This document shows, piece after piece, positions 1-64,000 of a DNA stretch of 64,000 nucleotides. Numbering within the stretch: the first letter of the stretch is position 1; every line of letters begins with the position of its first letter. This stretch comes from Kutzneria viridogrisea (GTDB lineage Bacteria > Actinomycetota > Actinomycetes > Mycobacteriales > Pseudonocardiaceae). Where the stretch lies: assembly GCA_014138725.1 (NCBI GenBank), contig JACJID010000001.1, forward strand, positions 1,054,001-1,118,000. The letters run 5' to 3'. Made by a program: the position numbers and the translations under genes. The notes under the pieces were generated by a model. The model worked only from the letters and a program-made list of their open reading frames with translations. It made no database searches and was not told the origin of the DNA.

Positions 1-123
1 CAGCCGCAGATAGTCGCGATAGGACGGCATAACGGGCCTCGGAGGTGGTACGGCGTCGAGGTAGGCGCGCTATTCCTCTTTCGTGCGAGGCTCGGCCAGC
101 CCTGGGTGCGCGAAGTGCTTCAC
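1..123 (-). pseudogene. N-terminal part of a TnsC/TniB-like transposition ATPase, nonsense mutated, runs off the left edge
   Basis: The minus strand from a GTG at 121-123 reads VKHFAHPGLAEP, then an in-frame TAG at 70-72, then RAYLDAVPPPRP and MPSYRDYLRL to the window edge. This resembles the N-terminal segment that precedes the AAA+ domain in TnsC/TniB proteins of Tn7/Tn5053-like transposons. The GTG overlaps the stop of the tnsB-like frame as GTGA, the usual coupling of a tnsB-tnsC operon. Only about 40 codons are visible and the AAA+ core lies outside, so the assignment rests on the neighbour and on this short stretch. The TAG makes the copy look inactive. Confidence 0.5.
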
Positions 124-776
124 GGCCGGCCTACCGTGTGGTGAGGGTCCCAGATGTCCGCAGCCCGCACCGTGTCCAGGTCCAATCCGTCGTTCTCGTC
201 CTCGGATTGCTGCTCGACCGGTGGCGGGTCCGTGTGAGCGGGCGCGGCGCGGTCGGCGTCACGGCGTTGGGCTCGACCACGGTGAGCGTCGCGGGCCCAC
301 CGTGTCGTGCGGTGCGGGTCCATGTTTCCGGCGCGTCGGTGCGGTTCTGCAACTCCAGCAACGCGGCGGCCATCTCATCCTGGTCAGCGGGGTTCCGGCC
401 GTGGGAGGCGATCAGGCGGCGGGCTTCGCGGTGAGTCACGTCGGTGAACGGCTGATGTTCGCCCAGGGCGTGAGTCCAGCGCAGTACATGCCAGCGCCCG
501 TCGGCCGGATCGCGGAAGTAGGCGTGCAGCAGGTTGCGCGGGTCGCGACGGATCGGCCACAGCCCATCCGGATAGGGCGATCGGGCCTTGCGGTAGCGGT
601 AGAGGATCTCGGCGTTGTAGGTGAGGTAATCGATCTGGACACCCTCGGGTTGAATGGTGCGGCCCCCACCCGCGATGGGCAGCAGTTCGTAGTACAGGAC
701 CGCGTCGGTGGGGCAGTCCACATAGCCGGCGACCGCGATCGCCATCGCGTACGCCTCGTTGGGCGAGACACGCAGG
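120..776 (-). pseudogene. C-terminal part of a TnsB/Mu-type transposase, frameshifted and cut by an IS
   Basis: The minus-strand reading NLRVSPNEAYAMAIAVAG, then GVQIDYLTYNAEILYRYR, then LLHAYFRDPADGRW matches the C-terminal beta-barrel (Mu_transpos_C) of TnsB/TniA-like DDE transposases, where a target-end binding barrel follows the catalytic core. The frame used for 745-240 runs into an arginine-rich tail. Switching frame near 235 gives an acidic tail (SEDENDGLDLDTVRAADIWD) ending at 120 in a GTGA overlap with the tnsC-like gene, so a one-base lesion near 235 is likely. At the 5' end the frame is interrupted at 777 by an IS5-family element. The catalytic DDE core is not visible. Confidence 0.6.
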
Positions 777-1676
777 TTAGACCGAATCTCATTTGGCTAT
801 GTTCTCAGGCAGGCGATATCGTTGATCAACGATGAGCGATGTAGAGAAGTGGTGTCCGGAGCCATTGTGGCTGCTGGCGCAGCCGCTGTTGCCCGATGCG
901 CCGCAACGCCATCAGGGCGGGGGCCGGCGTCGACTGGGCGACCGCGCGGTGTTGGCCGCGATTCTATACGTGTTGCAGACCGGATGTGCCTGGTCAGCAC
1001 TGCCCGCATCGTTCGGAGTCAGTAGTCCCACCGCGCACCGCCGGTTCGCCGAGTGGGTCGAGGTGGACGTGTTCGCCCGGCTGCACCAGACACTGCTGGA
1101 CCTACTCGGCTCCGCTGGGGCGATTGACTGGTCACGGGCCTCGGTGGACAGCATGCACGTCCGGGCGGTCACAGGGGGGACCTGACCGGCCCCAGCCCGG
1201 TCGACCGGGGCAAGCCCGGCTCGAAGATCCACGCGATGAGCGAGCGGGGCGGCCTGCCGCTGGCGGTGGTCATCTCCGCCGCCAACCGCAATGACCACCA
1301 GGAATTGGAAACGGTGGTCGATGCCGTCACGCCGGTAGTCGGCCCGGTCGGGCGGCCCCGGCGTCGACCGCGCACGCTGCACGCGGACAAGGGCTACGAC
1401 TACCCGACCTGTCGAAAGGCGCTGCGTGGGCGGGGCATCATCGCCCGGATCGCCCGCCGAGGCATCGAGTCGGCCAGGAGGCTGGGGCGCCACCGGTATG
1501 TCATCGAACGGACCCTGGAGTGGGTTTCCCGGTTCCGACGGCTGGCGCGCCGCTACGAGCGTAAGGCCGCCTACTTCGCGGCATTCGCTCAGTTGGCCTG
1601 CACGGTGATCTGCTACCGACGGGCCATCAAGCTGGGCTTGTTGACCCACAACAACCCCAAATGAGATTTGGTCTAA
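777..1676 (+). mobile_element. IS5-family insertion sequence (IS427-like), complete
   Basis: A 900-bp element bounded by 20-bp inverted repeats: TTAGACCGAATCTCATTTGG at 777-796 and its complement, with one mismatch, at 1657-1676. It contains one transposase encoded in two overlapping frames. The outer TTA/TAA triplets look like the TNA target typical of this group. Reading the minus strand across the element, LNLYLPPN on the right joins in frame to LRVSPNEAYAM on the left, so it inserted into the tnsB-like gene. Confidence 0.85.
832..1664 (+). CDS. IS5-family DDE transposase, made by -1 frameshift (OrfA 832-1185, OrfB frame to 1664)
   Basis: OrfA (from 832) carries the N-terminal part (WLLAQPLLP, QTGCAWSALP) and the first catalytic Asp in SVDSMHVRA. 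It stops at 1183-1185. The -1 frame continues DLTGPSPVDRGKPGSKIH, then SAANRNDHQEL, the second Asp in LHADKGYD and the Glu in HRYVIERTLEW, ending at 1664. A run of six G at 1174-1179 lies exactly where the frames must join (VTGG to DLTG), so slippage there would give a fusion of about 277 aa. Two-frame organisation with slippage is known for IS427-group elements. All three catalytic residues are present, so the element may be active. Confidence 0.85.
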
Positions 1677-1760
1677 GGCGGGAGGTAGAGATTCAAGGTC
1701 TGTCCATTCGCGACGGCGTCGAGCATGGCCTGTAACTCTGTGGGCGGGGGCCTGGTTGAC
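1677..1760 (-). pseudogene. tnsB-like segment on the far side of the IS5 element
   Basis: The minus strand here reads PPTELQAMLDAVANGQTLNL then YLPP, ending flush with the IS. If the IS is removed together with one target triplet, this joins in frame to LRVSPNEAYAM at 776. The open frame fails further upstream (stop at 1802-1804), so only a short piece of the N-terminal side survives. The assignment is inferred from the frame continuity and not from a recognised domain. Confidence 0.4.
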
Positions 1761-1799
1761 CACGCTCGCCACCAGTGCTGCAGCAACCTCCACGAGGCC

Positions 1800-2050
1800 A
1801 GCTATCCACGGACCCGCCGAAGAGCGCGTGGCCAGGACGGTCGCGGTGTGTCTCCGTGTGCCGTCCGGTCCCCACCAGCCCAGCTGGGCGTCAGCGGCCC
1901 ACCAGGTCTGGGTGCGACCGTCGCGGAACACGCGGGTGACCTTGGACCAGTCACCGGGCTCATCGGGGCTGGTCCCGGCCAGCGATGGCTGGTCGCGCCA
2001 GGCCCGCTGGGCAGGGACGAACTGGTCGCCCAGTTGTCGATGTGGATCTG
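1800..2050 (-). pseudogene. Degenerate fragment resembling an IS701-family transposase
   Basis: The minus strand reads WSKVTRVFRDGRTQTWWAA followed by DAQLGWWGPDGTRR, which resembles a conserved stretch of IS701-like DDE transposases (DGRRQTWWAAEATLGWW type, from memory). No catalytic triad is visible, the frame has a stop upstream near 2055, and similarity fades after about 1860. It is probably an old insertion next to the tnsB remnant. Confidence 0.35.
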
Positions 2051-2300
2051 GGGCCTACTGGACCTCATGTGCCGCGCGGCCGGCGTGGTCATCGACCCCG
2101 ACGAGCCGCTGCCGCCCCTAGCGGACGCGGCGACCTGAATCTCGTCTTTCTCACTCTATGTGCTTAACCCGACGCGCGACACGCGATTGCTGGTACATCG
2201 ACGTATCGGTTACCTTGTGGCTCCGCTGATCGCGGAGTGTGACGGTGGCCGTGGCAGCGGGGTGATCCGCCAGATGTCGGCACAGGGGAGGGAACAGGGA

Positions 2301-2543
2301 GTGACCAGCCAGAAGGGGGCCTGGGACTGGCTGGACCAAGCCGCCCAGGAAGCGCAAAAAACGATCGAGCGCCTGTACGTGGAGGCCCGGTCCAGCCTCA
2401 GCGACGAACACCTGGGCGAAGCCCCAGGCGACACGGCTGACGGTGTCGGGTCGCGGCCCGGCGACTCGGCTGAACCGCCCGACGCCAGGCAGGGGTACGG
2501 GACAGAGCAGACAGGGCTTGGCGCGATGGACACCTCGTCGTGA
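2301..2543 (+). CDS. Small hypothetical protein (80 aa)
   Basis: The product begins with VTSQKGAWDWLDQAAQEA and has an amphipathic helical N-terminal half (QKTIERLYVEARSSL) and an acidic, Gly/Pro-rich, disordered-looking tail. I chose the GTG at 2301 because GGGAGGG stands seven to twelve bases upstream; a longer frame from 2160 has no comparable site. The stop overlaps the GTG of the LuxR-type regulator (GTGA-type, 2540-2543), which suggests co-transcription and translational coupling. I do not recognise the family. It might be an accessory factor for the regulator, but nothing in the sequence shows that. Confidence 0.6.
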   Translation: MTSQKGAWDWLDQAAQEAQKTIERLYVEARSSLSDEHLGEAPGDTADGVGSRPGDSAEPPDARQGYGTEQTGLGAMDTSS

Positions 2544-3232
2544 AGACCCACGTCCGGTTCACGGGGATACTGCGGGTCCTGGCCATCGACGCGACCCCGC
2601 TGGTCCGCGTGGGGCTGCGCATCGTGATCGAGCAGGCGGCAGGCCTGGAGTGGCTCGGCGCTACGGACAACCCAAACGAGCTACGTAGGGGTCTGTCGAC
2701 GCTGCTGCCGCACATCGTGATCGTCGATGGCGCGGTCGACCCCTACGGTCACCTCGTCCGGGATCTTGTTGGCGAGAATCCCAGGCTGACCGTGGTGGCT
2801 TTGCTGCATGACCACCAACGCACCGACGTGTGGCTGCGCACCGTCCGAGACGCCGGTGCCCACGGCGTGGTTCGCCGGGACGCTGCCCCGTCCAGCTTGG
2901 TCACCGCAGTCGTATCCGCGTACACCACCCGGCGGTTCATCGACCCCGGCCTTCGCGTGGCCGGACACCGCGGGCCCGACAACGCCGACACGCTGTTAAC
3001 GCCACGGCAGCACGAGATCCTGCGGATGATCGCCAGCGGAATACGTGAGGCGACCATTGCCGAGAAACTGTTCGTGTCTCCAGCCACGGTGCGCACCCAC
3101 ATCAAACAACTGCGCGGACGCCTGGGAGCCAGGGACCGGGCGCACGCGATCGCCCGCGCGTTCTCCCTTGGCCTCCTGCCCCTACCCACGAACGTCACCG
3201 GGAGTGTCGATCTTCCTGCTCTCGCTGATTGA
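2540..3232 (+). CDS. NarL/LuxR-family response regulator
   Basis: A 230-aa DNA-binding regulator. Residues about 10-125 resemble a receiver domain, with a putative phospho-acceptor Asp at about 63 (HIVIVDGAV), but the acidic pair at the N-terminus is reduced (AIDATP) and the conserved late Lys is not evident (GAHGVVRRD). It may therefore be an atypical receiver. Residues about 152-212 are a LuxR-type HTH (LTPRQHEILRMIASG, then VSPATVRTHIKQLRGRLGA). The start overlaps the preceding small ORF by 4 nt. No histidine kinase lies beside it, so it may be an orphan. Confidence 0.85.
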   Translation: MKTHVRFTGILRVLAIDATPLVRVGLRIVIEQAAGLEWLGATDNPNELRRGLSTLLPHIVIVDGAVDPYGHLVRDLVGENPRLTVVALLHDHQRTDVWLRTVRDAGAHGVVRRDAAPSSLVTAVVSAYTTRRFIDPGLRVAGHRGPDNADTLLTPRQHEILRMIASGIREATIAEKLFVSPATVRTHIKQLRGRLGARDRAHAIARAFSLGLLPLPTNVTGSVDLPALAD

Positions 3233-3269
3233 CGTGATCTCAGCGACTTTCAGACGAGTCGTCCATGCT

Positions 3270-3899
3270 TGAAACTGAGTGAGTACGAGTGCGGCTTTGA
3301 CGATGGTGCCGATCTTGCGAGGGCTAGCTGTGAGGTGCCGCAGGGCACGCCAGCGTCCGGCAAGTACGGCGTGTGTGCACGCCAATGCCCGTGCCGTCGT
3401 ATCCGCCGTCGGCCAGCGTGGGCAGGTCGAGTTGGGAGGCAGCCCAGTAGATGGCGCCGAGCACGTGTTTGCGGGCGCAGGTCAGGTCGTGGAACGAACC
3501 GGGTTCGACATCGGAGACCCACAGCGGGAACCCACTCGGCGCCGACAGCGCCTGGATATTGCCGCTGTGCTCGTGGGCCTTTCCTGAATGCCAGAGGTCG
3601 ATCTGTTCGCCTTTCACGCAGGTGGTCTGCTCGTCGCAGCGGTCGACCGAGAAGCTCTTGCCGTCCAGGATCGCGTAGTCGTTGGCTCGCTGTACGGCGT
3701 CGTGCAGGTCTGGTGCCCGCTCGGCGAGGACCGTGATGACCTCGTCCAGGTAACGGTAGCCAGTGGCGCGGGAGACGCCGTAATCGCGTGCCAGCGCGGT
3801 GACATCGGTGTTCTGGCGGAACCACCGCAGACCCAGCACGGCCTGCCGGAAGCAGGTCAACGCCCGGGTTGCCGTGCGGGTGCCACTCGAACAGCCCAA
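3270..3899 (-). pseudogene. IS5-family (DDE_Tnp_4) transposase, internally deleted and frameshifted
   Basis: The minus strand encodes an HTH segment (DYGVSRATGYRYLDEV), a first Asp in YAILDGKSFSVD, SGFPLWVSDVEPGSFHDL, and a second Asp in LPTLADGGYDGTGIGVHT. It then loses the homologous frame. A second frame picks up the C-terminus (RWRALRHLTASPRKIG, IVKAALVLTQFQ) around 3270-3350. The segment between, which should hold the third catalytic residue, is missing, so this is a dead copy. The bounds are approximate and I could not identify inverted repeats. The 3900-4283 interval beyond it holds nothing I can assign. Confidence 0.7.
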
Positions 3900-4283
3900 C
3901 GAACTGACTCGGCCGCAGGGGACCTACGATCAGATGATCAAGACGGTAGGGGTTTGCCGGTAATGATCAGTGTTGTTGCGTGGCAGTCTTGGGATTCCCC
4001 GTCGCCATGACACCGGAGCAAGATCGACCCCACGATCCAGGCGGGAGTGGAGCGTGGGGCAACCTCACAGCCTTGAGGCAGAACCGGAATAAACGTTCAC
4101 GAGGGCACGCTTCGCGCAGTGCAGTGTTTTTTACAGGCTGTTTGCCGGCGGAGCTGCGAATTGTCGCCGCCGGCCGAGTATACCTGTATTTGCTGCATGT
4201 TTGGTGGCGGCGCGCAGGAACCCCGTGAACCGGGGATCGCTCGAATGGAGCAACAGAGGCCACCCGCAGGGGGTGTGAGGACA

Positions 4284-4775
4284 ATGACGGATTCACCGGT
4301 ACTGCCGTCGACGGCCCGACCGGCGCCTGAATGGCTGCGGAATCTTGCCGCGGCCAGGGCCCACTATGAGGAACGGTTCGGCTGGCCGATGGCTGTGCAG
4401 GTCGCCGAACGGCAGCTGGCCGTCACGCTCGGCCAGGTGGTGGACGCGATCACCATGCCGGCCGAGCTGGCCGCGCGGGTGCACGCGCAACTGGGCATCG
4501 CCATGCTGGCCGGCCCGGTGATCGCGCACCCGGACGGCAGGTTCTGGACCTTCCTGACCCAGACGTTGTCGACGCCGCGGAACGACCTCATGAACGATCT
4601 TGCCGAGCAGGATGTGCGGCACGCCGCGGCCGGCAGGTACGCCGTGATCCCGACAGAGCTCACCGACGCGGGCTGGCGGTGGATCGCCGAGCCACGACCG
4701 AACCAGATGCTGCCGTCGGCGTACGCCGTGGTGGCCACCGCGCGCCGGGTGCGCGCCGCCGACCCGGCTGCGTGA
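4284..4775 (+). CDS. Hypothetical protein (163 aa) of an actinomycete-specific type
   Basis: The product starts MTDSPVLPSTARPAPEWL and is a soluble alpha/beta protein with no signal peptide or membrane segment. Conserved-looking stretches are HYEERFGWPMAVQV, AMLAGPVIAHPDGRFW and WRWIAEPRPNQMLPSAYAV. Similar short proteins occur widely in Pseudonocardiales, but I know no function. The start at 4284 has GTGAGG upstream; 4245 (ATG) is an in-frame alternative. No operon partner is close: the left neighbour is transposase debris and the downstream 600 bp is empty. Confidence 0.65.
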   Translation: MTDSPVLPSTARPAPEWLRNLAAARAHYEERFGWPMAVQVAERQLAVTLGQVVDAITMPAELAARVHAQLGIAMLAGPVIAHPDGRFWTFLTQTLSTPRNDLMNDLAEQDVRHAAAGRYAVIPTELTDAGWRWIAEPRPNQMLPSAYAVVATARRVRAADPAA

Positions 4776-5451
4776 TCTTGAGACCCGCGTGTGGATCCCC
4801 GGAGAGCGTCCGAGTCAGCAGAGCACCGGCTGACGACGTGCCGGAACTTGGAATTCTTAGCCAATTCGCCAGCGCTCGAACGTAGCCGACACACCTGAAT
4901 ATTCCCATGCGGTTCTCGGTGTGCCCAAAGAGGACGACACCATGCCGTCGGCATGAGCACGAGTTGTTGGTCGGCACCGTGTGGTGTCGGTCGGCCTACG
5001 GGCGCGTCTGGTGGACCGTGGGACATTCCCATTCTGCCAGGCCACTTTGCCCCTGGGCTGCGCGTCGCGGCCTGTGTCCAACCTGGACCTTCATCGAAGA
5101 ACCGAGCTTGAGGCGACGGACCTGGCCGAAGCCGGTCCTGGAACCTAGGGGTGGGACCGAGGCCAGGATGACGGAACTGGCGCCCGGCCGGCAGACCAAA
5201 CCAGCCGGCACACCCGGCCTCATCCGCACTCAGGCGCGAGTCGTCTGACTAGCCAGGCAGGCCGCGCACGCGGACCTCGATGGCCCGCCGCGCCGCCTCG
5301 ATCCACACCTACGGCGTGGTCACCTCGATCCCCCAGTACATCGGCTCGGCGGTCGCGATCGTGGTGGTCGCAGCGATCGGCGTCCGTCTCGGCCGACGTC
5401 CCGCCGCTGGCGGCGGAAATGCGAAGTTCCCCCACACGCTGGGGAGCTCAC
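4776..5451. other. Region without a supported gene
   Basis: No open frame here has a credible start, Shine-Dalgarno and protein-like composition. A short plus-strand stretch at 5280-5410 encodes a hydrophobic segment (YIGSAVAIVVVAAIGVRLG), which could be the tail of a lost membrane protein ending against the IS30 fragment. Confidence 0.4.
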
Positions 5452-5649
5452 ATGGCGAGGACGCCGTTGTCTCTGGAGGAGGTTGACGAGGTCTGGCGTC
5501 GCTGGCGCTCCGGGCAAGCGGTGAAGGTGTCAGCCCGGCAGATGAGGCGACACCCCTCGACCGTGCGGGATCTACTCAGGCGTTGTGGTGGTGTGCGCCC
5601 GACGTCCCACCGACGCGCAGCACTTCGACTGTCCCTGACCGAGCGGTGA
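5452..5649 (+). pseudogene. N-terminal fragment of an IS30-family transposase
   Basis: The frame begins MARTPLSLEEVDEVWRRW and continues QMRRHPSTVRDLLRRCGGVR up to RAALRLSLTER, then stops. This is the N-terminal HTH region that precedes the EEREEISRGL motif of actinomycete IS30-like transposases. The catalytic domain is absent. The same N-terminus occurs in the miniature element at 44362-44524, which shares the opening motif SxEEVDEVWRRW. Confidence 0.6.
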
Positions 5650-5719
5650 GGGACAGGCCCGCAACGACGGCGGCGCCGGATCGCGTTCGCATGCGTTGTC
5701 TCCTCGGGTGAGTCCGGCG

Positions 5720-7138
5720 CTACGGCGCAGTGGAACCGACGTCGGCCGTGGTCAGCGGCCGGGCTGGGGTGGCCACGTTGTACTGGTCGGCGCCGACGTC
5801 CTTGGCGGCGGGCCGGGTCTGCCCGTCGATGTCGAGGGTTGCCTGCGGGAACGAGCCGGTCGCCGCGCCGATCGCCGGACTGGTGGCGGTGGGCCGCAGG
5901 AGCCCGTGCGCATCCCGCACCAGCCGCGGGTCGATCGTGCGGTACGCACCGGCGGGCAGGGTGCCGGCGGGTGCGCCAAACAGGATGTTGCCGGTGAAGT
6001 GCAACGCCGTGCCGATACCGGTGGCCGCCGGCTGGCCGTGGCCGAGCAGGATGTTGTCGGCCAGCGTGTCGTCGGAGGGCGGGAACGGCTTGCTGCTCTC
6101 GTACCAGACGATGTTGCCGGTACCGGAGAGCGTGTTGAAGGCGACCAGGCAGTGGTCGGCAGCCTCGTGGTCGGTGCCGCTGGTGGTGTCGTCGCGCACT
6201 TCGCCGCCGCCGACCTCCATCGGTGTCCCGGCGGTGTCCTCCACGATGTTGTTGATGATGACGTGGTTGTTGCCGAAGAAGCGGATGCCGGTGGTACCGC
6301 CGATGAGAATGTTGCCTTCGACGAGGGTGTTCCACCCGTGCCGCAACGAGATCGTGCCACGACTGTTGACGATGGTGTTGTACCGCACCACGTTGTTGGT
6401 CGACTTCACCGAGATCGCCTCGGAGTCACCGTCGGCCTTGTCGAACAAGTTGTCCTCGATCAGCCCGTTCGCCACAGCGTGCTGCCGGCCGGACAGTCCG
6501 AAGCGGATCGACTCGCCGCCGTTAGCGCCCTTGTACTGGTGGTTGAAGAAGTAGTTGTGATGCACGTGTACCCGCTGCGCCATGTCGTGCGCACCCGGCC
6601 CGACGACCTGCAGGTACACCCCGACCGCCGTACGGTTCTCGAAAGTGTTGTGGTCGACCTCGGTGTCGCTGGCCGCGACGGTCAGGTCGGCGTTCCCCGG
6701 GTTGCCCTGGAACACGTTTCGCGTTATCCGGTTGCCGGCGGCGCCGCCGGGTACGGTTAGCCCCGCGTCGTTGGCGAACACGAACCCCTGCACAACGACA
6801 TGGGACGCCCCGGTCAGGTCCAGCCCGCCAGACCCGGTGAACCGCACCTGCCCGAGCGCGGCGATCGTGATTGGCGCCTGCGCGGTACCCGAGCGCCCCA
6901 CCCGGATCGGACCGGCGCCGTAGACGCCGGCGGCCACCTCAAGCCGGTCGCCCGGCCGAGCCTGCGCCAGGACCACGGGCAGCTGGCCGGGTGAAGATAC
7001 CGTCAGTGTGCGCGGCGTTGTCCCGGTGGCCGTGCTGGCCGACGAGGCGAGCTGGCCACCGCAGACGGCGAGCAGTCCGGCCAGGCCGGCGGCGACCAGC
7101 ACGCCAAGCCTCCGGAGTAGGGGTACGGTGCGGACCAT
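5720..7138 (-). CDS. Secreted polysaccharide lyase family 6 (alginate lyase/chondroitinase B-like)
   Basis: A 472-aa extracellular right-handed beta-helix lyase, expected to cleave uronic-acid polysaccharides by beta-elimination. I placed the start at 7138 because AGGAG precedes that ATG by five bases and a signal peptide follows directly (MVRTVPLLRR, then a hydrophobic run to ASSAS). The family's catalytic Lys/Arg pair fits EAISVKSTNNVVRYNT and GTISLRHGWNTLVEGN. Parallel beta-helix repeats (HHNYFFN, IEDNLFDKADGDSE, RYNTIVNS, NIVEDTAGTP) run through the middle. A longer frame to 7519 exists but has no initiation signal. The closest actinomycete homologues are usually annotated only as polysaccharide lyase 6, so the substrate is open. 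It stands alone with no sugar transporter nearby. Confidence 0.9.
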   Translation of the reverse strand: MVRTVPLLRRLGVLVAAGLAGLLAVCGGQLASSASTATGTTPRTLTVSSPGQLPVVLAQARPGDRLEVAAGVYGAGPIRVGRSGTAQAPITIAALGQVRFTGSGGLDLTGASHVVVQGFVFANDAGLTVPGGAAGNRITRNVFQGNPGNADLTVAASDTEVDHNTFENRTAVGVYLQVVGPGAHDMAQRVHVHHNYFFNHQYKGANGGESIRFGLSGRQHAVANGLIEDNLFDKADGDSEAISVKSTNNVVRYNTIVNSRGTISLRHGWNTLVEGNILIGGTTGIRFFGNNHVIINNIVEDTAGTPMEVGGGEVRDDTTSGTDHEAADHCLVAFNTLSGTGNIVWYESSKPFPPSDDTLADNILLGHGQPAATGIGTALHFTGNILFGAPAGTLPAGAYRTIDPRLVRDAHGLLRPTATSPAIGAATGSFPQATLDIDGQTRPAAKDVGADQYNVATPARPLTTADVGSTAP

Positions 7139-8506
7139 GTGTGCTCCTAGAGTTGGGGGCCTCTCAGGCGGGTCAGGGCAGGGTGATGAGGGCGGCGCTG
7201 CTGGACCCCGAGGGTGATGCGGGCAGGCCTCGCCGGATGTCGGGACCTGGGTGGCAGGTTCGGGGGTGAAGTGGCCGTTTGCGTCGACGGCCGGGTTGCC
7301 GGCCTTCACGGTGACGGCGCGGTGGGTAGTGGGGTACTCGGCAAACAGCCCGCTGGCCTGGTTACCTAGGGCGACGACGCTAACCGTGCCGAGGCCGCCG
7401 CGACCGTCCAACGGATCCTGGACCGGCCCCGCATCCGCACCACACTCATCCCCACTCCCGGCGTCGGGTGGCAGCCATCTACGACGGCTACTGCGGCGGC
7501 CCCACCAGAGAAGCACCAAAGATCGGATGAGTCAAGACTCAGGGTCGCGTCGTGCGTGATCACCAGATCCAGTCCCACCAGCCAGAACAGACTATCCTTC
7601 GAATCCTCTCGAATCGGCATCCAATGCTGATCATCGCATCTGATCGAGCAGAGATCCTATGTATTTGCGACCGCGGTCAGGCTGTCCAGCACGATCGAGA
7701 TCACGCGTTCGGATGGGGGACGGCCCGCAGAGCCAAGCCACGCACTGCCACTGCCGTGCCTGGGTGCGCCGCAGCGTGCAGGTCCTGAACCTTGCTGGGT
7801 GGGGGCCCGGACGATTGCTCGGGACCTTGGATGGTGAGGAGGCTGGCCGATCACCAATCGTGGTCAACCAGGAACGTCCATCCAGCGGGACCCGACGCCG
7901 TTGTGCCGCATGCCGGGTCAGCCAGGGGCACCGAGCGGCCGTGATGGGCGCCTATCAGCCGAATCACACGGTGGCCACGGCCCATCCCTCTGCTGTGTGG
8001 GCGATCCGGAGCACGGCCAACCGTGCGAGGTTGACCGCGGCGGCAGCAGCGAGAAGTCAGCGGTCACTTTCCGTAACGCCTCCATCGGCTGCGCCACGGA
8101 CTTCAGCAGACACGGCATCGACACCAACGCCTTTCACAACAAGGAACACGAACTGCGATGGTGACTCACCACCAGGGCATGATCACGTGACACGCCGTGC
8201 TGCGGATGCGCTCGGGAGCCGTGCCCGTGGACGTCGAAGGACACCAGCGGCGTACCGCTGATCGTGGGGAACGCGCCCGCATGTCGAGTTGAGGATGTCT
8301 CGACGATGCCGGGCAGACAGCGACGGAACGGGACGTGTGGGCGGCAGCCGAATTAGGGACTTAAGGCCCTAGTGTCGATTATCAGGCTACGGACATCGTG
8401 TCCCCGGCATCGTGCGTGGGGTCCCACCGTGCACATGCCCCACACCTCAAACGGTTGGCGCGTCGCTGTCCCGCGCCGTCGGCGTCGCAGCGGAGGGAGG
8501 GCGGTC
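7139..8506. other. 1.4-kb region without a supported gene
   Basis: Several overlapping open frames exist (for example 7659-8261 plus), but their products are Arg/Pro/Ser-rich with no recognisable motif and no clear ribosome site. The minus strand at 7250-7430 (SVVALGNQASGLFAEYPTTH, then AVTVKAGNPAVDANGHF) has protein-like composition and may be the wreck of a gene upstream of the lyase. Its frame continues into the lyase leader without an initiation signal. Confidence 0.4.
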
Positions 8507-9112
8507 GTGCCCGCACACAGTGCCCTACTCCCGATCGAACACGTCGACGTCACCACGTCGGATCCAGAGGTCGCGCAGGCGACGCTCGACGAGCTGTATG
8601 TGCCGAACTGGCTCCACCGCCCGGATACGGACAGCTTCACGTTGCGGTTACGCCGACACGCGGTCGGTGACCTGTGCGTGGACCAGGTGCGGATCAGCGG
8701 CTCGCTGTCGCTGGACACCGCTGCCTTCCCGCGCAGGGTGTTCGGCTTCCTGCACGCCGGCCAGTGGAGCGGCGCCACTCGGCGGGAGGAGTTGCGCGGC
8801 CGGGCTGGGCTGACCTACGCGCTGCCGCCGCAGGACGCGGGCGCCTACACCCTGTCGGCCATCGCGGCAGCCGCCCGGGGGAGCCCACGGGCGTTGCAGG
8901 ACGCCTTCCGCCACCACGACACCACCCCCATGGCCTACCTGCACCAGGTCCGCCTATACCACGCGTACCAGGATCTGCTCGCCGCCACCGGCGACACTAT
9001 CGCGGAGATCGCCCGTCGCTGGGGATTCGCCACCCCGGGCCAGTTCTCCGCCCGCTACCGCGACACCTACGGCCACCCGCCCCACCGGGACCTGGTCCAC
9101 GAACCCCTCTGA
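8507..9112 (+). CDS. Short AraC-family transcriptional regulator with a reduced sensor domain
   Basis: A 201-aa protein starting at GTG 8507, preceded by GGAGGGAGGG. The C-terminal 100 residues are an AraC HTH pair (LSAIAAAARGSPRALQDAF, then DTIAEIARRWGFATPGQFSARYRDTYG). The N-terminal sensor is only about 100 aa; the neighbouring AraC protein has about 210, so this copy lacks the middle of the sensor domain. It lies 19 bp upstream of the full-length paralogue and is likely co-transcribed with it. The truncation could be an old deletion (RVFGFLHAGQWS joins abruptly to GATRREELRGRAG) or a functional short form. Confidence 0.75.
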   Translation: MPAHSALLPIEHVDVTTSDPEVAQATLDELYVPNWLHRPDTDSFTLRLRRHAVGDLCVDQVRISGSLSLDTAAFPRRVFGFLHAGQWSGATRREELRGRAGLTYALPPQDAGAYTLSAIAAAARGSPRALQDAFRHHDTTPMAYLHQVRLYHAYQDLLAATGDTIAEIARRWGFATPGQFSARYRDTYGHPPHRDLVHEPL

Positions 9113-9131
9113 GCACGGCACGGGGACCATC

Positions 9132-10094
9132 ATGGGACTAGTTTTCACAAGCAACGACCTGGATGAGATCCAGGAATTCATCTGCGCGGACTACACGCCG
9201 GTACGGCTCAAGGCCCACTCCCAAGATCAGTACCAGATGCAGATCATCCGGAATCCGTTGGGGCCGATCAGACTGGATCTGGTCGGCTGGTGTTTTGAGG
9301 TGGACTACGCCTTCAACCCGCCGGGCAGCATCGTTCTGGCCGGGGTGGAGTCCGGCACCATTTCGCATAGTGAAACCGAGGGCGTGCAGGACAGCTATGG
9401 CCCGGGTGAGGTGTTCCTGGTTGCCCAGCCCGACCGGCCGTATGCCGGCCGGATGTGCCATGCGCACTTCAGCTTCACCGTGCTGGAGCCGGCGTTGCTG
9501 TCCCAGGTGGCCGCGACCGCGCCCGGCCGCACCGAGGCCCCGGTGCGGTTGACCAGCTACCGGCCGATCTCCCCGGCCGCCGGCCAGCACCTGCTGCGCA
9601 CCATCACCTACCTGCGCGACCACGTCCTGACCAACCCGACGCTGCGGGACGCCCCGTTGATCGCCTCCACCGCACCGCAGTTGTTGGCGGCCACGGTATT
9701 GGCCACCTTCCCCAACACCGCGCTGCTCGACCCCACCATCGAGGACCGCCACGACACCCATCCGGCCACGCTGCGGCGTGCCATGGCGTTCATCGATGAC
9801 TACGCGCACTGCGAGATCAGCGTCGCCGACATCGCCGCCGCCGTGCACGTCACCATCCGCACGCTGCAGTACGCCTTCCGCCGCCACCGCGGCACCACCC
9901 CGATGGGCTACCTCCGCCAGGTCCGCCTGCACCACGCCCATCGGGAGCTGCTGGCCGCCGACCCCACCACCGGGGTCACGGTGACCGAGATCGCCGCCCG
10001 CTGGGGCTTCTTCCACCCAGGCCGCTTCGCCCACTACCACCGGCACGCCTACGGCCACCCGCCGTCTCGGACCCTGCTCCGCCACGCCCCCTGA
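9132..10094 (+). CDS. AraC-family transcriptional regulator (320 aa)
   Basis: The N-terminal about 200 residues form an AraC ligand-binding-like sensor (GPGEVFLVAQPDRPYAGR, RLTSYRPISPAAGQHL). The C-terminal 100 residues are the double HTH (ISVADIAAAVHVTIRTLQY, VTEIAARWGFFHPGRFAHYH). A strong hairpin terminator follows 17 bp after the stop. A second full-length copy lies at 44600-45562 on the minus strand; their DNA-binding halves are nearly identical and their first 120 residues differ considerably. Effector and targets cannot be inferred. Confidence 0.9.
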   Translation: MGLVFTSNDLDEIQEFICADYTPVRLKAHSQDQYQMQIIRNPLGPIRLDLVGWCFEVDYAFNPPGSIVLAGVESGTISHSETEGVQDSYGPGEVFLVAQPDRPYAGRMCHAHFSFTVLEPALLSQVAATAPGRTEAPVRLTSYRPISPAAGQHLLRTITYLRDHVLTNPTLRDAPLIASTAPQLLAATVLATFPNTALLDPTIEDRHDTHPATLRRAMAFIDDYAHCEISVADIAAAVHVTIRTLQYAFRRHRGTTPMGYLRQVRLHHAHRELLAADPTTGVTVTEIAARWGFFHPGRFAHYHRHAYGHPPSRTLLRHAP

Positions 10095-10110
10095 CCCGCG
10101 CCCTGGTGCG

Positions 10111-10142
10111 GACTCCGAGCGTCGGGGGCCGCTCGGAGTCCA
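10111..10142 (+). terminator. Hairpin terminator after the AraC pair
   Basis: GGACTCCGAGCG at 10111-10122 pairs perfectly with CGCTCGGAGTCC at 10131-10142 (12-bp stem, 8-nt loop). It sits 17 bp after the stop of the AraC gene, with no U tract, as is common in high-GC actinomycetes. Confidence 0.75.
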
Positions 10143-10362
10143 CTTCCCAAGGGTGCGTCTTCAAAGGGTGTGTGACCGATCTGGTTTGAGCGCTTTCACA
10201 AACCACCGGTACTGGAGATTGCCAAGTCGACGATTGGGTTGGTGACCCTGACCGAGCCGCGGGAGGGGTACTTGGGGCTGCACGGAAAGCGCACGGTCAC
10301 CGGGATCGACTTCAGGGCGGACGCCTCCAGGGCGAACGGCGTGTCAGCGCAGTTCGCTCCAC

Positions 10363-12753
10363 TCACCTCACCGGTCCCGGCGCGTGCACACCGCGGTTTG
10401 GCGAAGAGGAACCCTGGGTGACGACCCACGTGGCGATTTGAGTGCGTTTGGTGAACCCCAGCTTCTGCATGATGCGCTCGACATGTCCTTCGGCCGTGCG
10501 CTGGGCAACCACTAGTTTGGCCGCGATCTGCTTGTTGGACATGCCCTCGGCGACCAACTGGGCTACCTGTCGCTCGCGGTAGGTCAGTGGGGACTCCGGC
10601 TCGGCGAGGACCGCATCATTGGCGGCCTCGGCGGTACTGGGTGGAGGCTCGCCGAAGGCATAGGCGACAGCCTGGTCGTAGTCGAGTTCCTGGCCGCGTG
10701 AAAAGGCGGCTTCGAATGCTCGTCCACCAAGGGCCTCGCGGGTCCGGGCCACACAGGCCGACCGAGGCTCGGCGATCGCGCCGATCCGGAGCACACGCAG
10801 GCTGAACACTCGATCCAGATGGTCAACGGCGCCCATGAGCACCGCCGCACGTTCGAACTCCCCGGTGGAGGCCGCCGTCCGGGACAGCATTTCGATGGTG
10901 AGCACGGCGCGCATGTCGTGCTGCCCGTGCTGGACCCGCAGGGACTCACGTGCGTGCGCGGCCGCCTCGTCAACGGCCCCCGACGCCCACTTGGTGGTGG
11001 CGAGCGCGTAGAGCACGTGTGAGCAGAAGCAATACCGTTCACCGCCCTCCTCGGCGGTGGTGCGGGCCAGATCGATCCATTCTTCCGCACGCTCATGCGC
11101 TCCTTGCACGGTAGCGGTGAGGGCACAGACCCCGCAGGCGAGGATCAGCACGCCGCGCGCCGTGGCGCGCGCTTGGTAACTGTCGGCCGCCTGCGCGAAG
11201 CTCCGTTCGGCCTGCGCATAGTCGGACTCACGGAGCGCGAGGTAGCCCTTCGCGTGAGCGGCGCGTCCCCTGAGGTAGTCATCGTCATGCTGCGCTGCCA
11301 GGAGCGCGCACTCCTCGGCGTTGAGTCGAACGGCGGCGAGGTCACCCTTGTGGTAGGCGAAGAACGTCGCCCACGACAGTGCTTCGACCCGCTCGGCGGT
11401 CGGCTCAGGAGCCGCCTGCAGCAACAAGCCCAACCAGTGCCGCGCCTCGGTGTGCAGACTGCGGCCGAGCCAGTAGAACCAGAGCGCTGACATCATGCGC
11501 AGCCCGGCTTGGCCCTCCTGCGGTTGGGTGGCGCAGAACTCCAACGCGGCACGCAGGTTGGCGTGGTGGCTCGGCAACACACGCAACCAATCCAGCTGGC
11601 GGGGCCCGGTCGCTTCGGCCTCGAAGCGTTCGGCCAACCGCAGAAACCAATCACGGTGCCGGCGCTGTGCCAGCGCACCCTCATCGGTCTCGTGCAACCG
11701 CTCCTGCCCGTAGGAACGCAGGGTCTCCAGCAGCCGATACTGGCGGTGCCCCGCGACCTGCCCGACCAGCAGGATGGACTTCTCAACCAAACTGGCCACC
11801 CGTTCCCACACCATCCCCGCGGGTACGTCCTCCCCAGCGCAGACGAACTCGGCCGCCTCCAGGTCGAACCCGCCGGCGAACACCGAGGCACGCGCCCAGA
11901 CAAGCCGCTCCGCGGGTGTGCACAGGTCGTAGCTCCACTCGACCGCGGCCTGCAGTGACTGGTGGCGGTCGCCCCTGCGCCGTACCGCTGTCAGGAGCCG
12001 GAAACGGTCGTCCAACCGTTGCTCAACCTCGCCTAGCTCCAGCACCCGTAAGCGAGTCACGGCCAGTTCGATCGCCAACGGCAGGCCCTCCAGTTGGTGA
12101 CACAGACGGGCTACCATGGGGTAGTTGTCGTCGGTGAGCGTGAAGTTTGCGACCACGGTCCTGGCCCGCTCCTCGAACAAGGCGATCCCGTCATAAGCGC
12201 GCAGCGAATGCGGTACCCCGCAGTCCGGTGTGGACAGTGGTGGCACAGGAAGCGGCGCGACCGACATCACCTGCTCGCCGTACACGCCGAGCGCCTCCCG
12301 GCTGGTGGCCAGGATCTGTACCTTGGCCGCAGTGAGCAGTACCGCCGCAGCCAGCTTCGCGCAGGCGTCCAACAGGTGCTCACAGTTGTCGAGAACCAGC
12401 AGCATATGCCAGTCACGTAACCGGTCGACCAGAACTGACAGGGGATCCACACCCGGGCTGCGGTCCACACCGAGGGCGGTCACCACCGTCTCCGGCACCA
12501 GCGTCGAGTCGCTCACCACGGCCAGGTCGACAAACCAGACGCCGTTGGGAAACGTGCGGCGGAGCGCCCTGGCCGTGTGCAGCGCCAGCCGGGTCTTACC
12601 TACACCTGCGACGCCGGTCAGGGTCACCGACCGTGCGGTCGACAGGAGCCGCTTGATCTCGCTCACCTCTTGGTGACGGCCCACGAAACTGGTGAGATCA
12701 GCCGGGAGTTCGGCACGTCGGTTCGCCGATGTTCCGCCTCGTGATGCGGACAC
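10363..12753 (-). CDS. Large ATPase-type LuxR-family transcriptional regulator
   Basis: About 796 aa from a GTG at 12753 (VSASRGGTSANRR). A STAND-type NTPase follows: the segment LTSFVGRHQEVSEIKRLL leads to Walker A GVAGVGKT, then LLVLDNCEHL as Walker B. A middle region of alpha-helical TPR-like repeats (ARHWLGLLLQAAPEPTAE, YAQAERSFAQAADSYQA) follows, and the last 65 residues are a LuxR HTH (LTYRERQVAQLVAEGMSNKQ, then RTAEGHVERIMQKLGF). Proteins of this layout often sit beside secondary-metabolite or antibiotic genes, but none are visible here. A longer frame to 12942 lacks a ribosome site and its extra residues look non-coding. Confidence 0.85.
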   Translation of the reverse strand: MSASRGGTSANRRAELPADLTSFVGRHQEVSEIKRLLSTARSVTLTGVAGVGKTRLALHTARALRRTFPNGVWFVDLAVVSDSTLVPETVVTALGVDRSPGVDPLSVLVDRLRDWHMLLVLDNCEHLLDACAKLAAAVLLTAAKVQILATSREALGVYGEQVMSVAPLPVPPLSTPDCGVPHSLRAYDGIALFEERARTVVANFTLTDDNYPMVARLCHQLEGLPLAIELAVTRLRVLELGEVEQRLDDRFRLLTAVRRRGDRHQSLQAAVEWSYDLCTPAERLVWARASVFAGGFDLEAAEFVCAGEDVPAGMVWERVASLVEKSILLVGQVAGHRQYRLLETLRSYGQERLHETDEGALAQRRHRDWFLRLAERFEAEATGPRQLDWLRVLPSHHANLRAALEFCATQPQEGQAGLRMMSALWFYWLGRSLHTEARHWLGLLLQAAPEPTAERVEALSWATFFAYHKGDLAAVRLNAEECALLAAQHDDDYLRGRAAHAKGYLALRESDYAQAERSFAQAADSYQARATARGVLILACGVCALTATVQGAHERAEEWIDLARTTAEEGGERYCFCSHVLYALATTKWASGAVDEAAAHARESLRVQHGQHDMRAVLTIEMLSRTAASTGEFERAAVLMGAVDHLDRVFSLRVLRIGAIAEPRSACVARTREALGGRAFEAAFSRGQELDYDQAVAYAFGEPPPSTAEAANDAVLAEPESPLTYRERQVAQLVAEGMSNKQIAAKLVVAQRTAEGHVERIMQKLGFTKRTQIATWVVTQGSSSPNRGVHAPGPVR

Positions 12754-13550
12754 CGGATCACCATACCCGCGAGACTCGGTTGCGTGTCCCACCGTCGTCG
12801 AACGGTGCGGTCTGTAGCAGGATTCCTCCGCTAGATGCGTGAGGTAGGCCGAGGATCTTCCGACACATGATGGTTCCTGACGGTTGAACGAGTACGCGGC
12901 GGTGGCGCGTTCAGGGGAAGAAGGTCCGGCGACTAGCCTCACGCAGGCTTCACGTCCCGTAATCCCGACGCCGACATCTTCGGGCCGTGGTTGCCCTTAA
13001 TGAACATTCCAACCTCGGCAGCGGTGCGGCCGTGGGATCTGTCTCCAACGCCCTGTGGGGGTTGTACTCTCCGTCGGCATCGACCACCGGGACCACCACC
13101 GTCATCTCGTACCGAGGCTGTCGCCCGCCCCGTTGATCACTGGTGTGACGGTGGCGTGCCCCGTTTGGTCTTGAGCTGCGAGCCTGCTGCCGGTACCAAG
13201 GCGGAAGCAACGGTCATTCAGGTGATTGCCTTGGCGTGTTGTGGCCAGACTGGCAAAGTCTCCGGCATGCGGGGGAAGCTCACGCGTTCCTTGATGGCCA
13301 TGTCGGCGTGAAGGTAGATCTGCCGCATCGGGGCCAAGCTGCAACGCATTGCCGCGCAGCAGGCACGTGACCGCACCGCCAGCGGACTATCCGCCGGGCG
13401 TCAGCTATCACCCGCCACCGCGAGTCCGCGATCGCGTGTGGCTGCCAACTCCTGAAGCAGGCAGTGGTACAGGTATTTTCCCCCTCCCGAATGTGCTGCT
13501 CGGGCCTAGCGTCAGTGAGTACTTGCGAGCTTACTGAGGAGACGACAGCG
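12754..13550. other. Intergenic region between divergent genes
   Basis: About 800 bp between the divergent ATPase-LuxR gene and the GAF-ANTAR gene. I see no convincing coding frame; the open frames at 12991-13311 and 13349-13537 have no ribosome site or recognisable motif. It presumably holds the promoters of both flanking genes. Confidence 0.4.
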
Positions 13551-14312
13551 ATGATCGATGACGAAGTGGAGAGGGCCTACGAGACGATCTGCGCTTGCGC
13601 ACGGCAGGAGGGAGTTCCGGTCTCTGTCCGGCACATCGCGCTCGCCTGCAAGAGGATGCTTGCCGCCGACGGTGTCGGGATCTACTTCTTGGGCGGCCTC
13701 GGCCTGGGTGAGTCCGTCTACTCCACCGATGAGGGTGCCGAACGCGTGGTCGAACTTCAGGTCACCCTGGGGGAGGGTCCTGCCTTGGCGGCCCTCAACG
13801 AGGATCATCAAGTGCTGGTTGCCAACTTGACCTGCGGCCTGTGCGACCAGTCCTGGCCCGTGTTCACGCCTGCCGCGGTCCGCGAAGGACTGCGCGCGAT
13901 CTTCGCGTTTCCGCTGAAGCTGGGAGTGGTGAGCGTCGGCGCGCTGGAGATCTACCGGGCACGGCAGGGTGCGCTTTCCGATGCTGATCTCAACGTCGCG
14001 CTGCTGTTCGCCGATGCCGTGATGATAAAGATGGTTAACCAGACGGGCGATACACAGGTCATGAACGGGGACATTTCGTTCCTCGACCAGGTCGACGAGC
14101 GCTGGAAGAAGGTCCACCAGGCCACGGGAGCTGTCGCGGTGCAACTGCACGCAGGTCTCGCGGATGCGTTCGTCTGCATGCGCGCGTACGCCTACCGCAG
14201 CGATCGACGCCTGTCCGAGGTTGCCGACGACATCCTCAACGGCGTGCTGGATATCACTACCGACGACCGACTCGACCCCGGTAGCAGCGGCAGCCTGCGA
14301 GTCAGCGACTGA
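13551..14312 (+). CDS. GAF-ANTAR domain regulator
   Basis: A 253-aa protein starting at ATG 13551 after GAGGAGA. Residues about 10-165 form a GAF domain (ACKRMLAADGVGIYF, VTLGEGPALAALNE, AIFAFPLKLGVVSVGALEIY). Residues about 180-240 form an ANTAR-type helix bundle (HQATGAVAVQLHAGLADAF, RAYAYRSDRRLSEVADDIL). ANTAR domains bind paired RNA hairpins to antiterminate transcription; GAF domains sense small ligands. Two further GAF-ANTAR proteins lie at 40620 and 41411, so this window carries three. Confidence 0.85.
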   Translation: MIDDEVERAYETICACARQEGVPVSVRHIALACKRMLAADGVGIYFLGGLGLGESVYSTDEGAERVVELQVTLGEGPALAALNEDHQVLVANLTCGLCDQSWPVFTPAAVREGLRAIFAFPLKLGVVSVGALEIYRARQGALSDADLNVALLFADAVMIKMVNQTGDTQVMNGDISFLDQVDERWKKVHQATGAVAVQLHAGLADAFVCMRAYAYRSDRRLSEVADDILNGVLDITTDDRLDPGSSGSLRVSD

Positions 14313-14461
14313 CGACCACGAGGACAGCCATACCGCCACAGGAGTCGAGCGATTCTCAGCGTCCTGTAGGGGCGACACCACTCGCAAGAACACCGAGCAC
14401 GGCTCCGGACCTGAACCGCGCCGGGTGTGATGGAGGCTTTGTCCCTTGAGAGGATGGAGTC

Positions 14462-14782
14462 ATGGCTGGAGCTTCACGACACCCCGCTGAGGTGCGGGCA
14501 CGCGCGGTGCGTCTGGTTGAGGAGCACCGGGACGAATACCGCTCGGAGTGGGCAGCGATCTGCTCGATCGCGGAGAAGTTCGGAGTCAGCGGGGAGACGC
14601 TGCGTAACTGGGCGCGGCAGGACCAGGTCGACCACGGACAACGTCCGGGTACCACGACCGAGGAGTCCGCAGAACTCAAGCGACTGCGTCGGGAGAACGC
14701 GGAACTCAAGCGTGCCAACGAAATCTTGAAGTTCGCGGCAGTTTTCTTCGCGGCGGAGCTCGACCGCCCACACACCGGGTGA
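14462..14782 (+). CDS. IS3-family transposase OrfA
   Basis: A 106-aa protein with an HTH (IAEKFGVSGETLRNWAR) and a leucine-zipper-like tail (ELKRLRRENAELKRANEILK), the usual OrfA architecture. Its stop overlaps the OrfB start (GTGA at 14779-14782). The paired OrfB is internally deleted, so the element cannot transpose by itself. Confidence 0.85.
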   Translation: MAGASRHPAEVRARAVRLVEEHRDEYRSEWAAICSIAEKFGVSGETLRNWARQDQVDHGQRPGTTTEESAELKRLRRENAELKRANEILKFAAVFFAAELDRPHTG

Positions 14783-15381
14783 TCGGCTACATCGGCCGGC
14801 ACAAGGAGCTATTCGGGGTCGAGCCGATCTGCGCTGTCCTGCGTCAAGCGAGCGTGTCGATCGCCCCGAGCACCTACTACGCGGCCAAGTCCCGCCCAGT
14901 CTCGGATCGAGCCCAGCGCGACCAGCGGCTCTCAGCCGAGATCATGAGGGTATGGAAGGACAACTACGAGGTGTACGGCGTCCGGAAAGTGTGGCAGGCA
15001 TTGCGCCGTCAGGCAGTCCAGGTCGCACGGTGCACAGTCGAGCGGCTGATGCGCCAGTTGGGGATCGCCGGTGCGACCCGCGGCAAGACCCGCCGGACCA
15101 CCATCCCTGCTACCGGCATCGACGCCTCGATCGGGTCGGTGGGGGATGCCTACGACAACGCGCTGGCCGAGTCGACGATCGGGCTGTACAAGACCGAACT
15201 GATCACCAGGCGTGGTCCGTGGTGCACGCGTGACCAGGTCGAATACGCCACCCTGGAGTACATCGACTGGTACAACAACCGACGGCTGCATGGCCAGATC
15301 GGGCACCTCCCGCCCACCGAGCTTGAGGCCGCCTACTACCGTGAGCTGAGGTGTGTCAAGGAACTTGGACAGGTCCTCTGA
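14779..15381 (+). pseudogene. IS3-family OrfB with the middle of the catalytic domain deleted
   Basis: The N-terminal half is normal (LRQASVSIAPSTYYAAKSRP, YEVYGVRKVWQALRRQ). After TRGKTRRTTIPA the frame jumps straight to [20 protein letters not shown] and the C-terminal YIDWYNNRRLHGQIGH. The roughly 90 residues that normally carry the first two catalytic Asp residues are absent, while the frame is kept. At 200 aa it is about 100 aa shorter than usual and must be inactive. Confidence 0.85.
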
Positions 15382-15388
15382 GTGTTGA

Positions 15389-15638
15389 TCACGCAGCGGC
15401 TGCTGCGGTCAGATGGTCCAGCAGGGCCTGCGCGGGAGTGCGGTAGCCCAGACTGCTGTGGAGCCGTTTCCGGTTGTAGAACACCTCGATGTACTCCGCG
15501 ACGGCGAACCTGGCCCGCGCACGGGTCGGGAACTGCTCGCGGTGGTACATCTCGTTCTTCAACGAGGCGAAGAACGACTCGGCAGCGGCGTTGTCCCAGC
15601 ACACCTGGCGTGACCCCGTTGGGTTGATCCAGCTCGAG
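15389..15638 (-). pseudogene. C-terminal fragment of another IS3-family OrfB
   Basis: The minus strand reads CWDNAAAESFFASLKNEM, then ARFAVAEYIEVFYNRKRLHS and SLGYRTPAQALLDHL, the C-terminus of an IS3 OrfB including the DDE glutamate (AAAESFF). It is cut at 15638 by the left end of the intact IS3 element. A matching upstream piece lies on the other side of that element (16842-16896). Confidence 0.75.
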
Positions 15639-16808
15639 TGAGAGTCTTGCGGCCCACGCTGTGGGCAGGAAGGCTCGATGACGATGAGTACCAGGAAGCG
15701 GCACACCCCCGAGCAGGTCGTGCGGAAGCTGGCCCAGGCCGACCGGCTGCTGGGCGAGGGCAAGGACATCGCGGATGTCTGCCGGGAGTTGCAGGTCAGC
15801 GAGCCGACCTACTACCGGTGGCGTAACCAGTTCGGCGGTCTGAAGGCCGATGACGCCAAGCGGTTGAAGGACCTGGAACGAGAGAACGCCACCCTCAAGC
15901 GGCTGTTGGCCGACGCGGAACTGGAGAAGGCGGCGCTCAAGGAGATCGCCAAGGGAAACTTCTAAGCCCGGACCGCCGGCGGGCGGCCGTGCACCACCTG
16001 ATGCGGGCGCTCGGGGTGAGTGAACGGTTCGCCTGCCGGGTGACCGGGCAGAACAGGGGCACCCACCGGCGGGCGCCGGTGACCCAGACCCCGGCAGATC
16101 CGGACGCGGCGTTGCGGGCCTGGCTGCGGGACTACGCGAAGGCGCATCCGCGATGGGGGTTCCGGCGGGCCTACCACGACGCCCGTGGCGAGGGCTGGAC
16201 GGTCAACCACAAGAAGGTCCAGCGGTTGTGGCGCGAGGAGGGCTTACGGGTGCCCCAGCGGCGTCGCCGCAAGCGTCTGGGCACCTCGACCGCGAAAGAC
16301 ACTCCGAAGGCGGACGCGCCGAATCGCGTGTGGGCGGTCGACTTCCAGTTCGATGCCACCACCGATGGCAAACCCGTCAAGATTGTGTCCATTGTGGATG
16401 AGCACACCCGGGAATGTCTGGGCGGTCTGGTCGAACGCTCGATCACCGCGGAACGCCTGATCGATGAGCTGGACCGCATCGCTGGCGATCGGGGCTACCC
16501 GGCGGTGCTGCGCAGTGACAACGGTCCCGAGCTGGCCTGCGCGGCGATGAGCGACTGGGCCGGTGAGCGTGTCGGGTTGGCGTTCATCCCGCCGGGCCAG
16601 CCGTGGCGCAACGGCTATGTCGAGTCGTTCAACGGCCGGCTCCGTGACGAATGCTTGAACATCAACCTGTTCTGGTCGCTGATCCAGGCCCGGGTCGTGA
16701 TCAGCGACTGGAAGGACGAGTACAACCACCATCGCAGGCACTCCGCGCTGGGCTATCAGACCCCGGCCGGCTACGCTGGGGCCTGCATCCACCGATAACC
16801 GACTCTCA
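15639..16808 (+). mobile_element. Intact IS3-family insertion sequence
   Basis: About 1170 bp, bounded by TGAGAGTC at 15639-15646 and GACTCTCA at 16801-16808 (8-bp perfect terminal repeat, extended by one further base on each side). It carries overlapping OrfA and OrfB with a canonical -1 slippery site. It interrupts an older minus-strand IS3 OrfB. No clear target duplication is visible. Confidence 0.8.
15678..16798 (+). CDS. IS3-family OrfAB transposase made by programmed -1 frameshift
   Basis: OrfA (15678-15965) has an HTH ([20 protein letters not shown]) and a coiled coil ([20 protein letters not shown]). The heptamer GGGAAAC at 15953-15959 is in the zero frame as G GGA AAC, a textbook X XXY YYZ -1 slippery site just before the OrfA stop at 15963. 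Slippage continues into [19 protein letters not shown] and the rve catalytic core: first Asp in [13 protein letters not shown], second in LRSDNGPEL, Glu in [11 protein letters not shown]. All catalytic residues are intact, and OrfB also has an internal GTG at 15989. The element may be active. Confidence 0.9.
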
Positions 16809-16841
16809 CAGACGGTGGGTCACTTCACGGGGTCCCGTCAC

Positions 16842-16896
16842 ACCCCGTCCGCCCCACACTGGCGTGAACCTCGTTCTTCTTGCAGTAGAAGGAAAA
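16842..16896 (-). pseudogene. Small IS3 OrfB fragment, other half of the interrupted copy
   Basis: The minus strand reads [16 protein letters not shown], the conserved stretch immediately before the CWDNAAAES motif of IS3 OrfB. It lies on the right side of the intact IS3 element while the C-terminal part lies on its left, consistent with insertion into this older copy. Confidence 0.5.
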
Positions 16897-16921
16897 ATCG
16901 CTCGAGGTCTATTGCTCAGGC

Positions 16922-17389
16922 TCAACCGGTCGTCGTAACACCGGCTCACTGAAGCGAGACGTATCAGCTCGTTCAGTGCTTCGGCTGGTGTCTTCCAGTC
17001 GAGTGTCTTGCGTGGACGGTTGTTGAGCGCGGCGGCAACGGCATCGAGCTCGTCGCGGTCCCAGCGGGCCAGGTCGGTTCCTTTCGGAAAGTACTGACGC
17101 AGCAAGCCATTCGTGTTCTCGTTCGTGCCCCGCTGCCACGGACTGTGAGGATCAGCAAAGAAGATCCGCATGCCGGTGTCGATCGTCAACTGAGCATGCT
17201 GGGCCAGTTCCTTGCCACGGTCCCACGTCAGCGTTCGACGCAGCTGCTCAGGAAGCGTGACGATCGTTGCGGCGATCGCATCCCGGACAGCCTCGGCTCC
17301 ATCGCCGACCTGCCCATCAACGCTTTCATCCAGCCTGCTGGCCTGCCCATCAACACCTCCACGACCGAGGTGTTGCGACGACCGGTTGA
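16922..17389 (-). mobile_element. Internally deleted IS30-family element with terminal repeats
   Basis: A 468-bp segment bounded by TCAACCGGTCGTCGTAACACC at 16922-16942 and its complement, with one mismatch, at 17369-17389. Inside, the minus strand encodes only the C-terminal third of an IS30 transposase ([70 protein letters not shown]). The N-terminal DNA-binding part and the first catalytic residues are missing. It could still move if a full IS30 acts in trans. Confidence 0.7.
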
Positions 17390-17637
17390 ATTCACCGTCT
17401 ATCGGAGATGCCTATGACAATGCGTTGGCGGAGTCCATCATCGGGTTGTTCAAGACCGAGGTCGTCAACCAGCACGGCCCGTTCACGACGCTGGCCGAGG
17501 TCGAGTACGCGGTGATGGAGTGGGTCGACTGGTACAACAACGCCCGTCTGCACTCCCGACTGGGCTACCTCACACCGGCCGAGTATGAGACCGTCTACTA
17601 CGCTCAACATCCGCCACGCCGACCGGCGCTGGTCTGA
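17390..17637 (+). pseudogene. C-terminal fragment of an IS3-family OrfB
   Basis: The plus strand reads [20 protein letters not shown], then EVEYAVMEWVDWYNNARLHS and LGYLTPAEYETVYY up to a stop at 17637. This is the last 80 residues of an IS3 OrfB, truncated on its 5' side exactly at the IS30 repeat. Closest in this window to the OrfB at 14779, but not identical. Confidence 0.75.
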
Positions 17638-17690
17638 TACCGAAGCCGGTCCCTTACCCGTGACGGTTCACTCTCCATCCCACCGGGACT

Positions 17691-17933
17691 TCAGGGCATG
17701 ACCCCGCTGAGCCACATCAGGTGGATCACTTCGCGGGATTCCACCCGCCCGGGGACCACCCCCGCTCGCGCGGGAAGCCGAACTGGAAGTCGCAGTACAT
17801 CTCCACCAATCAGCACCCGGGTTTCCCGGCCGATCTCCCCGGTGACACGGGCCTGGGCCTGGGCCCGCAGCGCATCGCATCGCGCAGGCACTGTCCGGCG
17901 GGCGCGTGGGCGTCGGGGCCTACTCGCAGTCAT
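17691..17933 (-). CDS. Small hypothetical protein (80 aa)
   Basis: The product begins MTASRPRRPRARRTVPARC and continues RETRVLIGGDVLRLPVRLPA and VIHLMWLSGVMP. Its ATG at 17933 lies inside the 3' end of the upstream gene (14-nt overlap), so the two are coupled. There are no membrane segments. I do not recognise it; the basic N-terminus and single core domain are compatible with a small nucleic-acid-binding or regulatory protein, but this is a guess. Confidence 0.5.
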   Translation of the reverse strand: MTASRPRRPRARRTVPARCDALRAQAQARVTGEIGRETRVLIGGDVLRLPVRLPARAGVVPGRVESREVIHLMWLSGVMP

Positions 17934-18264
17934 CGGCGTGGGTCTGGAACCAGTGCAGGACCTGCCCGGCCAGGTCGGCGGGCAGGAGCACCCCCTCGCC
18001 ACGGTCGGTCAGGACCAGGACCTTCCCGGCGACGGCATCCAGGGCCAGACGCAGAGTGTCGGCGTGCCCGGTCGCCCAGACGGTCTCCGTGCTCGGGTCG
18101 TAGGTGACGGGCAGGCCCGCGAGAACCAGCTCCTCGTACAGGTTCACCTCACCCTGCTCCCGGTGCCAGGCGCGGGCCACCGCACCGTCGGCATCGAGCA
18201 GCAGCACGCGGTCGACCGCGACCGTCAGGTTCTCCCACACCCCGCCCACGTCCGTGATCCTCAC
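17920..18264 (-). CDS. Hypothetical protein (114 aa) in a small operon
   Basis: The product begins VRITDVGGVWENLTVAVDRV and includes VARAWHREQGEVNLYEELVL and VLVLTDRGEGVLLPADLAG. It looks like a compact alpha/beta domain. The GTG at 18264 has a GTGA overlap with a possible upstream frame ending at 18261 (RVVAATRVGVLICADRGPR), which supports this start, although the ribosome site is weak. The next gene starts within its 3' end. The function is unknown. Confidence 0.5.
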   Translation of the reverse strand: MRITDVGGVWENLTVAVDRVLLLDADGAVARAWHREQGEVNLYEELVLAGLPVTYDPSTETVWATGHADTLRLALDAVAGKVLVLTDRGEGVLLPADLAGQVLHWFQTHADDCE

Positions 18265-18657
18265 CGTGGACCGCGATCGGCGCAGATCAGGACACCCACA
18301 CGGGTGGCCGCCACGACCCGGGAGGCGCCAGCACCGGGAGCGGGCGAGCAGGCCCGTGTTGCCAGCGGGCCTGTCCGCAGTGGACTGGCCGCACCCGCGC
18401 GGTGAGTGCGCCCAGCACGGGGCGCGGCACCGTGTCGGTGCCGGTGGCGGTCGCCTCGTGCAGTGCAGTACGGCAATCACGAGTGAGAGTGCCTTCCACA
18501 GCACGAGGACGCCAGCGATAGCGCCGAACCCGGTCGCGGCGCAGATTTCTCTCTACACGATCGGGGGAGCCCGTGCCGGTCGGGCCGCAGGTGCACTCCT
18601 GTCAGTCACAGCACTGCTGTCGAACCCGGCCTGAGTGCTATCGGACGATGAGGAACG
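18265..18657. other. Possible decayed gene upstream of the small operon
   Basis: The minus strand at 18261-18500 has protein-like stretches in two frames (LTRDCRTALHEATATGTDT and RVVAATRVGVLICADRG), suggesting a frameshifted short gene feeding into the 114-aa gene. No frame has a convincing start. I see nothing else in this interval. Confidence 0.3.
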
Positions 18658-19199
18658 TTGAGCGACGACACCGGCCCCGACCAGTCGGCCCCAGACCTTG
18701 GCACCTGCACGATCGGCCAGTTCGAACACCACGTGGCCTCCCGTGCAAGCCGCCCCGGGCTCGAGCGAGTCTGGGTGGTTGCCCAGGCGCACCCCTACCA
18801 CTCCGAGCAGTCACGGCAGGCCCGCAGACGCTGGCCCAGGCTCTCCTTGACCGCCAATGCGCGACTACCCAGCGACGACCCCGAGGAGCGGGCCCGGCAG
18901 TGGTGCCACAACTTCGCACTCCGCACCTGGATCATCGAGCACCTCGGCTCAGGCGACGTCCCGGACTGGGCTCCCCGAGACCCTCGCCACCGGCACCCTG
19001 GCAGTGCTCTCCCTCGCCCCCGATCAGGCCGCTGCGCTGTGCACGGACTGGCGTGATCGTCCGATCGAGCAGATCGGCGAGCCTTCGCCGACACCAGAAC
19101 CTCACAGCCCACCTCGACAGGCTTGTCGGCCACCTACCAGCCGGTCCAGCCAAGGATCGCGTGACTGGCTGGCGTGGAATCCGTGACCAACTGCCGTGA
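18658..19199 (+). pseudogene. Hypothetical protein gene broken by two frameshifts
   Basis: Three consecutive plus-strand frames each carry protein-like sequence: LSDDTGPDQSAPDLGTCTIG to WIIEHLGSGDVPDW (to about 18965), then ETLATGTLAVLSLAPDQAAA to DRPIEQI (to about 19075), then LRRHQNLTAHLDRLVGHLPA to the stop at 19199. Joined, they give one protein of about 180 aa of unknown family. The breaks near 18970 and 19080 suggest decay. A TTG at 18658 after GAGGAAC is the most likely start. Confidence 0.5.
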
Positions 19200-19608
19200 G
19201 ACCGGTGTCGGGCAGCCACCTGACCAGCCCTGACCGCGCAGGCCAGGAAAGCCTGCGTGCGCGGCCCAATGCTGCAGGCCGCTTCGGCCATGCTCCCGCG
19301 CGTGGAGGAACTCGACGACGGTCCAGGGACCCGTCGGCCCGATCAGGTGCGGTGACGCACGATTTATCGACGCCTATTCAGTGACGTTACGGGCCTGGTT
19401 GTGATAAAGCCAACGTATCTGGCGTAATCTGCTGGCCTCGCGCGGTCGGAGAATTCGAGCACCTCGTGTCGGGTTAACGGTTGACTCAATAAAGCACTGA
19501 AACAGTAGGGGGTGATCCACTAGCCCGAACAGTGGCTTGTCGCGCGCACCGGAAACCGGCTTGACTGGTCGAAGACGCATCAGCGTCATGTCTCACGATG
19601 GGGGTTCT

Positions 19609-20229
19609 GTGTTCAGCAGGTCTCGCGCGGCAATGATTGTCGCGGCAATTTCTGCTGCCACCCTGATTCAGGCGGGGCCGATTTCCAGTGCGGCCACCGG
19701 GCACCCGAATGGCGCCTCCGCCTCCACAACGCTAACGCCGGTGGACACCCGGCGCGATGGCGACCACTGTGTCTGGCTGTACGGCAAGTCCGAGGCAGGC
19801 AAGCCCTCGCCGCTGGTCGACAAGGCGTGCTCGGACATCTCGCCGGAAGCGGCCTCAGCCAAACTCGACGCGCAGCAGGCACAGCGTGCGGGCACCTCAG
19901 CCGCGCCCGCGGGCCGCGTCCGCATCATGATCTGGTACGTGGACGGCAACTTCAACGACTACAACCCCGCCACCGGTACGACCAACGGGCACCGGTCGGA
20001 CTGGATCGACGGCAAGGACGGGCCCTGCGACGCGGCCGGCTACCGGATCCCGACCGACTCCTTCTGGAGGGACAATCTGTCCTCCCTTGTCGGCGACAAC
20101 AACTGCCACACCGCACGACTGACCGACAAGGCCTTGGTCTACGCCCAGGACTTCCGGATCGACCCGTACTACGCTGGGAATTTGCAGGGCTACAACGACA
20201 ACGTCGGTCTGATCCACGCGCACAGCTGA
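19609..20229 (+). CDS. Secreted hypothetical protein (206 aa)
   Basis: A classical signal peptide (SRSRAAMIVAAISAATLIQA to ISSA) is followed by an Ala/Thr-rich linker and a compact Trp/Asn/Asp-rich domain (RIMIWYVDGNFNDYNPATG, WIDGKDGPCDAAGYRIPTDS, FRIDPYYAGNLQGYNDNVGL). It contains four Cys in the mature part, which could form disulfides. I chose GTG 19609 because GGGGGTT precedes it and the signal peptide starts there. Repeated aromatic/Asp motifs hint at metal or sugar binding, but I recognise no family. A bidirectional terminator follows. Confidence 0.75.
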   Translation: MFSRSRAAMIVAAISAATLIQAGPISSAATGHPNGASASTTLTPVDTRRDGDHCVWLYGKSEAGKPSPLVDKACSDISPEAASAKLDAQQAQRAGTSAAPAGRVRIMIWYVDGNFNDYNPATGTTNGHRSDWIDGKDGPCDAAGYRIPTDSFWRDNLSSLVGDNNCHTARLTDKALVYAQDFRIDPYYAGNLQGYNDNVGLIHAHS

Positions 20230-20254
20230 TCCGTCCGCTCGCACCTCGGCGATA

Positions 20255-20290
20255 GTGTGTGGCGGTCCACCGCACGAGACCGCCACACAC
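20255..20290. terminator. Bidirectional hairpin terminator
   Basis: GTGTGTGGCGGTC at 20255-20267 pairs perfectly with GACCGCCACACAC at 20278-20290 (13-bp stem, 10-nt loop), between the convergent secreted-protein gene and the CU044_5270 gene. Confidence 0.8.
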
Positions 20291-20295
20291 CGCTG

Positions 20296-21288
20296 TCATG
20301 GACGGCTGCTGGTATCCGCGACAAATGCCGAGGCCAACCACAGGTGATAGCGCACCGTGGCTGGTGTCCGCACGGTCGTGTGCAGCTGCGCGGTGTCCAC
20401 GCTCAACGCCACGTATTCCACCGCACGCAATACGCCGGTCTCCGGGTCAATCAGGAGATAGGCCCGTTGCGTGGGGAAACTGCCGGAGTCGGTCAATACT
20501 GCGGAGACCGCGATCGCCGGACGACCGGCGCGGTCGGTGGTCCGTCCCTCGACCGCGAGTCCCGGTCGGGTGGACAGGACCTCGAGGAACGCGGACGTCA
20601 CCGCTGGCTTGTTCAGCCACACGGGCCAGGTGTGCACCGCCTCGGTGAGGAACCACGCCGCATCGTGCTGCTGCCCGGCACGGGTGAACCAGTCCACCAG
20701 CCCACCGTGATCGGTCAGTGTGTCCGGCCACGGGGTCTTGTCGAACGGCCGGTCGTCAGTCATCGGCGTGGCCCCGGGCGGAAGGTTCTGTTCCCTGCTC
20801 ACACCGCGACCGGTGCCATCGGGCCGGACCCAGACCTCCGAGAGGCGCTCGGCCAGCAGGGATCCCAGGTCCTCACCACCGGTGCCCTGCACAGCCGTGA
20901 ACGACCAGGACCGGCTCTGGGAGTAGAAGACCGGTCCCCGGCCAGGCGGTGCGGGCTGACCGGCCGCGCGGACTGACAGGTCGCCGAGCAGGCTCCGTGC
21001 GTCGGTCTGCTGCGCGACAGGCTGGAAAGCGAGCAGGGGCGGGGTAGCCGCCACCGCGGTCGACGTCCCGATCACCTGGGTGGCCAGCAGCCCGGCACCG
21101 CCCACCGCCACCACGGCCAACCCCGCACCGACCAGCACACGCCGACGACTCAACCCCTTCGTGACCCGTTGATTCTCACCCGAGTCCTGGGCAATGTCCG
21201 CCGCCTCCCAGGGCGGGGTCGCCCCGTCCGCGGTCGTGGGCGACTGCGCCGCCAGCCGCTGCATCGCGCGCTCGATCCGCTGCTTCAC
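20296..21288 (-). CDS. CU044_5270-family membrane-anchored protein (sigma-factor partner)
   Basis: A 330-aa protein with a cytoplasmic N-terminus (about 45 aa), one transmembrane helix (RRRVLVGAGLAVVAVGGAGL) and an extracytoplasmic domain containing LLAFQPVAQQTDARSLLGDL, GPVFYSQSRSWSF and QRAYLLIDPETGVLRAVEY. Such proteins are typically encoded directly after an ECF sigma factor, as here with an ATGA overlap, and are thought to act as its regulator. The predicted role is sensing at the membrane and holding the sigma factor, inferred from gene order. Confidence 0.85.
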   Translation of the reverse strand: MKQRIERAMQRLAAQSPTTADGATPPWEAADIAQDSGENQRVTKGLSRRRVLVGAGLAVVAVGGAGLLATQVIGTSTAVAATPPLLAFQPVAQQTDARSLLGDLSVRAAGQPAPPGRGPVFYSQSRSWSFTAVQGTGGEDLGSLLAERLSEVWVRPDGTGRGVSREQNLPPGATPMTDDRPFDKTPWPDTLTDHGGLVDWFTRAGQQHDAAWFLTEAVHTWPVWLNKPAVTSAFLEVLSTRPGLAVEGRTTDRAGRPAIAVSAVLTDSGSFPTQRAYLLIDPETGVLRAVEYVALSVDTAQLHTTVRTPATVRYHLWLASAFVADTSSRP

Positions 21289-21842
21289 TGGGCGACCTTC
21301 CCTTCGAACGTGACTGTCGCAGTCCCGAGACCATCCTCATCAGGCAGTTCCTCACCACGTGCCAACGCCTCAGTGAACCGACGCCGCGCCCGGTGCAGCC
21401 GGACCGCGAACGTGGCCGTGGAGCACCCGGCGACGCGCGCCGCCTCTCGTGCGCTCAGCTGGTGCCACACGGTCAGCATCAGCGCTTCCCGGTCCCGCTC
21501 GGGCAGCTCCGCCAGCGCGGTGAGCACCGTGATCCGCTCCACCACCCCTGCCTCGGGACCGACCGCGCGGCCCGTGCCGGTCATGCGGGCGAGGTCGTCG
21601 GCGAGCAGGAGTTGCCGGTCGCTGCGGCGCCGCTGGTTGGCGATGAGGTGGCGGGTGGTGACCAGCAGCCAGGGCAACTCGGCATCCACGGGCAGCTCGG
21701 CACGCTTGCGCCAGGCCACCAAGAACGCCTCGTCCACGGCCTCGCGTGCGGCCGCGGGGGAGCAGCTGTTGAGCGCGTAGGCGAGAACCCGCGGGTGCAG
21801 CGCCCGGTAGAGCTGGGTGAACCGCTCCTGGTCGACCCCCAT
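21285..21842 (-). CDS. ECF-type RNA polymerase sigma factor
   Basis: A 185-aa sigma-70 family protein. Region 2 is in YRALHPRVLAYALNSCSPAA to WLLVTTRHLIANQRRR; region 4 in LAELPERDREALMLTVWHQL and SAREAARVAGCSTATFAVRL. The ATG at 21842 has GGAGG nine bases upstream; a longer frame to 21887 is possible. It overlaps the CU044_5270 gene by 4 nt. Target promoters cannot be read from this window. Confidence 0.9.
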   Translation of the reverse strand: MGVDQERFTQLYRALHPRVLAYALNSCSPAAAREAVDEAFLVAWRKRAELPVDAELPWLLVTTRHLIANQRRRSDRQLLLADDLARMTGTGRAVGPEAGVVERITVLTALAELPERDREALMLTVWHQLSAREAARVAGCSTATFAVRLHRARRRFTEALARGEELPDEDGLGTATVTFEGKVAQ

Positions 21843-22458
21843 GTGCCGGTGACCTCCGAACTCCCTCGAGGTGGTGTCACTGAGCAATGTCGCCAGCAGG
21901 GCCCATCCTTACAGCCACCCCTGGACAATTTTCCAGTCGGCTTGGCGAGGGGAGAGCGGTGCAACCACGGGGGGTGCGGACGGTCGTGCCCGGCGCCGGT
22001 GACCCCGGGTGTTCCCGCTGCGGTCAGGGCGGCCAGCGTGGTGCCGACGCCGATGTAGTCCCAGCTCACGAGCGGACAGGCCGGGCCCCAGCCGTAGTGC
22101 TCTGTGAGCTGCTGCCACAGCCCCGGCTATCGCCCGGTGAACCGCACTCTTCGATCGCAGTGAGCAGGCCACGTGAACTGCGGGCGACGCCCGCGCCTGA
22201 AGCGAGGCCGATACGCGACCGGGGGGCTGTCACTTCGCAGGACTGCCGCGGACCACCATCCGCAGTGCCGCGGCTGATGGCTGCGCGCGACCTATCTTCC
22301 GACGCCACTGGCTATCGACTCAGACTGCCCACCTTGAGCGGTTGCCTGCAGGACCTGTCACCACCCAGTTGGAGCATTGCTCACTTTCTGTGGCCCGCGT
22401 TAGCCCCGGTCGGGTTTGTCGCATTTTCGACGAACTGTGCAAACAGTATGGGGGAAGC
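21843..22458. other. Intergenic region between divergent genes
   Basis: About 600 bp with the sigma-factor gene leaving on the minus strand and the secreted-protein gene on the plus strand. The open frames (for example 21887-22465 plus) lack ribosome sites and motifs. I see no gene. Confidence 0.4.
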
Positions 22459-23781
22459 GTGCTGAGACAATTAACTTCGCTGTGCTCTGCCGTGACGACC
22501 GTCGCGTTGACAAGTGCGATCATCTCATTCGGAGGCGCCCCCGCCTTCGCGTAGGGTGGCGGACTGTGCGACGCGGGAACGAATTCCGCAGTCGCCACGC
22601 TCTGCGCCGACACCAACGCCAACGTGTATGGCACCTTCACGACCTTCAGATACCCCGCCATCACCTACGCCTCGACAGCGCCGTTGAACTCCACGGCATA
22701 CAACGGCACGCGGATGTTCACCAGCAACAACCTGTCGACATCATTCGAACTCGGCATGGGTGCCAGCTTCACCGACCAGGGCGCGCTCGTCTACCAGCCC
22801 TACTTCTGGGACTACGGACCGACTTCACGCTACAACCCGATTGGCGACGTGCTGTTCAAGCCGGACGACCGCCTCCACAGCTTCATGGGCATGCCCCACT
22901 GCACCGGTTGCACCACGTGGGACGTCTTCTACGACTTCAACATGATCGGCACCACCCAGGCAGGAGACACGCCGACCGCCCACCACGTCAGCACAGGCTG
23001 GACACTCGACGGGGAGCTCGCGAACGTGAGCTTCCCGCAGACACAGAACAGGATCCAGTACCTCGACGGCAACAACACCTTCCAACGGTTCAGCATCAAG
23101 GACCTCACCATCAGGGCACCGGAAGGAAACTGCTCCCCAGGCGCGGACCCGAAATACTGCTTCCGCTTCACCACCGGCGCCAACGTCAGCCCCGCACGCA
23201 CCGTGATCTCCTGGGACGTCAGCAAGGACGTGGTCACACCACCACGCCTCTCGCCCCGCACGGCACCGACCACCACGACGACTGGCGCGCCCAGCCCGGT
23301 AGCGACACGCGGCTACTTCAACGGTGTGGACCAGGCCCAGCTCAGCCAGTGCATGCACACCGCCCCGGACCAGTGCCTGACCACCGTTCCTGGCCTGTCA
23401 CGCTGCCTCCAGCAACGCAAAGCGTGCAACAGCGACGGCCTTGACGCGCTTCACGCGAGGGAGCCCGTTACGCGAACCGCACCGATGACAGTCGACCAGG
23501 CCCGAATCGCCGCCACCCACTTCCTCCATTTGACCGACACCCCGGCCAACCTCACCGCCGTCTACGACGACCAGCCCCCGCAACCAGGCGACCAGGCAGA
23601 CACCGCGGCGGCAGGCACGCCCTCGTCCGACGCGTCCACCATCACCGTGACAGCGCAGGGCGAGGTACGCGAACCCACCGATTCCCGCCGGCACCACCGT
23701 GGTGCCGTGATCGTCTTCGATCGCTCACACCACCAGGTGGTGCACGCCTGCCTGGGCGACACCTGCGCCACCCATCCCTGA
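22459..23781 (+). pseudogene. Secreted protein gene with an amber codon exactly at the signal-peptide junction
   Basis: From GTG 22459, preceded by GGGGGAAGC, the frame encodes a typical signal peptide (VLRQLTSLCSAVTTVALTSA, then IISFGGAPAFA) and then TAG at 22552-22554. The same frame continues without another stop for over 400 codons: GGGLCDAGTNSAVATLCADT, PLNSTAYNGTRMF, YFWDYGPTSRYNP, SFMGMPHCTGCTTWDVFYDF, then a Thr/Pro linker and a C-terminal domain ending FDRSHHQVVHACLGDTCATH. Cysteine pairs fit an exported protein. The family is unknown to me. Either the gene is inactivated by one substitution, or the amber is read through. The next in-frame start after the TAG would give a protein without a signal peptide. 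Confidence 0.65.
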
Positions 23782-23892
23782 CCGCGGCCTCCAGCCTCCC
23801 GCGGGTCTTCGTCAACGCCGCACTCCGCCTCACCTACTGCGGACAGCGCAGGCCGCCCCGGCGACGGCGAACACAGGCCCCAACTCGGTGAG

Positions 23893-24796
23893 CTAAAGGT
23901 TGTCCCGTAACGCCGTCTCGGCAAGATCGATGATCGTGATGTGGAGCGGGTGATCAGTGCGGACCGGCCGGAGTGGGTGCCGGTGTTCACGGGCGTGTCG
24001 GTGCGGGTGTTTCGCAAGCTCGTGCGGATCGTGGCCCGTCGGGGTGGTGAGCAGACCGGCACCGGCCGGCGGTGGGGCTTGTCGCTGGCGGATCGGGTGT
24101 TGCTGGTGGCGGTGTACTACCGGACGAATCTAACGTTTCGGCAGGTGGCGCTGTTGTTTGGGATCTCGAAGTCGGCCGCGAACCGGGTGGTGGATCATCT
24201 GGCGCCGCTGCTGGCGCTCGCGCCGGTGACCCGCGAGCACGGCCCGGACACCGTGCTGATCGTGGACGGCACGCTGGTGCCCACCCACGACCGCGGCATG
24301 TCCGCCTCGTCGAAGAACTACCGCTATTCGGTGAACATGCAGGTCGTCATCGACGCCAATACCCGCCTGGTGGTCGCGGTCGGCGAACCCACGCCGGGCA
24401 ACCGCAACGACTGCCGCGCCTACACCGACTCCGGCGTCGATCAGCAGTGCCGGGGCGCGAACGTGCTGGCGGACGGCGGCTACCAGGGCAACCCAGGGGT
24501 GATCATGCCCTACCGCCAGCCCCGCAAGGGACAACCACCGCTGCCGCAATGGAAAGAAGACCTCAACACCGTCCACAAGAGCGTCCGCGCACGGGTAGAG
24601 CACGCCCTGGCACACATGAAGTCCTGGAACATCCTGCGCAACTGCCGCCGCACACGCGACGGTGTCTGGCACGCCACCCGAGGCATCGCGCAGATGCGCA
24701 ATCTGTCCATGACGGCCTGAGCGGCCCCCGACAGCAGACAAGGCCGCTGTCACCCATGCCCGCCAACACTCTTGATCAATACGGGACAACCTTTAG
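23893..24796 (+). mobile_element. IS5-family insertion sequence, complete
   Basis: About 904 bp, bounded by CTAAAGGTTGTCCCGTA at 23893-23909 and the perfect complement at 24780-24796. If the outer TA is counted as target duplication, the terminal repeat is AAGGTTGTCCCGTA. It carries one intact transposase gene and lies between the amber-interrupted gene and the nuclease gene, 60 bp upstream of the latter's start. Confidence 0.85.
23941..24720 (+). CDS. IS5-family transposase (DDE_Tnp_4 type)
   Basis: A 259-aa single-frame transposase. The HTH region is LTFRQVALLFGISKSAANRV. The catalytic Asp residues are in VLIVDGTLVPTHDR and VLADGGYQGNPG, and the Glu in ARVEHALAHMKSWNILRNC. Length and motifs are complete, so it is probably functional. 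A GTG a few codons upstream is an alternative start. Confidence 0.9.
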   Translation: MERVISADRPEWVPVFTGVSVRVFRKLVRIVARRGGEQTGTGRRWGLSLADRVLLVAVYYRTNLTFRQVALLFGISKSAANRVVDHLAPLLALAPVTREHGPDTVLIVDGTLVPTHDRGMSASSKNYRYSVNMQVVIDANTRLVVAVGEPTPGNRNDCRAYTDSGVDQQCRGANVLADGGYQGNPGVIMPYRQPRKGQPPLPQWKEDLNTVHKSVRARVEHALAHMKSWNILRNCRRTRDGVWHATRGIAQMRNLSMTA

Positions 24797-24859
24797 GACG
24801 ACCACACCACGAGAACTCTGCCCACAGCGACTCTGGACCACTGATATCGAGGATCAGCA

Positions 24860-25998
24860 ATGCCCGGTAGAGCATGGACGATGCTACTCGCCGCGACATG
24901 CGCGCTCGCTGTTCTCGCGCCGCCCGCCGCGGCCCACGGCACGCATGCACACGAACCGTCATCCGTCGCCGGCCCAGCAGACGAGAACAACCTTCGTCAG
25001 GGCTGCCAAGCCCACAACGCGCTTGCCGACAGGCAGCAGGGATGGGCAAGAAACCGATTCGAACAGTGCTACCACTTCACCAAGGTGGTCAACCTCTTCA
25101 ACTCAAACCACGAGTACATGGTACAGTATCAGTGGGAGGAATGGATACTCGCGTTCGCCTATGACGGAAGCCGCCGAGTCGACTATGTGGTCAGCGTCGA
25201 GAACGCCAAACAGTCGAAACAGCTCTTCTCCGACATCGCGTTTCTGACCATCGGATTCAACGGATGCGATGGTCAACCCAACATTTCATGCAGTGGCACC
25301 CTCGCGCGGTCCAGCACCATCGAGGACTGGTACCACAGCCGCGTATGGACACCATCACGGTGACCTCGCCCAACGATGCCGGCGACGGCCCCGACCTGCT
25401 CGCATACTTCACCGGAAAGATCGGCTTCGTGGCCGAGTACCGCGACGGGAAAACCATCCCCGAAAATGAGGACGTTACCGCGATCAACCGGGTTAGGTTC
25501 GATTCGGTCGGACAACGCCTGGGTGGGAAATGTGAGGGAACCGTCTTCACAGACCTGACTCCGAACCTGGAGATCCACCTCACCGGTCACGGGACAGACC
25601 AGGAGGCCAGGAACGTGGACGACGCGCTGCATCATCCCGAACGGACCTTCCCCAGCGTCATTGGCAAGTCGGTACCAGGCGCAAGCCTGAGCAACCCCCT
25701 CCACCGGCTCATGGACGTCGGCGAGCGGAACAGGAACCACGACGCCTCCGTAGGAATCTGCAAAGACGTGTGGGGTCCTGACTACGCCGCCGGAGGTCTG
25801 GACTGCGACGAATACCCCTACAAAACGACACGAGAAGGCTCCTATACCTCGACCAACGGTAATCCGCAGGCCTGGAACGGCTCCGCACGCCCGATCAACA
25901 AGGAAGACAATAGTGAGGCCGGAACTCAACTCGGTGTCTTCTACGGCACCAATCGGGTTCTCGATAACGAAGCGTTCACGGTAAGTGTTGTCCCATAG
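24860..25998 (+). pseudogene. Secreted NucA/NucB-type deoxyribonuclease, one frameshift
   Basis: From ATG 24860 (GAGG upstream) a signal peptide (MLLAATCALAVLAPPAAAHG) precedes NRFEQCYHFTKVVNLFN and the segment TIEDWYHSRVW, where the frame ends at 25363. Another frame continues without a gap: ITVTSPNDAGDGPDLLAYFT, INRVRFDSVGQRLGG, LHHPERTFPSVIGKSVPG and CDEYPYKTTREGS, ending at 25998. The last motif is the signature region of NucA/NucB nucleases, which degrade extracellular DNA. Joined, the protein is about 380 aa. The break lies near 25345-25355, consistent with one missing base. It could be an assembly error, since both halves look otherwise conserved. Downstream small genes make it a candidate toxin with immunity partners. 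Confidence 0.65.
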
Positions 25999-26140
25999 GC
26001 CGCATGCGGGGTCCGGGACGCACCTTCCCGGGCCCCCGCACGCAACCGCATCGCCGAATGCGGATCTAGGTCGGTGTTCGAGTATGCTAGAAGGGTGTAG
26101 GGGTAAGCCTGTGGCCGATCAACTTGCGAGCTGAGGTTCA

Positions 26141-26674
26141 ATGGTGACGCAGAACCCGAGGCAGGTATTCACGTTCAAGCCTGACTATCGGATTTTCACG
26201 TTGCGTGACGTCGAATGCGATGCGGGGGTCGGCAGATCGGAGGCCGTCCGCGAGGCCAACCGGAACGCCAGCGCGTGCACCGATTATGAGGTGTACGTAG
26301 CGTGCGCCCAAGATCTATTCGATGTCTCCGTCACCATCGAGACCCTGCCAGGCGAGCCCGAGCCCGGTGACTGCGATTTCGAGTGGAGTCGCGGAATTGA
26401 CTATGAGCTGACCTGTCCGAGTGGAGAACTCCGCCTTGGAGATCCCACAACCTACGGATTCACCGTCGCGCTTCCAGATGGATCTGGGGTTTACGCTATC
26501 CGTGTTCGACATGCAGGAAGGGAACAAGCCGATCAAGCCAGGAACGACGCGCTGGCGAACTGGCAGGGCACTTCGTCCGCCGCGCCGCCCACCTCGGCGA
26601 ACGGTGACGCGATCGAGAGGTACCTCCTCCAACTATGGCACCGGTCGCCCATAGCGGACGACGACAGTGACTGA
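26141..26674 (+). CDS. Hypothetical cytoplasmic protein (177 aa) downstream of the nuclease
   Basis: Starts at ATG 26141 with GAGG six bases upstream. It has no signal peptide. The sequence is acidic (PGEPEPGDCDFEWSRGIDYE, IADDDSD), with a possible beta-rich core (TYGFTVALPDGSGVYAIRVR). An acidic partner encoded next to a secreted nuclease is a usual arrangement for an immunity or inhibitor protein, but this is inference. A ComJ-like role, known beside nucA in Bacillus, was considered; I see no recognisable similarity. Confidence 0.65.
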   Translation: MVTQNPRQVFTFKPDYRIFTLRDVECDAGVGRSEAVREANRNASACTDYEVYVACAQDLFDVSVTIETLPGEPEPGDCDFEWSRGIDYELTCPSGELRLGDPTTYGFTVALPDGSGVYAIRVRHAGREQADQARNDALANWQGTSSAAPPTSANGDAIERYLLQLWHRSPIADDDSD

Positions 26675-26759
26675 CGGGTCCGCGTCAAGATCGGCACGCT
26701 ACACTGCCCATGCGCGCACGCGGCATGGGTGACAACGCCGTTCACAGCGGAGGCGAGCA

Positions 26760-27563
26760 ATGAGCGACCGGCACTCCTACTGGTTCCCCTTGTTCCTCGC
26801 CGGTGTCCTGCTTCTGCCGTACAGGTACATCATGGAGACGGTTGAGGACGCCGCCCTGCCTGCCGGCAAACCGTTCACAGTCCAGGACAATAGGTTCGAA
26901 TCTCCCTGGGGTGAGGTTACCCCCAACAGCAGCTTGGCCTGGATTCTGTCGAGCGCTATCGTGGCCGCTATCCTGATAGTCGCGACGATCTGGTGGTATC
27001 GACGATTGAACCGGCAGGGATGGCACCCGGGTGCGGTCGCTATAAGGGCTGCCGTGGTGGCCGTAGTTGGCGGCGCATTGCTTACACTCCTGGCGGACAT
27101 GGTCCGAAATGGGCGCGAGGGTGTCAGGCTGGCAATTTCGACCTCGGTTGTTCTTCTTGTTGCCGCAGGTGTCCTGTTCCTCCGGTATCATCATCTCGGT
27201 CGCCCGGCCTGGGGTGTGGGTGCGACGCTGACGTTGGCGTTCGCGGTAGCAACATTCCTGGTATCGCAATTCACGGTCTCTGTACTGGTGTTGCTTGTTG
27301 CGGTCGGGGCCGCCGCGTTGGCTTGGTACGAGCGTGCGATTGTCGCGGCGACGGCCTCCATCACACTCATGGCCCTCACGGCATGGACGGCACGCCACAT
27401 TGTCAGCAGCGGTGACACCAGGCTGGGATTCCTGATGGTGGACCAGGCGCCCAGCGCGGTTCCCGTGCTGTCGAATCTGGCGGCGTTGGGGCCTGGAATA
27501 GTACTGCTGCTGAGTTCTGGAGTTTCCCTGCTGCTTCGGGCACGAGCACCTCGCGCAGCCTAA
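26760..27563 (+). CDS. Multi-spanning membrane protein (267 aa), function unknown
   Basis: About eight hydrophobic segments, for example YWFPLFLAGVLLLPYRYI, ILSSAIVAAILIVATIWW, AAVVAVVGGALLTLLADM, ISTSVVLLVAAGVLFL, TLTLAFAVATFLVSQF, VSVLVLLVAVGAAALAW and PGIVLLLSSGVSLLL. A short extracytoplasmic loop follows the first helix (TVEDAALPAGKPFTVQDNR). It lies 85 bp after the acidic gene and in the same orientation, with GGAGG before its ATG. No transporter motif is visible. Confidence 0.7.
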   Translation: MSDRHSYWFPLFLAGVLLLPYRYIMETVEDAALPAGKPFTVQDNRFESPWGEVTPNSSLAWILSSAIVAAILIVATIWWYRRLNRQGWHPGAVAIRAAVVAVVGGALLTLLADMVRNGREGVRLAISTSVVLLVAAGVLFLRYHHLGRPAWGVGATLTLAFAVATFLVSQFTVSVLVLLVAVGAAALAWYERAIVAATASITLMALTAWTARHIVSSGDTRLGFLMVDQAPSAVPVLSNLAALGPGIVLLLSSGVSLLLRARAPRAA

Positions 27564-27788
27564 TCCGCCCGAGGCGCGTTTCAGGGGTGGCGTTGCCGGA
27601 TTCACCGGCGGCCCCGCGGGCGCCTTCGGGGATGTCCGGTGCGCCTTCGCGCACATGCCTGAGGCTTCCGGGTGGCATGGAGGGCATTAGGTTGAAATTC
27701 CTATCTGCGTGCGGTGCCCGGCGCGATACGGGCAAGGGCAATTTAACCAGATGTTCTCTTTGATACCGGTGGAGCTTGGAGTAAGTGA

Positions 27789-28283
27789 GTGAAGTCTCTT
27801 GCTGCGATCGAGATTGAACGGTACGACTGGGACTCAATGCCGGTAATGGGAGACCGGTCCGAACAGGTTCCTCTGAACCTGTTCGGTCTGATCGCCGCCG
27901 ATAGCGAGAGCGCCGTTGAGGAGTTCTACTGGGGTCTTGAGAACGTTGTGGTGGTGCAGGGTCAGCTATTCGAAGCTGCACCTGCGGTAGTTTCAGTGTT
28001 GCTTGCTTCGCTGGTTGGCGAGTTGTCTCCTTCGGCACGGAGGATGATCCTCGAGCTCCTCTTCCAGCTCGTGTCGGGTGAGTCGGATGAGGAAGCTATC
28101 GAGCGAGGGAATCCGGAACTGGGCGCCGCCTGCCGCGAACAGGCTCGCCTGGGAATTTCTGTGCTCTACTCCGAACTTTATGGCCACTTTTCGGTGGCGG
28201 CTAGAGATATACTTGAGGTTGTCGAGGTAGACAAGGGGAGGTTATTTCATCATGTTGAGCGCAGGGGTAAAGTGAAGAAGTGA
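27789..28283 (+). CDS. Hypothetical protein (164 aa), paralogue of the next gene; immunity-like
   Basis: GTG start at 27789 with GGAG upstream. An all-alpha, acidic protein without signal peptide: DSESAVEEFYWGLENVVVV, VVSVLLASLVGELSPSARR, ILELLFQLVSGESDEEAIER, ILEVVEVDKGRLFHHVE. The helical, HEAT-like repeats and the closing pattern ILxxVExDxGRL are shared with the following gene, so they arose by duplication. Codon usage is less GC-rich than in the neighbours, which suggests recent transfer. The pattern fits immunity genes that accumulate beside toxins, but I cannot name a family. Confidence 0.65.
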   Translation: MKSLAAIEIERYDWDSMPVMGDRSEQVPLNLFGLIAADSESAVEEFYWGLENVVVVQGQLFEAAPAVVSVLLASLVGELSPSARRMILELLFQLVSGESDEEAIERGNPELGAACREQARLGISVLYSELYGHFSVAARDILEVVEVDKGRLFHHVERRGKVKK

Positions 28284-28332
28284 ATCTGTTCCGCTGGTTC
28301 TAGATGGCACTCGCAAATGTGAGGGTAGTGTT

Positions 28333-28779
28333 GTGATGAGGGTTGTCGAGGCCGAGATACAGTTGCGTACTTGTGCCCTATCTGATGTCGGTGACGGCGG
28401 GGGAGAGGATGTTGTGCGCGCACTGCAGGGGCTGGTGGATGCCTCCGCTGAAGATGATGCCCTGCTCAACTTCTGGGAGTTGGAGAGCGCGCTTCTGCGA
28501 CAGAAATCTTCGTCTCGAGTGACACCCGCACTAGCCGCCGTTTTGATAACCGCCCTCGGGTCATCGCTTCCTGAGCATGTGAACAAGTGTGTACTAGAAC
28601 TCGTTCTCCAGATCGTCCGAGGTCAGTCCGATTCTGCTATTGGTGAAATTCGGCAAGGTCTATGGATGCTATACTCGCATGTCTTTACAAAATGGCGGGT
28701 CATTGTGGAGAATATACTTAGAATTGTTGAAACTGACCAGGGAAGGCTCTTGAAGGTCCTGGCTGAGGCAGATTGTTGA
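28333..28779 (+). CDS. Hypothetical protein (148 aa), paralogue of the preceding gene
   Basis: GTG at 28333 (or ATG 28336) after GAGGG. The helical segments LVDASAEDDALLNFWELES, ALAAVLITALGSSLPEHVN, VLELVLQIVRGQSDSAIGE and ILRIVETDQGRLLKVLAE align with those of the 164-aa protein (same helix order and the same ending, IVExDxGRL). The DNA is conspicuously AT-rich in its second half for this window, another sign of transfer. It lies 49 bp after its paralogue and is probably in one operon with it. Confidence 0.65.
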   Translation: MMRVVEAEIQLRTCALSDVGDGGGEDVVRALQGLVDASAEDDALLNFWELESALLRQKSSSRVTPALAAVLITALGSSLPEHVNKCVLELVLQIVRGQSDSAIGEIRQGLWMLYSHVFTKWRVIVENILRIVETDQGRLLKVLAEADC

Positions 28780-28826
28780 GGTGACGTGCCGCTCGAATGA
28801 AGAGGTCTCGACCTCAGCGGCAGGCC

Positions 28827-29335
28827 TGGCCGAATGGTCTCGGAAGGTCCTGGGCGGCGCGTCGGTCAGAGGCAAACGGGTGAGCCATGCCCGGGCCCAC
28901 CCTGGTTGGCCCGGGCAGGTTCGGCTCGAAGGGCTACGTCCTGATCGCTCCTGTCGATCTGCCGCTGTTGGTGGGGTCTCTCCTTGTCGACACCACTGGC
29001 GCGGTCGCGCTCACGCCACTGGTCATGGCCGTTCCCGTGATTCGGTCCCACTGCGGGCTACGCCGACGCACGCCGGGCAAGCTTCACCCGGTCAATGCTT
29101 ACGACCAGGCAGAACTGCGGGACTGGATCCATGGCTGCGGCATCGGTGTGCGCGTCGTTAGGAAGGACGTGGAGTCCAGCGAGAAACCCGGCAGACATCG
29201 TTGAGTTGTCGAGTGGTGCCCTGGCTGGCTGTTCGGCTACCGCCGCCCGGGCGTGCGTTGCGGGCGCAGGGCCAACCACTTCTACGCCTTCCTCATGCTC
29301 GCAAGCACACTGACCTGTCACAAGATACTCACTAT
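28827..29335 (+). pseudogene. Decayed IS5-family transposase
   Basis: Motifs of an IS5 transposase are spread over three plus-strand frames: EWSRKVLGGASVRGKR (first Asp replaced), FGSKGYVLIAPVDLPLLVG, GKLHPVNAYDQAELRDWIHG (second Asp position reads N), VRVVRKDVESSEKPGRHR, then RRANHFYAFLMLASTL after a frameshift. Catalytic positions are mutated and several breaks are present, so it is an old inactive copy. Confidence 0.7.
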
Positions 29336-29443
29336 GGTGAGGGGCACTCACATTTGCTTTCTTCCGAGTGTGCTTATACCGGAACCAGGTCACGGGCGCG
29401 AGGTTAGCCACGACGACAAGATCAAGCTTGTGGGAGGTCGGTG

Positions 29444-29857
29444 ATGAGGGTTCGCTGTGTGCGGGCAGCCCGCGTGGTTGATGGGGTGGCCCTGGAGGAC
29501 AGCCCGTGGATCAGGATCGGTGCCGAGTACGTCGTGATCTCCCTGATGATGGACTCGAACCGACGAGCCATGCTGCAAGTCGTTGACGAGGCGCGTCCTG
29601 ACCCAGGCTGGTTCGATGCCGAGATGTTCGAGACGACCTCCACTCGCATTCCCCCGAACTGGTCGGCCAGGGTGCGCGGCACAGGCGTGATCGAGTTCGC
29701 CCCGGCCCGCTGGCTCGACGACGGGTTCTGGGAACGGTTCTACGACGACGAACGCGTCGCGGTCGCTGTCTTTCGGGAAGACTTGGAAGTCATCTTGTCG
29801 GACTCGGCGTTCGTCGATCCCCACCAAGGGACCGGTATCGAGGCTCCCAGTGGATGA
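29444..29857 (+). CDS. Hypothetical protein (137 aa)
   Basis: Begins MRVRCVRAARVVDGVALEDS at ATG 29444, with GGGAGG ten bases upstream. It is beta-rich, with WIRIGAEYVVISLMMDSN, STRIPPNWSARVRGTGVIEF and DGFWERFYDDERVAVAVFRE. The acidic composition and single-domain size again resemble an immunity-type protein. It lies in the same orientation as the two paralogues, behind an IS remnant. The family is not recognised. Confidence 0.6.
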   Translation: MRVRCVRAARVVDGVALEDSPWIRIGAEYVVISLMMDSNRRAMLQVVDEARPDPGWFDAEMFETTSTRIPPNWSARVRGTGVIEFAPARWLDDGFWERFYDDERVAVAVFREDLEVILSDSAFVDPHQGTGIEAPSG

Positions 29858-29976
29858 CCTTCCTAGATGATCATGGACAGGGTTGTCTCAACAGCATCGC
29901 GTTGTAGAGCACAGGACAACGTCCCAGCGGACAATCAGTGGTGTGAGGTTCACCCTGGGTAGTGGACACCGAGTTA

Positions 29977-31083
29977 TTGAGTCGAAAGTGATCGTTTGCC
30001 TGTATGTTGCTCACTTGTGATCGAGGTCGAGGACGCGCGTCGTCTGTCGCCCGCTGAGCGGGAGGTGCTGCGGTTGCGGGTAGTGGCCGCGTTGGAGTCC
30101 GGCACCGTCACCGGCTATCGGCAGGCGGCCGAGGTGTTCAGGGTGGCCGAGCGGTCGGTGGGCGCGTGGTGGCGGGCGTATCGGGATGGTGGCCGTGAGG
30201 CGCTGGCGGTGCGGCGGGTGCGCCGCCCTGGACCGGCCGAGCTGATCACTGCCGCCGAGCGGGGCACGCTATTCATGGCGATGGCCGACTACACGCCCGA
30301 GGAGTTGCTGATCGGTGGCCCGTTGTGGACCCGGGCGGCGGTGGTCGAGTTGATCCGGTTGGTCACCGGGGTGGTGATGACCGAGCAGGGCGTGGGGCTG
30401 TGGTTGCGTCGTCACGGGTTCACCCCGCAGCGCCCGGCCCGGCGCGCCTACGAGCAGCAACCGGCCGCGGTGCGGGCCTGGCTGGACACCGAGTATCCGG
30501 CGATCGCGTCGCGAGCCAAGGCCGAGGGCGCGGTGGTGGCCTGGGTTGACCAGTGCGGGTTGCGCTCGGATGCGGCCCCGCCGGGGCGGTCGTGGGCGCC
30601 CAAGGGACACACGCCGGTGGTGCGGGTGACCGGGAAACGGCTGCGGGTCAACGTCATGTCCGCAGTCGCGTCCCGGGGTGCGTTGTGGTTCACCGTGTTC
30701 ACCGGCCGGTTCACCGCGCCGGTGTTCACCGCGTTCCTGGCCCGGCTGGCCCGGCAGGCCGGGCGGAAGGTGTACGTGATCGCCGACCGGCACCCGGTCC
30801 ACCGCAGCAGGGTGGTGCGTACCTGGCTGGAAGCCAACACCGACCGGATCGAGTTGCACCTGATGCCCGGCTACAGCCCCGAGTTGAACCCCGACGAGCT
30901 GCTCAACGCCGACCTCAAACGCAACATGCCTGCCGGTCGTGCTCGCACTGTGGAGCGGCTCGCCCGGGACACGCGCCGCTTCCTGCGCCGCCGCCAGCGC
31001 CAGCCACACCTCGTCCGTGGCTACTTCCAGGCACGCCACGTCCGCTACGCGATCATGTAGGCAACCAAACAGTTTCGGCTCAA
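29977..31083 (+). mobile_element. IS630-family insertion sequence, complete
   Basis: Terminal repeats TTGAGTCGAAAGTG at 29977 onward and the complement of TTGAGCCGAAACTG ending at 31083 (two mismatches), flanked on both sides by TA (29975-29976 and 31084-31085), the classic IS630 target duplication. One transposase gene fills it. Confidence 0.85.
30017..31060 (+). CDS. IS630-family transposase
   Basis: A 347-aa protein in a single frame. The N-terminal HTH region is YRQAAEVFRVAERSVGAWW; the DDE core has VVAWVDQCGLRSD, VYVIADRHPVHRS and the DxxxxN/E-type ending in GYSPELNPDELLNADLKRN. GTG 30017 starts the conserved part; TTG 29996 is an in-frame alternative. All motifs are complete, so it is likely functional. 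Confidence 0.9.
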   Translation: MIEVEDARRLSPAEREVLRLRVVAALESGTVTGYRQAAEVFRVAERSVGAWWRAYRDGGREALAVRRVRRPGPAELITAAERGTLFMAMADYTPEELLIGGPLWTRAAVVELIRLVTGVVMTEQGVGLWLRRHGFTPQRPARRAYEQQPAAVRAWLDTEYPAIASRAKAEGAVVAWVDQCGLRSDAAPPGRSWAPKGHTPVVRVTGKRLRVNVMSAVASRGALWFTVFTGRFTAPVFTAFLARLARQAGRKVYVIADRHPVHRSRVVRTWLEANTDRIELHLMPGYSPELNPDELLNADLKRNMPAGRARTVERLARDTRRFLRRRQRQPHLVRGYFQARHVRYAIM

Positions 31084-31157
31084 TATGGGAGCACCCCACG
31101 GTGCGGCGACGCCGAACGGGCCCGCCAGGCCGGGGAAACACGGGCAGCCGGGAGGGA

Positions 31158-31715
31158 TCAGGATCGAGCGGACGGCCACTCGTGTTCGTGTACGCGACCG
31201 CCGTCGACCTCCCAACGTTCCTCCGCACTGTCGGAAGCCATGCGAGGGACTGGTATCGGTTCGCCGGCCGAGACCCCGGACACGGCCAGGATCGTCGCCG
31301 GGCTGTCGGCGTTGTCGCGTTGCCCGGCGGCCATCATCGCGTCGTGCCCGGCCGTGTCCCCGGCCTCCGGAGGGACCACCAGCAGGCTGACGCGCCGCCC
31401 GTCCAGCCCGATGACGTGCACGACATCCTTGTCCTGGAAGTGGAAACCCTCCAACCGGACGCGCCAGCCATCGATCTCGACACGACGCGGGGTCGTGCCC
31501 CAGGCGGCCATCGCGAACACCACCCGATGCACCACTCCCAGCCGTACGGCCAGCACCGCGGCCAGGGCGGGCAGCTCCGTGGCCAGATCCCGGGACCGAG
31601 GCCACCAGCCGCCGTCGACGTATCCGGTCGTCGGCCCTTGAGGCTTGAGTCTCAACCTGAGCTGTCGCTGCCCGACTGAAGCGGGGCTGGCGTGAACATG
31701 CGGGCCCGACGTCAT
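31158..31715 (-). CDS. DUF5994 family protein (185 aa)
   Basis: ATG 31715 with GAGGAG upstream. The hallmark of the family is visible in LRLRLKPQGPTTGYVDGGWW and PRSRDLATELPALAAVLAVR, followed by YxxxAWG-like MAAWGTTPRRVEIDGWRVRL. The C-terminal part (LLVVPPEAGDTAGHDAMMAA) is typical of these actinomycete proteins of unknown function. A decayed relative lies at 33622. The IS630 element inserted 73 bp beyond its 3' end. Confidence 0.85.
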   Translation of the reverse strand: MTSGPHVHASPASVGQRQLRLRLKPQGPTTGYVDGGWWPRSRDLATELPALAAVLAVRLGVVHRVVFAMAAWGTTPRRVEIDGWRVRLEGFHFQDKDVVHVIGLDGRRVSLLVVPPEAGDTAGHDAMMAAGQRDNADSPATILAVSGVSAGEPIPVPRMASDSAEERWEVDGGRVHEHEWPSARS

Positions 31716-31968
31716 GCCGGTGCTCCTCAACCCGATCGCGTCGCGACCGTTCTGTGATCCGCTGAGGACGGCGCCGGCGTGACTGCCGACGCGCGATGTG
31801 CTCTCAGCACCCTCTACGTTACGCCGCCTGTCCACCCCAGGTTCACGTCCACGACCGGGCGTGACCGGCGTACCATCAAGTTCGACGCCGTATCGACATC
31901 GAACAGTCCGGCCAGCGAGTCACCGAGGCCAGGATCCGAGGGCGTGAGAGCAGTCCAGAGGAAGTCTC

Positions 31969-32115
31969 ATGAGTCAGACGTACGACCAACGGCGAACCAC
32001 CGTGGAGCACGTTCTGGAAACAGAGAAGATCCATGCCGGCAAGGGAAAGACGCTCGCCGAACTGGCCGCCAAGGTCCTCGACGCACTCGATCACATCAAG
32101 GAGGACGTGCGATAG
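31969..32115 (+). CDS. Small conserved protein (48 aa), DUF6307-like
   Basis: Reads MSQTYDQRRTTVEHVLETEK, then LAELAAKVLDALDHIKEDVR and a stop. Size and pattern (TYDxRxxxVxxVL at the start, LAxxVLxALDxIxExVR at the end) match the small actinomycete family I know as DUF6307; the name is from memory. AGAGGAAG precedes the start. Confidence 0.65.
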   Translation: MSQTYDQRRTTVEHVLETEKIHAGKGKTLAELAAKVLDALDHIKEDVR

Positions 32116-32310
32116 CGCACGGGCTCGAGCTCACGCTGGTGCTGGGTGCTGCCGGTGTCACCGCAGTGCGACACGGTGGCCACTGACACCCGCCCCCGCG
32201 TCGTCGACTGGCGGCAAGGACGCCGGGGTTTGGGACAGCCGTCGCGGAGCAACCCAGTACCCGGGAGCGGCGCTCGGACTGTGCCGCGTGCAGAGAACCG
32301 AGACCATGAG

Positions 32311-33483
32311 ATGCCGGCATCGTCCCCGGATTCCGCCGATGGTCATCACGACCTGATCGGCCAGCCGCACGACGATGAGCACGAGGGCCCGGTGGCCGAC
32401 GCTGAAGCCGAGGCGGCCCAGATCAGCGAGTCCGACCGGCCGCTGGGGGCGATTGGCGAGCGATTCGACCACAGGTCGCCGTTCCTGATCGGGATGGCCG
32501 CCGCCGCTGGTGTCGCCGTCACCTACGGTCTGGTGCTGGTGGTGACGGGTCTACGGGAGGTGTTGATCCTCCTCGGACTGGCGCTGTTCATCGCGATCGG
32601 CCTGGAGCCGCTGGTGTCCTGGCTGGTGTCCTGGCTGGTGTCCCGACGCGTACCCCGCTGGCTCGCGGTGACCACCGTGTTCGTGGTGGCGTTCGGCGTG
32701 GTCGGCGGCTTCCTCACCGCCGCGATCCCGGTGGTCGTCACGCAGGCGACCCAACTGGTCGCGAGGGTCCCCGACTATCTGCGCCAGGCCCAGGACCACA
32801 ATTCCTGGCTCGGTCAGATCAACGACCGGCTGCACCTCCAGCAGGCGATCGAGAACTCGCTCAGCGGCGGTGCCAGTCTGCTCAACGCCGGTGTCGCGGT
32901 GTTCGGGGCGCTGGCCAATCTCGGCATCCTGGTGGTGCTGACCGTCTACTTCGTCGCCGACCTGCCCCGGATCCGGACCGCGCTCTACCGGCTGGTGCCG
33001 AACTCGCGACGGCCGCGGGCGATCCTGATCGGGGACGAGATCTGTGTGAAGGTCGGCGGCTACGTGTTGGGCAACCTGCTGATCTCGGTCATCGCCGGGG
33101 TGCTCACCCTGGCCTGGTCGTTGGTCTTCGGCGTGCCCTACGCGGTGCTGCTCGCGATCGCCGTCGCCGTGCTGGACCTGATCCCGGTGGTCGGTTCGGT
33201 CATCGGCGGCGTCCTGGTGAGTCTGGTCGCGCTGACCGTGTCCGTGCCGGTGTGCCTGGCGACGATCGGCTTCGTGCTGCTCTACCGGTTCGCCGAGGAC
33301 TACCTGCTGGTCCCGAAGATCATCGGCAGCGCGGTCAAGGTGCCCGCGCTGGTCACCGTGGTGGCGGTGCTGTTGGGCGGGGCGCTGCTCGGCGTGGTCG
33401 GCGCCCTTGTCGCGATCCCCGTCGCTGCGGCGGCCTTGTTGCTGGCCAACGAGGTTCTGTATCCACGCCTCGACCGCGCGTGA
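32311..33483 (+). CDS. AI-2E family transporter (PerM-like permease)
   Basis: A 390-aa integral membrane protein with a 55-aa hydrophilic N-terminus and about eight helices. Family features seen are the early GLALFIAIGLEPLVSWLVSW, the central soluble-looking amphipathic stretch VARVPDYLRQAQDHNSWLGQ, then VVLTVYFVADLPRIRTALYR and the C-terminal YRFAEDYLLVPKIIGSAVKV, LLGGALLGVVGALVAIPVAA. The substrate of actinomycete members is unknown. A tandem duplication of LVSWLVSW in the N-terminal helix region is visible (32609-32641). ATG 32311 is a weak-SD start. Confidence 0.85.
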   Translation: MPASSPDSADGHHDLIGQPHDDEHEGPVADAEAEAAQISESDRPLGAIGERFDHRSPFLIGMAAAAGVAVTYGLVLVVTGLREVLILLGLALFIAIGLEPLVSWLVSWLVSRRVPRWLAVTTVFVVAFGVVGGFLTAAIPVVVTQATQLVARVPDYLRQAQDHNSWLGQINDRLHLQQAIENSLSGGASLLNAGVAVFGALANLGILVVLTVYFVADLPRIRTALYRLVPNSRRPRAILIGDEICVKVGGYVLGNLLISVIAGVLTLAWSLVFGVPYAVLLAIAVAVLDLIPVVGSVIGGVLVSLVALTVSVPVCLATIGFVLLYRFAEDYLLVPKIIGSAVKVPALVTVVAVLLGGALLGVVGALVAIPVAAAALLLANEVLYPRLDRA

Positions 33484-33621
33484 CCGGAACCGGTCGGTGT
33501 CACACGAGCAGGTGTAGTGTTGTCGGTACCGGGAGCATCTCGCGTGTCGACGGTCAGGCCGACGCCGTCCCCGGGGAACGTCCATGTCGGTCGTGCCGCG
33601 GCCGGGGACAGGGAGACCGAC

Positions 33622-33807
33622 ATGAGGTCGGGCCCGATCGTCCGCAAGATCCAGAACCGGGTCACCGTCGGGCCGCTGAAGTCCGATTCGGTCGACGGCG
33701 GCTGGTGGCCGAGGCCGCGCGAGTTGGCGGCGGAGCCACCGCCGTCGACCACTCCTCTTGGTGTCCGGTCCAACTGGATCCGGGCCACTGCGGTGCGTTC
33801 GCGGTGA
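33622..33807 (+). pseudogene. Truncated/decayed DUF5994 protein gene
   Basis: The frame reads MRSGPIVRKIQNRVTVGPLK then SDSVDGGWWPRPRELAAE, matching the DUF5994 hallmark of the protein at 31158. After AAE the family sequence is lost: a frameshift leads to TTPLGVRSNWIRATAV. A remnant of the C-terminus seems to follow in another frame. It is probably a decayed duplicate. Confidence 0.6.
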
Positions 33808-33941
33808 GCGTCCGGATTGCTGGGCCGCGTCCTCCCGGGGCACGCGCGCCGCGTTGCGTCCGATGTCCGGGTAGGCGGCGATCGCCAGAAACCCCTGTCG
33901 GAGGAGCGCCGCGACTGCGACGGCCTGAGGACAACGGCGTG

Positions 33942-34178
33942 GTGACCGAATCCGTCCACTTCAGACTTTTGACGCGGCCGGCCGACGGAAACTGGAGGCA
34001 GGTCTTGGCGGAATCCCTGCGCACATCGGCCGACACGACGTCCGCACCAACCGCCTGTCCCGTGTGTCCACATCCACCGGACACGCATGACGAGATCGGC
34101 GTGAGGTACTGCGTTGCGACTGCGGCTGGGAAGTTCGAACGCGGATGTGTTTGTGTCACGGGCGAATCCGCCCGATAG
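33942..34178 (+). CDS. RGCVC-family small protein (78 aa)
   Basis: The C-terminal half has the family pattern: ACPVCPHPPDTHDEIGVRYC followed by ATAAGKFERGCVC. Paired Cys-x-x-Cys and Cys residues suggest metal binding. GTG 33942 is the start I chose (VTESVHFRLL); the ribosome site is weak. The next gene begins 7 bp after its stop or overlaps it, so both may share a transcript. Confidence 0.7.
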   Translation: MTESVHFRLLTRPADGNWRQVLAESLRTSADTTSAPTACPVCPHPPDTHDEIGVRYCVATAAGKFERGCVCVTGESAR

Positions 34179-34185
34179 GCCGGCC

Positions 34186-35334
34186 GTGGCGCCGAGGTCG
34201 ACCGGATCGTGGTGCACCATCGGTGTCGAGGAGGAGTTCCTCCTGGTGGACGCCGTGACCGGAAGTGCCATCTCCGGTGCACCGGAGATGGTGCGGCTGC
34301 TCACGGACGAGCCGGCCGTCACTCCGGAGTTCCTGCGGTACCAGGTCGAGACGGCCACCCCGGTCTGTGCCGGGCTCGGCGAGGTCCGCGCGGAGCTGGA
34401 TCGGCTGCGCCGCCTGCTCGTGGGCGCGGCCGACCAAGTCGGCTGCCTGGTCGTGGCCGTCGGCGTGCCGCCGTTCGACGCCCCGCCCGCACTCTCCGCG
34501 GTCGCCGACCTGCCGCGCTATCGGGAACTCGTCGACCGGTTCCCGACACTGTTGTCGTCCCCCGGGACGTGTGGGTGCCACGTGCACGTCGGTATGCCGT
34601 CACGGGAACTCGGCGTGCAGGTGCTGTCGCGGATACGACCGTGGTTGCCGCAACTGCTCGCGGTCAGCGCCAACTCGCCGTTCGCGCTGGGACGGGACAC
34701 CGGCTGGGCCAGTTGGCGCCACCCGGTGTGGTCGCGGTGGCCGACCGCACGACCACCGGAGATCTGGGCGGACACCACCCACTACGACGCGGCGGTGCGC
34801 CATCTCGTGGACAAGGGCGCAGCCGCGGATCCACGCGGCGTGTACTGGCACGCCCGACTGTCGCCGCGGTACCCGACGGTGGAGGTGCGGGTCGCCGACG
34901 TCGGCCTGTCGGTGGACGATGCCGTGCTGCTCGCCGGACTGGTCCGGGCGTTGGTGGCGATCGCGGTCGAGGAATTCCGCGAGGGGCGGTCGGCGCCGGC
35001 CGTGCCCACGGCGAGGATCGCGGCCGCGTTGTCCGCCGCCGCCCGACACGGCCTGGGTGGCCCCGGCATCGATGTCCGCTCCGGCGAGGTCGTGGCGCAG
35101 CGGCAGCTGTTCCAGGATTTGCTCGAACACCTGCGGCCCGGGCTGGACATCACCGGTGACACGGAGGAAGTCGAACGGCTGGCCTCCGGTCTGGTGCTCG
35201 GCGGCAGCGGGGCGGACCGGCAGCGGCAGATGCGCGCCGCCTCGGCGACGGCGGGGGAGTTCGTCGTGGCACTCGCCGCCGCGACCGCGGCGAGCCGAGC
35301 GCCGGAGCTCACCGTCGACGGCAACGACCGGTGA
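34186..35334 (+). CDS. YbdK-type carboxylate-amine ligase (GCS2 family)
   Basis: A 382-aa ATP-grasp-independent glutamate-cysteine ligase-like enzyme. Signature motifs are TIGVEEEFLLVDAVTG at the N-terminus, GTCGCHVHVGMPSREL in the centre, and YPTVEVRVADVGLSVDD. Such enzymes form a gamma-glutamyl or similar amide bond; the true substrate of actinomycete members is uncertain. GTG 34186 lies 13 codons before the conserved VEEEF; longer frames from 34114 or 34147 would overlap the RGCVC gene. Gene context (desaturases, glycosyltransferase) does not fix the pathway. Confidence 0.85.
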   Translation: MAPRSTGSWCTIGVEEEFLLVDAVTGSAISGAPEMVRLLTDEPAVTPEFLRYQVETATPVCAGLGEVRAELDRLRRLLVGAADQVGCLVVAVGVPPFDAPPALSAVADLPRYRELVDRFPTLLSSPGTCGCHVHVGMPSRELGVQVLSRIRPWLPQLLAVSANSPFALGRDTGWASWRHPVWSRWPTARPPEIWADTTHYDAAVRHLVDKGAAADPRGVYWHARLSPRYPTVEVRVADVGLSVDDAVLLAGLVRALVAIAVEEFREGRSAPAVPTARIAAALSAAARHGLGGPGIDVRSGEVVAQRQLFQDLLEHLRPGLDITGDTEEVERLASGLVLGGSGADRQRQMRAASATAGEFVVALAAATAASRAPELTVDGNDR

Positions 35335-35379
35335 TGCCGGGCTGTGCCGACCGTCGCGGGCGCGGCGCAGCCCGGTGGC

Positions 35380-36531
35380 CTACGCCGTCGTCTTTCCCGG
35401 CATCCGGGCGGGGCGCGCGGGAGCCGTCGACGGCGCCGCGATCAGTTCTTCAAGCTGGCGGACGACCACAGCGGGCGGCGTGGGCTGGGGCGTGGCGAAC
35501 ACCGCCAGCAGCGTGTCCACGGACTGCGCGACGGTGAATCTCGTGCCCGCCCGCTGCCGGACCGTGACCGGGAGCGGCCCGAGGTCGACGGCTTGCCGGA
35601 TGCCCCAGGCAAGTGCCTCGGCATCGTCCGGTGCGACGAGCGCCAGGCCGCCGCAGTCGGTCTCGGGCAGACCGCCGTCGTGCGAGGCGATCACCCGGCA
35701 GCCCGAGTGCTGGGCCTCGATCGAGACGATGCCGAAGGTCTCGTGCCAGTACTGGCTGTTCGACGGCATCACCACGATGTCGTGGTCGGCCATCAGCGCG
35801 GCCATCGCCGCCGGTGTCGTGCGGCTGGGCACCACGGTGATGCCGGGGTGCCCGCGGAGCAACCCTTCGATGATCTTTCCCTGCGGCTTGTCCGCGCCCG
35901 CGGTCGTCGCGGTGAACGCGATACGCCTGTCCTGCTCGATGATGTCGATGTGCAGCGTCTCCAGCAAGGTGTAGACGCCCTTCTCCGGGCTCAGCCTGCC
36001 GGCGAACAGCACGCGGGTCGTGCCGACCCGAATGGCCGGCCGGGACTGGGCGGCAAAACACGGTTCGGCGAACGGATGCACCACGTTGATCGTCGCGACG
36101 TCCACGTCCAGATACTGCGACCACAGCGCGGCGGCGTACCGGCTGGTGGCGATGAGCGCCCGTGTTCTGGTTCCCTCGGTGGCGAACGCCCGGTGGCGGG
36201 CGCGGATGGGCGGCGGGTTGTGCAGGATCAGGAACGCCGGACGTCTGGTGGGCACCGTGTGCGGTTCGTTGACGAACACGACCGTGCCGTCCAGATCGCC
36301 GACATCGGCCAGTCGCGACAGAGACCGGAACGGGACGTCGGCGAAGCCGTCCCGGCCGTCGCGGGCGCCGAGGCCGACCGTGACCACCTGCGCCGGGATG
36401 CCGCGCCTGGTCAGTTCTCGGACCTGTCCGACGGTGTAGTTCTCCGAGCCGCCGGTGCCGGCGGGCAGCGGGTTTCCGGGTGACCAGACAAAGGATATCA
36501 AGGTGCCGCACCGTCTTTCGTCGTTTGGCAT
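35380..36531 (-). CDS. GT4-family glycosyltransferase
   Basis: A 383-aa GT-B fold enzyme. The N-terminal domain has the acceptor-side loop PAGTGGSENYTVGQVRELTR. The C-terminal donor domain starts at VLFAGRLSPEKGVYTLLETL and includes SNSQYWHETFGIVSIEAQHS and GCRVIASHDGGLPET, the GT4 ExxxxxxxE region. It is likely to use a nucleotide-sugar donor at the cytoplasmic side of the membrane. ATG 36531 is the start; upstream frames to 37554 are antisense to the desaturase gene. It converges with the ligase gene and diverges from the desaturase. Confidence 0.85.
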   Translation of the reverse strand: MPNDERRCGTLISFVWSPGNPLPAGTGGSENYTVGQVRELTRRGIPAQVVTVGLGARDGRDGFADVPFRSLSRLADVGDLDGTVVFVNEPHTVPTRRPAFLILHNPPPIRARHRAFATEGTRTRALIATSRYAAALWSQYLDVDVATINVVHPFAEPCFAAQSRPAIRVGTTRVLFAGRLSPEKGVYTLLETLHIDIIEQDRRIAFTATTAGADKPQGKIIEGLLRGHPGITVVPSRTTPAAMAALMADHDIVVMPSNSQYWHETFGIVSIEAQHSGCRVIASHDGGLPETDCGGLALVAPDDAEALAWGIRQAVDLGPLPVTVRQRAGTRFTVAQSVDTLLAVFATPQPTPPAVVVRQLEELIAAPSTAPARPARMPGKTTA

Positions 36532-36828
36532 CAAAGATCGAGTGGGCGAGCCGCGGTGCGGCCAATACAATCCACAATGGACGAACGGGGTCGCGTGGGT
36601 GTGGCGACCCGATCGGCTGATGAGACGCTCAGAACCAGATGCCGGCGGGAATCCGCGACAATGTGATGGCGAGCGACGACACTCGACGTCAACGTAGCAC
36701 GTGACGTCGGTGACCGCCTCGCCGGCCACGCACCGCCGTCGCGTCGGAACTTTTCCGGATCGCGGGGCGTTGTACCGACGACGGCATGCGGCCGCGTCGG
36801 CCGTCCCCGGCTCGAGCATCGGAAACAT

Positions 36829-37863
36829 ATGACCTCGATCGACCGAGGACCGGCTGCCACGCGACGCGGCACCGACTTCGCCGAGTTGTCCCGCGTGATC
36901 AGGCGACACGGCCTGCTCGACCGCCGGCGCAGCAGCTATCTCGTCAAGTTCGCGGTCAACGCGGTGCTGCTGGCCGCGGGCTGGACGGCCTTCGCCGTGC
37001 TGGGCTCGTCCTGGTGGCAACTCGTCACCGCGATCGTCCTGGCTCTGGCATACACGCAGCTCGCGTTCATCGGCCATGACGCCGGCCACAAGCAGATCTT
37101 CACCGGCAGGCGGGGCAACGACGTCGTCGGTTACCTGCACGCCGGTCTGGTCGGCATGAGCTACGGCTGGTGGCTGGGCAAGCACAACCGCCACCACGCC
37201 AATCCCAACCACGAGGACGAGGACCCGGACATTCGGATTTCGGTGCTGGCTTTCACTGGCGTGCAGGCCACCGCCAAGCGCGGCCTGGCCCGCTGGCTGG
37301 CCAGGCACCAGGCCGTGCTGTTCTTCCCGCTGCTGACATTGGAGGGACTGGGCCTGCACGTGTCGGGTGTCAAGGCTGTCTGGCGGCGTGAGGTCAAGGC
37401 GGTCCCGCTGGAGGCGGCGCTGCTCGCGGCGCATGCCGCCGGCTACCTGGCGGCGGTGTTCTGGGTGCTGCCGCCGGTGCACGCGCTGGTGTTCATCGCG
37501 GTGCACCAGGGCCTGTGGGGCGTCTACATGGGATGTTCCTTCGCTCCCAACCACAAGGGAATGCCCACCGTGCCGGCCGGTCAGCGGCTGGACTTCCTGC
37601 GCAAGCAGGTGCTGACCTCACGCAATGTTCGTGGTGGCCGGGTCGTCGACTTCCTGTTGGGCGGCCTGAACTACCAGATCGAGCACCACCTGTTCCCCAA
37701 CATGCCGAGGGCGAACCTGCGCCACGCCCAACCCCTGGTGCAGCGGTTCTGTGCGAACAACGGCATCGCCTACCGCCAGACCGGCGCCCTGGACTCCTAC
37801 CGACAGGTGCTCAGTCACCTGCACGCCATCGGCGCGCCACTGCGCCGGACGAAAGGACAATGA
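36829..37863 (+). CDS. Membrane fatty acid desaturase (front-end/linoleoyl-CoA type)
   Basis: A 344-aa di-iron enzyme with the three histidine boxes HDAGH (FIGHDAGHKQIF), HNRHH (GKHNRHHANPNHED) and QIEHH (LNYQIEHHLFPNMPR), and about five transmembrane helices (AVNAVLLAAGWTAFAVLGSS, AAHAAGYLAAVFWVLPPVHA). The QxxHH third box is typical of front-end-type desaturases acting on acyl chains of phospholipids or CoA esters. The start at 36829 has a weak ribosome site. A small gene follows with an ATGA overlap. Confidence 0.9.
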   Translation: MTSIDRGPAATRRGTDFAELSRVIRRHGLLDRRRSSYLVKFAVNAVLLAAGWTAFAVLGSSWWQLVTAIVLALAYTQLAFIGHDAGHKQIFTGRRGNDVVGYLHAGLVGMSYGWWLGKHNRHHANPNHEDEDPDIRISVLAFTGVQATAKRGLARWLARHQAVLFFPLLTLEGLGLHVSGVKAVWRREVKAVPLEAALLAAHAAGYLAAVFWVLPPVHALVFIAVHQGLWGVYMGCSFAPNHKGMPTVPAGQRLDFLRKQVLTSRNVRGGRVVDFLLGGLNYQIEHHLFPNMPRANLRHAQPLVQRFCANNGIAYRQTGALDSYRQVLSHLHAIGAPLRRTKGQ

Positions 37864-38165
37864 TCATCACTCAGACCTCCACAGTCGTGCCGACGCGAGA
37901 CGGCCGCAGACCAGTCGACGCCATCCGGTTCAGCCATCCGGCCCTGGACGAGCCCGTGCGCCGCTGGACGGACGCGACACCCGGATCCACCGCCCATGCG
38001 CCGTGCTGCGCGCCGGTGCGATTTCTCGCGCCTCCCGGCGACGACCAGCCCGCGGGAGAAGACCGCCCGGAGTATTCGGTCCACAAGGGACAATCATCGT
38101 GGCAGCGCTCCCGTCGGGTCGGAGTCGAGGCGAGGGCGCACTCCCGGGGTCGACACGCGGCGTAG
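37860..38165 (+). CDS. Small hypothetical protein coupled to the desaturase (101 aa)
   Basis: ATG 37860 overlaps the desaturase stop as ATGA. The product begins MIITQTSTVVPTRDGRRPVD and includes a Cys pair (HAPCCAPVRFLAP). The second half is Arg/Ser-rich and low complexity, so the real protein may be shorter or the frame fortuitous. I do not recognise a family. A role with the desaturase is conjecture from coupling. Confidence 0.4.
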   Translation: MIITQTSTVVPTRDGRRPVDAIRFSHPALDEPVRRWTDATPGSTAHAPCCAPVRFLAPPGDDQPAGEDRPEYSVHKGQSSWQRSRRVGVEARAHSRGRHAA

Positions 38166-38245
38166 TGTGCGGGTCGACCGAGCCGGGAGAACCGATACGA
38201 GAGCGGCTACGAGGTCCCGGCCGACCGGGACGGCCGCGCCCCGGG

Positions 38246-39369
38246 TCAGCTCGGGCCGGCCTCCAGTTGCCGGGCCACCGTGCGGCCGAGCTCGTCCCAG
38301 CTCGACTCGAACGTGGCCATGCCCTCGCGTTCCAGGGTTTCGGTGACGTCCGCGTAGTTGACGCCGACGTGCCGCAACGAGTCGAGGTGCTCCCTTGCGG
38401 CTTCGTAGCCGCCGTGCACGGTGTCGCCCTTGACGAGGCCGTGGTCGGCGAACGCGGACAGCGTGCCACCAGGCATGGTGTTCACGGTTCCGGGTGCGAC
38501 GAGTTCCCTGACGTACATGGTGTCCGGATAGGTCGGGTCTTGACCCCGGTGGACGCCCACAGCGGTCGTTGCGGATGCGCGCCGTCCGCGGCGAGGCGTT
38601 GCCAGCGTGAGCCCGCGACGAACCCTTCGTGAATCTGGTGTGCCAGGCGGGCATTGGCCACCGCGGCCCTGCCCTTGAGAGCGATGGCCTCCTCGCCGCC
38701 GATCGCGTCGAGCCTGCGGTCCACCTCGGTGTCGACCCGGGAGACGAAGAACGACGCGACCGAGTGGATGTCCGACAGGTCGCGGCCGGCACGCCACGCC
38801 TGCTCCAGGCCGGTGGCGAAGGCGTTGACCACCTGACGGTAACGGTCCAATGCGAAGATCAGGGTGACGTTGACGCTGATGCCCCGGGCGATCGCCGCCG
38901 TGATGGCCGGCAGTCCCTCCACGGTGGCGGGAATCCTCACCATCAGGTTCGGCTGGCCGACCTCGTTCCACAGCGCGTGCGCCTGGTAGACGGTGGCGTC
39001 GGTGTCCCTGGCCAGACGAGGATCGATCTCGATCGACACCTTGCCGTCGACGCCGTCGGTGCGGTCGTGAACCGGCCGCAGCACCTCACAGCCGGCGCGG
39101 ACAACCGTCGTGGTGATGGCGCAAACGGCATTGTCGAGTTCGGTGCCAGCTTGCGCAAGCGCACGCAACTGCTCGTCGTATCTGTCTCCTTTGGACAGAG
39201 CGGACGCGAAGATGGTGGGGTTCGTGGTGACGCCGACGACGTGCCGACTGGTGATGAGCGCCTCCAGGGCACCGCCCGCGAGCAGCTCACGGGACAGGTC
39301 GTCGAGCCAGACCGAGACGTCGGCCGCGGACAGGTCGGCGAGCGGCGAGCGCAGCCGTTCGGTGTTCAC
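38246..39369 (-). pseudogene. tal: Transaldolase with a one-base deletion near its C-terminus
   Basis: The frame from GTG 39369 (GGAGG upstream) has the transaldolase signature [18 protein letters not shown], the active-site region [38 protein letters not shown] (the Schiff-base lysine region differs in detail) and [17 protein letters not shown]. At 38537-38541 the frame breaks in [10 protein letters not shown]; the other frame continues [20 protein letters not shown] to the stop at 38246. Adding one G restores a normal transaldolase of about 370 aa. It overlaps the upstream desaturase stop if the alternative ATG 39399 is used (ATGA). Either a real mutation or a sequencing error. Confidence 0.8.
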
Positions 39370-39395
39370 GGAGCCTCCGGGGGTCGACCGGGCGT

Positions 39396-40340
39396 TCATC
39401 GGGTGTTGCGCAGGTTGCGGGCGACGCGCCGTGCCGCCGGCCAGCGGACTTTGGTCGCCCAGCCGCACTTCTCGAATATCCAGATGATGCGAGCGGAGAT
39501 GTCGATCTGTCCCCGGCGCACGCCGTGACGCGCGCAGGTCGGGTCCGCGTGGTGAGAGTTGTGCCATGACTCGCCCATGGAGGCGATGGCCAGCGGCCAG
39601 AAGTTGGCCGATCGGTCGCGTGCGGTGAACGGCCGGTCGCCGATCAGGTGGCAGATCGAGTTCACCGACCAGGTGACGTGGTGCAGCACCGCGACACGCA
39701 CGAGACCGGCCCAGAAGAACGCGGTCAGCGCGCCCCACCAACTCATGGTGGCCAGACCGCCGACGAGAGCGGGGGCGAGCAACGTACCCGCTGTGAGCAT
39801 GGGGAACAGCCGATCCACGCGCCGAATGTCGCGATCTGCCAACAGATCCGGGGCGAACCGGACGGCGTTGGTCAGGTCTCGCTCGAACAGCCACCCCATG
39901 TGCGCGTGCCAGAACCCTCGCACCAGGGCGGTGGCGGAACTGCCGTACCGCCATGGCGAATGCGGATCACCGTCCCGGTCGGCGAAGGCGTGGTGGCGTC
40001 GGTGGTCGGCGACCCAGGTGACGACGGGGCCTTGCATGGCCGCACTTCCGGCGGCGGCCAGCGCGATCCGCAGTGCGCGGTTGGCCCTGAACGCGCCGTG
40101 GGTCAGGTAGCGGTGGAACCCGATGGTCACACCCAAACAGGTCAGGCAGTAGAAGACCACGGCAAGCCCGATGTCGAGCCAGCTCAGGCCCCAGCCCCAC
40201 GCGGCGGGAACGGCGGCGGCCAGGGCCAGCATCGGCACGGCCGTGAACACGACGACCAGTGCGATCCTGGCGGTGGACTGTACGCCGGCGAACATCGGTT
40301 CCGGCTCGGCGACGCGAGGTACACGAACAGAAGCGGTCAC
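39396..40340 (-). CDS. Acyl-CoA/stearoyl-type fatty acid desaturase
   Basis: A 314-aa membrane di-iron desaturase with the three boxes HRYLTH ([14 protein letters not shown]), HRRHH ([16 protein letters not shown]) and HNSHH ([17 protein letters not shown]), and about four helices. The box spacing is that of Delta-9 type desaturases. GTG 40340 has AGGAGG seven bases upstream. It is followed by the transaldolase with an ATGA or short-gap junction, so the two are in one operon. Paired with the desaturase at 36829, it suggests membrane fluidity or cold adaptation; this is inference. Confidence 0.9.
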
Positions 40341-40619
40341 GAACAAACCTCCTGGGCCTGGCGGTGTTACGGCCGCCGGGTCCAGGGCGATCGCTGCGAA
40401 CTCTCACCACGAGGCTACCCCGGAACGCGCCGGCCAACCCACACATGTCCCGACCGTCGGCTTCCGCCCGGTCCCGTACAGTGAGCCACGAACGACGTCG
40501 TGTGTTGACCATCTTGGCGTGGGTCCGGACCCGCTGCACCAGGACCGATCCTGAGTTGTCGATGTGGCGGAGGTGACGCATGCCGGTCGCGTGGCTGGTG
40601 CGCACTGAGGTAGCCACCG
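40341..40619. promoter_or_regulatory. Divergent intergenic region of the desaturase and GAF-ANTAR genes
   Basis: About 280 bp between two divergent starts. It presumably holds two promoters, but I could not identify confident -35/-10 pairs. No coding frame with a ribosome site is visible. Confidence 0.35.
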
Positions 40620-41336
40620 ATGAGTGACACCGACGGCGCGGGGTGGCGGGTACGCGCCGTGATCGCAGCCGCGATGCGGAATCACGCGGGCGACCCTGAC
40701 CTGCTGGCGCACGTGTACCGCGCGTGCGCAGACCTGTTGCCGGTGGACGGCATGTCGATCTCACTGATGAGCGACACGGACCGCAGGGAGGTGATGTTCG
40801 CCAGCGACGAACTCAGCGCTCGAATCGAGGCACTCCAGTTCAGCCTCGGCGAGGGACCCTGCTTCGAGGCGTTCACCACCGGCAGGCCCGTGCTCGTGCC
40901 GGACCTGGCCACCGCCACCGCCCCGTCGTGGCCGGCCTTCGCCGCCGAGATGGCCCGCGAGCCCGTGGGGGCTGTCTTCGCGTTTCCCTTGCAGAGCGGC
41001 ACCGTCTGTGCCGGCGCGATGAACCTCTACCGACGGCAGCCGGGCTGGCTGTCCTCGGCGGACTTGGCCACGGCGCTGGCGGTGGTCGACGCAGCGGTGC
41101 TGGTGGTGCTGAGCCTGCTGGCCGGCACGGACCATGACGAGTGGTGGCTCACCCTGCCCGAGCAACGGGACCAGGTGCACCAAGCCGTCGGAATGGTCAT
41201 CGCCGCCTTCGGGATTCCGGCCGATCATGCGCTGGCCCGGCTACGGGGATACGCATTCGCCGCCGGCCGCCTCGTCGACGAGGTGGCGCACGACATCGTC
41301 ACCCGCACGCTCGAGCCGAAGGATCTCGACAGGTGA
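40620..41336 (+). CDS. GAF-ANTAR domain regulator
   Basis: A 238-aa protein. The GAF domain covers residues about 20-160 (ACADLLPVDGMSISLMSDTD, LGEGPCFEAFTTGRPVLVPD, AVFAFPLQSGTVCAGAMNLY). The ANTAR domain is at the C-terminus (RDQVHQAVGMVIAAFGIPAD, LARLRGYAFAAGRLVDEVAH). ANTAR domains act on nascent RNA as antiterminators. It directly precedes another GAF-ANTAR gene (74 bp apart). Compared with the protein at 13551 it shows the same layout but a different sequence. Confidence 0.9.
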   Translation: MSDTDGAGWRVRAVIAAAMRNHAGDPDLLAHVYRACADLLPVDGMSISLMSDTDRREVMFASDELSARIEALQFSLGEGPCFEAFTTGRPVLVPDLATATAPSWPAFAAEMAREPVGAVFAFPLQSGTVCAGAMNLYRRQPGWLSSADLATALAVVDAAVLVVLSLLAGTDHDEWWLTLPEQRDQVHQAVGMVIAAFGIPADHALARLRGYAFAAGRLVDEVAHDIVTRTLEPKDLDR

Positions 41337-41410
41337 ACCGAGAGGCTGGACAGGTGAGCGAGGGCGGAACTGGCTATCCTCGACAGAGCAGACAGGAGCG
41401 GAGCGAACCC

Positions 41411-42175
41411 ATGAGCAGCACTGCCCCCACTGGCGCGCAACGGGAATCGCAGCTGCTTCACGCCTTCGTCCAGATGGCGGACACACTGGTCGACGACTAC
41501 GACGTGGCCGACGTGCTGCACCAGCTGGTCGACCACTGCGTGCGGCTGCTGGACGCCGCCGCGGCCGGCTTGATGCTGTCCGACCAGCGCGGGAACCTAC
41601 AGGTGCTCGCCTCCTCGTCCGAACGAACGCGGCTGCTGGAACTCTTCCAGATCCAGAACAACGAAGGCCCCTGCCTGGACTGTGTCCGCAGCGGTGAGCC
41701 AGTCCTGGTCGCTGACCTCACCGCGGCCACGCGCCGCTGGCCGATGTTCGCCCCACTGGCGGTCGCGGACGGCTTCGTCTCCGTGGCGGCCGTGCCGCTG
41801 CGGCTACGACGGGAGACCATCGGAGCGCTGAACCTGTTCGGCCGCGAACCCGGGCCACTCAACGACCAGGACGCCCAGGTCGCGCGGGCGTTGGCCGACA
41901 CGGCCACCATCGGCATCCTCCAGGAACGGGCCATCCGCCGCGGCGAGGTACTCACCGAGCAGTTGCAGACCGCCTTGAACAGCCGAATCATCATCGAGCA
42001 GGCCAAGGGTGTGCTCGCTTACGCCGGTGACCTGGAGATGGAGCAGGCGTTCGAGACCCTGCGCCGGTACGCCCGTCATCAAGGGATCCGTCTCAGCGAG
42101 GTCGCGCACCGACTGGTCACCGGTGGCATCTTGCCGCGGGAAGTCCTGCCTGCGCCGGACGGCGTCGATTCCTGA
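41411..42175 (+). CDS. GAF-ANTAR domain regulator
   Basis: A 254-aa protein from ATG 41411 with AGGAG upstream. The GAF segment is LVDHCVRLLDAAAAGLMLSD, LFQIQNNEGPCLDCVRSGEP, SVAAVPLRLRRETIGALNLF; the ANTAR segment is LNSRIIIEQAKGVLAYAGDL to LRRYARHQGIRLSEVAHRLV, with the canonical IIEQAKG start. Longer upstream frames overlap the previous gene and lack a ribosome site. Adjacent duplicate-type regulators suggest expansion of this family. Confidence 0.9.
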   Translation: MSSTAPTGAQRESQLLHAFVQMADTLVDDYDVADVLHQLVDHCVRLLDAAAAGLMLSDQRGNLQVLASSSERTRLLELFQIQNNEGPCLDCVRSGEPVLVADLTAATRRWPMFAPLAVADGFVSVAAVPLRLRRETIGALNLFGREPGPLNDQDAQVARALADTATIGILQERAIRRGEVLTEQLQTALNSRIIIEQAKGVLAYAGDLEMEQAFETLRRYARHQGIRLSEVAHRLVTGGILPREVLPAPDGVDS

Positions 42176-42693
42176 CACCCAGTTGCGCTATAGGGGCGTC
42201 AGCCCGCCCGACGCTAGGCTACTCGGCACTTGCTTCTGCCAGCAGCCGCCCGGACCTGCGGTCAGCCCTACCTCTGAGGAGCGCACCGTGTGCCGGATGT
42301 CGACGGCCATCACGCTGGACGGTCCCGCCGACCCGCTTCCCGATCTCACCCGCGACATGTAGCTGTCGACCCGAGCGGCCGAGGCCGCGGCTCCAGCATG
42401 TCCCGACAATCGCCCGCCGACTGCGGCGCTTGTCCGGCCGGGGTTCGACAGGCCGGCGTCAGGTCAGGGGCGACGCCGCCTGTTGGTCGTGGTGCTCCCG
42501 GCACAGGAGCGGGGAGCACCACGATGCCCGGACCGCGCTCGCCTTCGACACGTCGAGGTTTCCCGATCTGCCCCTGGGGTAGCCGGTCGCAGCTTTCCCT
42601 GAGGGGAAGGACCGAGGACGTCACTCCTGGACCGAGCCGGCAGGGCCGGGCGGCCACGGGTCTGTGCGTGAACCTGACGGAGGAAGGATCCTC
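42176..42693. other. Intergenic region with no confident gene
   Basis: A 24-codon frame at 42288-42362 (VCRMSTAITLDGPADPLPD) has GAGGAG upstream and could be a leader peptide or chance. Longer open frames lack motifs. The CsbD-like gene at 42694 has a strong site (GGAGGAAGG). Confidence 0.35.
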
Positions 42694-42870
42694 ATGAGCA
42701 CTGAACGCAAGATCGACGCCAAGGCCGACGAGGTGAAGGGCAAGGTCAAGGAAGGCGTCGGCAGCGCCACCGACGACCGGAGCCTGGAGACCGAAGGCAA
42801 GGGCGACCAGGTCAAGGGCAAGGTCAAGGGGGCGGCCGAGAAGGTCAAGGACGTCTTCAAGAAGAACTGA
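42694..42870 (+). CDS. CsbD-family general stress protein (58 aa)
   Basis: Reads MSTERKIDAKADEVKGKVKE, then TEGKGDQVKGKVKGAAEKVK and DVFKKN. The KADEVKGKVKE and EGKGDQVKGKVKGAAEK repeats are the hallmark of CsbD-like stress proteins. It is very Lys/Glu-rich and probably disordered. GGAGGAAGG is upstream and a strong terminator hairpin follows. In other bacteria these proteins are under general stress sigma control; no such promoter was identified here. Confidence 0.9.
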   Translation: MSTERKIDAKADEVKGKVKEGVGSATDDRSLETEGKGDQVKGKVKGAAEKVKDVFKKN

Positions 42871-42884
42871 CCTCAGTGGACAGT

Positions 42885-42917
42885 GGTGGGCCCTCGCCGA
42901 ACCGGCGACGGCCCACC
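42885..42917 (+). terminator. Hairpin terminator after the CsbD gene
   Basis: GGTGGGCC at 42885-42892 pairs with GGCCCACC at 42910-42917, and the inner arms TCGCC and GGCGA extend the stem around a small loop. It lies 15 bp after the stop. Confidence 0.75.
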
Positions 42918-43086
42918 CTCGTCGTTTCGCGGCCATCGGTCGGATGATCGCAGCCCGCACCGCCGGATCGGGATTGCCCGGGACCGGTGAGGTTTCGGCG
43001 GGCCGTGAGTGGGCATTCCCCCAGCGACGCCACGAATTTCCGCCGATCGGCGGCCGGCGTCCCGGTCGAAGGAGCCTCGCAAGCCC

Positions 43087-43242
43087 ATGATCATCTTAGG
43101 TGTCATCCTGCTGATCGCAGGTTTCCTGCTCAACATCTCCATTCTGTGGACCATCGGCATCGTGCTCGTGGTGATCGGCGCGGTGCTGGCGATCCTCGGC
43201 GGCACGGGGCGCAAGGTCGGCGGGCGGGCGCACTGGTTCTGA
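43087..43242 (+). CDS. Small membrane protein (51 aa), DUF6131-like
   Basis: Almost entirely two hydrophobic helices (MIILGVILLIAGFLLNISIL, WTIGIVLVVIGAVLAILGG) with a basic tail (RKVGGRAHWF). Length, two-helix topology and the aromatic C-terminus fit the actinomycete DUF6131 family as I remember it. Followed by a terminator hairpin. Proximity to the CsbD gene suggests a stress-related role, inferred. Confidence 0.7.
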   Translation: MIILGVILLIAGFLLNISILWTIGIVLVVIGAVLAILGGTGRKVGGRAHWF

Positions 43243-43243
43243 G

Positions 43244-43272
43244 CCGACCCGACGCTCTGCGGCCCGGGTCGG
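43244..43272 (+). terminator. Hairpin terminator after the small membrane protein
   Basis: CCGACCCG at 43244-43251 pairs with CGGGTCGG at 43265-43272 (8-bp stem, 13-nt loop), starting just after the stop. Confidence 0.65.
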
Positions 43273-43671
43273 GTTGAAGTGAGCATCGCTCGGGCTATGG
43301 CGACGCCACTGCGGACGGCCGAGAACTGCGGTGAATCCGGGCGAGTCGCGGCATGGAATTGCGCCAGGCCGACAGCCTGTTGCCGTCCGGCTTGCGGTGT
43401 CGTTCGGTCCACGGTGACCAGCGACACTGCGACCGCGGCGATATCGAGGTCGCGGTGGTGATCGTCAATTCGCTCACCGCCGCAGCCGCGGCACGCTCAC
43501 CGCCAGCGCGGCGGCGTCATCCTCCAGACCTGTCCCGAAACTGGTCAGCAGCCTCGCCACTGCGGCGATCAGGTCGGCCGCCGTGGTGGGCGCGAGGTCG
43601 GCGGCGAAGGCGTGCAGTCCTTCTTCCTCATAGGGTGTGGGGCTCGTAAAGTCATCGGTGCAGGTGACAGC
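43273..43671. other. Region without a supported gene
   Basis: Short overlapping frames only; no motif or ribosome site. It ends at the terminal repeat of an IS fragment (GGGGTTCCAAAAGTC near 43677). Confidence 0.35.
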
Positions 43672-44035
43672 TCGTGGGGTTCCAAAAGTCAGTCACCGGC
43701 GCTGACCAGTAGTTTTACGCGGCCCGTTCGTACTCGTTGATCAGGCCTCCTGGGAGCTGCTGTCGCTTGATCCGCTGGGAGTGGAGGTTCGCCACCGGGT
43801 GGGTCGGCCGTGGTGGGCGGAGCTTGCGGGACCGGTGCGGCCGTCGACCGTTGTAGTGCTCGATGTATTCGGCGAGCACGGCGTTGAGGTGCCGCTGGCT
43901 CAGCCTCAGCATGTGGTCGGTGAGTTCGGATCTGGCGGTGAGTACGAACCGTTCGGCGTAGTAGTTCGCCTGTGGGCAGCGTGGAGGAATCCTTACCGTC
44001 TTGATGGCCACGTCAGCCAGGACGGCGTTGAATGG
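43672..44035 (-). mobile_element. 3' fragment of the integrase-core IS that is intact at 50821-52009
   Basis: Carries the IS end (GGGGTTCCAAAAGTC on the plus strand) and the transposase C-terminus on the minus strand (FNAVLADVAIKTVRIPPRCP, YYAERFVLTARSEL, YNGRRPHRSRKLRPPRPTHP, GGLINEYERAA to a stop at 43715). The last motif and stop are the same as in the intact copy. The 5' two thirds are missing, with the break at about 44035 next to an IS3-type end. Confidence 0.75.
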
Positions 44036-44076
44036 GATGTACCAAGGATCTTGGATAGGGACTCTGATCCGAGAGG

Positions 44077-44361
44077 ATGACCACCGTGCCCGAACGTCGC
44101 CGGCAGTTCAGCCCTCAGTTCCGAGCTGAGGCCGTGCAGATGGTGCTCGAGACCGGCAGGCCGATCGCCCAGGTCGCCCGCGACCTGGGCATCCATCACG
44201 GCACCCTAGGCAACTGGGGCAACGCCTTCACACGCGCTCACCCCGAACCGCATGACGAGCCCAGCCCGACCGACCAGACCCGGGTAAGCGAGCTGGAAGC
44301 CGAGATCCGTCGCCTGCGGATGGAGAACGAGTTTCTGAAAAAAGCCGTTGCGGACTCAGGC
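44077..44361 (+). pseudogene. Truncated IS3-family OrfA
   Basis: Reads RRRQFSPQFRAEAVQMVLET, IAQVARDLGIHHGTLGNWGN and LEAEIRRLRMENEFLKKAVA, an IS3 OrfA with its HTH and zipper. It is cut at 44361 by the terminal repeat of the miniature IS30 element. No OrfB follows. Confidence 0.75.
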
Positions 44362-44524
44362 GGTCAACGCAACACCTGTGCCAGTGCTTCGTAGGGTGTC
44401 TGGAGGTCCAGGGTTTGCCACGCCATCGACGCCAAACCTCATCGACCTCCTCCGCAGACAACGGTCTCCTCGCCATGCTCCACCACGTCCTCTCCACCTG
44501 GAGGTACGCAGTGTTGCGTTGACC
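44362..44524 (-). mobile_element. 163-bp miniature IS30-derived element
   Basis: Perfect 14-bp inverted repeats GGTCAACGCAACAC at 44362-44375 and GTGTTGCGTTGACC at 44511-44524. Between them the minus strand keeps only the first codons of an IS30 transposase (ATG 44476: MARRPLSAEEVDEVWRRW), joined directly to its last codons in another frame (WQTLDLQTPYEALAQVLR, stop 44364-44366). The whole catalytic region is deleted. This is a non-autonomous MITE-like derivative inserted in an IS3 OrfA. Confidence 0.75.
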
Positions 44525-44599
44525 CGTTGAGACCGCCGGCATGAGCGGACGATTCGCACTCGGCATCGATTCGAGCGCCGGCCGGGCCCGGAGCCTGGG

Positions 44600-45562
44600 T
44601 TAGGGGGTGTGGCGGAGCAGGGTCCGCGATGGCGGGTGCCCGTAGACGCGGCGGTAGTAGGCGGCGAAACGGCTGGGGTGGAAGAAGCCCCAGCGGGCGG
44701 CGATCTGGGTAACGGTGGTCCCGGTGGTGGGGTCGGCGGCGAGCAGTTCTTGGTGGGCGTGGTGCAGGCGGACCTGGCGGAGGTAGCCCATCGGGGTGGT
44801 GCCGCGGTGGCGGCGGAAGGCGTACTGCAGCGTGCGGATGGTGACGTGGGCGGCGGCGGCGATGTCGGCGAGACTGATCTCGTGGTGGGCGTGGTCGTCG
44901 ATGAAGGCCATGGCGCGGCGCAGGGTGGCGGGGTGGGCGTCGTGGCGGTCCTCGATGGTGGGGTCGAGTAGCGCGGTGTTGGGGAAGGTGGCCAGCACCG
45001 TGGCCGCCAACAACTGCGGCGCCGTGGAGGCGATCAACGACGTGTCCCGCAGTGTCAGGTTGGCCAGGACGTGATCGCGCAGGTAGGTGATGGTGCGCGC
45101 CAGGTGCTGGCCGGCGCCCGGGGAGACCGGCCGGTAGCTGGTCAACCGCACCGGGGTGTCGGTGCGGCCGGGTGCGGTCGCGGCCACCTGGGACAGCAAC
45201 GCCGGCTCCAGCACGGTGTAGCTGAAGCGCGCATAGCAACACCGGCCTGCATAGGGTCGATCGGGCTGGGCGACCAGGAACACCTCACCCGGGCCGTGAC
45301 TGTCCTGCACGCCCTCGGTTTCCACGCGGGGAAAGGTGCCGGATTCCAGCCCGACCAGGCCGACGCTGCCCTTCGGGTTGGCGACGTAGTCCAGCTCGAA
45401 ACCGCAGTCAAACCGATCCAGTCTGATCGGCCCCAACAAGTTCTGGATGATCTGTGCCTTGTGCTGGTCTTGGGAGCGGGACTTGAACCGCATCGACTTG
45501 TAGCACACGCGAATAAATTCGTGAATCTCGTTCAGGTCGGTGCTTTCGAAAGCTATTCCCAT
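44600..45562 (-). CDS. AraC-family transcriptional regulator, paralogue of the gene at 9132
   Basis: A 320-aa protein from ATG 45562. The C-terminal double HTH (ISLADIAAAAHVTIRTLQY, VTQIAARWGFFHPSRFAAYY) and the whole region from about residue 120 onward are nearly identical to the protein at 9132-10094, while residues 1-120 differ at about one third of positions (for example FKSRSQDQHKAQIIQNLLG against LKAHSQDQYQMQIIRNPLG). The sensor half thus evolves faster than the DNA-binding half, or gene conversion has homogenised the latter. Both may bind the same sites with different inputs. Confidence 0.9.
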   Translation of the reverse strand: MGIAFESTDLNEIHEFIRVCYKSMRFKSRSQDQHKAQIIQNLLGPIRLDRFDCGFELDYVANPKGSVGLVGLESGTFPRVETEGVQDSHGPGEVFLVAQPDRPYAGRCCYARFSYTVLEPALLSQVAATAPGRTDTPVRLTSYRPVSPGAGQHLARTITYLRDHVLANLTLRDTSLIASTAPQLLAATVLATFPNTALLDPTIEDRHDAHPATLRRAMAFIDDHAHHEISLADIAAAAHVTIRTLQYAFRRHRGTTPMGYLRQVRLHHAHQELLAADPTTGTTVTQIAARWGFFHPSRFAAYYRRVYGHPPSRTLLRHTP

Positions 45563-46778
45563 GATCTCCCGCCGCCGGTTTGGCTGTCAGCTTGCGCCTG
45601 TCGGCAGGGAGATGGTGGTGTCGAGGGCACATGACGCGGTTGGGAGATCGATCCAGGTGAAGTTGCTCCGCCCGGACCATGTGGGGCACCCGGGCGCAGC
45701 AGCCGGAGTTGGCGGGTTGTGGCCATTCACCAAGGCCCTCGCGCGGCTCCACGTCGGCATGTGCGGACGTCGAACAACGTGATCGATTGACCTGCTCGGT
45801 CAGCGGCTACTTGGGCGGATTCTCGACGTTCCCCGGCTCCGCTCTCCAGAGGGACAGGTCGATCCAATCGGACTCGATCAGACCGGACCAGCAAGCCCGA
45901 TAGCGATCAAGCCGACGGATCTGCAGGCCCGGTCCTCACTGTTCGGGACGTTCAACATCTCCGCCGAACGTCAAGGGCTACCAGGTTGGATCGAGGCTAG
46001 GAATGCCGGTGTGGTGACTCAGCGGCAACAACAAACGAGACGACACCTGCTCACACCTGGTAGGTGTCTTCGAGTAGGAGTCGTCCCGTTGTTGATGTTG
46101 CCCAAGTTTTGTGTGCCCCCGGCGCGGTTCGTCGCAGAACTGTGCAGGCGGCTGGATCACAAGTTGTAACCCAGCCGTTGCGTTGACCTGCGCATTCGTG
46201 ATCGTGTCGGCAGGAACTCGAACCCTAAACCCGTTGGCTGAGACATCCCGTGCTGTCATATCGGGATTGTGTCGAACCGGCTCGCTGCTGCTGTTCTCGC
46301 ATGTCGTGTCAAATTCGCGTGTCGGTATCCATCGCATCACGGTACGTACGCTGCAGCAGAGCGACCTCGGAGCAACCACACCCGGTGTTGTGCGTTGGAG
46401 TGGCACCTGCATCGATCTGCCGTCTTACCTGGCCGCGGTACCGTCCGAGGAGCCGCCGCCGGCTCACCGACATGCGGCTGAGCTCTTAGGTGTGAACTAT
46501 GGACGGTCGTATGCGCTGACCTGCGGAAATGCGACTTCCGCAGGTCGGCGCGGGTCCGTTCAGTGTCGTTGTGTGCAGTTGGGGACCGTTCAGCACACAT
46601 GTCTGCTCCCCATTTGCTCCCCGCCGTGCTCCCCGTCCGTGTCAAGCTATTGGGGAGAGCCGCTGATCTGTGGGACTGTGGCGCTACACGCCGCCCAGCG
46701 CTGTCTCGTATGGGTCGCACATGAGTACCGACCTGGGTGGATGGAGTTTTTGGCACGCACAGGGCGGGCGTGCTGGGA
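45563..46778. other. 1.2-kb region without a supported gene
   Basis: The largest open frame (46111-46842 plus) has no ribosome site and a Cys/Arg/Ser-rich product, so I treat it as spurious. A tRNA T-arm-like stretch (GGTTCGAGTTCC on the minus strand near 46214-46225) lacks the other arms. No gene is supported. Confidence 0.4.
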
Positions 46779-47792
46779 TTACCGGAGCAGGCCCAGAGAC
46801 CTCAGTATGCGTCCGGTATCGGCCCCGTCAATAATCATGTAGAAACGGGGATGCCGGGCGTCGTGGGCGTAGGCGTCCATCATGCCAACCACGCTCGGCT
46901 TGATCTGATGACAGTGCTGCAGAACGAGTAGCTCCGCGGGCTCGGTGAACAGCCGATCGATCTGGTCGCCGTTCTTGCCCAGGGCCTTGACATCCATCGC
47001 GCGAGGGTAGCCCGGTCCCTTGAACAGCCACGCGGCCGACATCTGGCGCCCGCGGGTGAATACTCGTGACGTGTAGAGGTCGGAGCGCTCCCCACCCCAG
47101 TCCTTCGGAACGTACGACTCGCCGATCAGCCTGGCAAAGGCGCGCTTCACCGTGTCCTCCGGCACACGCAGGACCGCTTCACCCTCCGCCTCGGCGAGAG
47201 GAGAGGCGAAGTCGATCCCGCTGAACTGGCGGATATCGCTGGGGTAAACCCGCGCTCCCGGCACTGGACCTCCAGCGGCAAGGTCGTCATCGACGAACGA
47301 CCTGATTCCGATGAAGACCGGCCTGAGCTCAATTTGCTCTGCGCTGAGATTGGTGACCGTCCCGATCAGGTAGGCCCGCCTGTTCCCGGTGAGGCTGCCG
47401 GGCGCGGAGGAACTGGCGATTCTTGCCGCGTTGAATGTCCCGATGACGCGCACCGGCTCGCCCGCGTCGAGCACCGCCGTGAAGCTGGCCGGCTTGAAGC
47501 CAGGGGCGTCGAGGTCCCGGTCTCGCTGGAACGCGAACTCCAGCTCGGTGCCGACGACTTGCCCCGCGCGCAGGTTCCGCTCCAGGACGTGCCTCGCCAG
47601 CTCGCCGACTCCCAGCGAGGAGAGCACCTCGGCGAGTTCCGCGGCGAGCACGTAGGGCAGTGCCGCCTCAAGATCGCTCCGGCGGGCCGCGCGTGCCCGT
47701 GCGGACTCCGTCCGCTGCTCTCCGAGGAGGGACTGAACCTGGTCCTGGTGCAGGAAGTACGGTTCGAGCGCGATGCGCGTCATCGACAACAT
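46779..47792 (-). CDS. Protein of unknown fold, last gene of an ATPase-kinase operon (337 aa)
   Basis: ATG 47792 is chosen because AAGGG lies four bases upstream. The N-terminal part is alpha-helical (LHQDQVQSLLGEQRTESA, LAAELAEVLSSLGVGELARH). The middle has a beta-rich domain (TGNRRAYLIGTVTNLS, VFIGIRSFVDDDLAAG). The C-terminus has a well-defined motif set: AWLFKGPGYPRAMDVKALGK, NGDQIDRLFTEPAELLVLQH and FYMIIDGADTGRILRSL. Asp, Lys and a QHCH stretch there would suit a nuclease-like or phospho-acceptor role, but that is conjecture. It follows the kinase gene by 66 bp in the same direction. Confidence 0.65.
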   Translation of the reverse strand: MLSMTRIALEPYFLHQDQVQSLLGEQRTESARARAARRSDLEAALPYVLAAELAEVLSSLGVGELARHVLERNLRAGQVVGTELEFAFQRDRDLDAPGFKPASFTAVLDAGEPVRVIGTFNAARIASSSAPGSLTGNRRAYLIGTVTNLSAEQIELRPVFIGIRSFVDDDLAAGGPVPGARVYPSDIRQFSGIDFASPLAEAEGEAVLRVPEDTVKRAFARLIGESYVPKDWGGERSDLYTSRVFTRGRQMSAAWLFKGPGYPRAMDVKALGKNGDQIDRLFTEPAELLVLQHCHQIKPSVVGMMDAYAHDARHPRFYMIIDGADTGRILRSLGLLR

Positions 47793-47858
47793 GATCCCTT
47801 CAGCTGAGGCGGGCCACAATTTTCTGTGTCTGGCGGGCTTGGGACGGCGAGGGAGCGG

Positions 47859-49229
47859 TCACGGGATGTCCTTGAGCAGGCGGAGGAATTCGTCCACGTC
47901 CTGCGGCCGGTCGGTTGGCTTGTGGTGGGTTGCCTCCGCTACTACGGCCTGCCATAGTCCGCTGGCAGGCAGCAACGGGAGATTCTGCTCCGGTCGTTCC
48001 CCGGTCAGGATGGCTGCGATGAGCCGCCCGATGCTGTAGATGTCGGCGGCGGCCGTCACGTTGTGGGGGTTTCCGGACGACAGCTCCGGTGCGGCGAATC
48101 CCTCGGAGCCGAAGCCGGTGCCGGTCCGAGTTCGGCGCGGAACGCTGGTTTCCCCTCGGGGCTGTCGACCCAGCCCCCAGTCCGCTACGACCCACTTGCT
48201 GTTGAGGAGCAGGACGTTGGCGGGCTTGATGTCGCGGTGGATCCGGTCATCGGTGTGTGGGCGGCGCAGTCCTTCGCAGACCGCCCTGACGAGGTCCAGA
48301 AGGGCTCCTGTTTCCCGCTGTAGGCGTTCCGCGTGGCTGGCGGCACTGCCGTTCGCGAGCGGCATCACGAACCACCGCCCGTCCGGGTCGGAGTCCAGGA
48401 CCGGCATGACGTTCGGGTGCTCTCCGTAGAGGTGCCCGATGGAGATCTCACGGCGCATGCGGTGTACAGCGTCTTCATCGCCGTAGCGGAGCTGCTTCAG
48501 CGCAACGGGGATGCGGGTGTGTTTGTGCACGCCGCTGTAGACCGCGCCCTGACCACCTTCAGCGAGCGGCTCTGGGTCCCTGTCGTAGTCGGACTTCGTT
48601 CCGCGCTTGAGCCAGCGCACAGCGGCCCACGGCGCGGCCCCGGCTGTGTCGGTCATGGTGTCGTCGGTGAGGAAGGCGCGGGCAGCCTCGATACCGTGGT
48701 CACGGTAGGGCCCGTCCCGTTGTGCTCTGAGGATGGCTGCCAGTGGCCCGGCGGCCGGATAGTGAGCGAGTTCGGCAGCGAGACGGCGTGCCTCGTCGTC
48801 CTGAGCCGCCCGGCGGATGGCGCGCTTGCTGTTTTGCTCTTGCCGGGCCGTGTGCAGGTCAGGATGAGGGGCCCAGCCACGGGGCGGCAGGACCACGCGG
48901 GCGCCGCGGAAGTCGCATTCGAGGATGATGCAACCGTTGCGCGCTAGTTCTGCGGCTATGTCTTCGGCGCGGTCGCCGAACGTGGTCACCGCAGATTGCC
49001 ACCGACGGGGGCTGTTGGTGGCGAAGGCCCACTGACTGTCGGTCAGACCGCCCGGGCGGTGCGGTAGCGGGAAGCCTTCCGGTTCCAGAGTGACGCGCGT
49101 GATCTTCGGATTGCCGTTGCGGTCGGTGTTGTAGCTGCCGTCAGGTAAGGGGACGGCGTACGTGGTGAGGCCGGGGTAGACGCTGAGGTGGCGCATCGCG
49201 AAACCTCGCGGGCGGGGGCGGGCGGTCAT
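47859..49229 (-). CDS. Serine/threonine protein kinase with a novel N-terminal domain
   Basis: A 456-aa protein. Residues about 1-200 match no domain I know (YAVPLPDGSYNTDRNGN, FGDRAEDIAAELARNGC, VVLPPRGWAPHPD). Residues about 218-456 form a Hanks-type kinase: glycine-rich loop EGGQGAVYSG, Lys in PVALKQL (about 245), HRDIKPANVL (331-333 HRD) and DWG in place of DFG (VVADWGLGR). There is no transmembrane helix or PASTA domain, so it is soluble, unlike PknB-type kinases. ATG overlaps the upstream ATPase stop (ATGA), so the two are coupled. A kinase coupled to a coiled-coil ATPase suggests regulation of that ATPase or of the downstream protein. Confidence 0.8.
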   Translation of the reverse strand: MTARPRPRGFAMRHLSVYPGLTTYAVPLPDGSYNTDRNGNPKITRVTLEPEGFPLPHRPGGLTDSQWAFATNSPRRWQSAVTTFGDRAEDIAAELARNGCIILECDFRGARVVLPPRGWAPHPDLHTARQEQNSKRAIRRAAQDDEARRLAAELAHYPAAGPLAAILRAQRDGPYRDHGIEAARAFLTDDTMTDTAGAAPWAAVRWLKRGTKSDYDRDPEPLAEGGQGAVYSGVHKHTRIPVALKQLRYGDEDAVHRMRREISIGHLYGEHPNVMPVLDSDPDGRWFVMPLANGSAASHAERLQRETGALLDLVRAVCEGLRRPHTDDRIHRDIKPANVLLLNSKWVVADWGLGRQPRGETSVPRRTRTGTGFGSEGFAAPELSSGNPHNVTAAADIYSIGRLIAAILTGERPEQNLPLLPASGLWQAVVAEATHHKPTDRPQDVDEFLRLLKDIP

Positions 49230-50820
49230 GCCGGCTCGCAGTACTCGTTGCCGGTCAGCCAGGCACGGAGCAGTTCGACACGCGGAGTGTGCTCGTCATA
49301 GCCGACGACGACGGGCTGCTCGTTGTACGGGCTGGAGTCCGAGCTGCGGCGCAGCTTGACGTACTGGCCGCAGGCGTCGATGGCGTAGGTCTCCATGTCG
49401 TCTTGCAGTGCCCCGACGACTGTGATGCCGCTGTCCCTGCCGATCTGCCCGAGCAGGGCGACCGCCTCGCGGCGGTGTTGCTTGCCGAGGTTGCGGCCTA
49501 GCTCGTCCAAGACGAGCACCAAAGGGCGGCCGGTGCCACTCGCGGCCGCGGCGGCACAGACGAGCTTGATCGCCCGGTCATCGATTTGTGCCGTGTTGGC
49601 CCGCCGGTCGTAGGGGATGTGGCGCCGCCCCTCGGCGCGCCGCCACATCGGCGTGACTTTCCAGCTCCACGCCTCGGTGGGGTCGGCCGGCGGCGAAGGT
49701 TCTTCGTATTGGAGCGTGGCCCCGTACCCACCGTGTGCCCTGTCGAGCCGGTCGAACTCGGCCGCGACGTCGGCCAGCTTTTTCTTGATGGCGGAGGTGA
49801 GCGCCCCTCGGTAGGCGCGGCTGGCCTGAACCGCCTCCTCGTGGCCGATCCGCGCGGCGTCGAAGCTCTTGTGGCGTTCATCGCGCTGGATGGCGATCTG
49901 CCAGCGCTCGTACCGGTCGGTGCCCTCCTGTTGGCGCAGGTAAACGTGAAGCGCGTGGAGCAGCGGGGCAAAGGCGGCCTGCGCCCGTCGGTTGCTGCCG
50001 GGCCCGCGCTCGCTGGACTCCTTCAGCAAGCCGGTGATCTCCGCAGGCATACTGTCCGACGCGCAGGGAGGGAAGCACTCGGATATCGCCGTGCTGATCA
50101 GGCCCTTGGCTTCCTCCCACCAGTCGTCTGCCGTCCATGACTGCTGGTTGTCCGGCAGGGCGAGCAGATACTCGCTGGCAGAGCCAGATGTACCGTCCCA
50201 GCGGGTAATCAGTTCCGGAAGGCCGAGCTGCGCTTGCTCATCCTCGAGCTTCCCACGCTTCTCACGCCGGATCTTGTTCGTGTTGTCGAGGGCGGTCTTC
50301 TGCCGCAGCAGTGACTCGACCTGCTGCTGGCGAACGCCTGCCAGGCGGAGTACCTCGTCCCGCTCGTCTTGCGCGGCGCTGAGCGTCGGGGCGAGTTCCC
50401 TACGCGCGTTTCTGGCCCCCTGGTCCTTTTTCGTAACGTGCCAGCGTGCGCTTCCAGCCGGCCTGCCTCCGCCGCCGCCCGCGCGCCCTTTTGCCGACGC
50501 TCGGCGCTGATCACCTTGCGCTCAACGGCCTTTCTTGCTTCGGCGGCGTCCTGGTGCTCCGTGGACTTCTGGCGGACCTGCTCGCGGGCAGCCGCGATAC
50601 GGGCGGCGCGGCCGGTCGCGGGCTGGCTGAACCCGCCGATCACCACGATCCCGGCGTCGTCGTGGACCCGGTCGGGGTCGCTGCGGGCCGTGGTCCGAGC
50701 GTGCAGGGCGGCGAGGAAACCGCTCAGGTCGTACTCCGGATCGGCGCTGCCCGGGAGCCTGCCGTGGGGTGCTGGCGAGGCGAGGTTGGCAGCGATCAGG
50801 ATCGAGCCGGGTACGCCCGC
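49226..50820 (-). pseudogene. Coiled-coil ATPase, N-terminus removed by an IS and one frameshift in an A run
   Basis: Reading down from the IS end, the minus strand gives YDLSGFLAALHARTTARSDP, RIAAAREQVRQKSTEHQDAA and EARKAVERKVISAERRQKGA (long coiled coil), then frameshifts at 50432-50437 in a run of five A (one more A would restore the frame). It continues ARRELAPTLSAAQDERDEVL, RQQQVESLLRQKTALD, WTADDWWEEAKGLISTAI, and a Walker-B-like RPLVLVLDELGRNLG about 90 residues before the end. No Walker A is present; in such SMC-like proteins it lies near the N-terminus, so the missing part is probably on the lost side of the IS. Visible length is about 530 aa. Confidence 0.6.
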
Positions 50821-52009
50821 CTGTGGGGTTCCAGAAGTCGGTCCGCGCATCCGACCTGCGGCAACGGACACGTGACGGGCAGGGCATGATCGTCCGCCGT
50901 GGCGCTGCGTCTGCTCTATCTGATCTTCCTCCGGCTGGTGGGCCTGCTGGTGTTGCTCAGTCGCTCGTCGGCGTCCAAGGACGTCGAGCTCCTGGTGCTT
51001 CGCCACGAGGTGGCCGTGCTGCGCAGAGGCAACCCGAAACCGCGCCTGGACTGGGCCGACCGGGCGGTGGTCGCCGCGTTGGTCCGCCTGCTGCCCACGG
51101 GGCTGCGGCTGCACCGGTTGGTCACCCCCGCAACGATCCTGCGCTGGCACCGGCGTTTGGTAGCCGCGAAGTGGACCTACCCACACCGAGTCGGCCGTCC
51201 GCCCGTCGATGAGGCGATTACCAAGCTGATCGAACGGATGGCCACCGAGAACCACAACTGGGGTTACAAGAGGATTCAGGGCGAGCTGCTCAAGCTTGGA
51301 CACCGGGTCGCTTCCTCGACGATCCGGCGGATCCTGAAACGGGCGCGCATACCTCCCGCGCCGGACCGGCAGACCGACACAACCTGGCGGCAGTTCCTGC
51401 GCACGCAAGCCTCGACGATGCTGGCCCGCGACTTTTTCCACGTCGACTGCGCGGTCACCCTCCAGCGGATCTACGTGCTGTTCGTGTTGGAGGTCGGCAG
51501 CCGTTACGTCCACGTTCTCGGCACGACCACCCACCCGGACGGCGGGTGGACCACGCAGCAGATCCGCAACCTTGTGATGGATCTCGGTGACCGCGTCGGC
51601 GAGTTCAGGTTTCTCGTCCGCGACCGGGCTGGCCAGTTCGCGGCCTCGTTCGACGCTGTGCTGGCTGACGTGGACATCACGACGGTCACGATCCCGCCGC
51701 GTTGCCCCCGGGCGAACTGCTACGCCGAACGGTTCGTACTCACCGCCGGATCCGAGCTCACCGACCGCATGCTGATCCTGAGCCAGCGGCACCTCAACGC
51801 CGTGCTCGCCGAATACGTCCGGCACTACAACGGTCGACGGCCGCACCGGTCCCGCGAACTCCGCCCACCTCAGCCGACCTACCCCGTGGCGAACCTCAAC
51901 TCTGCGTGGATCAAGCGCCAGTGGCTCCTGGGAGGCCTGATCAACGAGTACGAACGAGCCGCGTAAACCTACTGGTCAGCACCGGTGACAGACTTTTGGA
52001 ACCCCACAG
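50821..52009 (+). mobile_element. Integrase-core insertion sequence (complete copy)
   Basis: Terminal repeats CTGTGGGGTTCCAGAAGTC at 50821 onward and, at the other end, the complement of CTGTGGGGTTCCAAAAGTC ending at 52009. It contains one long transposase and truncates the ATPase gene. A partial second end sequence (TGACAGACTTTTGGA) recurs at 52059-52073. Confidence 0.85.
50899..51966 (+). CDS. Integrase-core (rve) DDE transposase
   Basis: A 355-aa single-frame protein. It starts ALRLLYLIFLRLVGLLVLLS and has an HTH region (VLRRGNPKPRLDWADRAVVA). The rve core has FHVDCAVTLQRIYVLFV (first Asp), LVRDRAGQFAASFDAVLADV (second Asp) and NCYAERFVLTAGSELTDRML (Glu), then YNGRRPHRSRELRPPQPTYP and GGLINEYERAA. 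It is complete, so probably functional. The fragment at 43672 is a second copy. The family assignment to a named IS group is not certain. Confidence 0.85.
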   Translation: MALRLLYLIFLRLVGLLVLLSRSSASKDVELLVLRHEVAVLRRGNPKPRLDWADRAVVAALVRLLPTGLRLHRLVTPATILRWHRRLVAAKWTYPHRVGRPPVDEAITKLIERMATENHNWGYKRIQGELLKLGHRVASSTIRRILKRARIPPAPDRQTDTTWRQFLRTQASTMLARDFFHVDCAVTLQRIYVLFVLEVGSRYVHVLGTTTHPDGGWTTQQIRNLVMDLGDRVGEFRFLVRDRAGQFAASFDAVLADVDITTVTIPPRCPRANCYAERFVLTAGSELTDRMLILSQRHLNAVLAEYVRHYNGRRPHRSRELRPPQPTYPVANLNSAWIKRQWLLGGLINEYERAA

Positions 52010-52099
52010 CTACTCAACGACTATCAACCAGCCGCCTAACACCCCAGCTCACAGCCGATGACAGACTTTTGGACCAGGACAGGCGGATCATGGCCGGGA

Positions 52100-53254
52100 T
52101 CACGGAGCAGTTGGCGGTGGCACGCGGCGAGACGGTGCCACAGGCAGGGTGACGCGGACGCACAGGCCGCCTTCCGGGCGCGCGGTCAGATCCAGGGCGC
52201 CGTGGTGGGCAGTGGTGATGGAGTCGACGATGGACAGGCCCAGACCGCAGCCGTCGGCCGGTGAGTGCGTGCGGCCGGCACCGCGGCGGAACGGCTCAGT
52301 GAGCTCCGCCGCCGTGTCCGCCGCCACCAGCGGGCCGGTGTTGCGCACTTCCAGCACCCCGTCGGGTGTGGTGCGGACCCAGACCGTGCCGCCGATGGTG
52401 TTGTACCGCACGGCGTTGGCGATCAGGTTGCCCACCAGGTGAGTCAGCAACAGGGCCTCACCGCGGACCAGAACCGGCAGCAACTCGACCTCGAAGGTCA
52501 GCTCCGGGTCGGGCCGCTGCTGGGCCAGCACATCGGTGACCACCTCGTCCAGACGAACCCGTTCCGAGCGGAGCACCCCCTGGTCGCTGCGAGCCAACAA
52601 CAACAGTCCCTCGATCAGCCGTTGGCTGCGTCGGTTGTCGGCCAGCAGCTGCTCCCGGATCAGCGCCAGCTCCGCCGGGGTGGGGTCGAGCAGGCCGACC
52701 TGTAGCGCGGTCCGCTGCACGGCGAGCGGGGTGCGCAGCTCATGGGCGGCATTGGCGATGAACCGCCGCTGGCTGGTGAATCCCGCCTCGATCCGGTCCA
52801 GCATCTCGTCGACCGTGCCGGCGAGGTCAGTGAGCTCGTCCTTGGGGCCGGTCAAAGCGATCCGCTCGTGCAGGTTCTGCGCGGACAGCCGCCGCGCGGT
52901 GGCGGTGATGCGGCGCAGGGGCCGCAGCACCCGGCCGGACACACACCAGCCGACCGCGATCGCGCCCACGCCGAGCAGTGCCAGCGACAGCGCCGACCAC
53001 AGCACGTACTGGCCGAGCGCCGCGGACAGGAACGGATCGGCCTGGCCGCCGCCCAGCGACCACACGGCGGCGCCCTCGGTCGAGGTCAGCTCGGCGGCGC
53101 TCCCGCCGGGCATGAGCCGGATGGCGATGGAGTCGAAGCGGTCGGGCAGGTTGGCCTGCAGCAGCAGGTAGACCACGACCATCAGCACCGACGAGGACAC
53201 CACCATCAGCGCCCCGCACAGCAGGCCCAGCCGGGCGCGAACCGGCAGTTTCAT
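52100..53254 (-). CDS. Sensor histidine kinase (OmpR-type partner)
   Basis: A 384-aa membrane kinase: helix 1 (RLGLLCGALMVVSSSVLM), an extracytoplasmic loop of about 50 aa, helix 2 (ALSLALLGVGAIAVGWCV), then a HAMP domain (GRVLRPLRRITATARRLSAQ). The H box is FIANAAHELRTPLAVQRTAL, the N box LVGNLIANAVRYN, and the G box GCGLGLSIVDSI. It overlaps the response regulator by 4 nt (ATGA). The last residues lie about 90 bp from an IS end, but the frame looks complete. Confidence 0.9.
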   Translation of the reverse strand: MKLPVRARLGLLCGALMVVSSSVLMVVVYLLLQANLPDRFDSIAIRLMPGGSAAELTSTEGAAVWSLGGGQADPFLSAALGQYVLWSALSLALLGVGAIAVGWCVSGRVLRPLRRITATARRLSAQNLHERIALTGPKDELTDLAGTVDEMLDRIEAGFTSQRRFIANAAHELRTPLAVQRTALQVGLLDPTPAELALIREQLLADNRRSQRLIEGLLLLARSDQGVLRSERVRLDEVVTDVLAQQRPDPELTFEVELLPVLVRGEALLLTHLVGNLIANAVRYNTIGGTVWVRTTPDGVLEVRNTGPLVAADTAAELTEPFRRGAGRTHSPADGCGLGLSIVDSITTAHHGALDLTARPEGGLCVRVTLPVAPSRRVPPPTAP

Positions 53255-53910
53255 GGCACGATCCGATAGCCGGCCCCGGAACTGGTCTCGATCACCGGCG
53301 GGTCGCCGAGCTTGGCCCGCAGCTTGGAGATGGTCACCCGCACCGCGTTGGTGAACGGGTCGGCGTTCTCGTCCCACACCCTGGCCAGCAACTCCTCCGC
53401 GCTGACGAAGGTCCCCGCCTCGGCCATGAGCACCGATAGCACGGCGAACTCCTTGGGCTGCAACACAATCGTGCGATCAGCGCGGCTCACGCGCCGCGCG
53501 GCGGCGTCGAGCTCCACAGTGGAGTGACGCAGGACCGGCGGCACGGCCCTGGCGACGCGGCGGGCCAGCGCCCGCACCCGGGCCACCAGTTCGGGGAACT
53601 CGAACGGCTTGGTGAGATAGTCGTCGGCGCCCAGTTCCAGGCCGTCCACCCGGTCGTCCAGCGACCCGGCCGCGGTGAGCATCAGCACCTTGGTCCGGGA
53701 GCCGGAGCCGATCAGCTCGCTGCAGATGTCGTCGCCGTGCACGCCGGGCAGATCCCGGTCCAGCACCACCACGTCGTAGTCGTGCAGGCCGAGACGGTAC
53801 TGGGCGGCGGTCCCGTCGTAGGCGACGTCCACCGCCATCGACTCCCGGCGCAGGCCGGTGGCGACCAGATCGGCCAGCAGGGTCTGGTCCTCGACCACCA
53901 GCACGCGCAT
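53251..53910 (-). CDS. OmpR-family response regulator
   Basis: A 219-aa protein. The receiver has the acidic pair at VVEDQTLLAD, phospho-acceptor Asp 51 (DVVVLDRDLPG) and Lys 101 (DDYLTKPFEF). The C-terminal winged HTH spans about residues 125-219 (VLQPKEFAVLSVLMAEAGTF, NAVRVTISKLRAKLGDPPVI). ATG 53910 begins the gene, which is divergent from a small secreted protein about 150 bp away; that gene could be a target of the regulator. Confidence 0.9.
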   Translation of the reverse strand: MRVLVVEDQTLLADLVATGLRRESMAVDVAYDGTAAQYRLGLHDYDVVVLDRDLPGVHGDDICSELIGSGSRTKVLMLTAAGSLDDRVDGLELGADDYLTKPFEFPELVARVRALARRVARAVPPVLRHSTVELDAAARRVSRADRTIVLQPKEFAVLSVLMAEAGTFVSAEELLARVWDENADPFTNAVRVTISKLRAKLGDPPVIETSSGAGYRIVP

Positions 53911-54063
53911 CGTCTCCCCAATCCGCTCGGTCGGGGCAGGCTATCGGCCGCGGGGTTGCGAAAAGGTATCGGCGGGCCGGCCGCGGTGGAGATCTTTTCG
54001 AAAGGTGGGCTCCGGTTGGCTTGGGCCCGTCAACCAAGCAGCACTCACCTTCGAGGAGCGATC

Positions 54064-54330
54064 ATGTCCACCAGCACTCGTCGTCATCTCGCCGCGGGCA
54101 TCGCCGGGCTGGCCGCCGTCGGCGCCATCGCGCTCGGCGCCAGCCCCGCGTCCGCCGCCACCGCCACGCCCGCCACCGCCGGCTTCCAGCACGCCCAGTC
54201 CGGCGACCCGCAGGGCGGGGACACCTGCCTGGAGCTCAAGCAGGACCCGAACGGCATCGTCATCCTGGTCCCGTGCGAGAACCCGCCGGCCGGCAGCACC
54301 GCGCCGGTCACCCCCATCCCGGGCCTCTGA
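54064..54330 (+). CDS. Small secreted protein (88 aa)
   Basis: A signal peptide (STRRHLAAGIAGLAAVGAI, then ALGASPASA) is followed by a short mature part of about 55 aa with two Cys (DTCLELKQDPNGIVILVPCE), likely joined as a disulfide, and a Pro/Thr tail. GAGGAG lies upstream. It diverges from the OmpR-type response regulator, which may control it. A 14-bp terminator follows the stop. Confidence 0.8.
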   Translation: MSTSTRRHLAAGIAGLAAVGAIALGASPASAATATPATAGFQHAQSGDPQGGDTCLELKQDPNGIVILVPCENPPAGSTAPVTPIPGL

Positions 54331-54338
54331 GGCCCGGC

Positions 54339-54381
54339 GACGCCTGGCGGTGCTCGCGGGGGTCACTCACCGCCAGGCGTC
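54339..54381 (+). terminator. Strong hairpin terminator after the small secreted protein
   Basis: GACGCCTGGCGGTG at 54339-54352 pairs perfectly with CACCGCCAGGCGTC at 54368-54381 (14-bp stem, 15-nt loop), starting 9 bp after the stop. Confidence 0.8.
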
Positions 54382-54437
54382 GCGTTCCTCGTCCAGCACG
54401 ACGTCCTTCTCCACCGGCCGGCCTGCACGCTCGACGT

Positions 54438-55637
54438 TGTATGTGCCGAGAACTACGTCCGTGCAGGTCAGCGAGCATCGGCCGTGTGCCTGGTCACCGT
54501 CCAGCATGATCGCGGCTCGTGCTGGTCCGCTTCGCCTACCTCGCCGCCGCCCACGCCTTCGCCGCGCTGCGGCTATTCCGCATGACCGACCGTGAGAAGG
54601 ACATTGAGATCCTTGCCCTACGCCATCAACTCACGGTTTTGCAGAGACAACTCGGCGATCAGCGCCCTGAGGACAGGGCGTTGCTCGCGGCGCTGGTCAT
54701 GCCCCTGACCCGCGCGACGCTGCGCCGACTCCGGCTGCTAGTCAGCCCAGACACGGTGCTGCGATGGCATCGAGACCTGGTGAAACGCCGCCACGCCCGT
54801 GCAAGCAAGCACCGTAGGCCCGGGCGTCCGCGCACCCTTGCCTCGATCAGCCGCCTCGTCCTGCGCCTGGCAACCGAGAACCCCTCCTGGGGCTACCGGC
54901 GCATCCACGGCGAACTCGCCCTCCTCGGCATCGCGATCGCCGCATCCACCGTGTGGGAAATTCTCAAGACCGAGGGCATCGAGCCGGCCCCGCACCGGGC
55001 CACCATCACGTGGGCTGCCTTCCTACGTTCCCAGGCCGGCGCGATCCTGGCGATGGACTTCATCGAGACCATCACCCTGTCCGGAGTGCGCCAGTACATC
55101 CTCGCCGCCATGCACCACGCTGGCCGGCGCGTCCGCATCCTCGGCACCACCGCACACCCCACCCACGCCTGGGTGACGCAGGCGATCCGCAACCTGCTCA
55201 TGGACCTTGAGGATGCCGGAAGCCTCGCGCGGGCCAGGTTCCTCATCCGCGACCGTGATGCCAATTACCCTGAGTTGATCGATGAGATCCTCAGTGCCGC
55301 GGGGATCACCACGGTGCTGACCGGTGCCCGGATACCCCGCATGAACGCGATCACCGAACGCTGGGTCACGACACTCCGCACCGAACTCCTGGACCGCACG
55401 CTGATCTGGAACGAGACCCACCTCCGGCACGCGCTTCGTGAGTACGAGCGGCACTACAACCAGCACCGAACCCACCGATCACTTGCCGCCGCAGCACCCC
55501 TGCCAGCCGGACCCCAGCCCCTTGAGCCCGACCAGATCGAACGCCTCACCGTACGCCGGCTGGACTGTCTCGGCGGTGTCATCCACGAGTATCGACATGC
55601 CACTTGACCCGCATGGACGTGGTTTTCGGCACGTACA
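54438..55637 (+). mobile_element. Integrase-core insertion sequence with about 29-bp terminal repeats
   Basis: The left repeat TGTATGTGCCGAGAACTACG begins at 54438; the right end complements TGTACGTGCCGAAAACCACG and ends at 55637. The element encloses one transposase. A degenerate right-end copy exists at 56190-56310. Confidence 0.8.
54519..55607 (+). CDS. Integrase-core (rve) DDE transposase
   Basis: A 362-aa protein. The N-terminal region is HALRHQLTVLQRQLGDQRPE-like (ILALRHQLTVLQRQLGDQRP) with LVSPDTVLRWHRDLVKRRHA. The catalytic core has MDFIETITLSGVRQYILAAM (first Asp), FLIRDRDANYPELIDEIL (second Asp) and MNAITERWVTTLRTELLDRT (Glu), then HYNQHRTHRSLAAAAPLPAG. The start at 54519 is tentative; GTG/CTG codons nearby are alternatives. 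It resembles the transposase at 50899 in layout, but the sequence differs. Confidence 0.85.
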   Translation: MLVRFAYLAAAHAFAALRLFRMTDREKDIEILALRHQLTVLQRQLGDQRPEDRALLAALVMPLTRATLRRLRLLVSPDTVLRWHRDLVKRRHARASKHRRPGRPRTLASISRLVLRLATENPSWGYRRIHGELALLGIAIAASTVWEILKTEGIEPAPHRATITWAAFLRSQAGAILAMDFIETITLSGVRQYILAAMHHAGRRVRILGTTAHPTHAWVTQAIRNLLMDLEDAGSLARARFLIRDRDANYPELIDEILSAAGITTVLTGARIPRMNAITERWVTTLRTELLDRTLIWNETHLRHALREYERHYNQHRTHRSLAAAAPLPAGPQPLEPDQIERLTVRRLDCLGGVIHEYRHAT

Positions 55638-55664
55638 GGTCTGCCGGTGGCCGACCACCGGCGT

Positions 55665-55834
55665 GTGATCCGGTGGACTATCGGGGCCGCACCGTGATCG
55701 AGCGTGGCTTCACCGTGCTCACGCAGTGGCGGGGCATCGCCACCCGGTACGACACGCCTGCCGTGTTCTACCGGGCGGCGATCGTCCTGCACGCTGTGAT
55801 CACCTGGACCAAAGCTCTATCAGACACGCGCTAG
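55665..55834 (+). pseudogene. C-terminal fragment of an IS5/IS4-type transposase
   Basis: The plus strand reads DPVDYRGRTVIERGFTVLTQ then WRGIATRYDTPAVFYRAAIV and LHAVITWTKALSDTR, resembling the final RNxxERxFxxLKQWRGIATRYDK region of such transposases. The catalytic core is absent. It sits between the IS right end and the degenerate copy at 56190. Confidence 0.55.
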
Positions 55835-56189
55835 TTCCCACCGCAGCCGAACACTGCGCCCCCGCGCCCCGCCGGTCGCACATGTCAGACGGATGTCGCA
55901 AGGTGCAACCGTAACCACACGGAACGTGAGTAGGCACCAAGTCAGGGATGATGTGCTCCGCGCCACAACGCGCAGTGACTGGCTCCGCCAGTCGTTTTCA
56001 CTGACCTCGGGAACGGCGGGAAGTTCGAACAGCGATCGCTTGATCGCGTGTCGAGCACTGCGGGGTACCAACGCACAACGGCGCAGGAGCGCCGGAACTG
56101 CCAGGACGGCGTCAACTGGTCGCCAAGCGGCTTCGATGGGCAGCCGAGAACTCCTCATGGGTTACCGGCCTCCACGGCGAACGGCACCT

Positions 56190-56310
56190 CCGCGCGCCCG
56201 GCCCCTTGAGCCTGACTGGATCGAACAGCTTGCGATACGCCGGCGGGACCGGTTGGGTGCGGTCCTCCACAGTATCGACATGCCACTTGACCTGTGCGGG
56301 CGTAGTGCTC
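56190..56310 (+). repeat. Degenerate right end of the 54438-55637 IS
   Basis: The segment CCCCTTGAGCCTGACTGGATC and, further on, ATCGACATGCCACTTGACC closely match the 3' end of the transposase at 55516-55608, including the stop region. Translated, it reads RPLEPDWIEQLAIRRRDRLG against QPLEPDQIERLTVRRLDCLG. Only the last 100 bp remains, directly upstream of the HTH gene. Confidence 0.65.
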
Positions 56311-56419
56311 GGCACGCGCAGGGACGTCCAGAGTGTGGCTGGACATCGGGCTTGGCGGTGCTGATAGTGGACCTCCGGTCGCTGCTCCAGTGCGGCCGAC
56401 GGGCTGACGGAGGTGGCGC

Positions 56420-57310
56420 GTGTCGGTGGCTGCGGGACGGCGGATCAGTGCGCAGGAGTTGGCCCGCGTGGTGCGGGGCGGGTCGTTCGCCGAAGTGCTC
56501 GACGCCGCCATCGCGGTGCGAGGGCTGACGCTGGACCGGTTGCGGTTCCACCTCGGCGAGCGCGGTGTGGACGTCAGTGTCGCGACGCTGAGCTACTGGC
56601 GGCACAACAAGAGGCGGCCCGAACGGCCGGAGTCGATGCGTGCCGTACGGGTCTTGGAGGACGTGCTCGGGCTGCCGCCCACCGCATTGATCACGCTGCT
56701 GGGTCCGCCCAAGCCACGCGGACGGCGGGTGCGGCACGCCGGGATGCCCTTGGAACAGCGGTTGCACAAGCCCGACGAGGGCCAGTACGCCGTGGTGTCG
56801 GCGCACGACGTGTTCACCGTCGGGTCCGACCGGCTCGAACGCGGCACGTGGTCGCGGCTCGTCCTGCGCGGCGAGCACGGCCGCGTGACACGGTGCCTGG
56901 TGCGTTACCGGGCCGACCACCCGCAGTTCCCGCCCGCGCTCACCGGCGTCCGCTTCTGCCGGGCCGGCCGGATCGCCACCGAGCCCGACACCGGGCTCAT
57001 GGTGGCCGAACTGTTGCTGGACCGTCCGCTCGGTGCGGGGGAGCACGCTGTGGTCGAGTACCGGATGGCGGCCGAACCGGGGCTGCCGGTCGACAACTAC
57101 TCCCGGCGCTTTCGGGAACCGGTCGCCGAGTACAGCCAGCAGATCCAGTTCGAGGGCACGCTGCCCAAGCGCTGCCACAGCTTCCACATGAGCGACTTCG
57201 ACGTCCCGGAGCGCGTGGTGGAACGCCTGGAGGTCGGCCCGTCCGATTCCACCTGCTTCGTCAGGATCAACCTGTCTGCCGGAGTCATCGGCACCCGCTG
57301 GACGTGGTGA
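56420..57310 (+). CDS. HTH-domain regulatory protein (296 aa)
   Basis: GTG 56420 with GGAGG upstream. The N-terminal 90 residues include a helix-turn-helix-like region (EVLDAAIAVRGLTLDRLRFH, VSVATLSYWRHNKRRPER, VLEDVLGLPPTALITLLGPP), XRE-like. The C-terminal 200 residues are beta-rich (GQYAVVSAHDVFTVGSDRLE, GEHAVVEYRMAAEPGLPVDN, DSTCFVRINLSAGVIGTRWTW) and match no family I know; they may be a ligand domain. It precedes the secreted metalloprotease by about 200 bp and could regulate it. Confidence 0.75.
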   Translation: MSVAAGRRISAQELARVVRGGSFAEVLDAAIAVRGLTLDRLRFHLGERGVDVSVATLSYWRHNKRRPERPESMRAVRVLEDVLGLPPTALITLLGPPKPRGRRVRHAGMPLEQRLHKPDEGQYAVVSAHDVFTVGSDRLERGTWSRLVLRGEHGRVTRCLVRYRADHPQFPPALTGVRFCRAGRIATEPDTGLMVAELLLDRPLGAGEHAVVEYRMAAEPGLPVDNYSRRFREPVAEYSQQIQFEGTLPKRCHSFHMSDFDVPERVVERLEVGPSDSTCFVRINLSAGVIGTRWTW

Positions 57311-57314
57311 GCGG

Positions 57315-57391
57315 GTTCTTCACAGATTTGCGCGCCGTTCACCCGGCGTTCCGACAAGAATCCTGGGTCTCCCACCAGCGTTCTTCACAGA
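57315..57391 (+). promoter_or_regulatory. Paired 12-bp direct repeats upstream of the metalloprotease gene
   Basis: GTTCTTCACAGA occurs at 57315-57326 and again at 57380-57391, 65 bp apart start to start (about six helical turns). They lie 126-202 bp upstream of the ATG at 57517 and could be operator half-sites. No other copies were noticed nearby. Confidence 0.35.
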
Positions 57392-57516
57392 ATATGACGG
57401 ACGGTGTTCGAATCGCGCCGCAATATTGCGCGGAGTCACCGGCGGTGGTCATTCTTTCGCTCGTCACCGCGCGGTGACATCCCCTGACACTTCCGCCCCG
57501 GAAGGCATCCCTGCAC

Positions 57517-59139
57517 ATGAAATCCGGACTCGTGTTCCCCGTGGTCGTCGCGGCTGTCGCGGCCACGGCCCTGCTCCCGTCACCAGCGTCGGCGGCGCCG
57601 AACCACGCCGCTGCGGCCTGCGCGTTCACCACCGGCTCCGCTGAGCGCTCCGAGGCACGGCCAAGCTGCGTGGCCGCCGACATCGGGCTCGACCGGCTGC
57701 CCGCGGTCGGCGAGTCGGCGACCGTGACCGTCACCATCAAGTCCCGGGTGGCGCTCGACCACGCGTCGCTGACGGTCAGGCTGCCCGACACCCTCACGCT
57801 GGACCGGCGTTCCAGCGGCCTGTCCGAACCCCGCACCACCGGCCTGTCCCAGGTCGCCGTCCAGCAGTTCCCCTTGACCACCAAGGGCCGCACGGTCACC
57901 TTCGGCGTCACCGCCGTCGCACCCGGACCCGCGCACATCGAAGCCGACGTCACCGACCCCGACGCGCCGGCGATCGAGCGCGCCGCGCACGCCGCCGCGC
58001 CCCTGGTCGTGGGCGAGCGGCCGGGCACCTCGCGCCAAGGTGTGACCGGCACCGAGTCGAAGGCCGTCACGCGGTCCGCCCCGACCGCCGCGCTGACCAC
58101 CGCCGCGGCGGGCCAGGTCTGTGCCACCGGCTCCCTCACCTACGCCGACGCGGCGGGCAACTGGAAAGCCGGCCGCACCGTCAGGGTGCAGATCGCCGGC
58201 AGGGCCACCTCCACGTCCGCCGCCGCGTTCTACGCCTCGGGTCTGACCTCGTGGAACGACGGTTCCTACTCGCTGTGCTTCACGGCGCCGGTCACCACCA
58301 TGTACCAGCTGTGGATCCAGTTCACGGCCGACTCGAACCTGTGGCGGGTCACCGACAACGCGGGATCGAGCGCCTACACGCTCACCACCGTGGCCAAGTC
58401 GAACGTCGCGAGCGGGAGCACCGCCGCATTCGGCACGACATCGCCCCCCAGCACGTACATGCGGGCGTGGCACGCGTTCGACACGCTCAACAAGCTGTGG
58501 GCACTGCATGGTTCCAGCTCCTGCTGGACCGACCGCCAGTCGAGCAACTGCACCCCCATCACCCTGCACTGGCAGCCGGGCAGCACCGACGGCACGTACT
58601 TCAACAACGTCGGCACGCGCTACGTCGCCCTCAAAGACGCCGACCCCGACTCCGAGCACACCGTGCTGCACGAGTCCGGCCACGCCCTGATGGATCTGCT
58701 CTACGGCGGCTGGTGGGCCCAGAGCGACTGCCCCAACCCGCACACCCTGCACCTGCGTTCCGGGACCAACTGCGCGTGGACCGAGGGCTTCGCCGACGCC
58801 ATCGCCGGCTACACCATGGGCGACGGCATGTACTACTGGCCCAACGGCGCCTCGGTGGACCTCATGAACACCACGTGGAACGACCCGACCCAATACGCGT
58901 CGCGGACCAACCCGGAGGACGGCGACCAGGTCGAGTTGCGCGTGGCGGGTGCGCTCATCGACTTGTGGCGCAAGGTCGACAACGGTCCGACGAGCACATT
59001 CGCGGACATGATCAGCTACCCGTCGTCCTCGTTCAAGGAGTGGTTCACGACCGACCGCCCCGCATACAACCTGGACATCTCCTCAACCACCCGCGACCTC
59101 GTCTACACCCACACGATCGACTACCGGACGACCAGCTGA
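57517..59139 (+). CDS. Secreted zinc metalloprotease-like protein (HExxH)
   Basis: A 540-aa exported protein with signal peptide (KSGLVFPVVVAAVAATALL to SASA). The N-terminal half is beta-rich (SATVTVTIKSRVALDHASLT, DHASLTVRLPDTLTLDR), Ig-like. The C-terminal half has HESGHALMDLLY, that is HExxH, followed about 45 residues later by WTEGFADAIAGY, a possible third zinc ligand as in gluzincins. CSSCWTDRQSSNC-type cysteines occur before the motif (SSSCWTDRQSSNCTP). It is presumably extracellular, with unknown substrate. A strong terminator follows. Confidence 0.8.
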   Translation: MKSGLVFPVVVAAVAATALLPSPASAAPNHAAAACAFTTGSAERSEARPSCVAADIGLDRLPAVGESATVTVTIKSRVALDHASLTVRLPDTLTLDRRSSGLSEPRTTGLSQVAVQQFPLTTKGRTVTFGVTAVAPGPAHIEADVTDPDAPAIERAAHAAAPLVVGERPGTSRQGVTGTESKAVTRSAPTAALTTAAAGQVCATGSLTYADAAGNWKAGRTVRVQIAGRATSTSAAAFYASGLTSWNDGSYSLCFTAPVTTMYQLWIQFTADSNLWRVTDNAGSSAYTLTTVAKSNVASGSTAAFGTTSPPSTYMRAWHAFDTLNKLWALHGSSSCWTDRQSSNCTPITLHWQPGSTDGTYFNNVGTRYVALKDADPDSEHTVLHESGHALMDLLYGGWWAQSDCPNPHTLHLRSGTNCAWTEGFADAIAGYTMGDGMYYWPNGASVDLMNTTWNDPTQYASRTNPEDGDQVELRVAGALIDLWRKVDNGPTSTFADMISYPSSSFKEWFTTDRPAYNLDISSTTRDLVYTHTIDYRTTS

Positions 59140-59150
59140 CCCCGAACCCT

Positions 59151-59183
59151 GAGCCCGCCCGGCCTCTTCCGCCGGGCGGGCTC
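59151..59183 (+). terminator. Hairpin terminator after the metalloprotease gene
   Basis: GAGCCCGCCCGGC at 59151-59163 pairs with GCCGGGCGGGCTC at 59171-59183 (13-bp perfect stem, 7-nt loop), 11 bp after the stop. Confidence 0.8.
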
Positions 59184-59191
59184 TCGGCACA

Positions 59192-59218
59192 ACCGGTCGC
59201 ACCGGTCGCACCGGTCGC
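59192..59218. repeat. Short tandem repeat, three copies of a 9-mer
   Basis: ACCGGTCGC is repeated three times without a gap at 59192-59218, just after the terminator. It is too short and few to suggest an array; probably replication slippage. Confidence 0.7.
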
Positions 59219-59456
59219 ACCCTTCACCCTCGAGGCCGTCCCTCGCTCTGGATGTGTTCTTCTACCGCGAACGTGTCAAACGAGCTCGTTTTGCAGTTCC
59301 TCAACCGACACCCGGATGCCGCGCGAGGCGTGATCGTGGCCGGTGGTGCTCCTGGTACCCCGGTGCGCCGCAGTCAGCGTGGGTCGACGGTACCCGGCTC
59401 CTGGCACGTCGTGGTCGAAGTGTTCACTTACGTCGTGCTCACGGTCTTGGTGTCGA

Positions 59457-59831
59457 TCACGGCCCGCGCAGCCCTGAAGGATCTGGCGCGAACGTGTGAA
59501 CCGAAGCCCTGGACGCGCCAACCGCTGGCAGAAGCCCATTGGGGTGCGCGTGGTCATGCCGGGTGGTGGCGACGACGGTCAGTGCGGCGGCGATGAGGAA
59601 TGGCCCCATCGGCAATCCTGAGCCGGGCGCTTGGCGGTGCGCGACTCGCAGGACGAACCAGGTCGCCGCCGCAGCGCACCAGCCGAGGAGCGTCGCCGTC
59701 AGCAGCGCTGGCCAGCCCAGAGCAGGCCCAGGCATCGAGTCCACACCGAGGGCTGCACTCCACCCAACGTGAGCCCACGGCAGCCTCGCCAGGTCGAACG
59801 CTCGTGGCTGAGTCTGCTTGGGCGGGCGCAC
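59457..59831 (-). pseudogene. Possible remnant of an A24-type prepilin peptidase
   Basis: The minus strand reads WPALLTATLLGWCAAAATWF then APGSGLPMGPFLIAAALTVV, matching the last helices of an A24 peptidase (GxxLLLxxLLG, LPFGPFL). The characteristic GxGD motif is not evident and the upstream portion is lost, so the gene is not functional. The rest of 59140-59995 holds nothing I can support. Confidence 0.35.
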
Positions 59832-59995
59832 GTTCCTTTACAGGACGCGGTTTTCGTCTCGCCCAGTCGTTGGGAGTAGTGGTGGAGCACGGATTGTGCG
59901 GCCGGTTTGCGCGTGGCCATGGTGGTCGTGCACTCCGGTTGCCGATCGGAGGACCGGTCGGGAACCCGAGGCACGGACGCCGGAAGGAAGAGAAC

Positions 59996-61171
59996 ATGCG
60001 TATACCCGGACCTGCACGGGGCTTGTTCGTCGGATCGATGCTCCTGGCCACCGTCCTGACACCGGCCGCTGCGGCGCAGCCCTTGGCCGCGCCGGCACCG
60101 TCAGCTGTGCGCGCGGTCTGTGCCGGTATGGATCGAATTCCTGGCAAGGTCGCCTGCCGTCAGCTGCTGCGTACCGATCTGCCGACCCATCTGGGGCTGA
60201 CCGCGGCGGCCCCTTACGGCTACGGGCCGGCCGACCTCCAGGCCGCCTACAAGGCACCGATCCAGCAAGGCGCCGGCACCACGGTGGCAGTCACGATTGG
60301 TGCGGACTACCCGGACGCCGAGGCCGATCTGGCGGTCTACCGCAAGCAGTACGGCCTGCCGCCCTGCACCAGCGCCGACGGCTGTTTCCGCAAGGTCAAC
60401 AAGAACCTGAACCCTAGCCCGCTCCCGGCTCCTGACGGCGCCTGGTCCAGCGAGGCCGCGATGGACATCCAGTTGGTCTCCGCCCTGTGCCCCCGGTGCA
60501 GGATCGTGCTGGCGGAGGCGGACAGCAGTGACAGCACGGTGCTGCTCCCGATGGTCGCCCGGCTGGCCAAGCAGGTCACGCCGTTCGTCTCCAGCAGCTG
60601 GGGCGGCACCGAGTACCCCGAGCAGGTCCGCGAGGGCAAGGTCCTCGACATCCCCGGTGCGGTGCTGGGCTTCGCCTCGGGCGACGGCCCGGCTTCGGTG
60701 CTGCACCCCTCCTCCTCGCCCTACACCATCGCGGTCGGAGGCACTGCTCTGGTCCGTGACCCGAGCACCGCGCGCGGCTGGAGCGAAAAGGCGTGGAACA
60801 GCACCGGCTACGGCTGCTCGATCTACTCGGCCAAGCCCGCATTCCAGAACGGTGTGAACACCGGGTGCGGCAAGCGTGCCACCGCGGACGTCGCCGCGGT
60901 CGCCGATCTCTACCCCGGGGTGGCCTACTACTGGGGTGCCGGCGGCGGTTGGCGGGTGTCCGGTGGCACCAGCGCGAGCATGCCCATCGTGGTGTCGCTG
61001 TGGGCTTTGGCCGGTGCACCCGGCAAGGCTGATCGGCCCGCGAGCTACCTGTACGCCCACCCCGGCGCGTTCAACGACGTGACCGAGGGCCCCGGCGCGC
61101 ACGCAGGCTGGGACGGCCCCACAGGCCTGGGCACGCCCGACGGGGTGGCGGGATTCGTCCCCGTGCACTGA
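59996..61171 (+). CDS. Secreted sedolisin-like serine peptidase (S53-type)
   Basis: A 391-aa protein from ATG 59996 (GGAAGGAAG upstream) with a signal peptide (GLFVGSMLLATVLTPAAAAQ). The catalytic Glu/Asp pair is in WSSEAAMDIQLVSALCP (ExxxD), and the serine in WRVSGGTSASMPIVVSLWAL. GTTVAVTIGADYPDAEADLA and VSSSWGGTEYPEQ are typical of the fold, and the C-terminal Asp-rich, calcium-binding region is DVTEGPGAHAGWDGPTGLG. No pro-domain is obvious between signal peptide and core, so it is shorter than most S53 peptidases. It converges with the ATPase-LuxR gene. Confidence 0.85.
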   Translation: MRIPGPARGLFVGSMLLATVLTPAAAAQPLAAPAPSAVRAVCAGMDRIPGKVACRQLLRTDLPTHLGLTAAAPYGYGPADLQAAYKAPIQQGAGTTVAVTIGADYPDAEADLAVYRKQYGLPPCTSADGCFRKVNKNLNPSPLPAPDGAWSSEAAMDIQLVSALCPRCRIVLAEADSSDSTVLLPMVARLAKQVTPFVSSSWGGTEYPEQVREGKVLDIPGAVLGFASGDGPASVLHPSSSPYTIAVGGTALVRDPSTARGWSEKAWNSTGYGCSIYSAKPAFQNGVNTGCGKRATADVAAVADLYPGVAYYWGAGGGWRVSGGTSASMPIVVSLWALAGAPGKADRPASYLYAHPGAFNDVTEGPGAHAGWDGPTGLGTPDGVAGFVPVH

Positions 61172-61182
61172 GCGCACAGCTT

Positions 61183-61221
61183 CGGTTGCCGTCCATCATG
61201 CGGCTCGGTGGACGGCAACCG
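61183..61221. terminator. Bidirectional hairpin terminator between convergent genes
   Basis: CGGTTGCCGTCCA at 61183-61195 pairs with TGGACGGCAACCG at 61209-61221 (13-bp perfect stem, 13-nt loop), between the peptidase gene and the convergent ATPase-LuxR gene. Confidence 0.8.
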
Positions 61222-61235
61222 CGTTGTCGCGCTGG

Positions 61236-64000
61236 TCAGCCGCCTAGGGCGAACCTGCTGGGGGCTCCGGTCTTACGCATCGCGCGGCTGACGTGCTGTT
61301 CGACCGTGCGCACCGACAAACCCAGCGACTGGGCAATCCGGGCGTTGGTCCATCCGCGTCCGGCCAGCCGCGCGACCTGGGCCTCCCGCGGTGAGAGTTG
61401 GACCCCGTACCCGGGGCGGCCCCGACCCCGCCGGGCTGGCTCGGGCACCCCCAGCAGGTCCTCGCACAACCTGACCGCGACGGTGCAACCCAGGGCGCGG
61501 AACCGGTCCGCTGCCGCGGCGGCGTCCTGAGCGCCGGGACCCGGGCCGGCGAAGCGGGAACGGAGCAGCAGTGCCGTGGCTGCCCAGTAGGGCCGGGGCA
61601 CCGCGTCGAACGCCTCGGCCGCCACCTGGTAAGCGTGGAGCACCTGTGCGGTGTCGGCTCCACCGGCCTGCAACGCCATGGCCCGGCACAGGTCGAGGCC
61701 CGCGAACGCCGCTGGTGCGTCACGGCCGTCCACACCGGACTGCAAGCAGTCCAGGAGTTGCTCCAATGCGGCGTGATCTCCGTTGTCGAGCAGTAGTTCG
61801 CCCAGCACGGGTGCCAGCTCGCTGGCCCACACCCACTGGCCGGTGCGCTCCACCACGGCCAGCGCCGCCCGGGCTTCGTGCCAGGCCTCGGCGCGGCGAC
61901 CCCGCCGGAGGTGGTCGCGCGCCAGCACGGCCGAGGCCGTGATGGCGACGGGTGGGGCACCCGCGGACGTGGTGCGGGCAGCGCTGATCCCCGGCAGCAG
62001 CGCGCGTCCGCGCTCGGACGCCCCTGCCTCCATCGCCAGCGCACCGGCGATTAGCCGGCACTCCGCCTCCACCACCGGCAGTCCCTGACACCGCTGTGCC
62101 AGCGACTCCGCGCGGCGCTCCAGGCCTTGCCATCGGCCGGTGAGCCAGTCGTTGGTCAGGGCGGCGACCTCCAGCAGTTCGGTCAGGTGCGCCGCACCGA
62201 GCGTCTGCGACCAGTGCTGGCCTCGGGCCAGGAATCGGGTGGCGACCTCGTGATGGCCGAGCCAGGCCGCGCTGTCGGCGATGTTGAGGCAGCCTCGCAT
62301 CAACTGGCGGCGGAGCTCAGCGTGCTCGCTGTCACCGAGGACGAACTCGGTGTGCTCCCACGCCTCGGGCAACCCGCAGGTCAACAGGGCAGTGGCCCGG
62401 TTCACCCGCACGATCGCGGCACCGACCGGGTCCAGGTCCACCGGGGACAGCGTCTCGATCTCGGCAAGCCACCGCAGGTGGGTGCTGACGTGGCGCCGAC
62501 CGGCGTAGGGGTTGGCCAGGGTGGACATCACCCGCGCCGCGATCTCGGGTGCACTGTCGCGCAGTTCCGCGGCGGCGTGTTCGAGTTCGTCGTAGCCCGC
62601 CTGGTGATCGCCAACCTGGCTGAGCAGCAGGACCCCGAGGTCGTTGCGCAACTGCCCACGGATTCGTTCGGGTAGCACGAGCTCGCCGAGGATCTGCCGG
62701 AGGATCCGCACGCTCGCGCGGTAGTCCAGGGCCTCGAACGCCGCCGAGCCGAGCTTGACCGCGATCCGCACCCGACGCGCTTCGTCCTGCTGCTCGTCCT
62801 CCACCAGCGGCGACAGCAGCTGCACCGCGGTGCTCCAGTCCCCGGCGGCCAGCGCCGTGTCCGCCTGCCCCTCGCTGTACTCACGCCAGTGATCCAGGTC
62901 GCCCGCCTCCCGCAGGTGGCGGGCGACCAGCGGGGCGGGCTGGCCCGCGGCGTCAAGCAGGGTCGCGGCCCGGCGATGGGCTCGCCGCCGCTGCGAGGCC
63001 ACCACAGCGTGTTCGACCGCACGGCGGACGAACTCGCTGCGGCAGCGGTAGCCAGTTCCCGCCACGCGCAGCAGCCCATGACCAACCGCGGTATCCAACG
63101 CCGACTCACAGCGGCGAACAGGCAGTGCCGTCAGGGCGCGCAACTGGTCCTCGGTGGCACCGGTCGCCCAAACCGCCGCGGCGGTGATCACCGCTCGGGT
63201 GGCGGCGTCCAGGTCGGCCATCTCCTCGGCGATGGTGTCCACCAAGCGCGTCGGGACGTGCAGGTCGCGCAGCGCCGACCACACCGACCGGCCGCAGGAA
63301 TCGGGCTCGTGGAGAACCTGCTCCACGGCGGCGGTGATCGCCCGCGGACAGCCTGCCGAGCGGTCGAACAACGCCGTCGCCACGTCCTCGGGAATCGCGT
63401 CGCAGCCCAGCAGAGCCCGGACCAGCTCCGCGGTCTGGGTGAGGTCCAGCGGCGTGAGGGTGAGCATTGTGCCCGCCTCGGCAAGACCGACGTGGGGTAC
63501 CGGGCTCGTGTGGGCCAGTACCACGGCGAGATCGCCCGTCGCGGTACCGGTGAGGTAGTCAAGGAAGGCACACGTGGTGGTGTCGGCTTGGTCGACGTCG
63601 TCGAGCAGGAGCAGGACCGCGTCCGGTCCGCACAGCACCTGGCGCAGCGCCCGGAAGATCCGGTGCAGGTCCGGGGCACCTGCCAGCGTGGGCGGGAGCC
63701 GATCGGCCAGTTCGGGCAGCAACGGCCCCAGGGCTGCGGTGGCGTCAGGACTCCAGGGCGCGCTGGTGTCACTGAGCAGGGCTTCGAGTACCGGTGCCAG
63801 CGGCGTGCACGATCCCCGCCGGCACCTCGCGTGCAGGACGTGACGGAACGGGGCCGGCCTGATCCGCTGGAGCTCGGCGAGCAGACATGACTTGCCCATC
63901 CCGGGTCCACCCCGTACCCCGATCAGGGCGGGACGTGACCGACCGGCCACCAGCACGGCGGCCAGGATGTCATCCCGGCCGACCAGCGGTATCTGGCAGA
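61236..64000 (-). CDS. Large ATPase-type LuxR-family regulator, 5' end beyond the window
   Basis: At least 920 aa; the frame is open to the right edge (IPLVGRDDILAAVLVAG), so the start is outside. Walker A is GGPGMGKSCLLAEL; Walker B is AVLLLLDDVDQADTT. Long helical repeats follow. The C-terminal 60 residues are a LuxR HTH (LSPREAQVARLAGRGWTNAR, SLGLSVRTVEQHVSRAMRK). This is the LAL-type layout (large ATP-binding LuxR) known from actinomycete regulators of secondary metabolism and sugar use. A similar protein lies at 10363-12753. Target genes are unknown. Confidence 0.9.
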   Translation of the reverse strand, partial: CQIPLVGRDDILAAVLVAGRSRPALIGVRGGPGMGKSCLLAELQRIRPAPFRHVLHARCRRGSCTPLAPVLEALLSDTSAPWSPDATAALGPLLPELADRLPPTLAGAPDLHRIFRALRQVLCGPDAVLLLLDDVDQADTTTCAFLDYLTGTATGDLAVVLAHTSPVPHVGLAEAGTMLTLTPLDLTQTAELVRALLGCDAIPEDVATALFDRSAGCPRAITAAVEQVLHEPDSCGRSVWSALRDLHVPTRLVDTIAEEMADLDAATRAVITAAAVWATGATEDQLRALTALPVRRCESALDTAVGHGLLRVAGTGYRCRSEFVRRAVEHAVVASQRRRAHRRAATLLDAAGQPAPLVARHLREAGDLDHWREYSEGQADTALAAGDWSTAVQLLSPLVEDEQQDEARRVRIAVKLGSAAFEALDYRASVRILRQILGELVLPERIRGQLRNDLGVLLLSQVGDHQAGYDELEHAAAELRDSAPEIAARVMSTLANPYAGRRHVSTHLRWLAEIETLSPVDLDPVGAAIVRVNRATALLTCGLPEAWEHTEFVLGDSEHAELRRQLMRGCLNIADSAAWLGHHEVATRFLARGQHWSQTLGAAHLTELLEVAALTNDWLTGRWQGLERRAESLAQRCQGLPVVEAECRLIAGALAMEAGASERGRALLPGISAARTTSAGAPPVAITASAVLARDHLRRGRRAEAWHEARAALAVVERTGQWVWASELAPVLGELLLDNGDHAALEQLLDCLQSGVDGRDAPAAFAGLDLCRAMALQAGGADTAQVLHAYQVAAEAFDAVPRPYWAATALLLRSRFAGPGPGAQDAAAAADRFRALGCTVAVRLCEDLLGVPEPARRGRGRPGYGVQLSPREAQVARLAGRGWTNARIAQSLGLSVRTVEQHVSRAMRKTGAPSRFALGG

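Follow-up and report, generated by a model that had tools for sequence, protein, structure and literature searches.

A truncated copy of a mobile six-gene unit encoding a predicted SMC-type ATPase and a predicted Ser/Thr kinase, with possible ties to Wadjet, in Kutzneria viridogrisea

The window analyzed here, a stretch of 64,000 nucleotides of Kutzneria viridogrisea, contains three minus-strand genes between 46779 and 50050 (Table 1). All three open reading frames, which the initial annotation described as overlapping or closely spaced, are present, and E and the D fragment overlap by 4 bases. They had been taken as a three-gene operon; the genes do belong together and recur in four genera, but they make up only the 3' end of a unit of six genes and about 8.0 kb. 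Homology with its relatives breaks off at 50820/50821, where an IS adjoins the truncated D, in agreement with the earlier proposal that an insertion had removed the N-terminus of the ATPase. The IS occupies the site of three genes, A to C, and of roughly half of D. No match to A, B or C was found within the 64-kb window (E 1e-5), and the only D detected in the whole genome is the window remnant (36 of 36 candidates scored). The frame of the ATPase is also broken as proposed, with the reading frame of the D homology shifting at around 50425-50431. The window copy is a broken, dead 3' end, in which the system cannot work because only E and F are left as full open reading frames. The dN/dS values of the window E (0.24-0.28) and F (0.15-0.16) resemble those of an intact pair (0.31 and 0.17, respectively) and therefore cannot date the decay.

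Table 1. Features of the six-gene unit remnant and of the adjacent IS (window coordinates).
Feature	Coordinates	Strand	Description
Gene F	46779..47783 (open frame to 47819)	-	~334 aa from conserved ATG; open reading frame, alignments
Gene E	47859..49229	-	456 aa predicted soluble Ser/Thr protein kinase; kinase domain ~220-455
E N-terminal domain, residues ~1-120	48870..49229	-	diverges with ABCD type, kinase domain does not
Gene D, open C-terminal part	49226..50050	-	predicted SMC-type ATPase; Walker B present, without Walker A
Gene D, entire surviving remnant, residues ~501-1029 of 1031	49235..50820	-	two frames
IS with DDE transposase, ORF 50899-51966	50821..52009	+	36-bp terminal inverted repeats (78%); rve_3 match
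3' boundary of unit	46759..46778	-	cross-genus homology stops 8-20 nt past F, partner-dependent

The initial annotation had recommended a search for intact homologous operons. The complete set A-F was found in eight of the ten loci of the genome scan (L014-L021, with D interrupted in L021) and in an additional locus, L085; the eight operons of the scan are distributed across four genera with the constant gene order A-B-C-D-E-F. In L020, gene ends overlap at A/B, B/C and D/E. Comparison of L014 and L016 shows a single common block (L014 3057-11061, 90.7% identity), and nothing else longer than 300 bp aligns. Positions 46763-50820 of the window show 90.9% DNA identity to a Saccharothrix locus across 4059 bp, which places the window observation far beyond chance. 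The gene content of A-F is constant in these loci and the unit is present as one block in several genera; it is a horizontally moving bacterial system, with apparently intact copies in other actinomycetes, Saccharothrix S26 and Streptomyces griseocarneus among them. That three unrelated genes were left beside the IS by chance, as the broken window copy and the distant F relatives lacking A-E nearby might suggest, has practically no probability and was rejected, since eight loci in four genera have the genes in identical order, which already refutes it. In several of the genome searches, scoring was limited to a small number of top candidates in each genome (2, 5 or up to 8 depending on the search), and the counts from these are lower bounds.

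Complete D proteins have about 1030 amino acid residues, with a Walker A motif (GPKDSNGAGKSS) at residue 47 and the Walker B at residue 934; stretches poor in proline and glycine (approximately 241-480 and 601-720) flank a middle part richer in both. The late Walker B reported earlier, LVLVLDELG, was confirmed; its D-E-L-G does not vary among 18 aligned D proteins, and the glutamate E940 is kept in 18 of 18. According to these motifs, D is predicted to be an SMC-type ATPase. Furthermore, profile-profile comparison against JetC of Wadjet (also named JetABCD or MksBEFG; EptABCD), with a profile built from eight ORFs taken as JetC, matched the C-terminal head of D with a probability of 95.8 and an E value of 7.3e-9 (reversed JetC control, 3.3), which suggests a remote relationship. 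In single-sequence comparisons JetC is not separable from SbcC, the PADLOC JetC models scored no more than weakly, in the coiled-coil part (E 0.3 or worse), and the PDB profile search with D returned only coiled coils. For the window D fragment, PADLOC reported a weak mad8 match (E 7e-5) and NCBIfam E values of 0.04 or worse.

Pfam, PADLOC and NCBIfam gave no name to any of the four L020 proteins A-D or to the D protein of L017, and the best library match among them was mad8 for D (E 5e-5). The PADLOC JetA, JetB and JetC models made no calls on the A-D proteins of systems bearing E and F. Using hhalign, A aligned collinearly with JetA with a probability of 15 (0.1 when reversed), while B and C scored 0.6 and 0.8 against JetB; no clear relation to JetA or JetB appeared after the sequences of the diverged Streptomyces ISL-12 locus (L142) were added for A and C. 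B and C show no similarity to each other, and they are joined in one ORF in L072-L077 and L142. The fused BC of L142 gave a weak JetB1 match (E 1.4e-4), C gave weak winged-helix-like matches in the PDB profile search (E about 0.1), and PDB profile searches with A and B returned nothing useful. The AlphaFold models of A and F were poor (pLDDT 45 and 43, respectively) and neither obtained a Foldseek match at E 0.001 or better; the C-terminal winged helix of A is mostly at pLDDT 70-86, and the A model showed a weak match to Scc1-C (1w1w_E, probability 0.51, E 3.0). These weak similarities lead us to regard A, B and C as possible partners of the SMC subunit, A as kleisin-like and B/C as winged-helix proteins.

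Sequence analysis of E predicts a Ser/Thr kinase (Pfam Pkinase PF00069, E 1.2e-26) with its catalytic motifs kept: VALK at 242-245, HRD at 331-333 and DWG at 350-352, with K245 and D333 as catalytic residues. The DWG in place of DFG pointed out in the initial annotation lies within VADWGLG (residues 348-354) and is also present in the L020 kinase. The kinase domain is the only part of E to which Pfam, PADLOC, NCBIfam or PHROGs gives a name, and the N-terminal part was found in one of 394 genomes of the class, its own genome (up to eight candidates scored per listed genome).

A link between this N-terminal part and JetD comes from L142, in which a diverged A-BC-D operon has a JetD-type TOPRIM nuclease (P0011) directly upstream; P0011 matches JetD_C (E 2.7e-17), PADLOC JetD1 (E 3.1e-14) and the MksG structure 8b7f (E 0.0022). 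The E N-terminus scored 61.6 against P0011, compared with a maximum of 25.2 in 200 shuffles and of 17.2 for seven ORFs taken as ordinary JetD. The predicted N-terminal domain of E is homologous to that of the L142 nuclease; it differs from the N-terminus of ordinary JetD proteins, and the JetD link comes from one locus. In the A-F loci, the P0011 match is confined to the N-terminal part of E. Because this domain is common to both proteins, E looks like a JetD-position subunit in which the nuclease was exchanged for a kinase. Between pairs of different ABCD type (n=5), residues 1-60 and 61-118 of E are 40-52% identical and residues 206-456 are 84-92% identical; within types (n=4), the N-terminal segments are 81-95% and residues 206-456 are 84-90% identical. 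At the DNA level, the alignable part of D is 65-73% identical, but the stretch from about residue 118 of E to the end of F is 77-91% identical. No second operon like that of L142 stood out by D among 306 genomes of the class (two candidates scored per genome), nor was one found in plasmids by P0011. A P0012 query found only the A-D of Nonomuraea in plasmids and nothing in phages.

The kinase domain of E also matches PADLOC models of known defence kinases (best E values: PD-T4-6, 1.2e-30; mad6, 1e-28; Stk2, 2.7e-22). Stk2 and PD-T4-6 act as single kinases; they share the soluble Ser/Thr kinase domain with E, whereas A-F has the specific E N-terminal domain and five partner genes. MADS combines a soluble MAD6 kinase and a MAD8 ATPase in a multi-gene defence operon, and A-F likewise shows a kinase and an ATPase in one operon, with a D head that matches mad8 weakly. 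However, E reaches 63.8 bits against an NCBIfam MADS6 cut-off of 460, none of the mad models recognises A-C or F, and D is SMC-like; MADS membership was rejected on the MAD6 score. These matches would fit an abortive defence of Stk2/MADS type, in which the kinase kills, the SMC-like ATPase is the sensor, F is accessory and circles are not sensed. We regard such a system as improbable, because the matches are limited to the kinase domain of E, the MADS6 score is far below its cut-off and the E N-terminus matches a JetD-type protein. Lamassu (LmuABC) has an SMC-like ATPase with an exchangeable effector, features which A-F would share, but LmuB has about 650 residues and a Walker B generally changed from E to Q (PMC10586767), unlike the longer D with its retained E940. 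Lamassu was rejected, as LmuB models gave E values of 0.04 or worse and the Walker B glutamate is kept in all 18 D proteins.

The start of F was placed at 47783, where a methionine is invariant across nine close sequences. The C-terminal motifs of F are DWGGE..D, FKGP, GKNGDQI and QHCH; the motif set singled out in the initial annotation (DVKALGK, LLVLQHCHQ and IIDGADT) is identical in eight of ten aligned F sequences, and the two distant sequences have similar motifs. F shows no match in Pfam, PADLOC, NCBIfam or PHROGs, nothing useful in the PDB profile search and no significant Foldseek match. Residues E244, D247, K267 and Q286 are conserved, there is no acidic residue two positions ahead of the conserved lysine, and the low-confidence model (pLDDT 43) has a helix-strand-strand-helix-strand order. 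From this model and these residues, F may be a PD-(D/E)XK-like nuclease. Close F relatives accompany A-E or stand as truncated remnants, and for distant relatives (32-37% identity) the surrounding DNA that was fetched contains no A-E. Viral scans with the first F alignment, D and E found no relative; a single one, L088, came up when the F alignment was made more diverse. Scattered, unlinked homologues had been named in the initial annotation as evidence against its proposal; no such scatter was seen for the E N-terminus and close F, but it holds for distant F and for A-D.

D without window-type E or F was found in at least 28 of 394 genomes of the class (two candidates scored per genome; one by a 96-residue match only), and in one genus all 12 genomes have A-D without E and F. 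Shared chromosomal genes neighbour the lone A-D in most of ten genomes inspected, and a P0011 query found no full-length JetD of its kind among 27 genomes with D. On these grounds the A-D core without E-F may be a housekeeping, chromosome-maintenance complex, and the same evidence is in line with A-D being an actinobacterial condensin (MukBEF- or MksBEF-like) that E and F regulate or modify by phosphorylation, with no defence role. We consider this explanation of A-F rather unlikely, though less so than an abortive defence, because the A-F form is sporadic, block-like in several genera and often decayed (the window, L021, L022 and L023), several A-F loci lie near defence or integrase genes, and the relative L142 carries a JetD nuclease. 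The defence genes, which the initial annotation had suggested seeking around homologues, lie within 10 kb in three loci: Gabija by L015, OLD in L019 and DarTG in L021. Phage-type integrases were found near L014, L016, L017, L018 and L085. Together with the JetD nuclease of L142, the defence neighbours make a defence role of A-F plausible.

Our preferred explanation, which we hold to be probable but well short of certain, is that A-F is an SMC system related to Wadjet whose effector is a kinase. The earlier statement that the combination matches no system that could be named with certainty stands as far as the libraries name only the E kinase domain, but it overlooked the ties to Wadjet-type SMC systems. 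In the current picture, Wadjet combines a motor with a nuclease. Like Wadjet, A-F encodes an SMC-type ATPase and separate small partners in one operon, the D head remotely resembles JetC, and the diverged relative L142 bears a JetD_C TOPRIM nuclease directly upstream. Unlike Wadjet, A-F has two partner genes, B and C, A-C are unrecognised by JetA and JetB models, and the gene order is A-B-C-D-E-F; the TOPRIM nuclease, present only in the L142 relative, is absent from A-F units, which have instead F and the E kinase with its L142-JetD N-terminal domain. No kinase-bearing Wadjet was found among the titles and abstract openings of a literature search, which subscription papers and bioRxiv largely escape.

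In the proposed mechanism, A, B/C and D would assemble into an SMC motor of the Wadjet/MukBEF type, which would extrude DNA and detect invading DNA, such as the small circles sensed by Wadjet. E would dock onto this motor via its N-terminal domain, at the site of JetD in Wadjet, and the motor in its trigger state would activate the kinase, with no DNA cutting through JetD. The kinase would then phosphorylate F and/or host targets. Restriction would be performed or completed by F, which may be a nuclease of PD-(D/E)XK type and would have been exchanged along with the kinase domain. We give even odds to an SMC loop-extruding motor driving a kinase in this way, with the kinase in place of the TOPRIM nuclease on a shared docking domain, foreign DNA sensed by its topology and reported as a phosphorylation signal, and kinase and F forming a swappable effector cassette. 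If true, SMC defence motors would be sensors with exchangeable outputs, and DNA topology sensing would be linked to phospho-signalling. A-D alone, with JetD, or with the kinase and F would then be a natural comparison set, bearing on how SMC complexes that fold chromosomes and those that serve immunity arise from each other.

The three minus-strand ORFs of the initial annotation are all present in the window, as F, E and a fragment of D, and they belong to a unit of six genes rather than the proposed operon of three. A search of genome contigs with F gave 10 loci from 124 pattern stretches. Eight of them (L014-L021: two Saccharothrix, a Dactylosporangium MAG, Micromonospora matsumotoense and four Streptomyces) show A-B-C-D-E in fixed order ahead of F. 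Products are about 403 (A), 180 (B), 215 (C), 1031 (D) and 456 (E) amino acid residues long, and all six genes are open frames in seven of the eight loci, the exception being L021, with an interrupted D. Locus L020 shows 4-base overlaps at A/B, B/C and D/E (GTG 4273 taken as B start). The other two loci are remnants: L022 retains the 3' half of F, and L023 the final 129 bp of the unit. The latter, in Kibdelosporangium on a contig shared with L086, is 93% identical, a footprint of loss. From sequence, we read the unit as a Wadjet-related SMC system with a Ser/Thr kinase in effector position; the absence of a TOPRIM nuclease keeps it out of Wadjet proper.

Window positions 46763-50820 share 90.9% DNA identity with L014, and the match stops at an IS. 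The proposed damage to the ATPase by this element is borne out, since homology ends there, and what is left of D is split over two frames. The window contains no match to A, B or C, and no D was found elsewhere in its genome. As a system, the window copy is defunct, with E and F still intact ORFs. The same transposase 3' end occurs twice, inverted and 88% identical, flanking the remnant, the right-hand copy being part of the IS. A segment of about 970 bp, which covers an ORF resembling by eye an AraC-type regulator, is also repeated in inverted orientation (86.6% identity).

Coordinates of features in the window and related loci, with neighbour proteins recognised as defence components
Feature	Sequence	Coordinates	Strand	Basis or character
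F	window	46779-47783 from conserved methionine; frame open to 47819	minus	ORF and alignment
E	window	47859-49229	minus	ORF
D fragment	window	49226-50050	minus	ORF
IS	window	50821-52009		36-bp inverted ends, DDE transposase
Transposase 3' end	window	43669-44032 and 51649-52011		
Repeat of about 970 bp	window	9129-10097 and 44597-45565		
Remnant of unit	L023	9999-10127		
Kinase after A-D	L069	11268-13049		
Kinase after A-D	L070	12389-14125		
120-aa ORF	L142	7217-7579		
Distant F relative with ATPase	L083	9578-13554		
GajA + GajB	L015			PADLOC
OLD protein	L019			PADLOC
DarT + DarG	L021			PADLOC
Ppl	L083			PADLOC

Among 249 genomes searched from the same family as the window, five contain F, the window's own among them: G214 has it in the position and sequence of L014, G245 (L085) has all six genes plus an extra ORF separating E from F, G175 corresponds to the L023 remnant, and a weak partial F match without A-E occurs in G185. 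The N-terminal region of E (residues 1-205) matched one of 394 class genomes, the window's own. L014 and L016 have one common block of about 8.0 kb (3057-11061, 90.7%), starting shortly before A and ending shortly after F, and no other alignment above 300 bp; among the Streptomyces loci, L018 and L020-L022 have more flank in common with each other. PADLOC recognised six of eight chosen neighbour proteins and not the other two, and phage-type integrases (five ORFs chosen for testing) lie within 10 kb in L014, L016, L017, L018 and L085; these proteins and ORFs are a selected set and not a census, so the counts carry no meaning as enrichment.

The strongest rival reading, in which the A-D core is a chromosome-maintenance complex, is to be weighed with the occurrence of A-D alone. 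D was matched in 29 of 394 class genomes, the window's own included (in G370 over just 96 residues). A, B, C and D are all present in 21 of 21 neighbourhoods (20 of the class sample and Nonomuraea gerenzanensis), and none of these contains E or F. Two genomes of one genus (L069 and L070) have an unrelated Ser/Thr kinase directly after a lone A-D, whose 30-31% identity to E is confined to the kinase domain. D is present in 12 of 12 genomes of one genus, with mostly common neighbours in the 10 compared (L064 differs downstream). JetA and JetB are encoded at another site in G307, one of the A-D genomes, so A-D and Wadjet I are not simply one and the same. Among ten genomes reached from the loci, the Micromonospora genome of L016 has a single D, belonging to its A-F unit.

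For the Wadjet-related reading, D has its Walker A, GPKDSNGAGKSS, at 47 and the previously noted Walker B, LVLVLDELG, with its glutamate, at 934; the ATPase motifs are conserved across 18 aligned sequences. Two charged, P/G-poor stretches (about 241-480 and 601-720) enclose a P/G-richer middle. Together with the motifs this is the plan of an SMC protein, in which the former would be coiled coils and the latter the hinge. Aligned with its L142 relative, D matched on the C-terminal head a JetC set (eight ORFs of 1106-1300 aa behind JetA and JetB in other genomes, JetC by position only) with probability 95.8 and E-value 7.3e-9, against 3.3 for the reversed control. Probabilities with SbcC, MukB, Ppl and GajA/OLD were at most 26.7, these controls being of one or two sequences and hence weaker. 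Against single JetC sequences D scored 1.2-24.7, not above SbcC, so the likeness of the heads could reflect general SMC features rather than special kinship.

A, B and C matched no curated family. The model of A is poor (pLDDT 45), with a winged helix in the last 90 or so residues (mostly 70-86), and its highest-probability match among the 50 listed, Scc1-C on the Smc1 head, is not significant (E-value 3.0). A against JetA gave a collinear match of probability 15 (reversed control, 0.1), and B and C against JetB stayed below 1. C has weak winged-helix-like matches, and B and C form a single open frame in L072-L077 and L142. By analogy, A would be kleisin-like and B/C KITE-like. This assignment and the single locus L142 are the weakest steps of the overall reading.

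L142 is a second, diverged operon of Streptomyces ISL-12, the genome of L020, with the order P0011 (470 aa), A (28%), fused BC and D (27-29%); a 120-aa ORF lies behind its D. The C-terminal end of P0011 is a JetD TOPRIM domain (JetD_C, E-value 2.7e-17; PADLOC JetD1, 3.1e-14; MksG structure, 0.0022), and its residues 28-141 are homologous to residues 12-120 of E. In blastp against P0011 alone, the L015 and L017 kinases gave E-values of about 1e-10 and the window E 1.4e-6; hhalign with the E N-terminus gave 95.3% (E-value 2.3e-8). The pair scored 61.6 against a maximum of 25.2 over 200 shuffles. No score above 17.2 came from seven presumed ordinary JetD ORFs (six with blastp matches to the TOPRIM part of P0011), and the N-terminal domain is absent from them. 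Thus the same N-terminal domain bears a TOPRIM nuclease in L142 and a protein kinase in A-F. The link to JetD is known from this one locus: among 28 D-carrying genomes searched, full P0011 is in ISL-12 only, with weak TOPRIM-only matches in G307 (about 5 kb from its JetA) and G361, and no further L142-type D stood out among 306 class genomes.

The kinase domain of E is the only one named with confidence by the libraries (Pfam Pkinase, E-value 1.2e-26; also PADLOC, NCBIfam and PHROGs kinase models); the D fragment gave a weak mad8 match (7e-5). By D, about 46% identical between L020 and both L015 and L017, the A-F units fall into type 1 (window, L014, L016, L018-L021) and type 2 (L015, L017, L085). 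Across five between-type and four within-type pairs, identities were 40-52 and 81-95%, respectively, for E residues 1-118, and mixed for 119-205 (60-82 and 59-86%); for the kinase domain, between-type identity is 84-92%. At DNA level the types are 65-73% identical in alignable D, rising to 77-91% over the stretch that starts near E codon 118 and runs through F. The kinase and F seem to have been swapped together as a cassette, leaving the N-terminal domain with its own motor, the pattern expected of a docking domain.

Conserved F residues (E244, D247, K267, N283-Q286 and Q301-H304) and the helix-strand-strand-helix-strand order of a low-confidence model suggest that F may adopt a PD-(D/E)XK-type fold; it has no acidic residue at the usual position, two ahead of the conserved lysine. 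Distant relatives of F (32-37%) have no A-E in the surrounding DNA that was retrieved; they are on a Rhodococcus and a Gordonia plasmid, on a phage-labelled contig and in three class genomes; one on a viral contig (L088) is 31% identical. The gene immediately preceding the distant relative in L083 encodes a Ppl-type defence ATPase (PADLOC E-value 1.2e-41). F would be a second, possibly nucleolytic component of the kinase-bearing SMC system, and more than one ATPase defence system may have an F-like partner.
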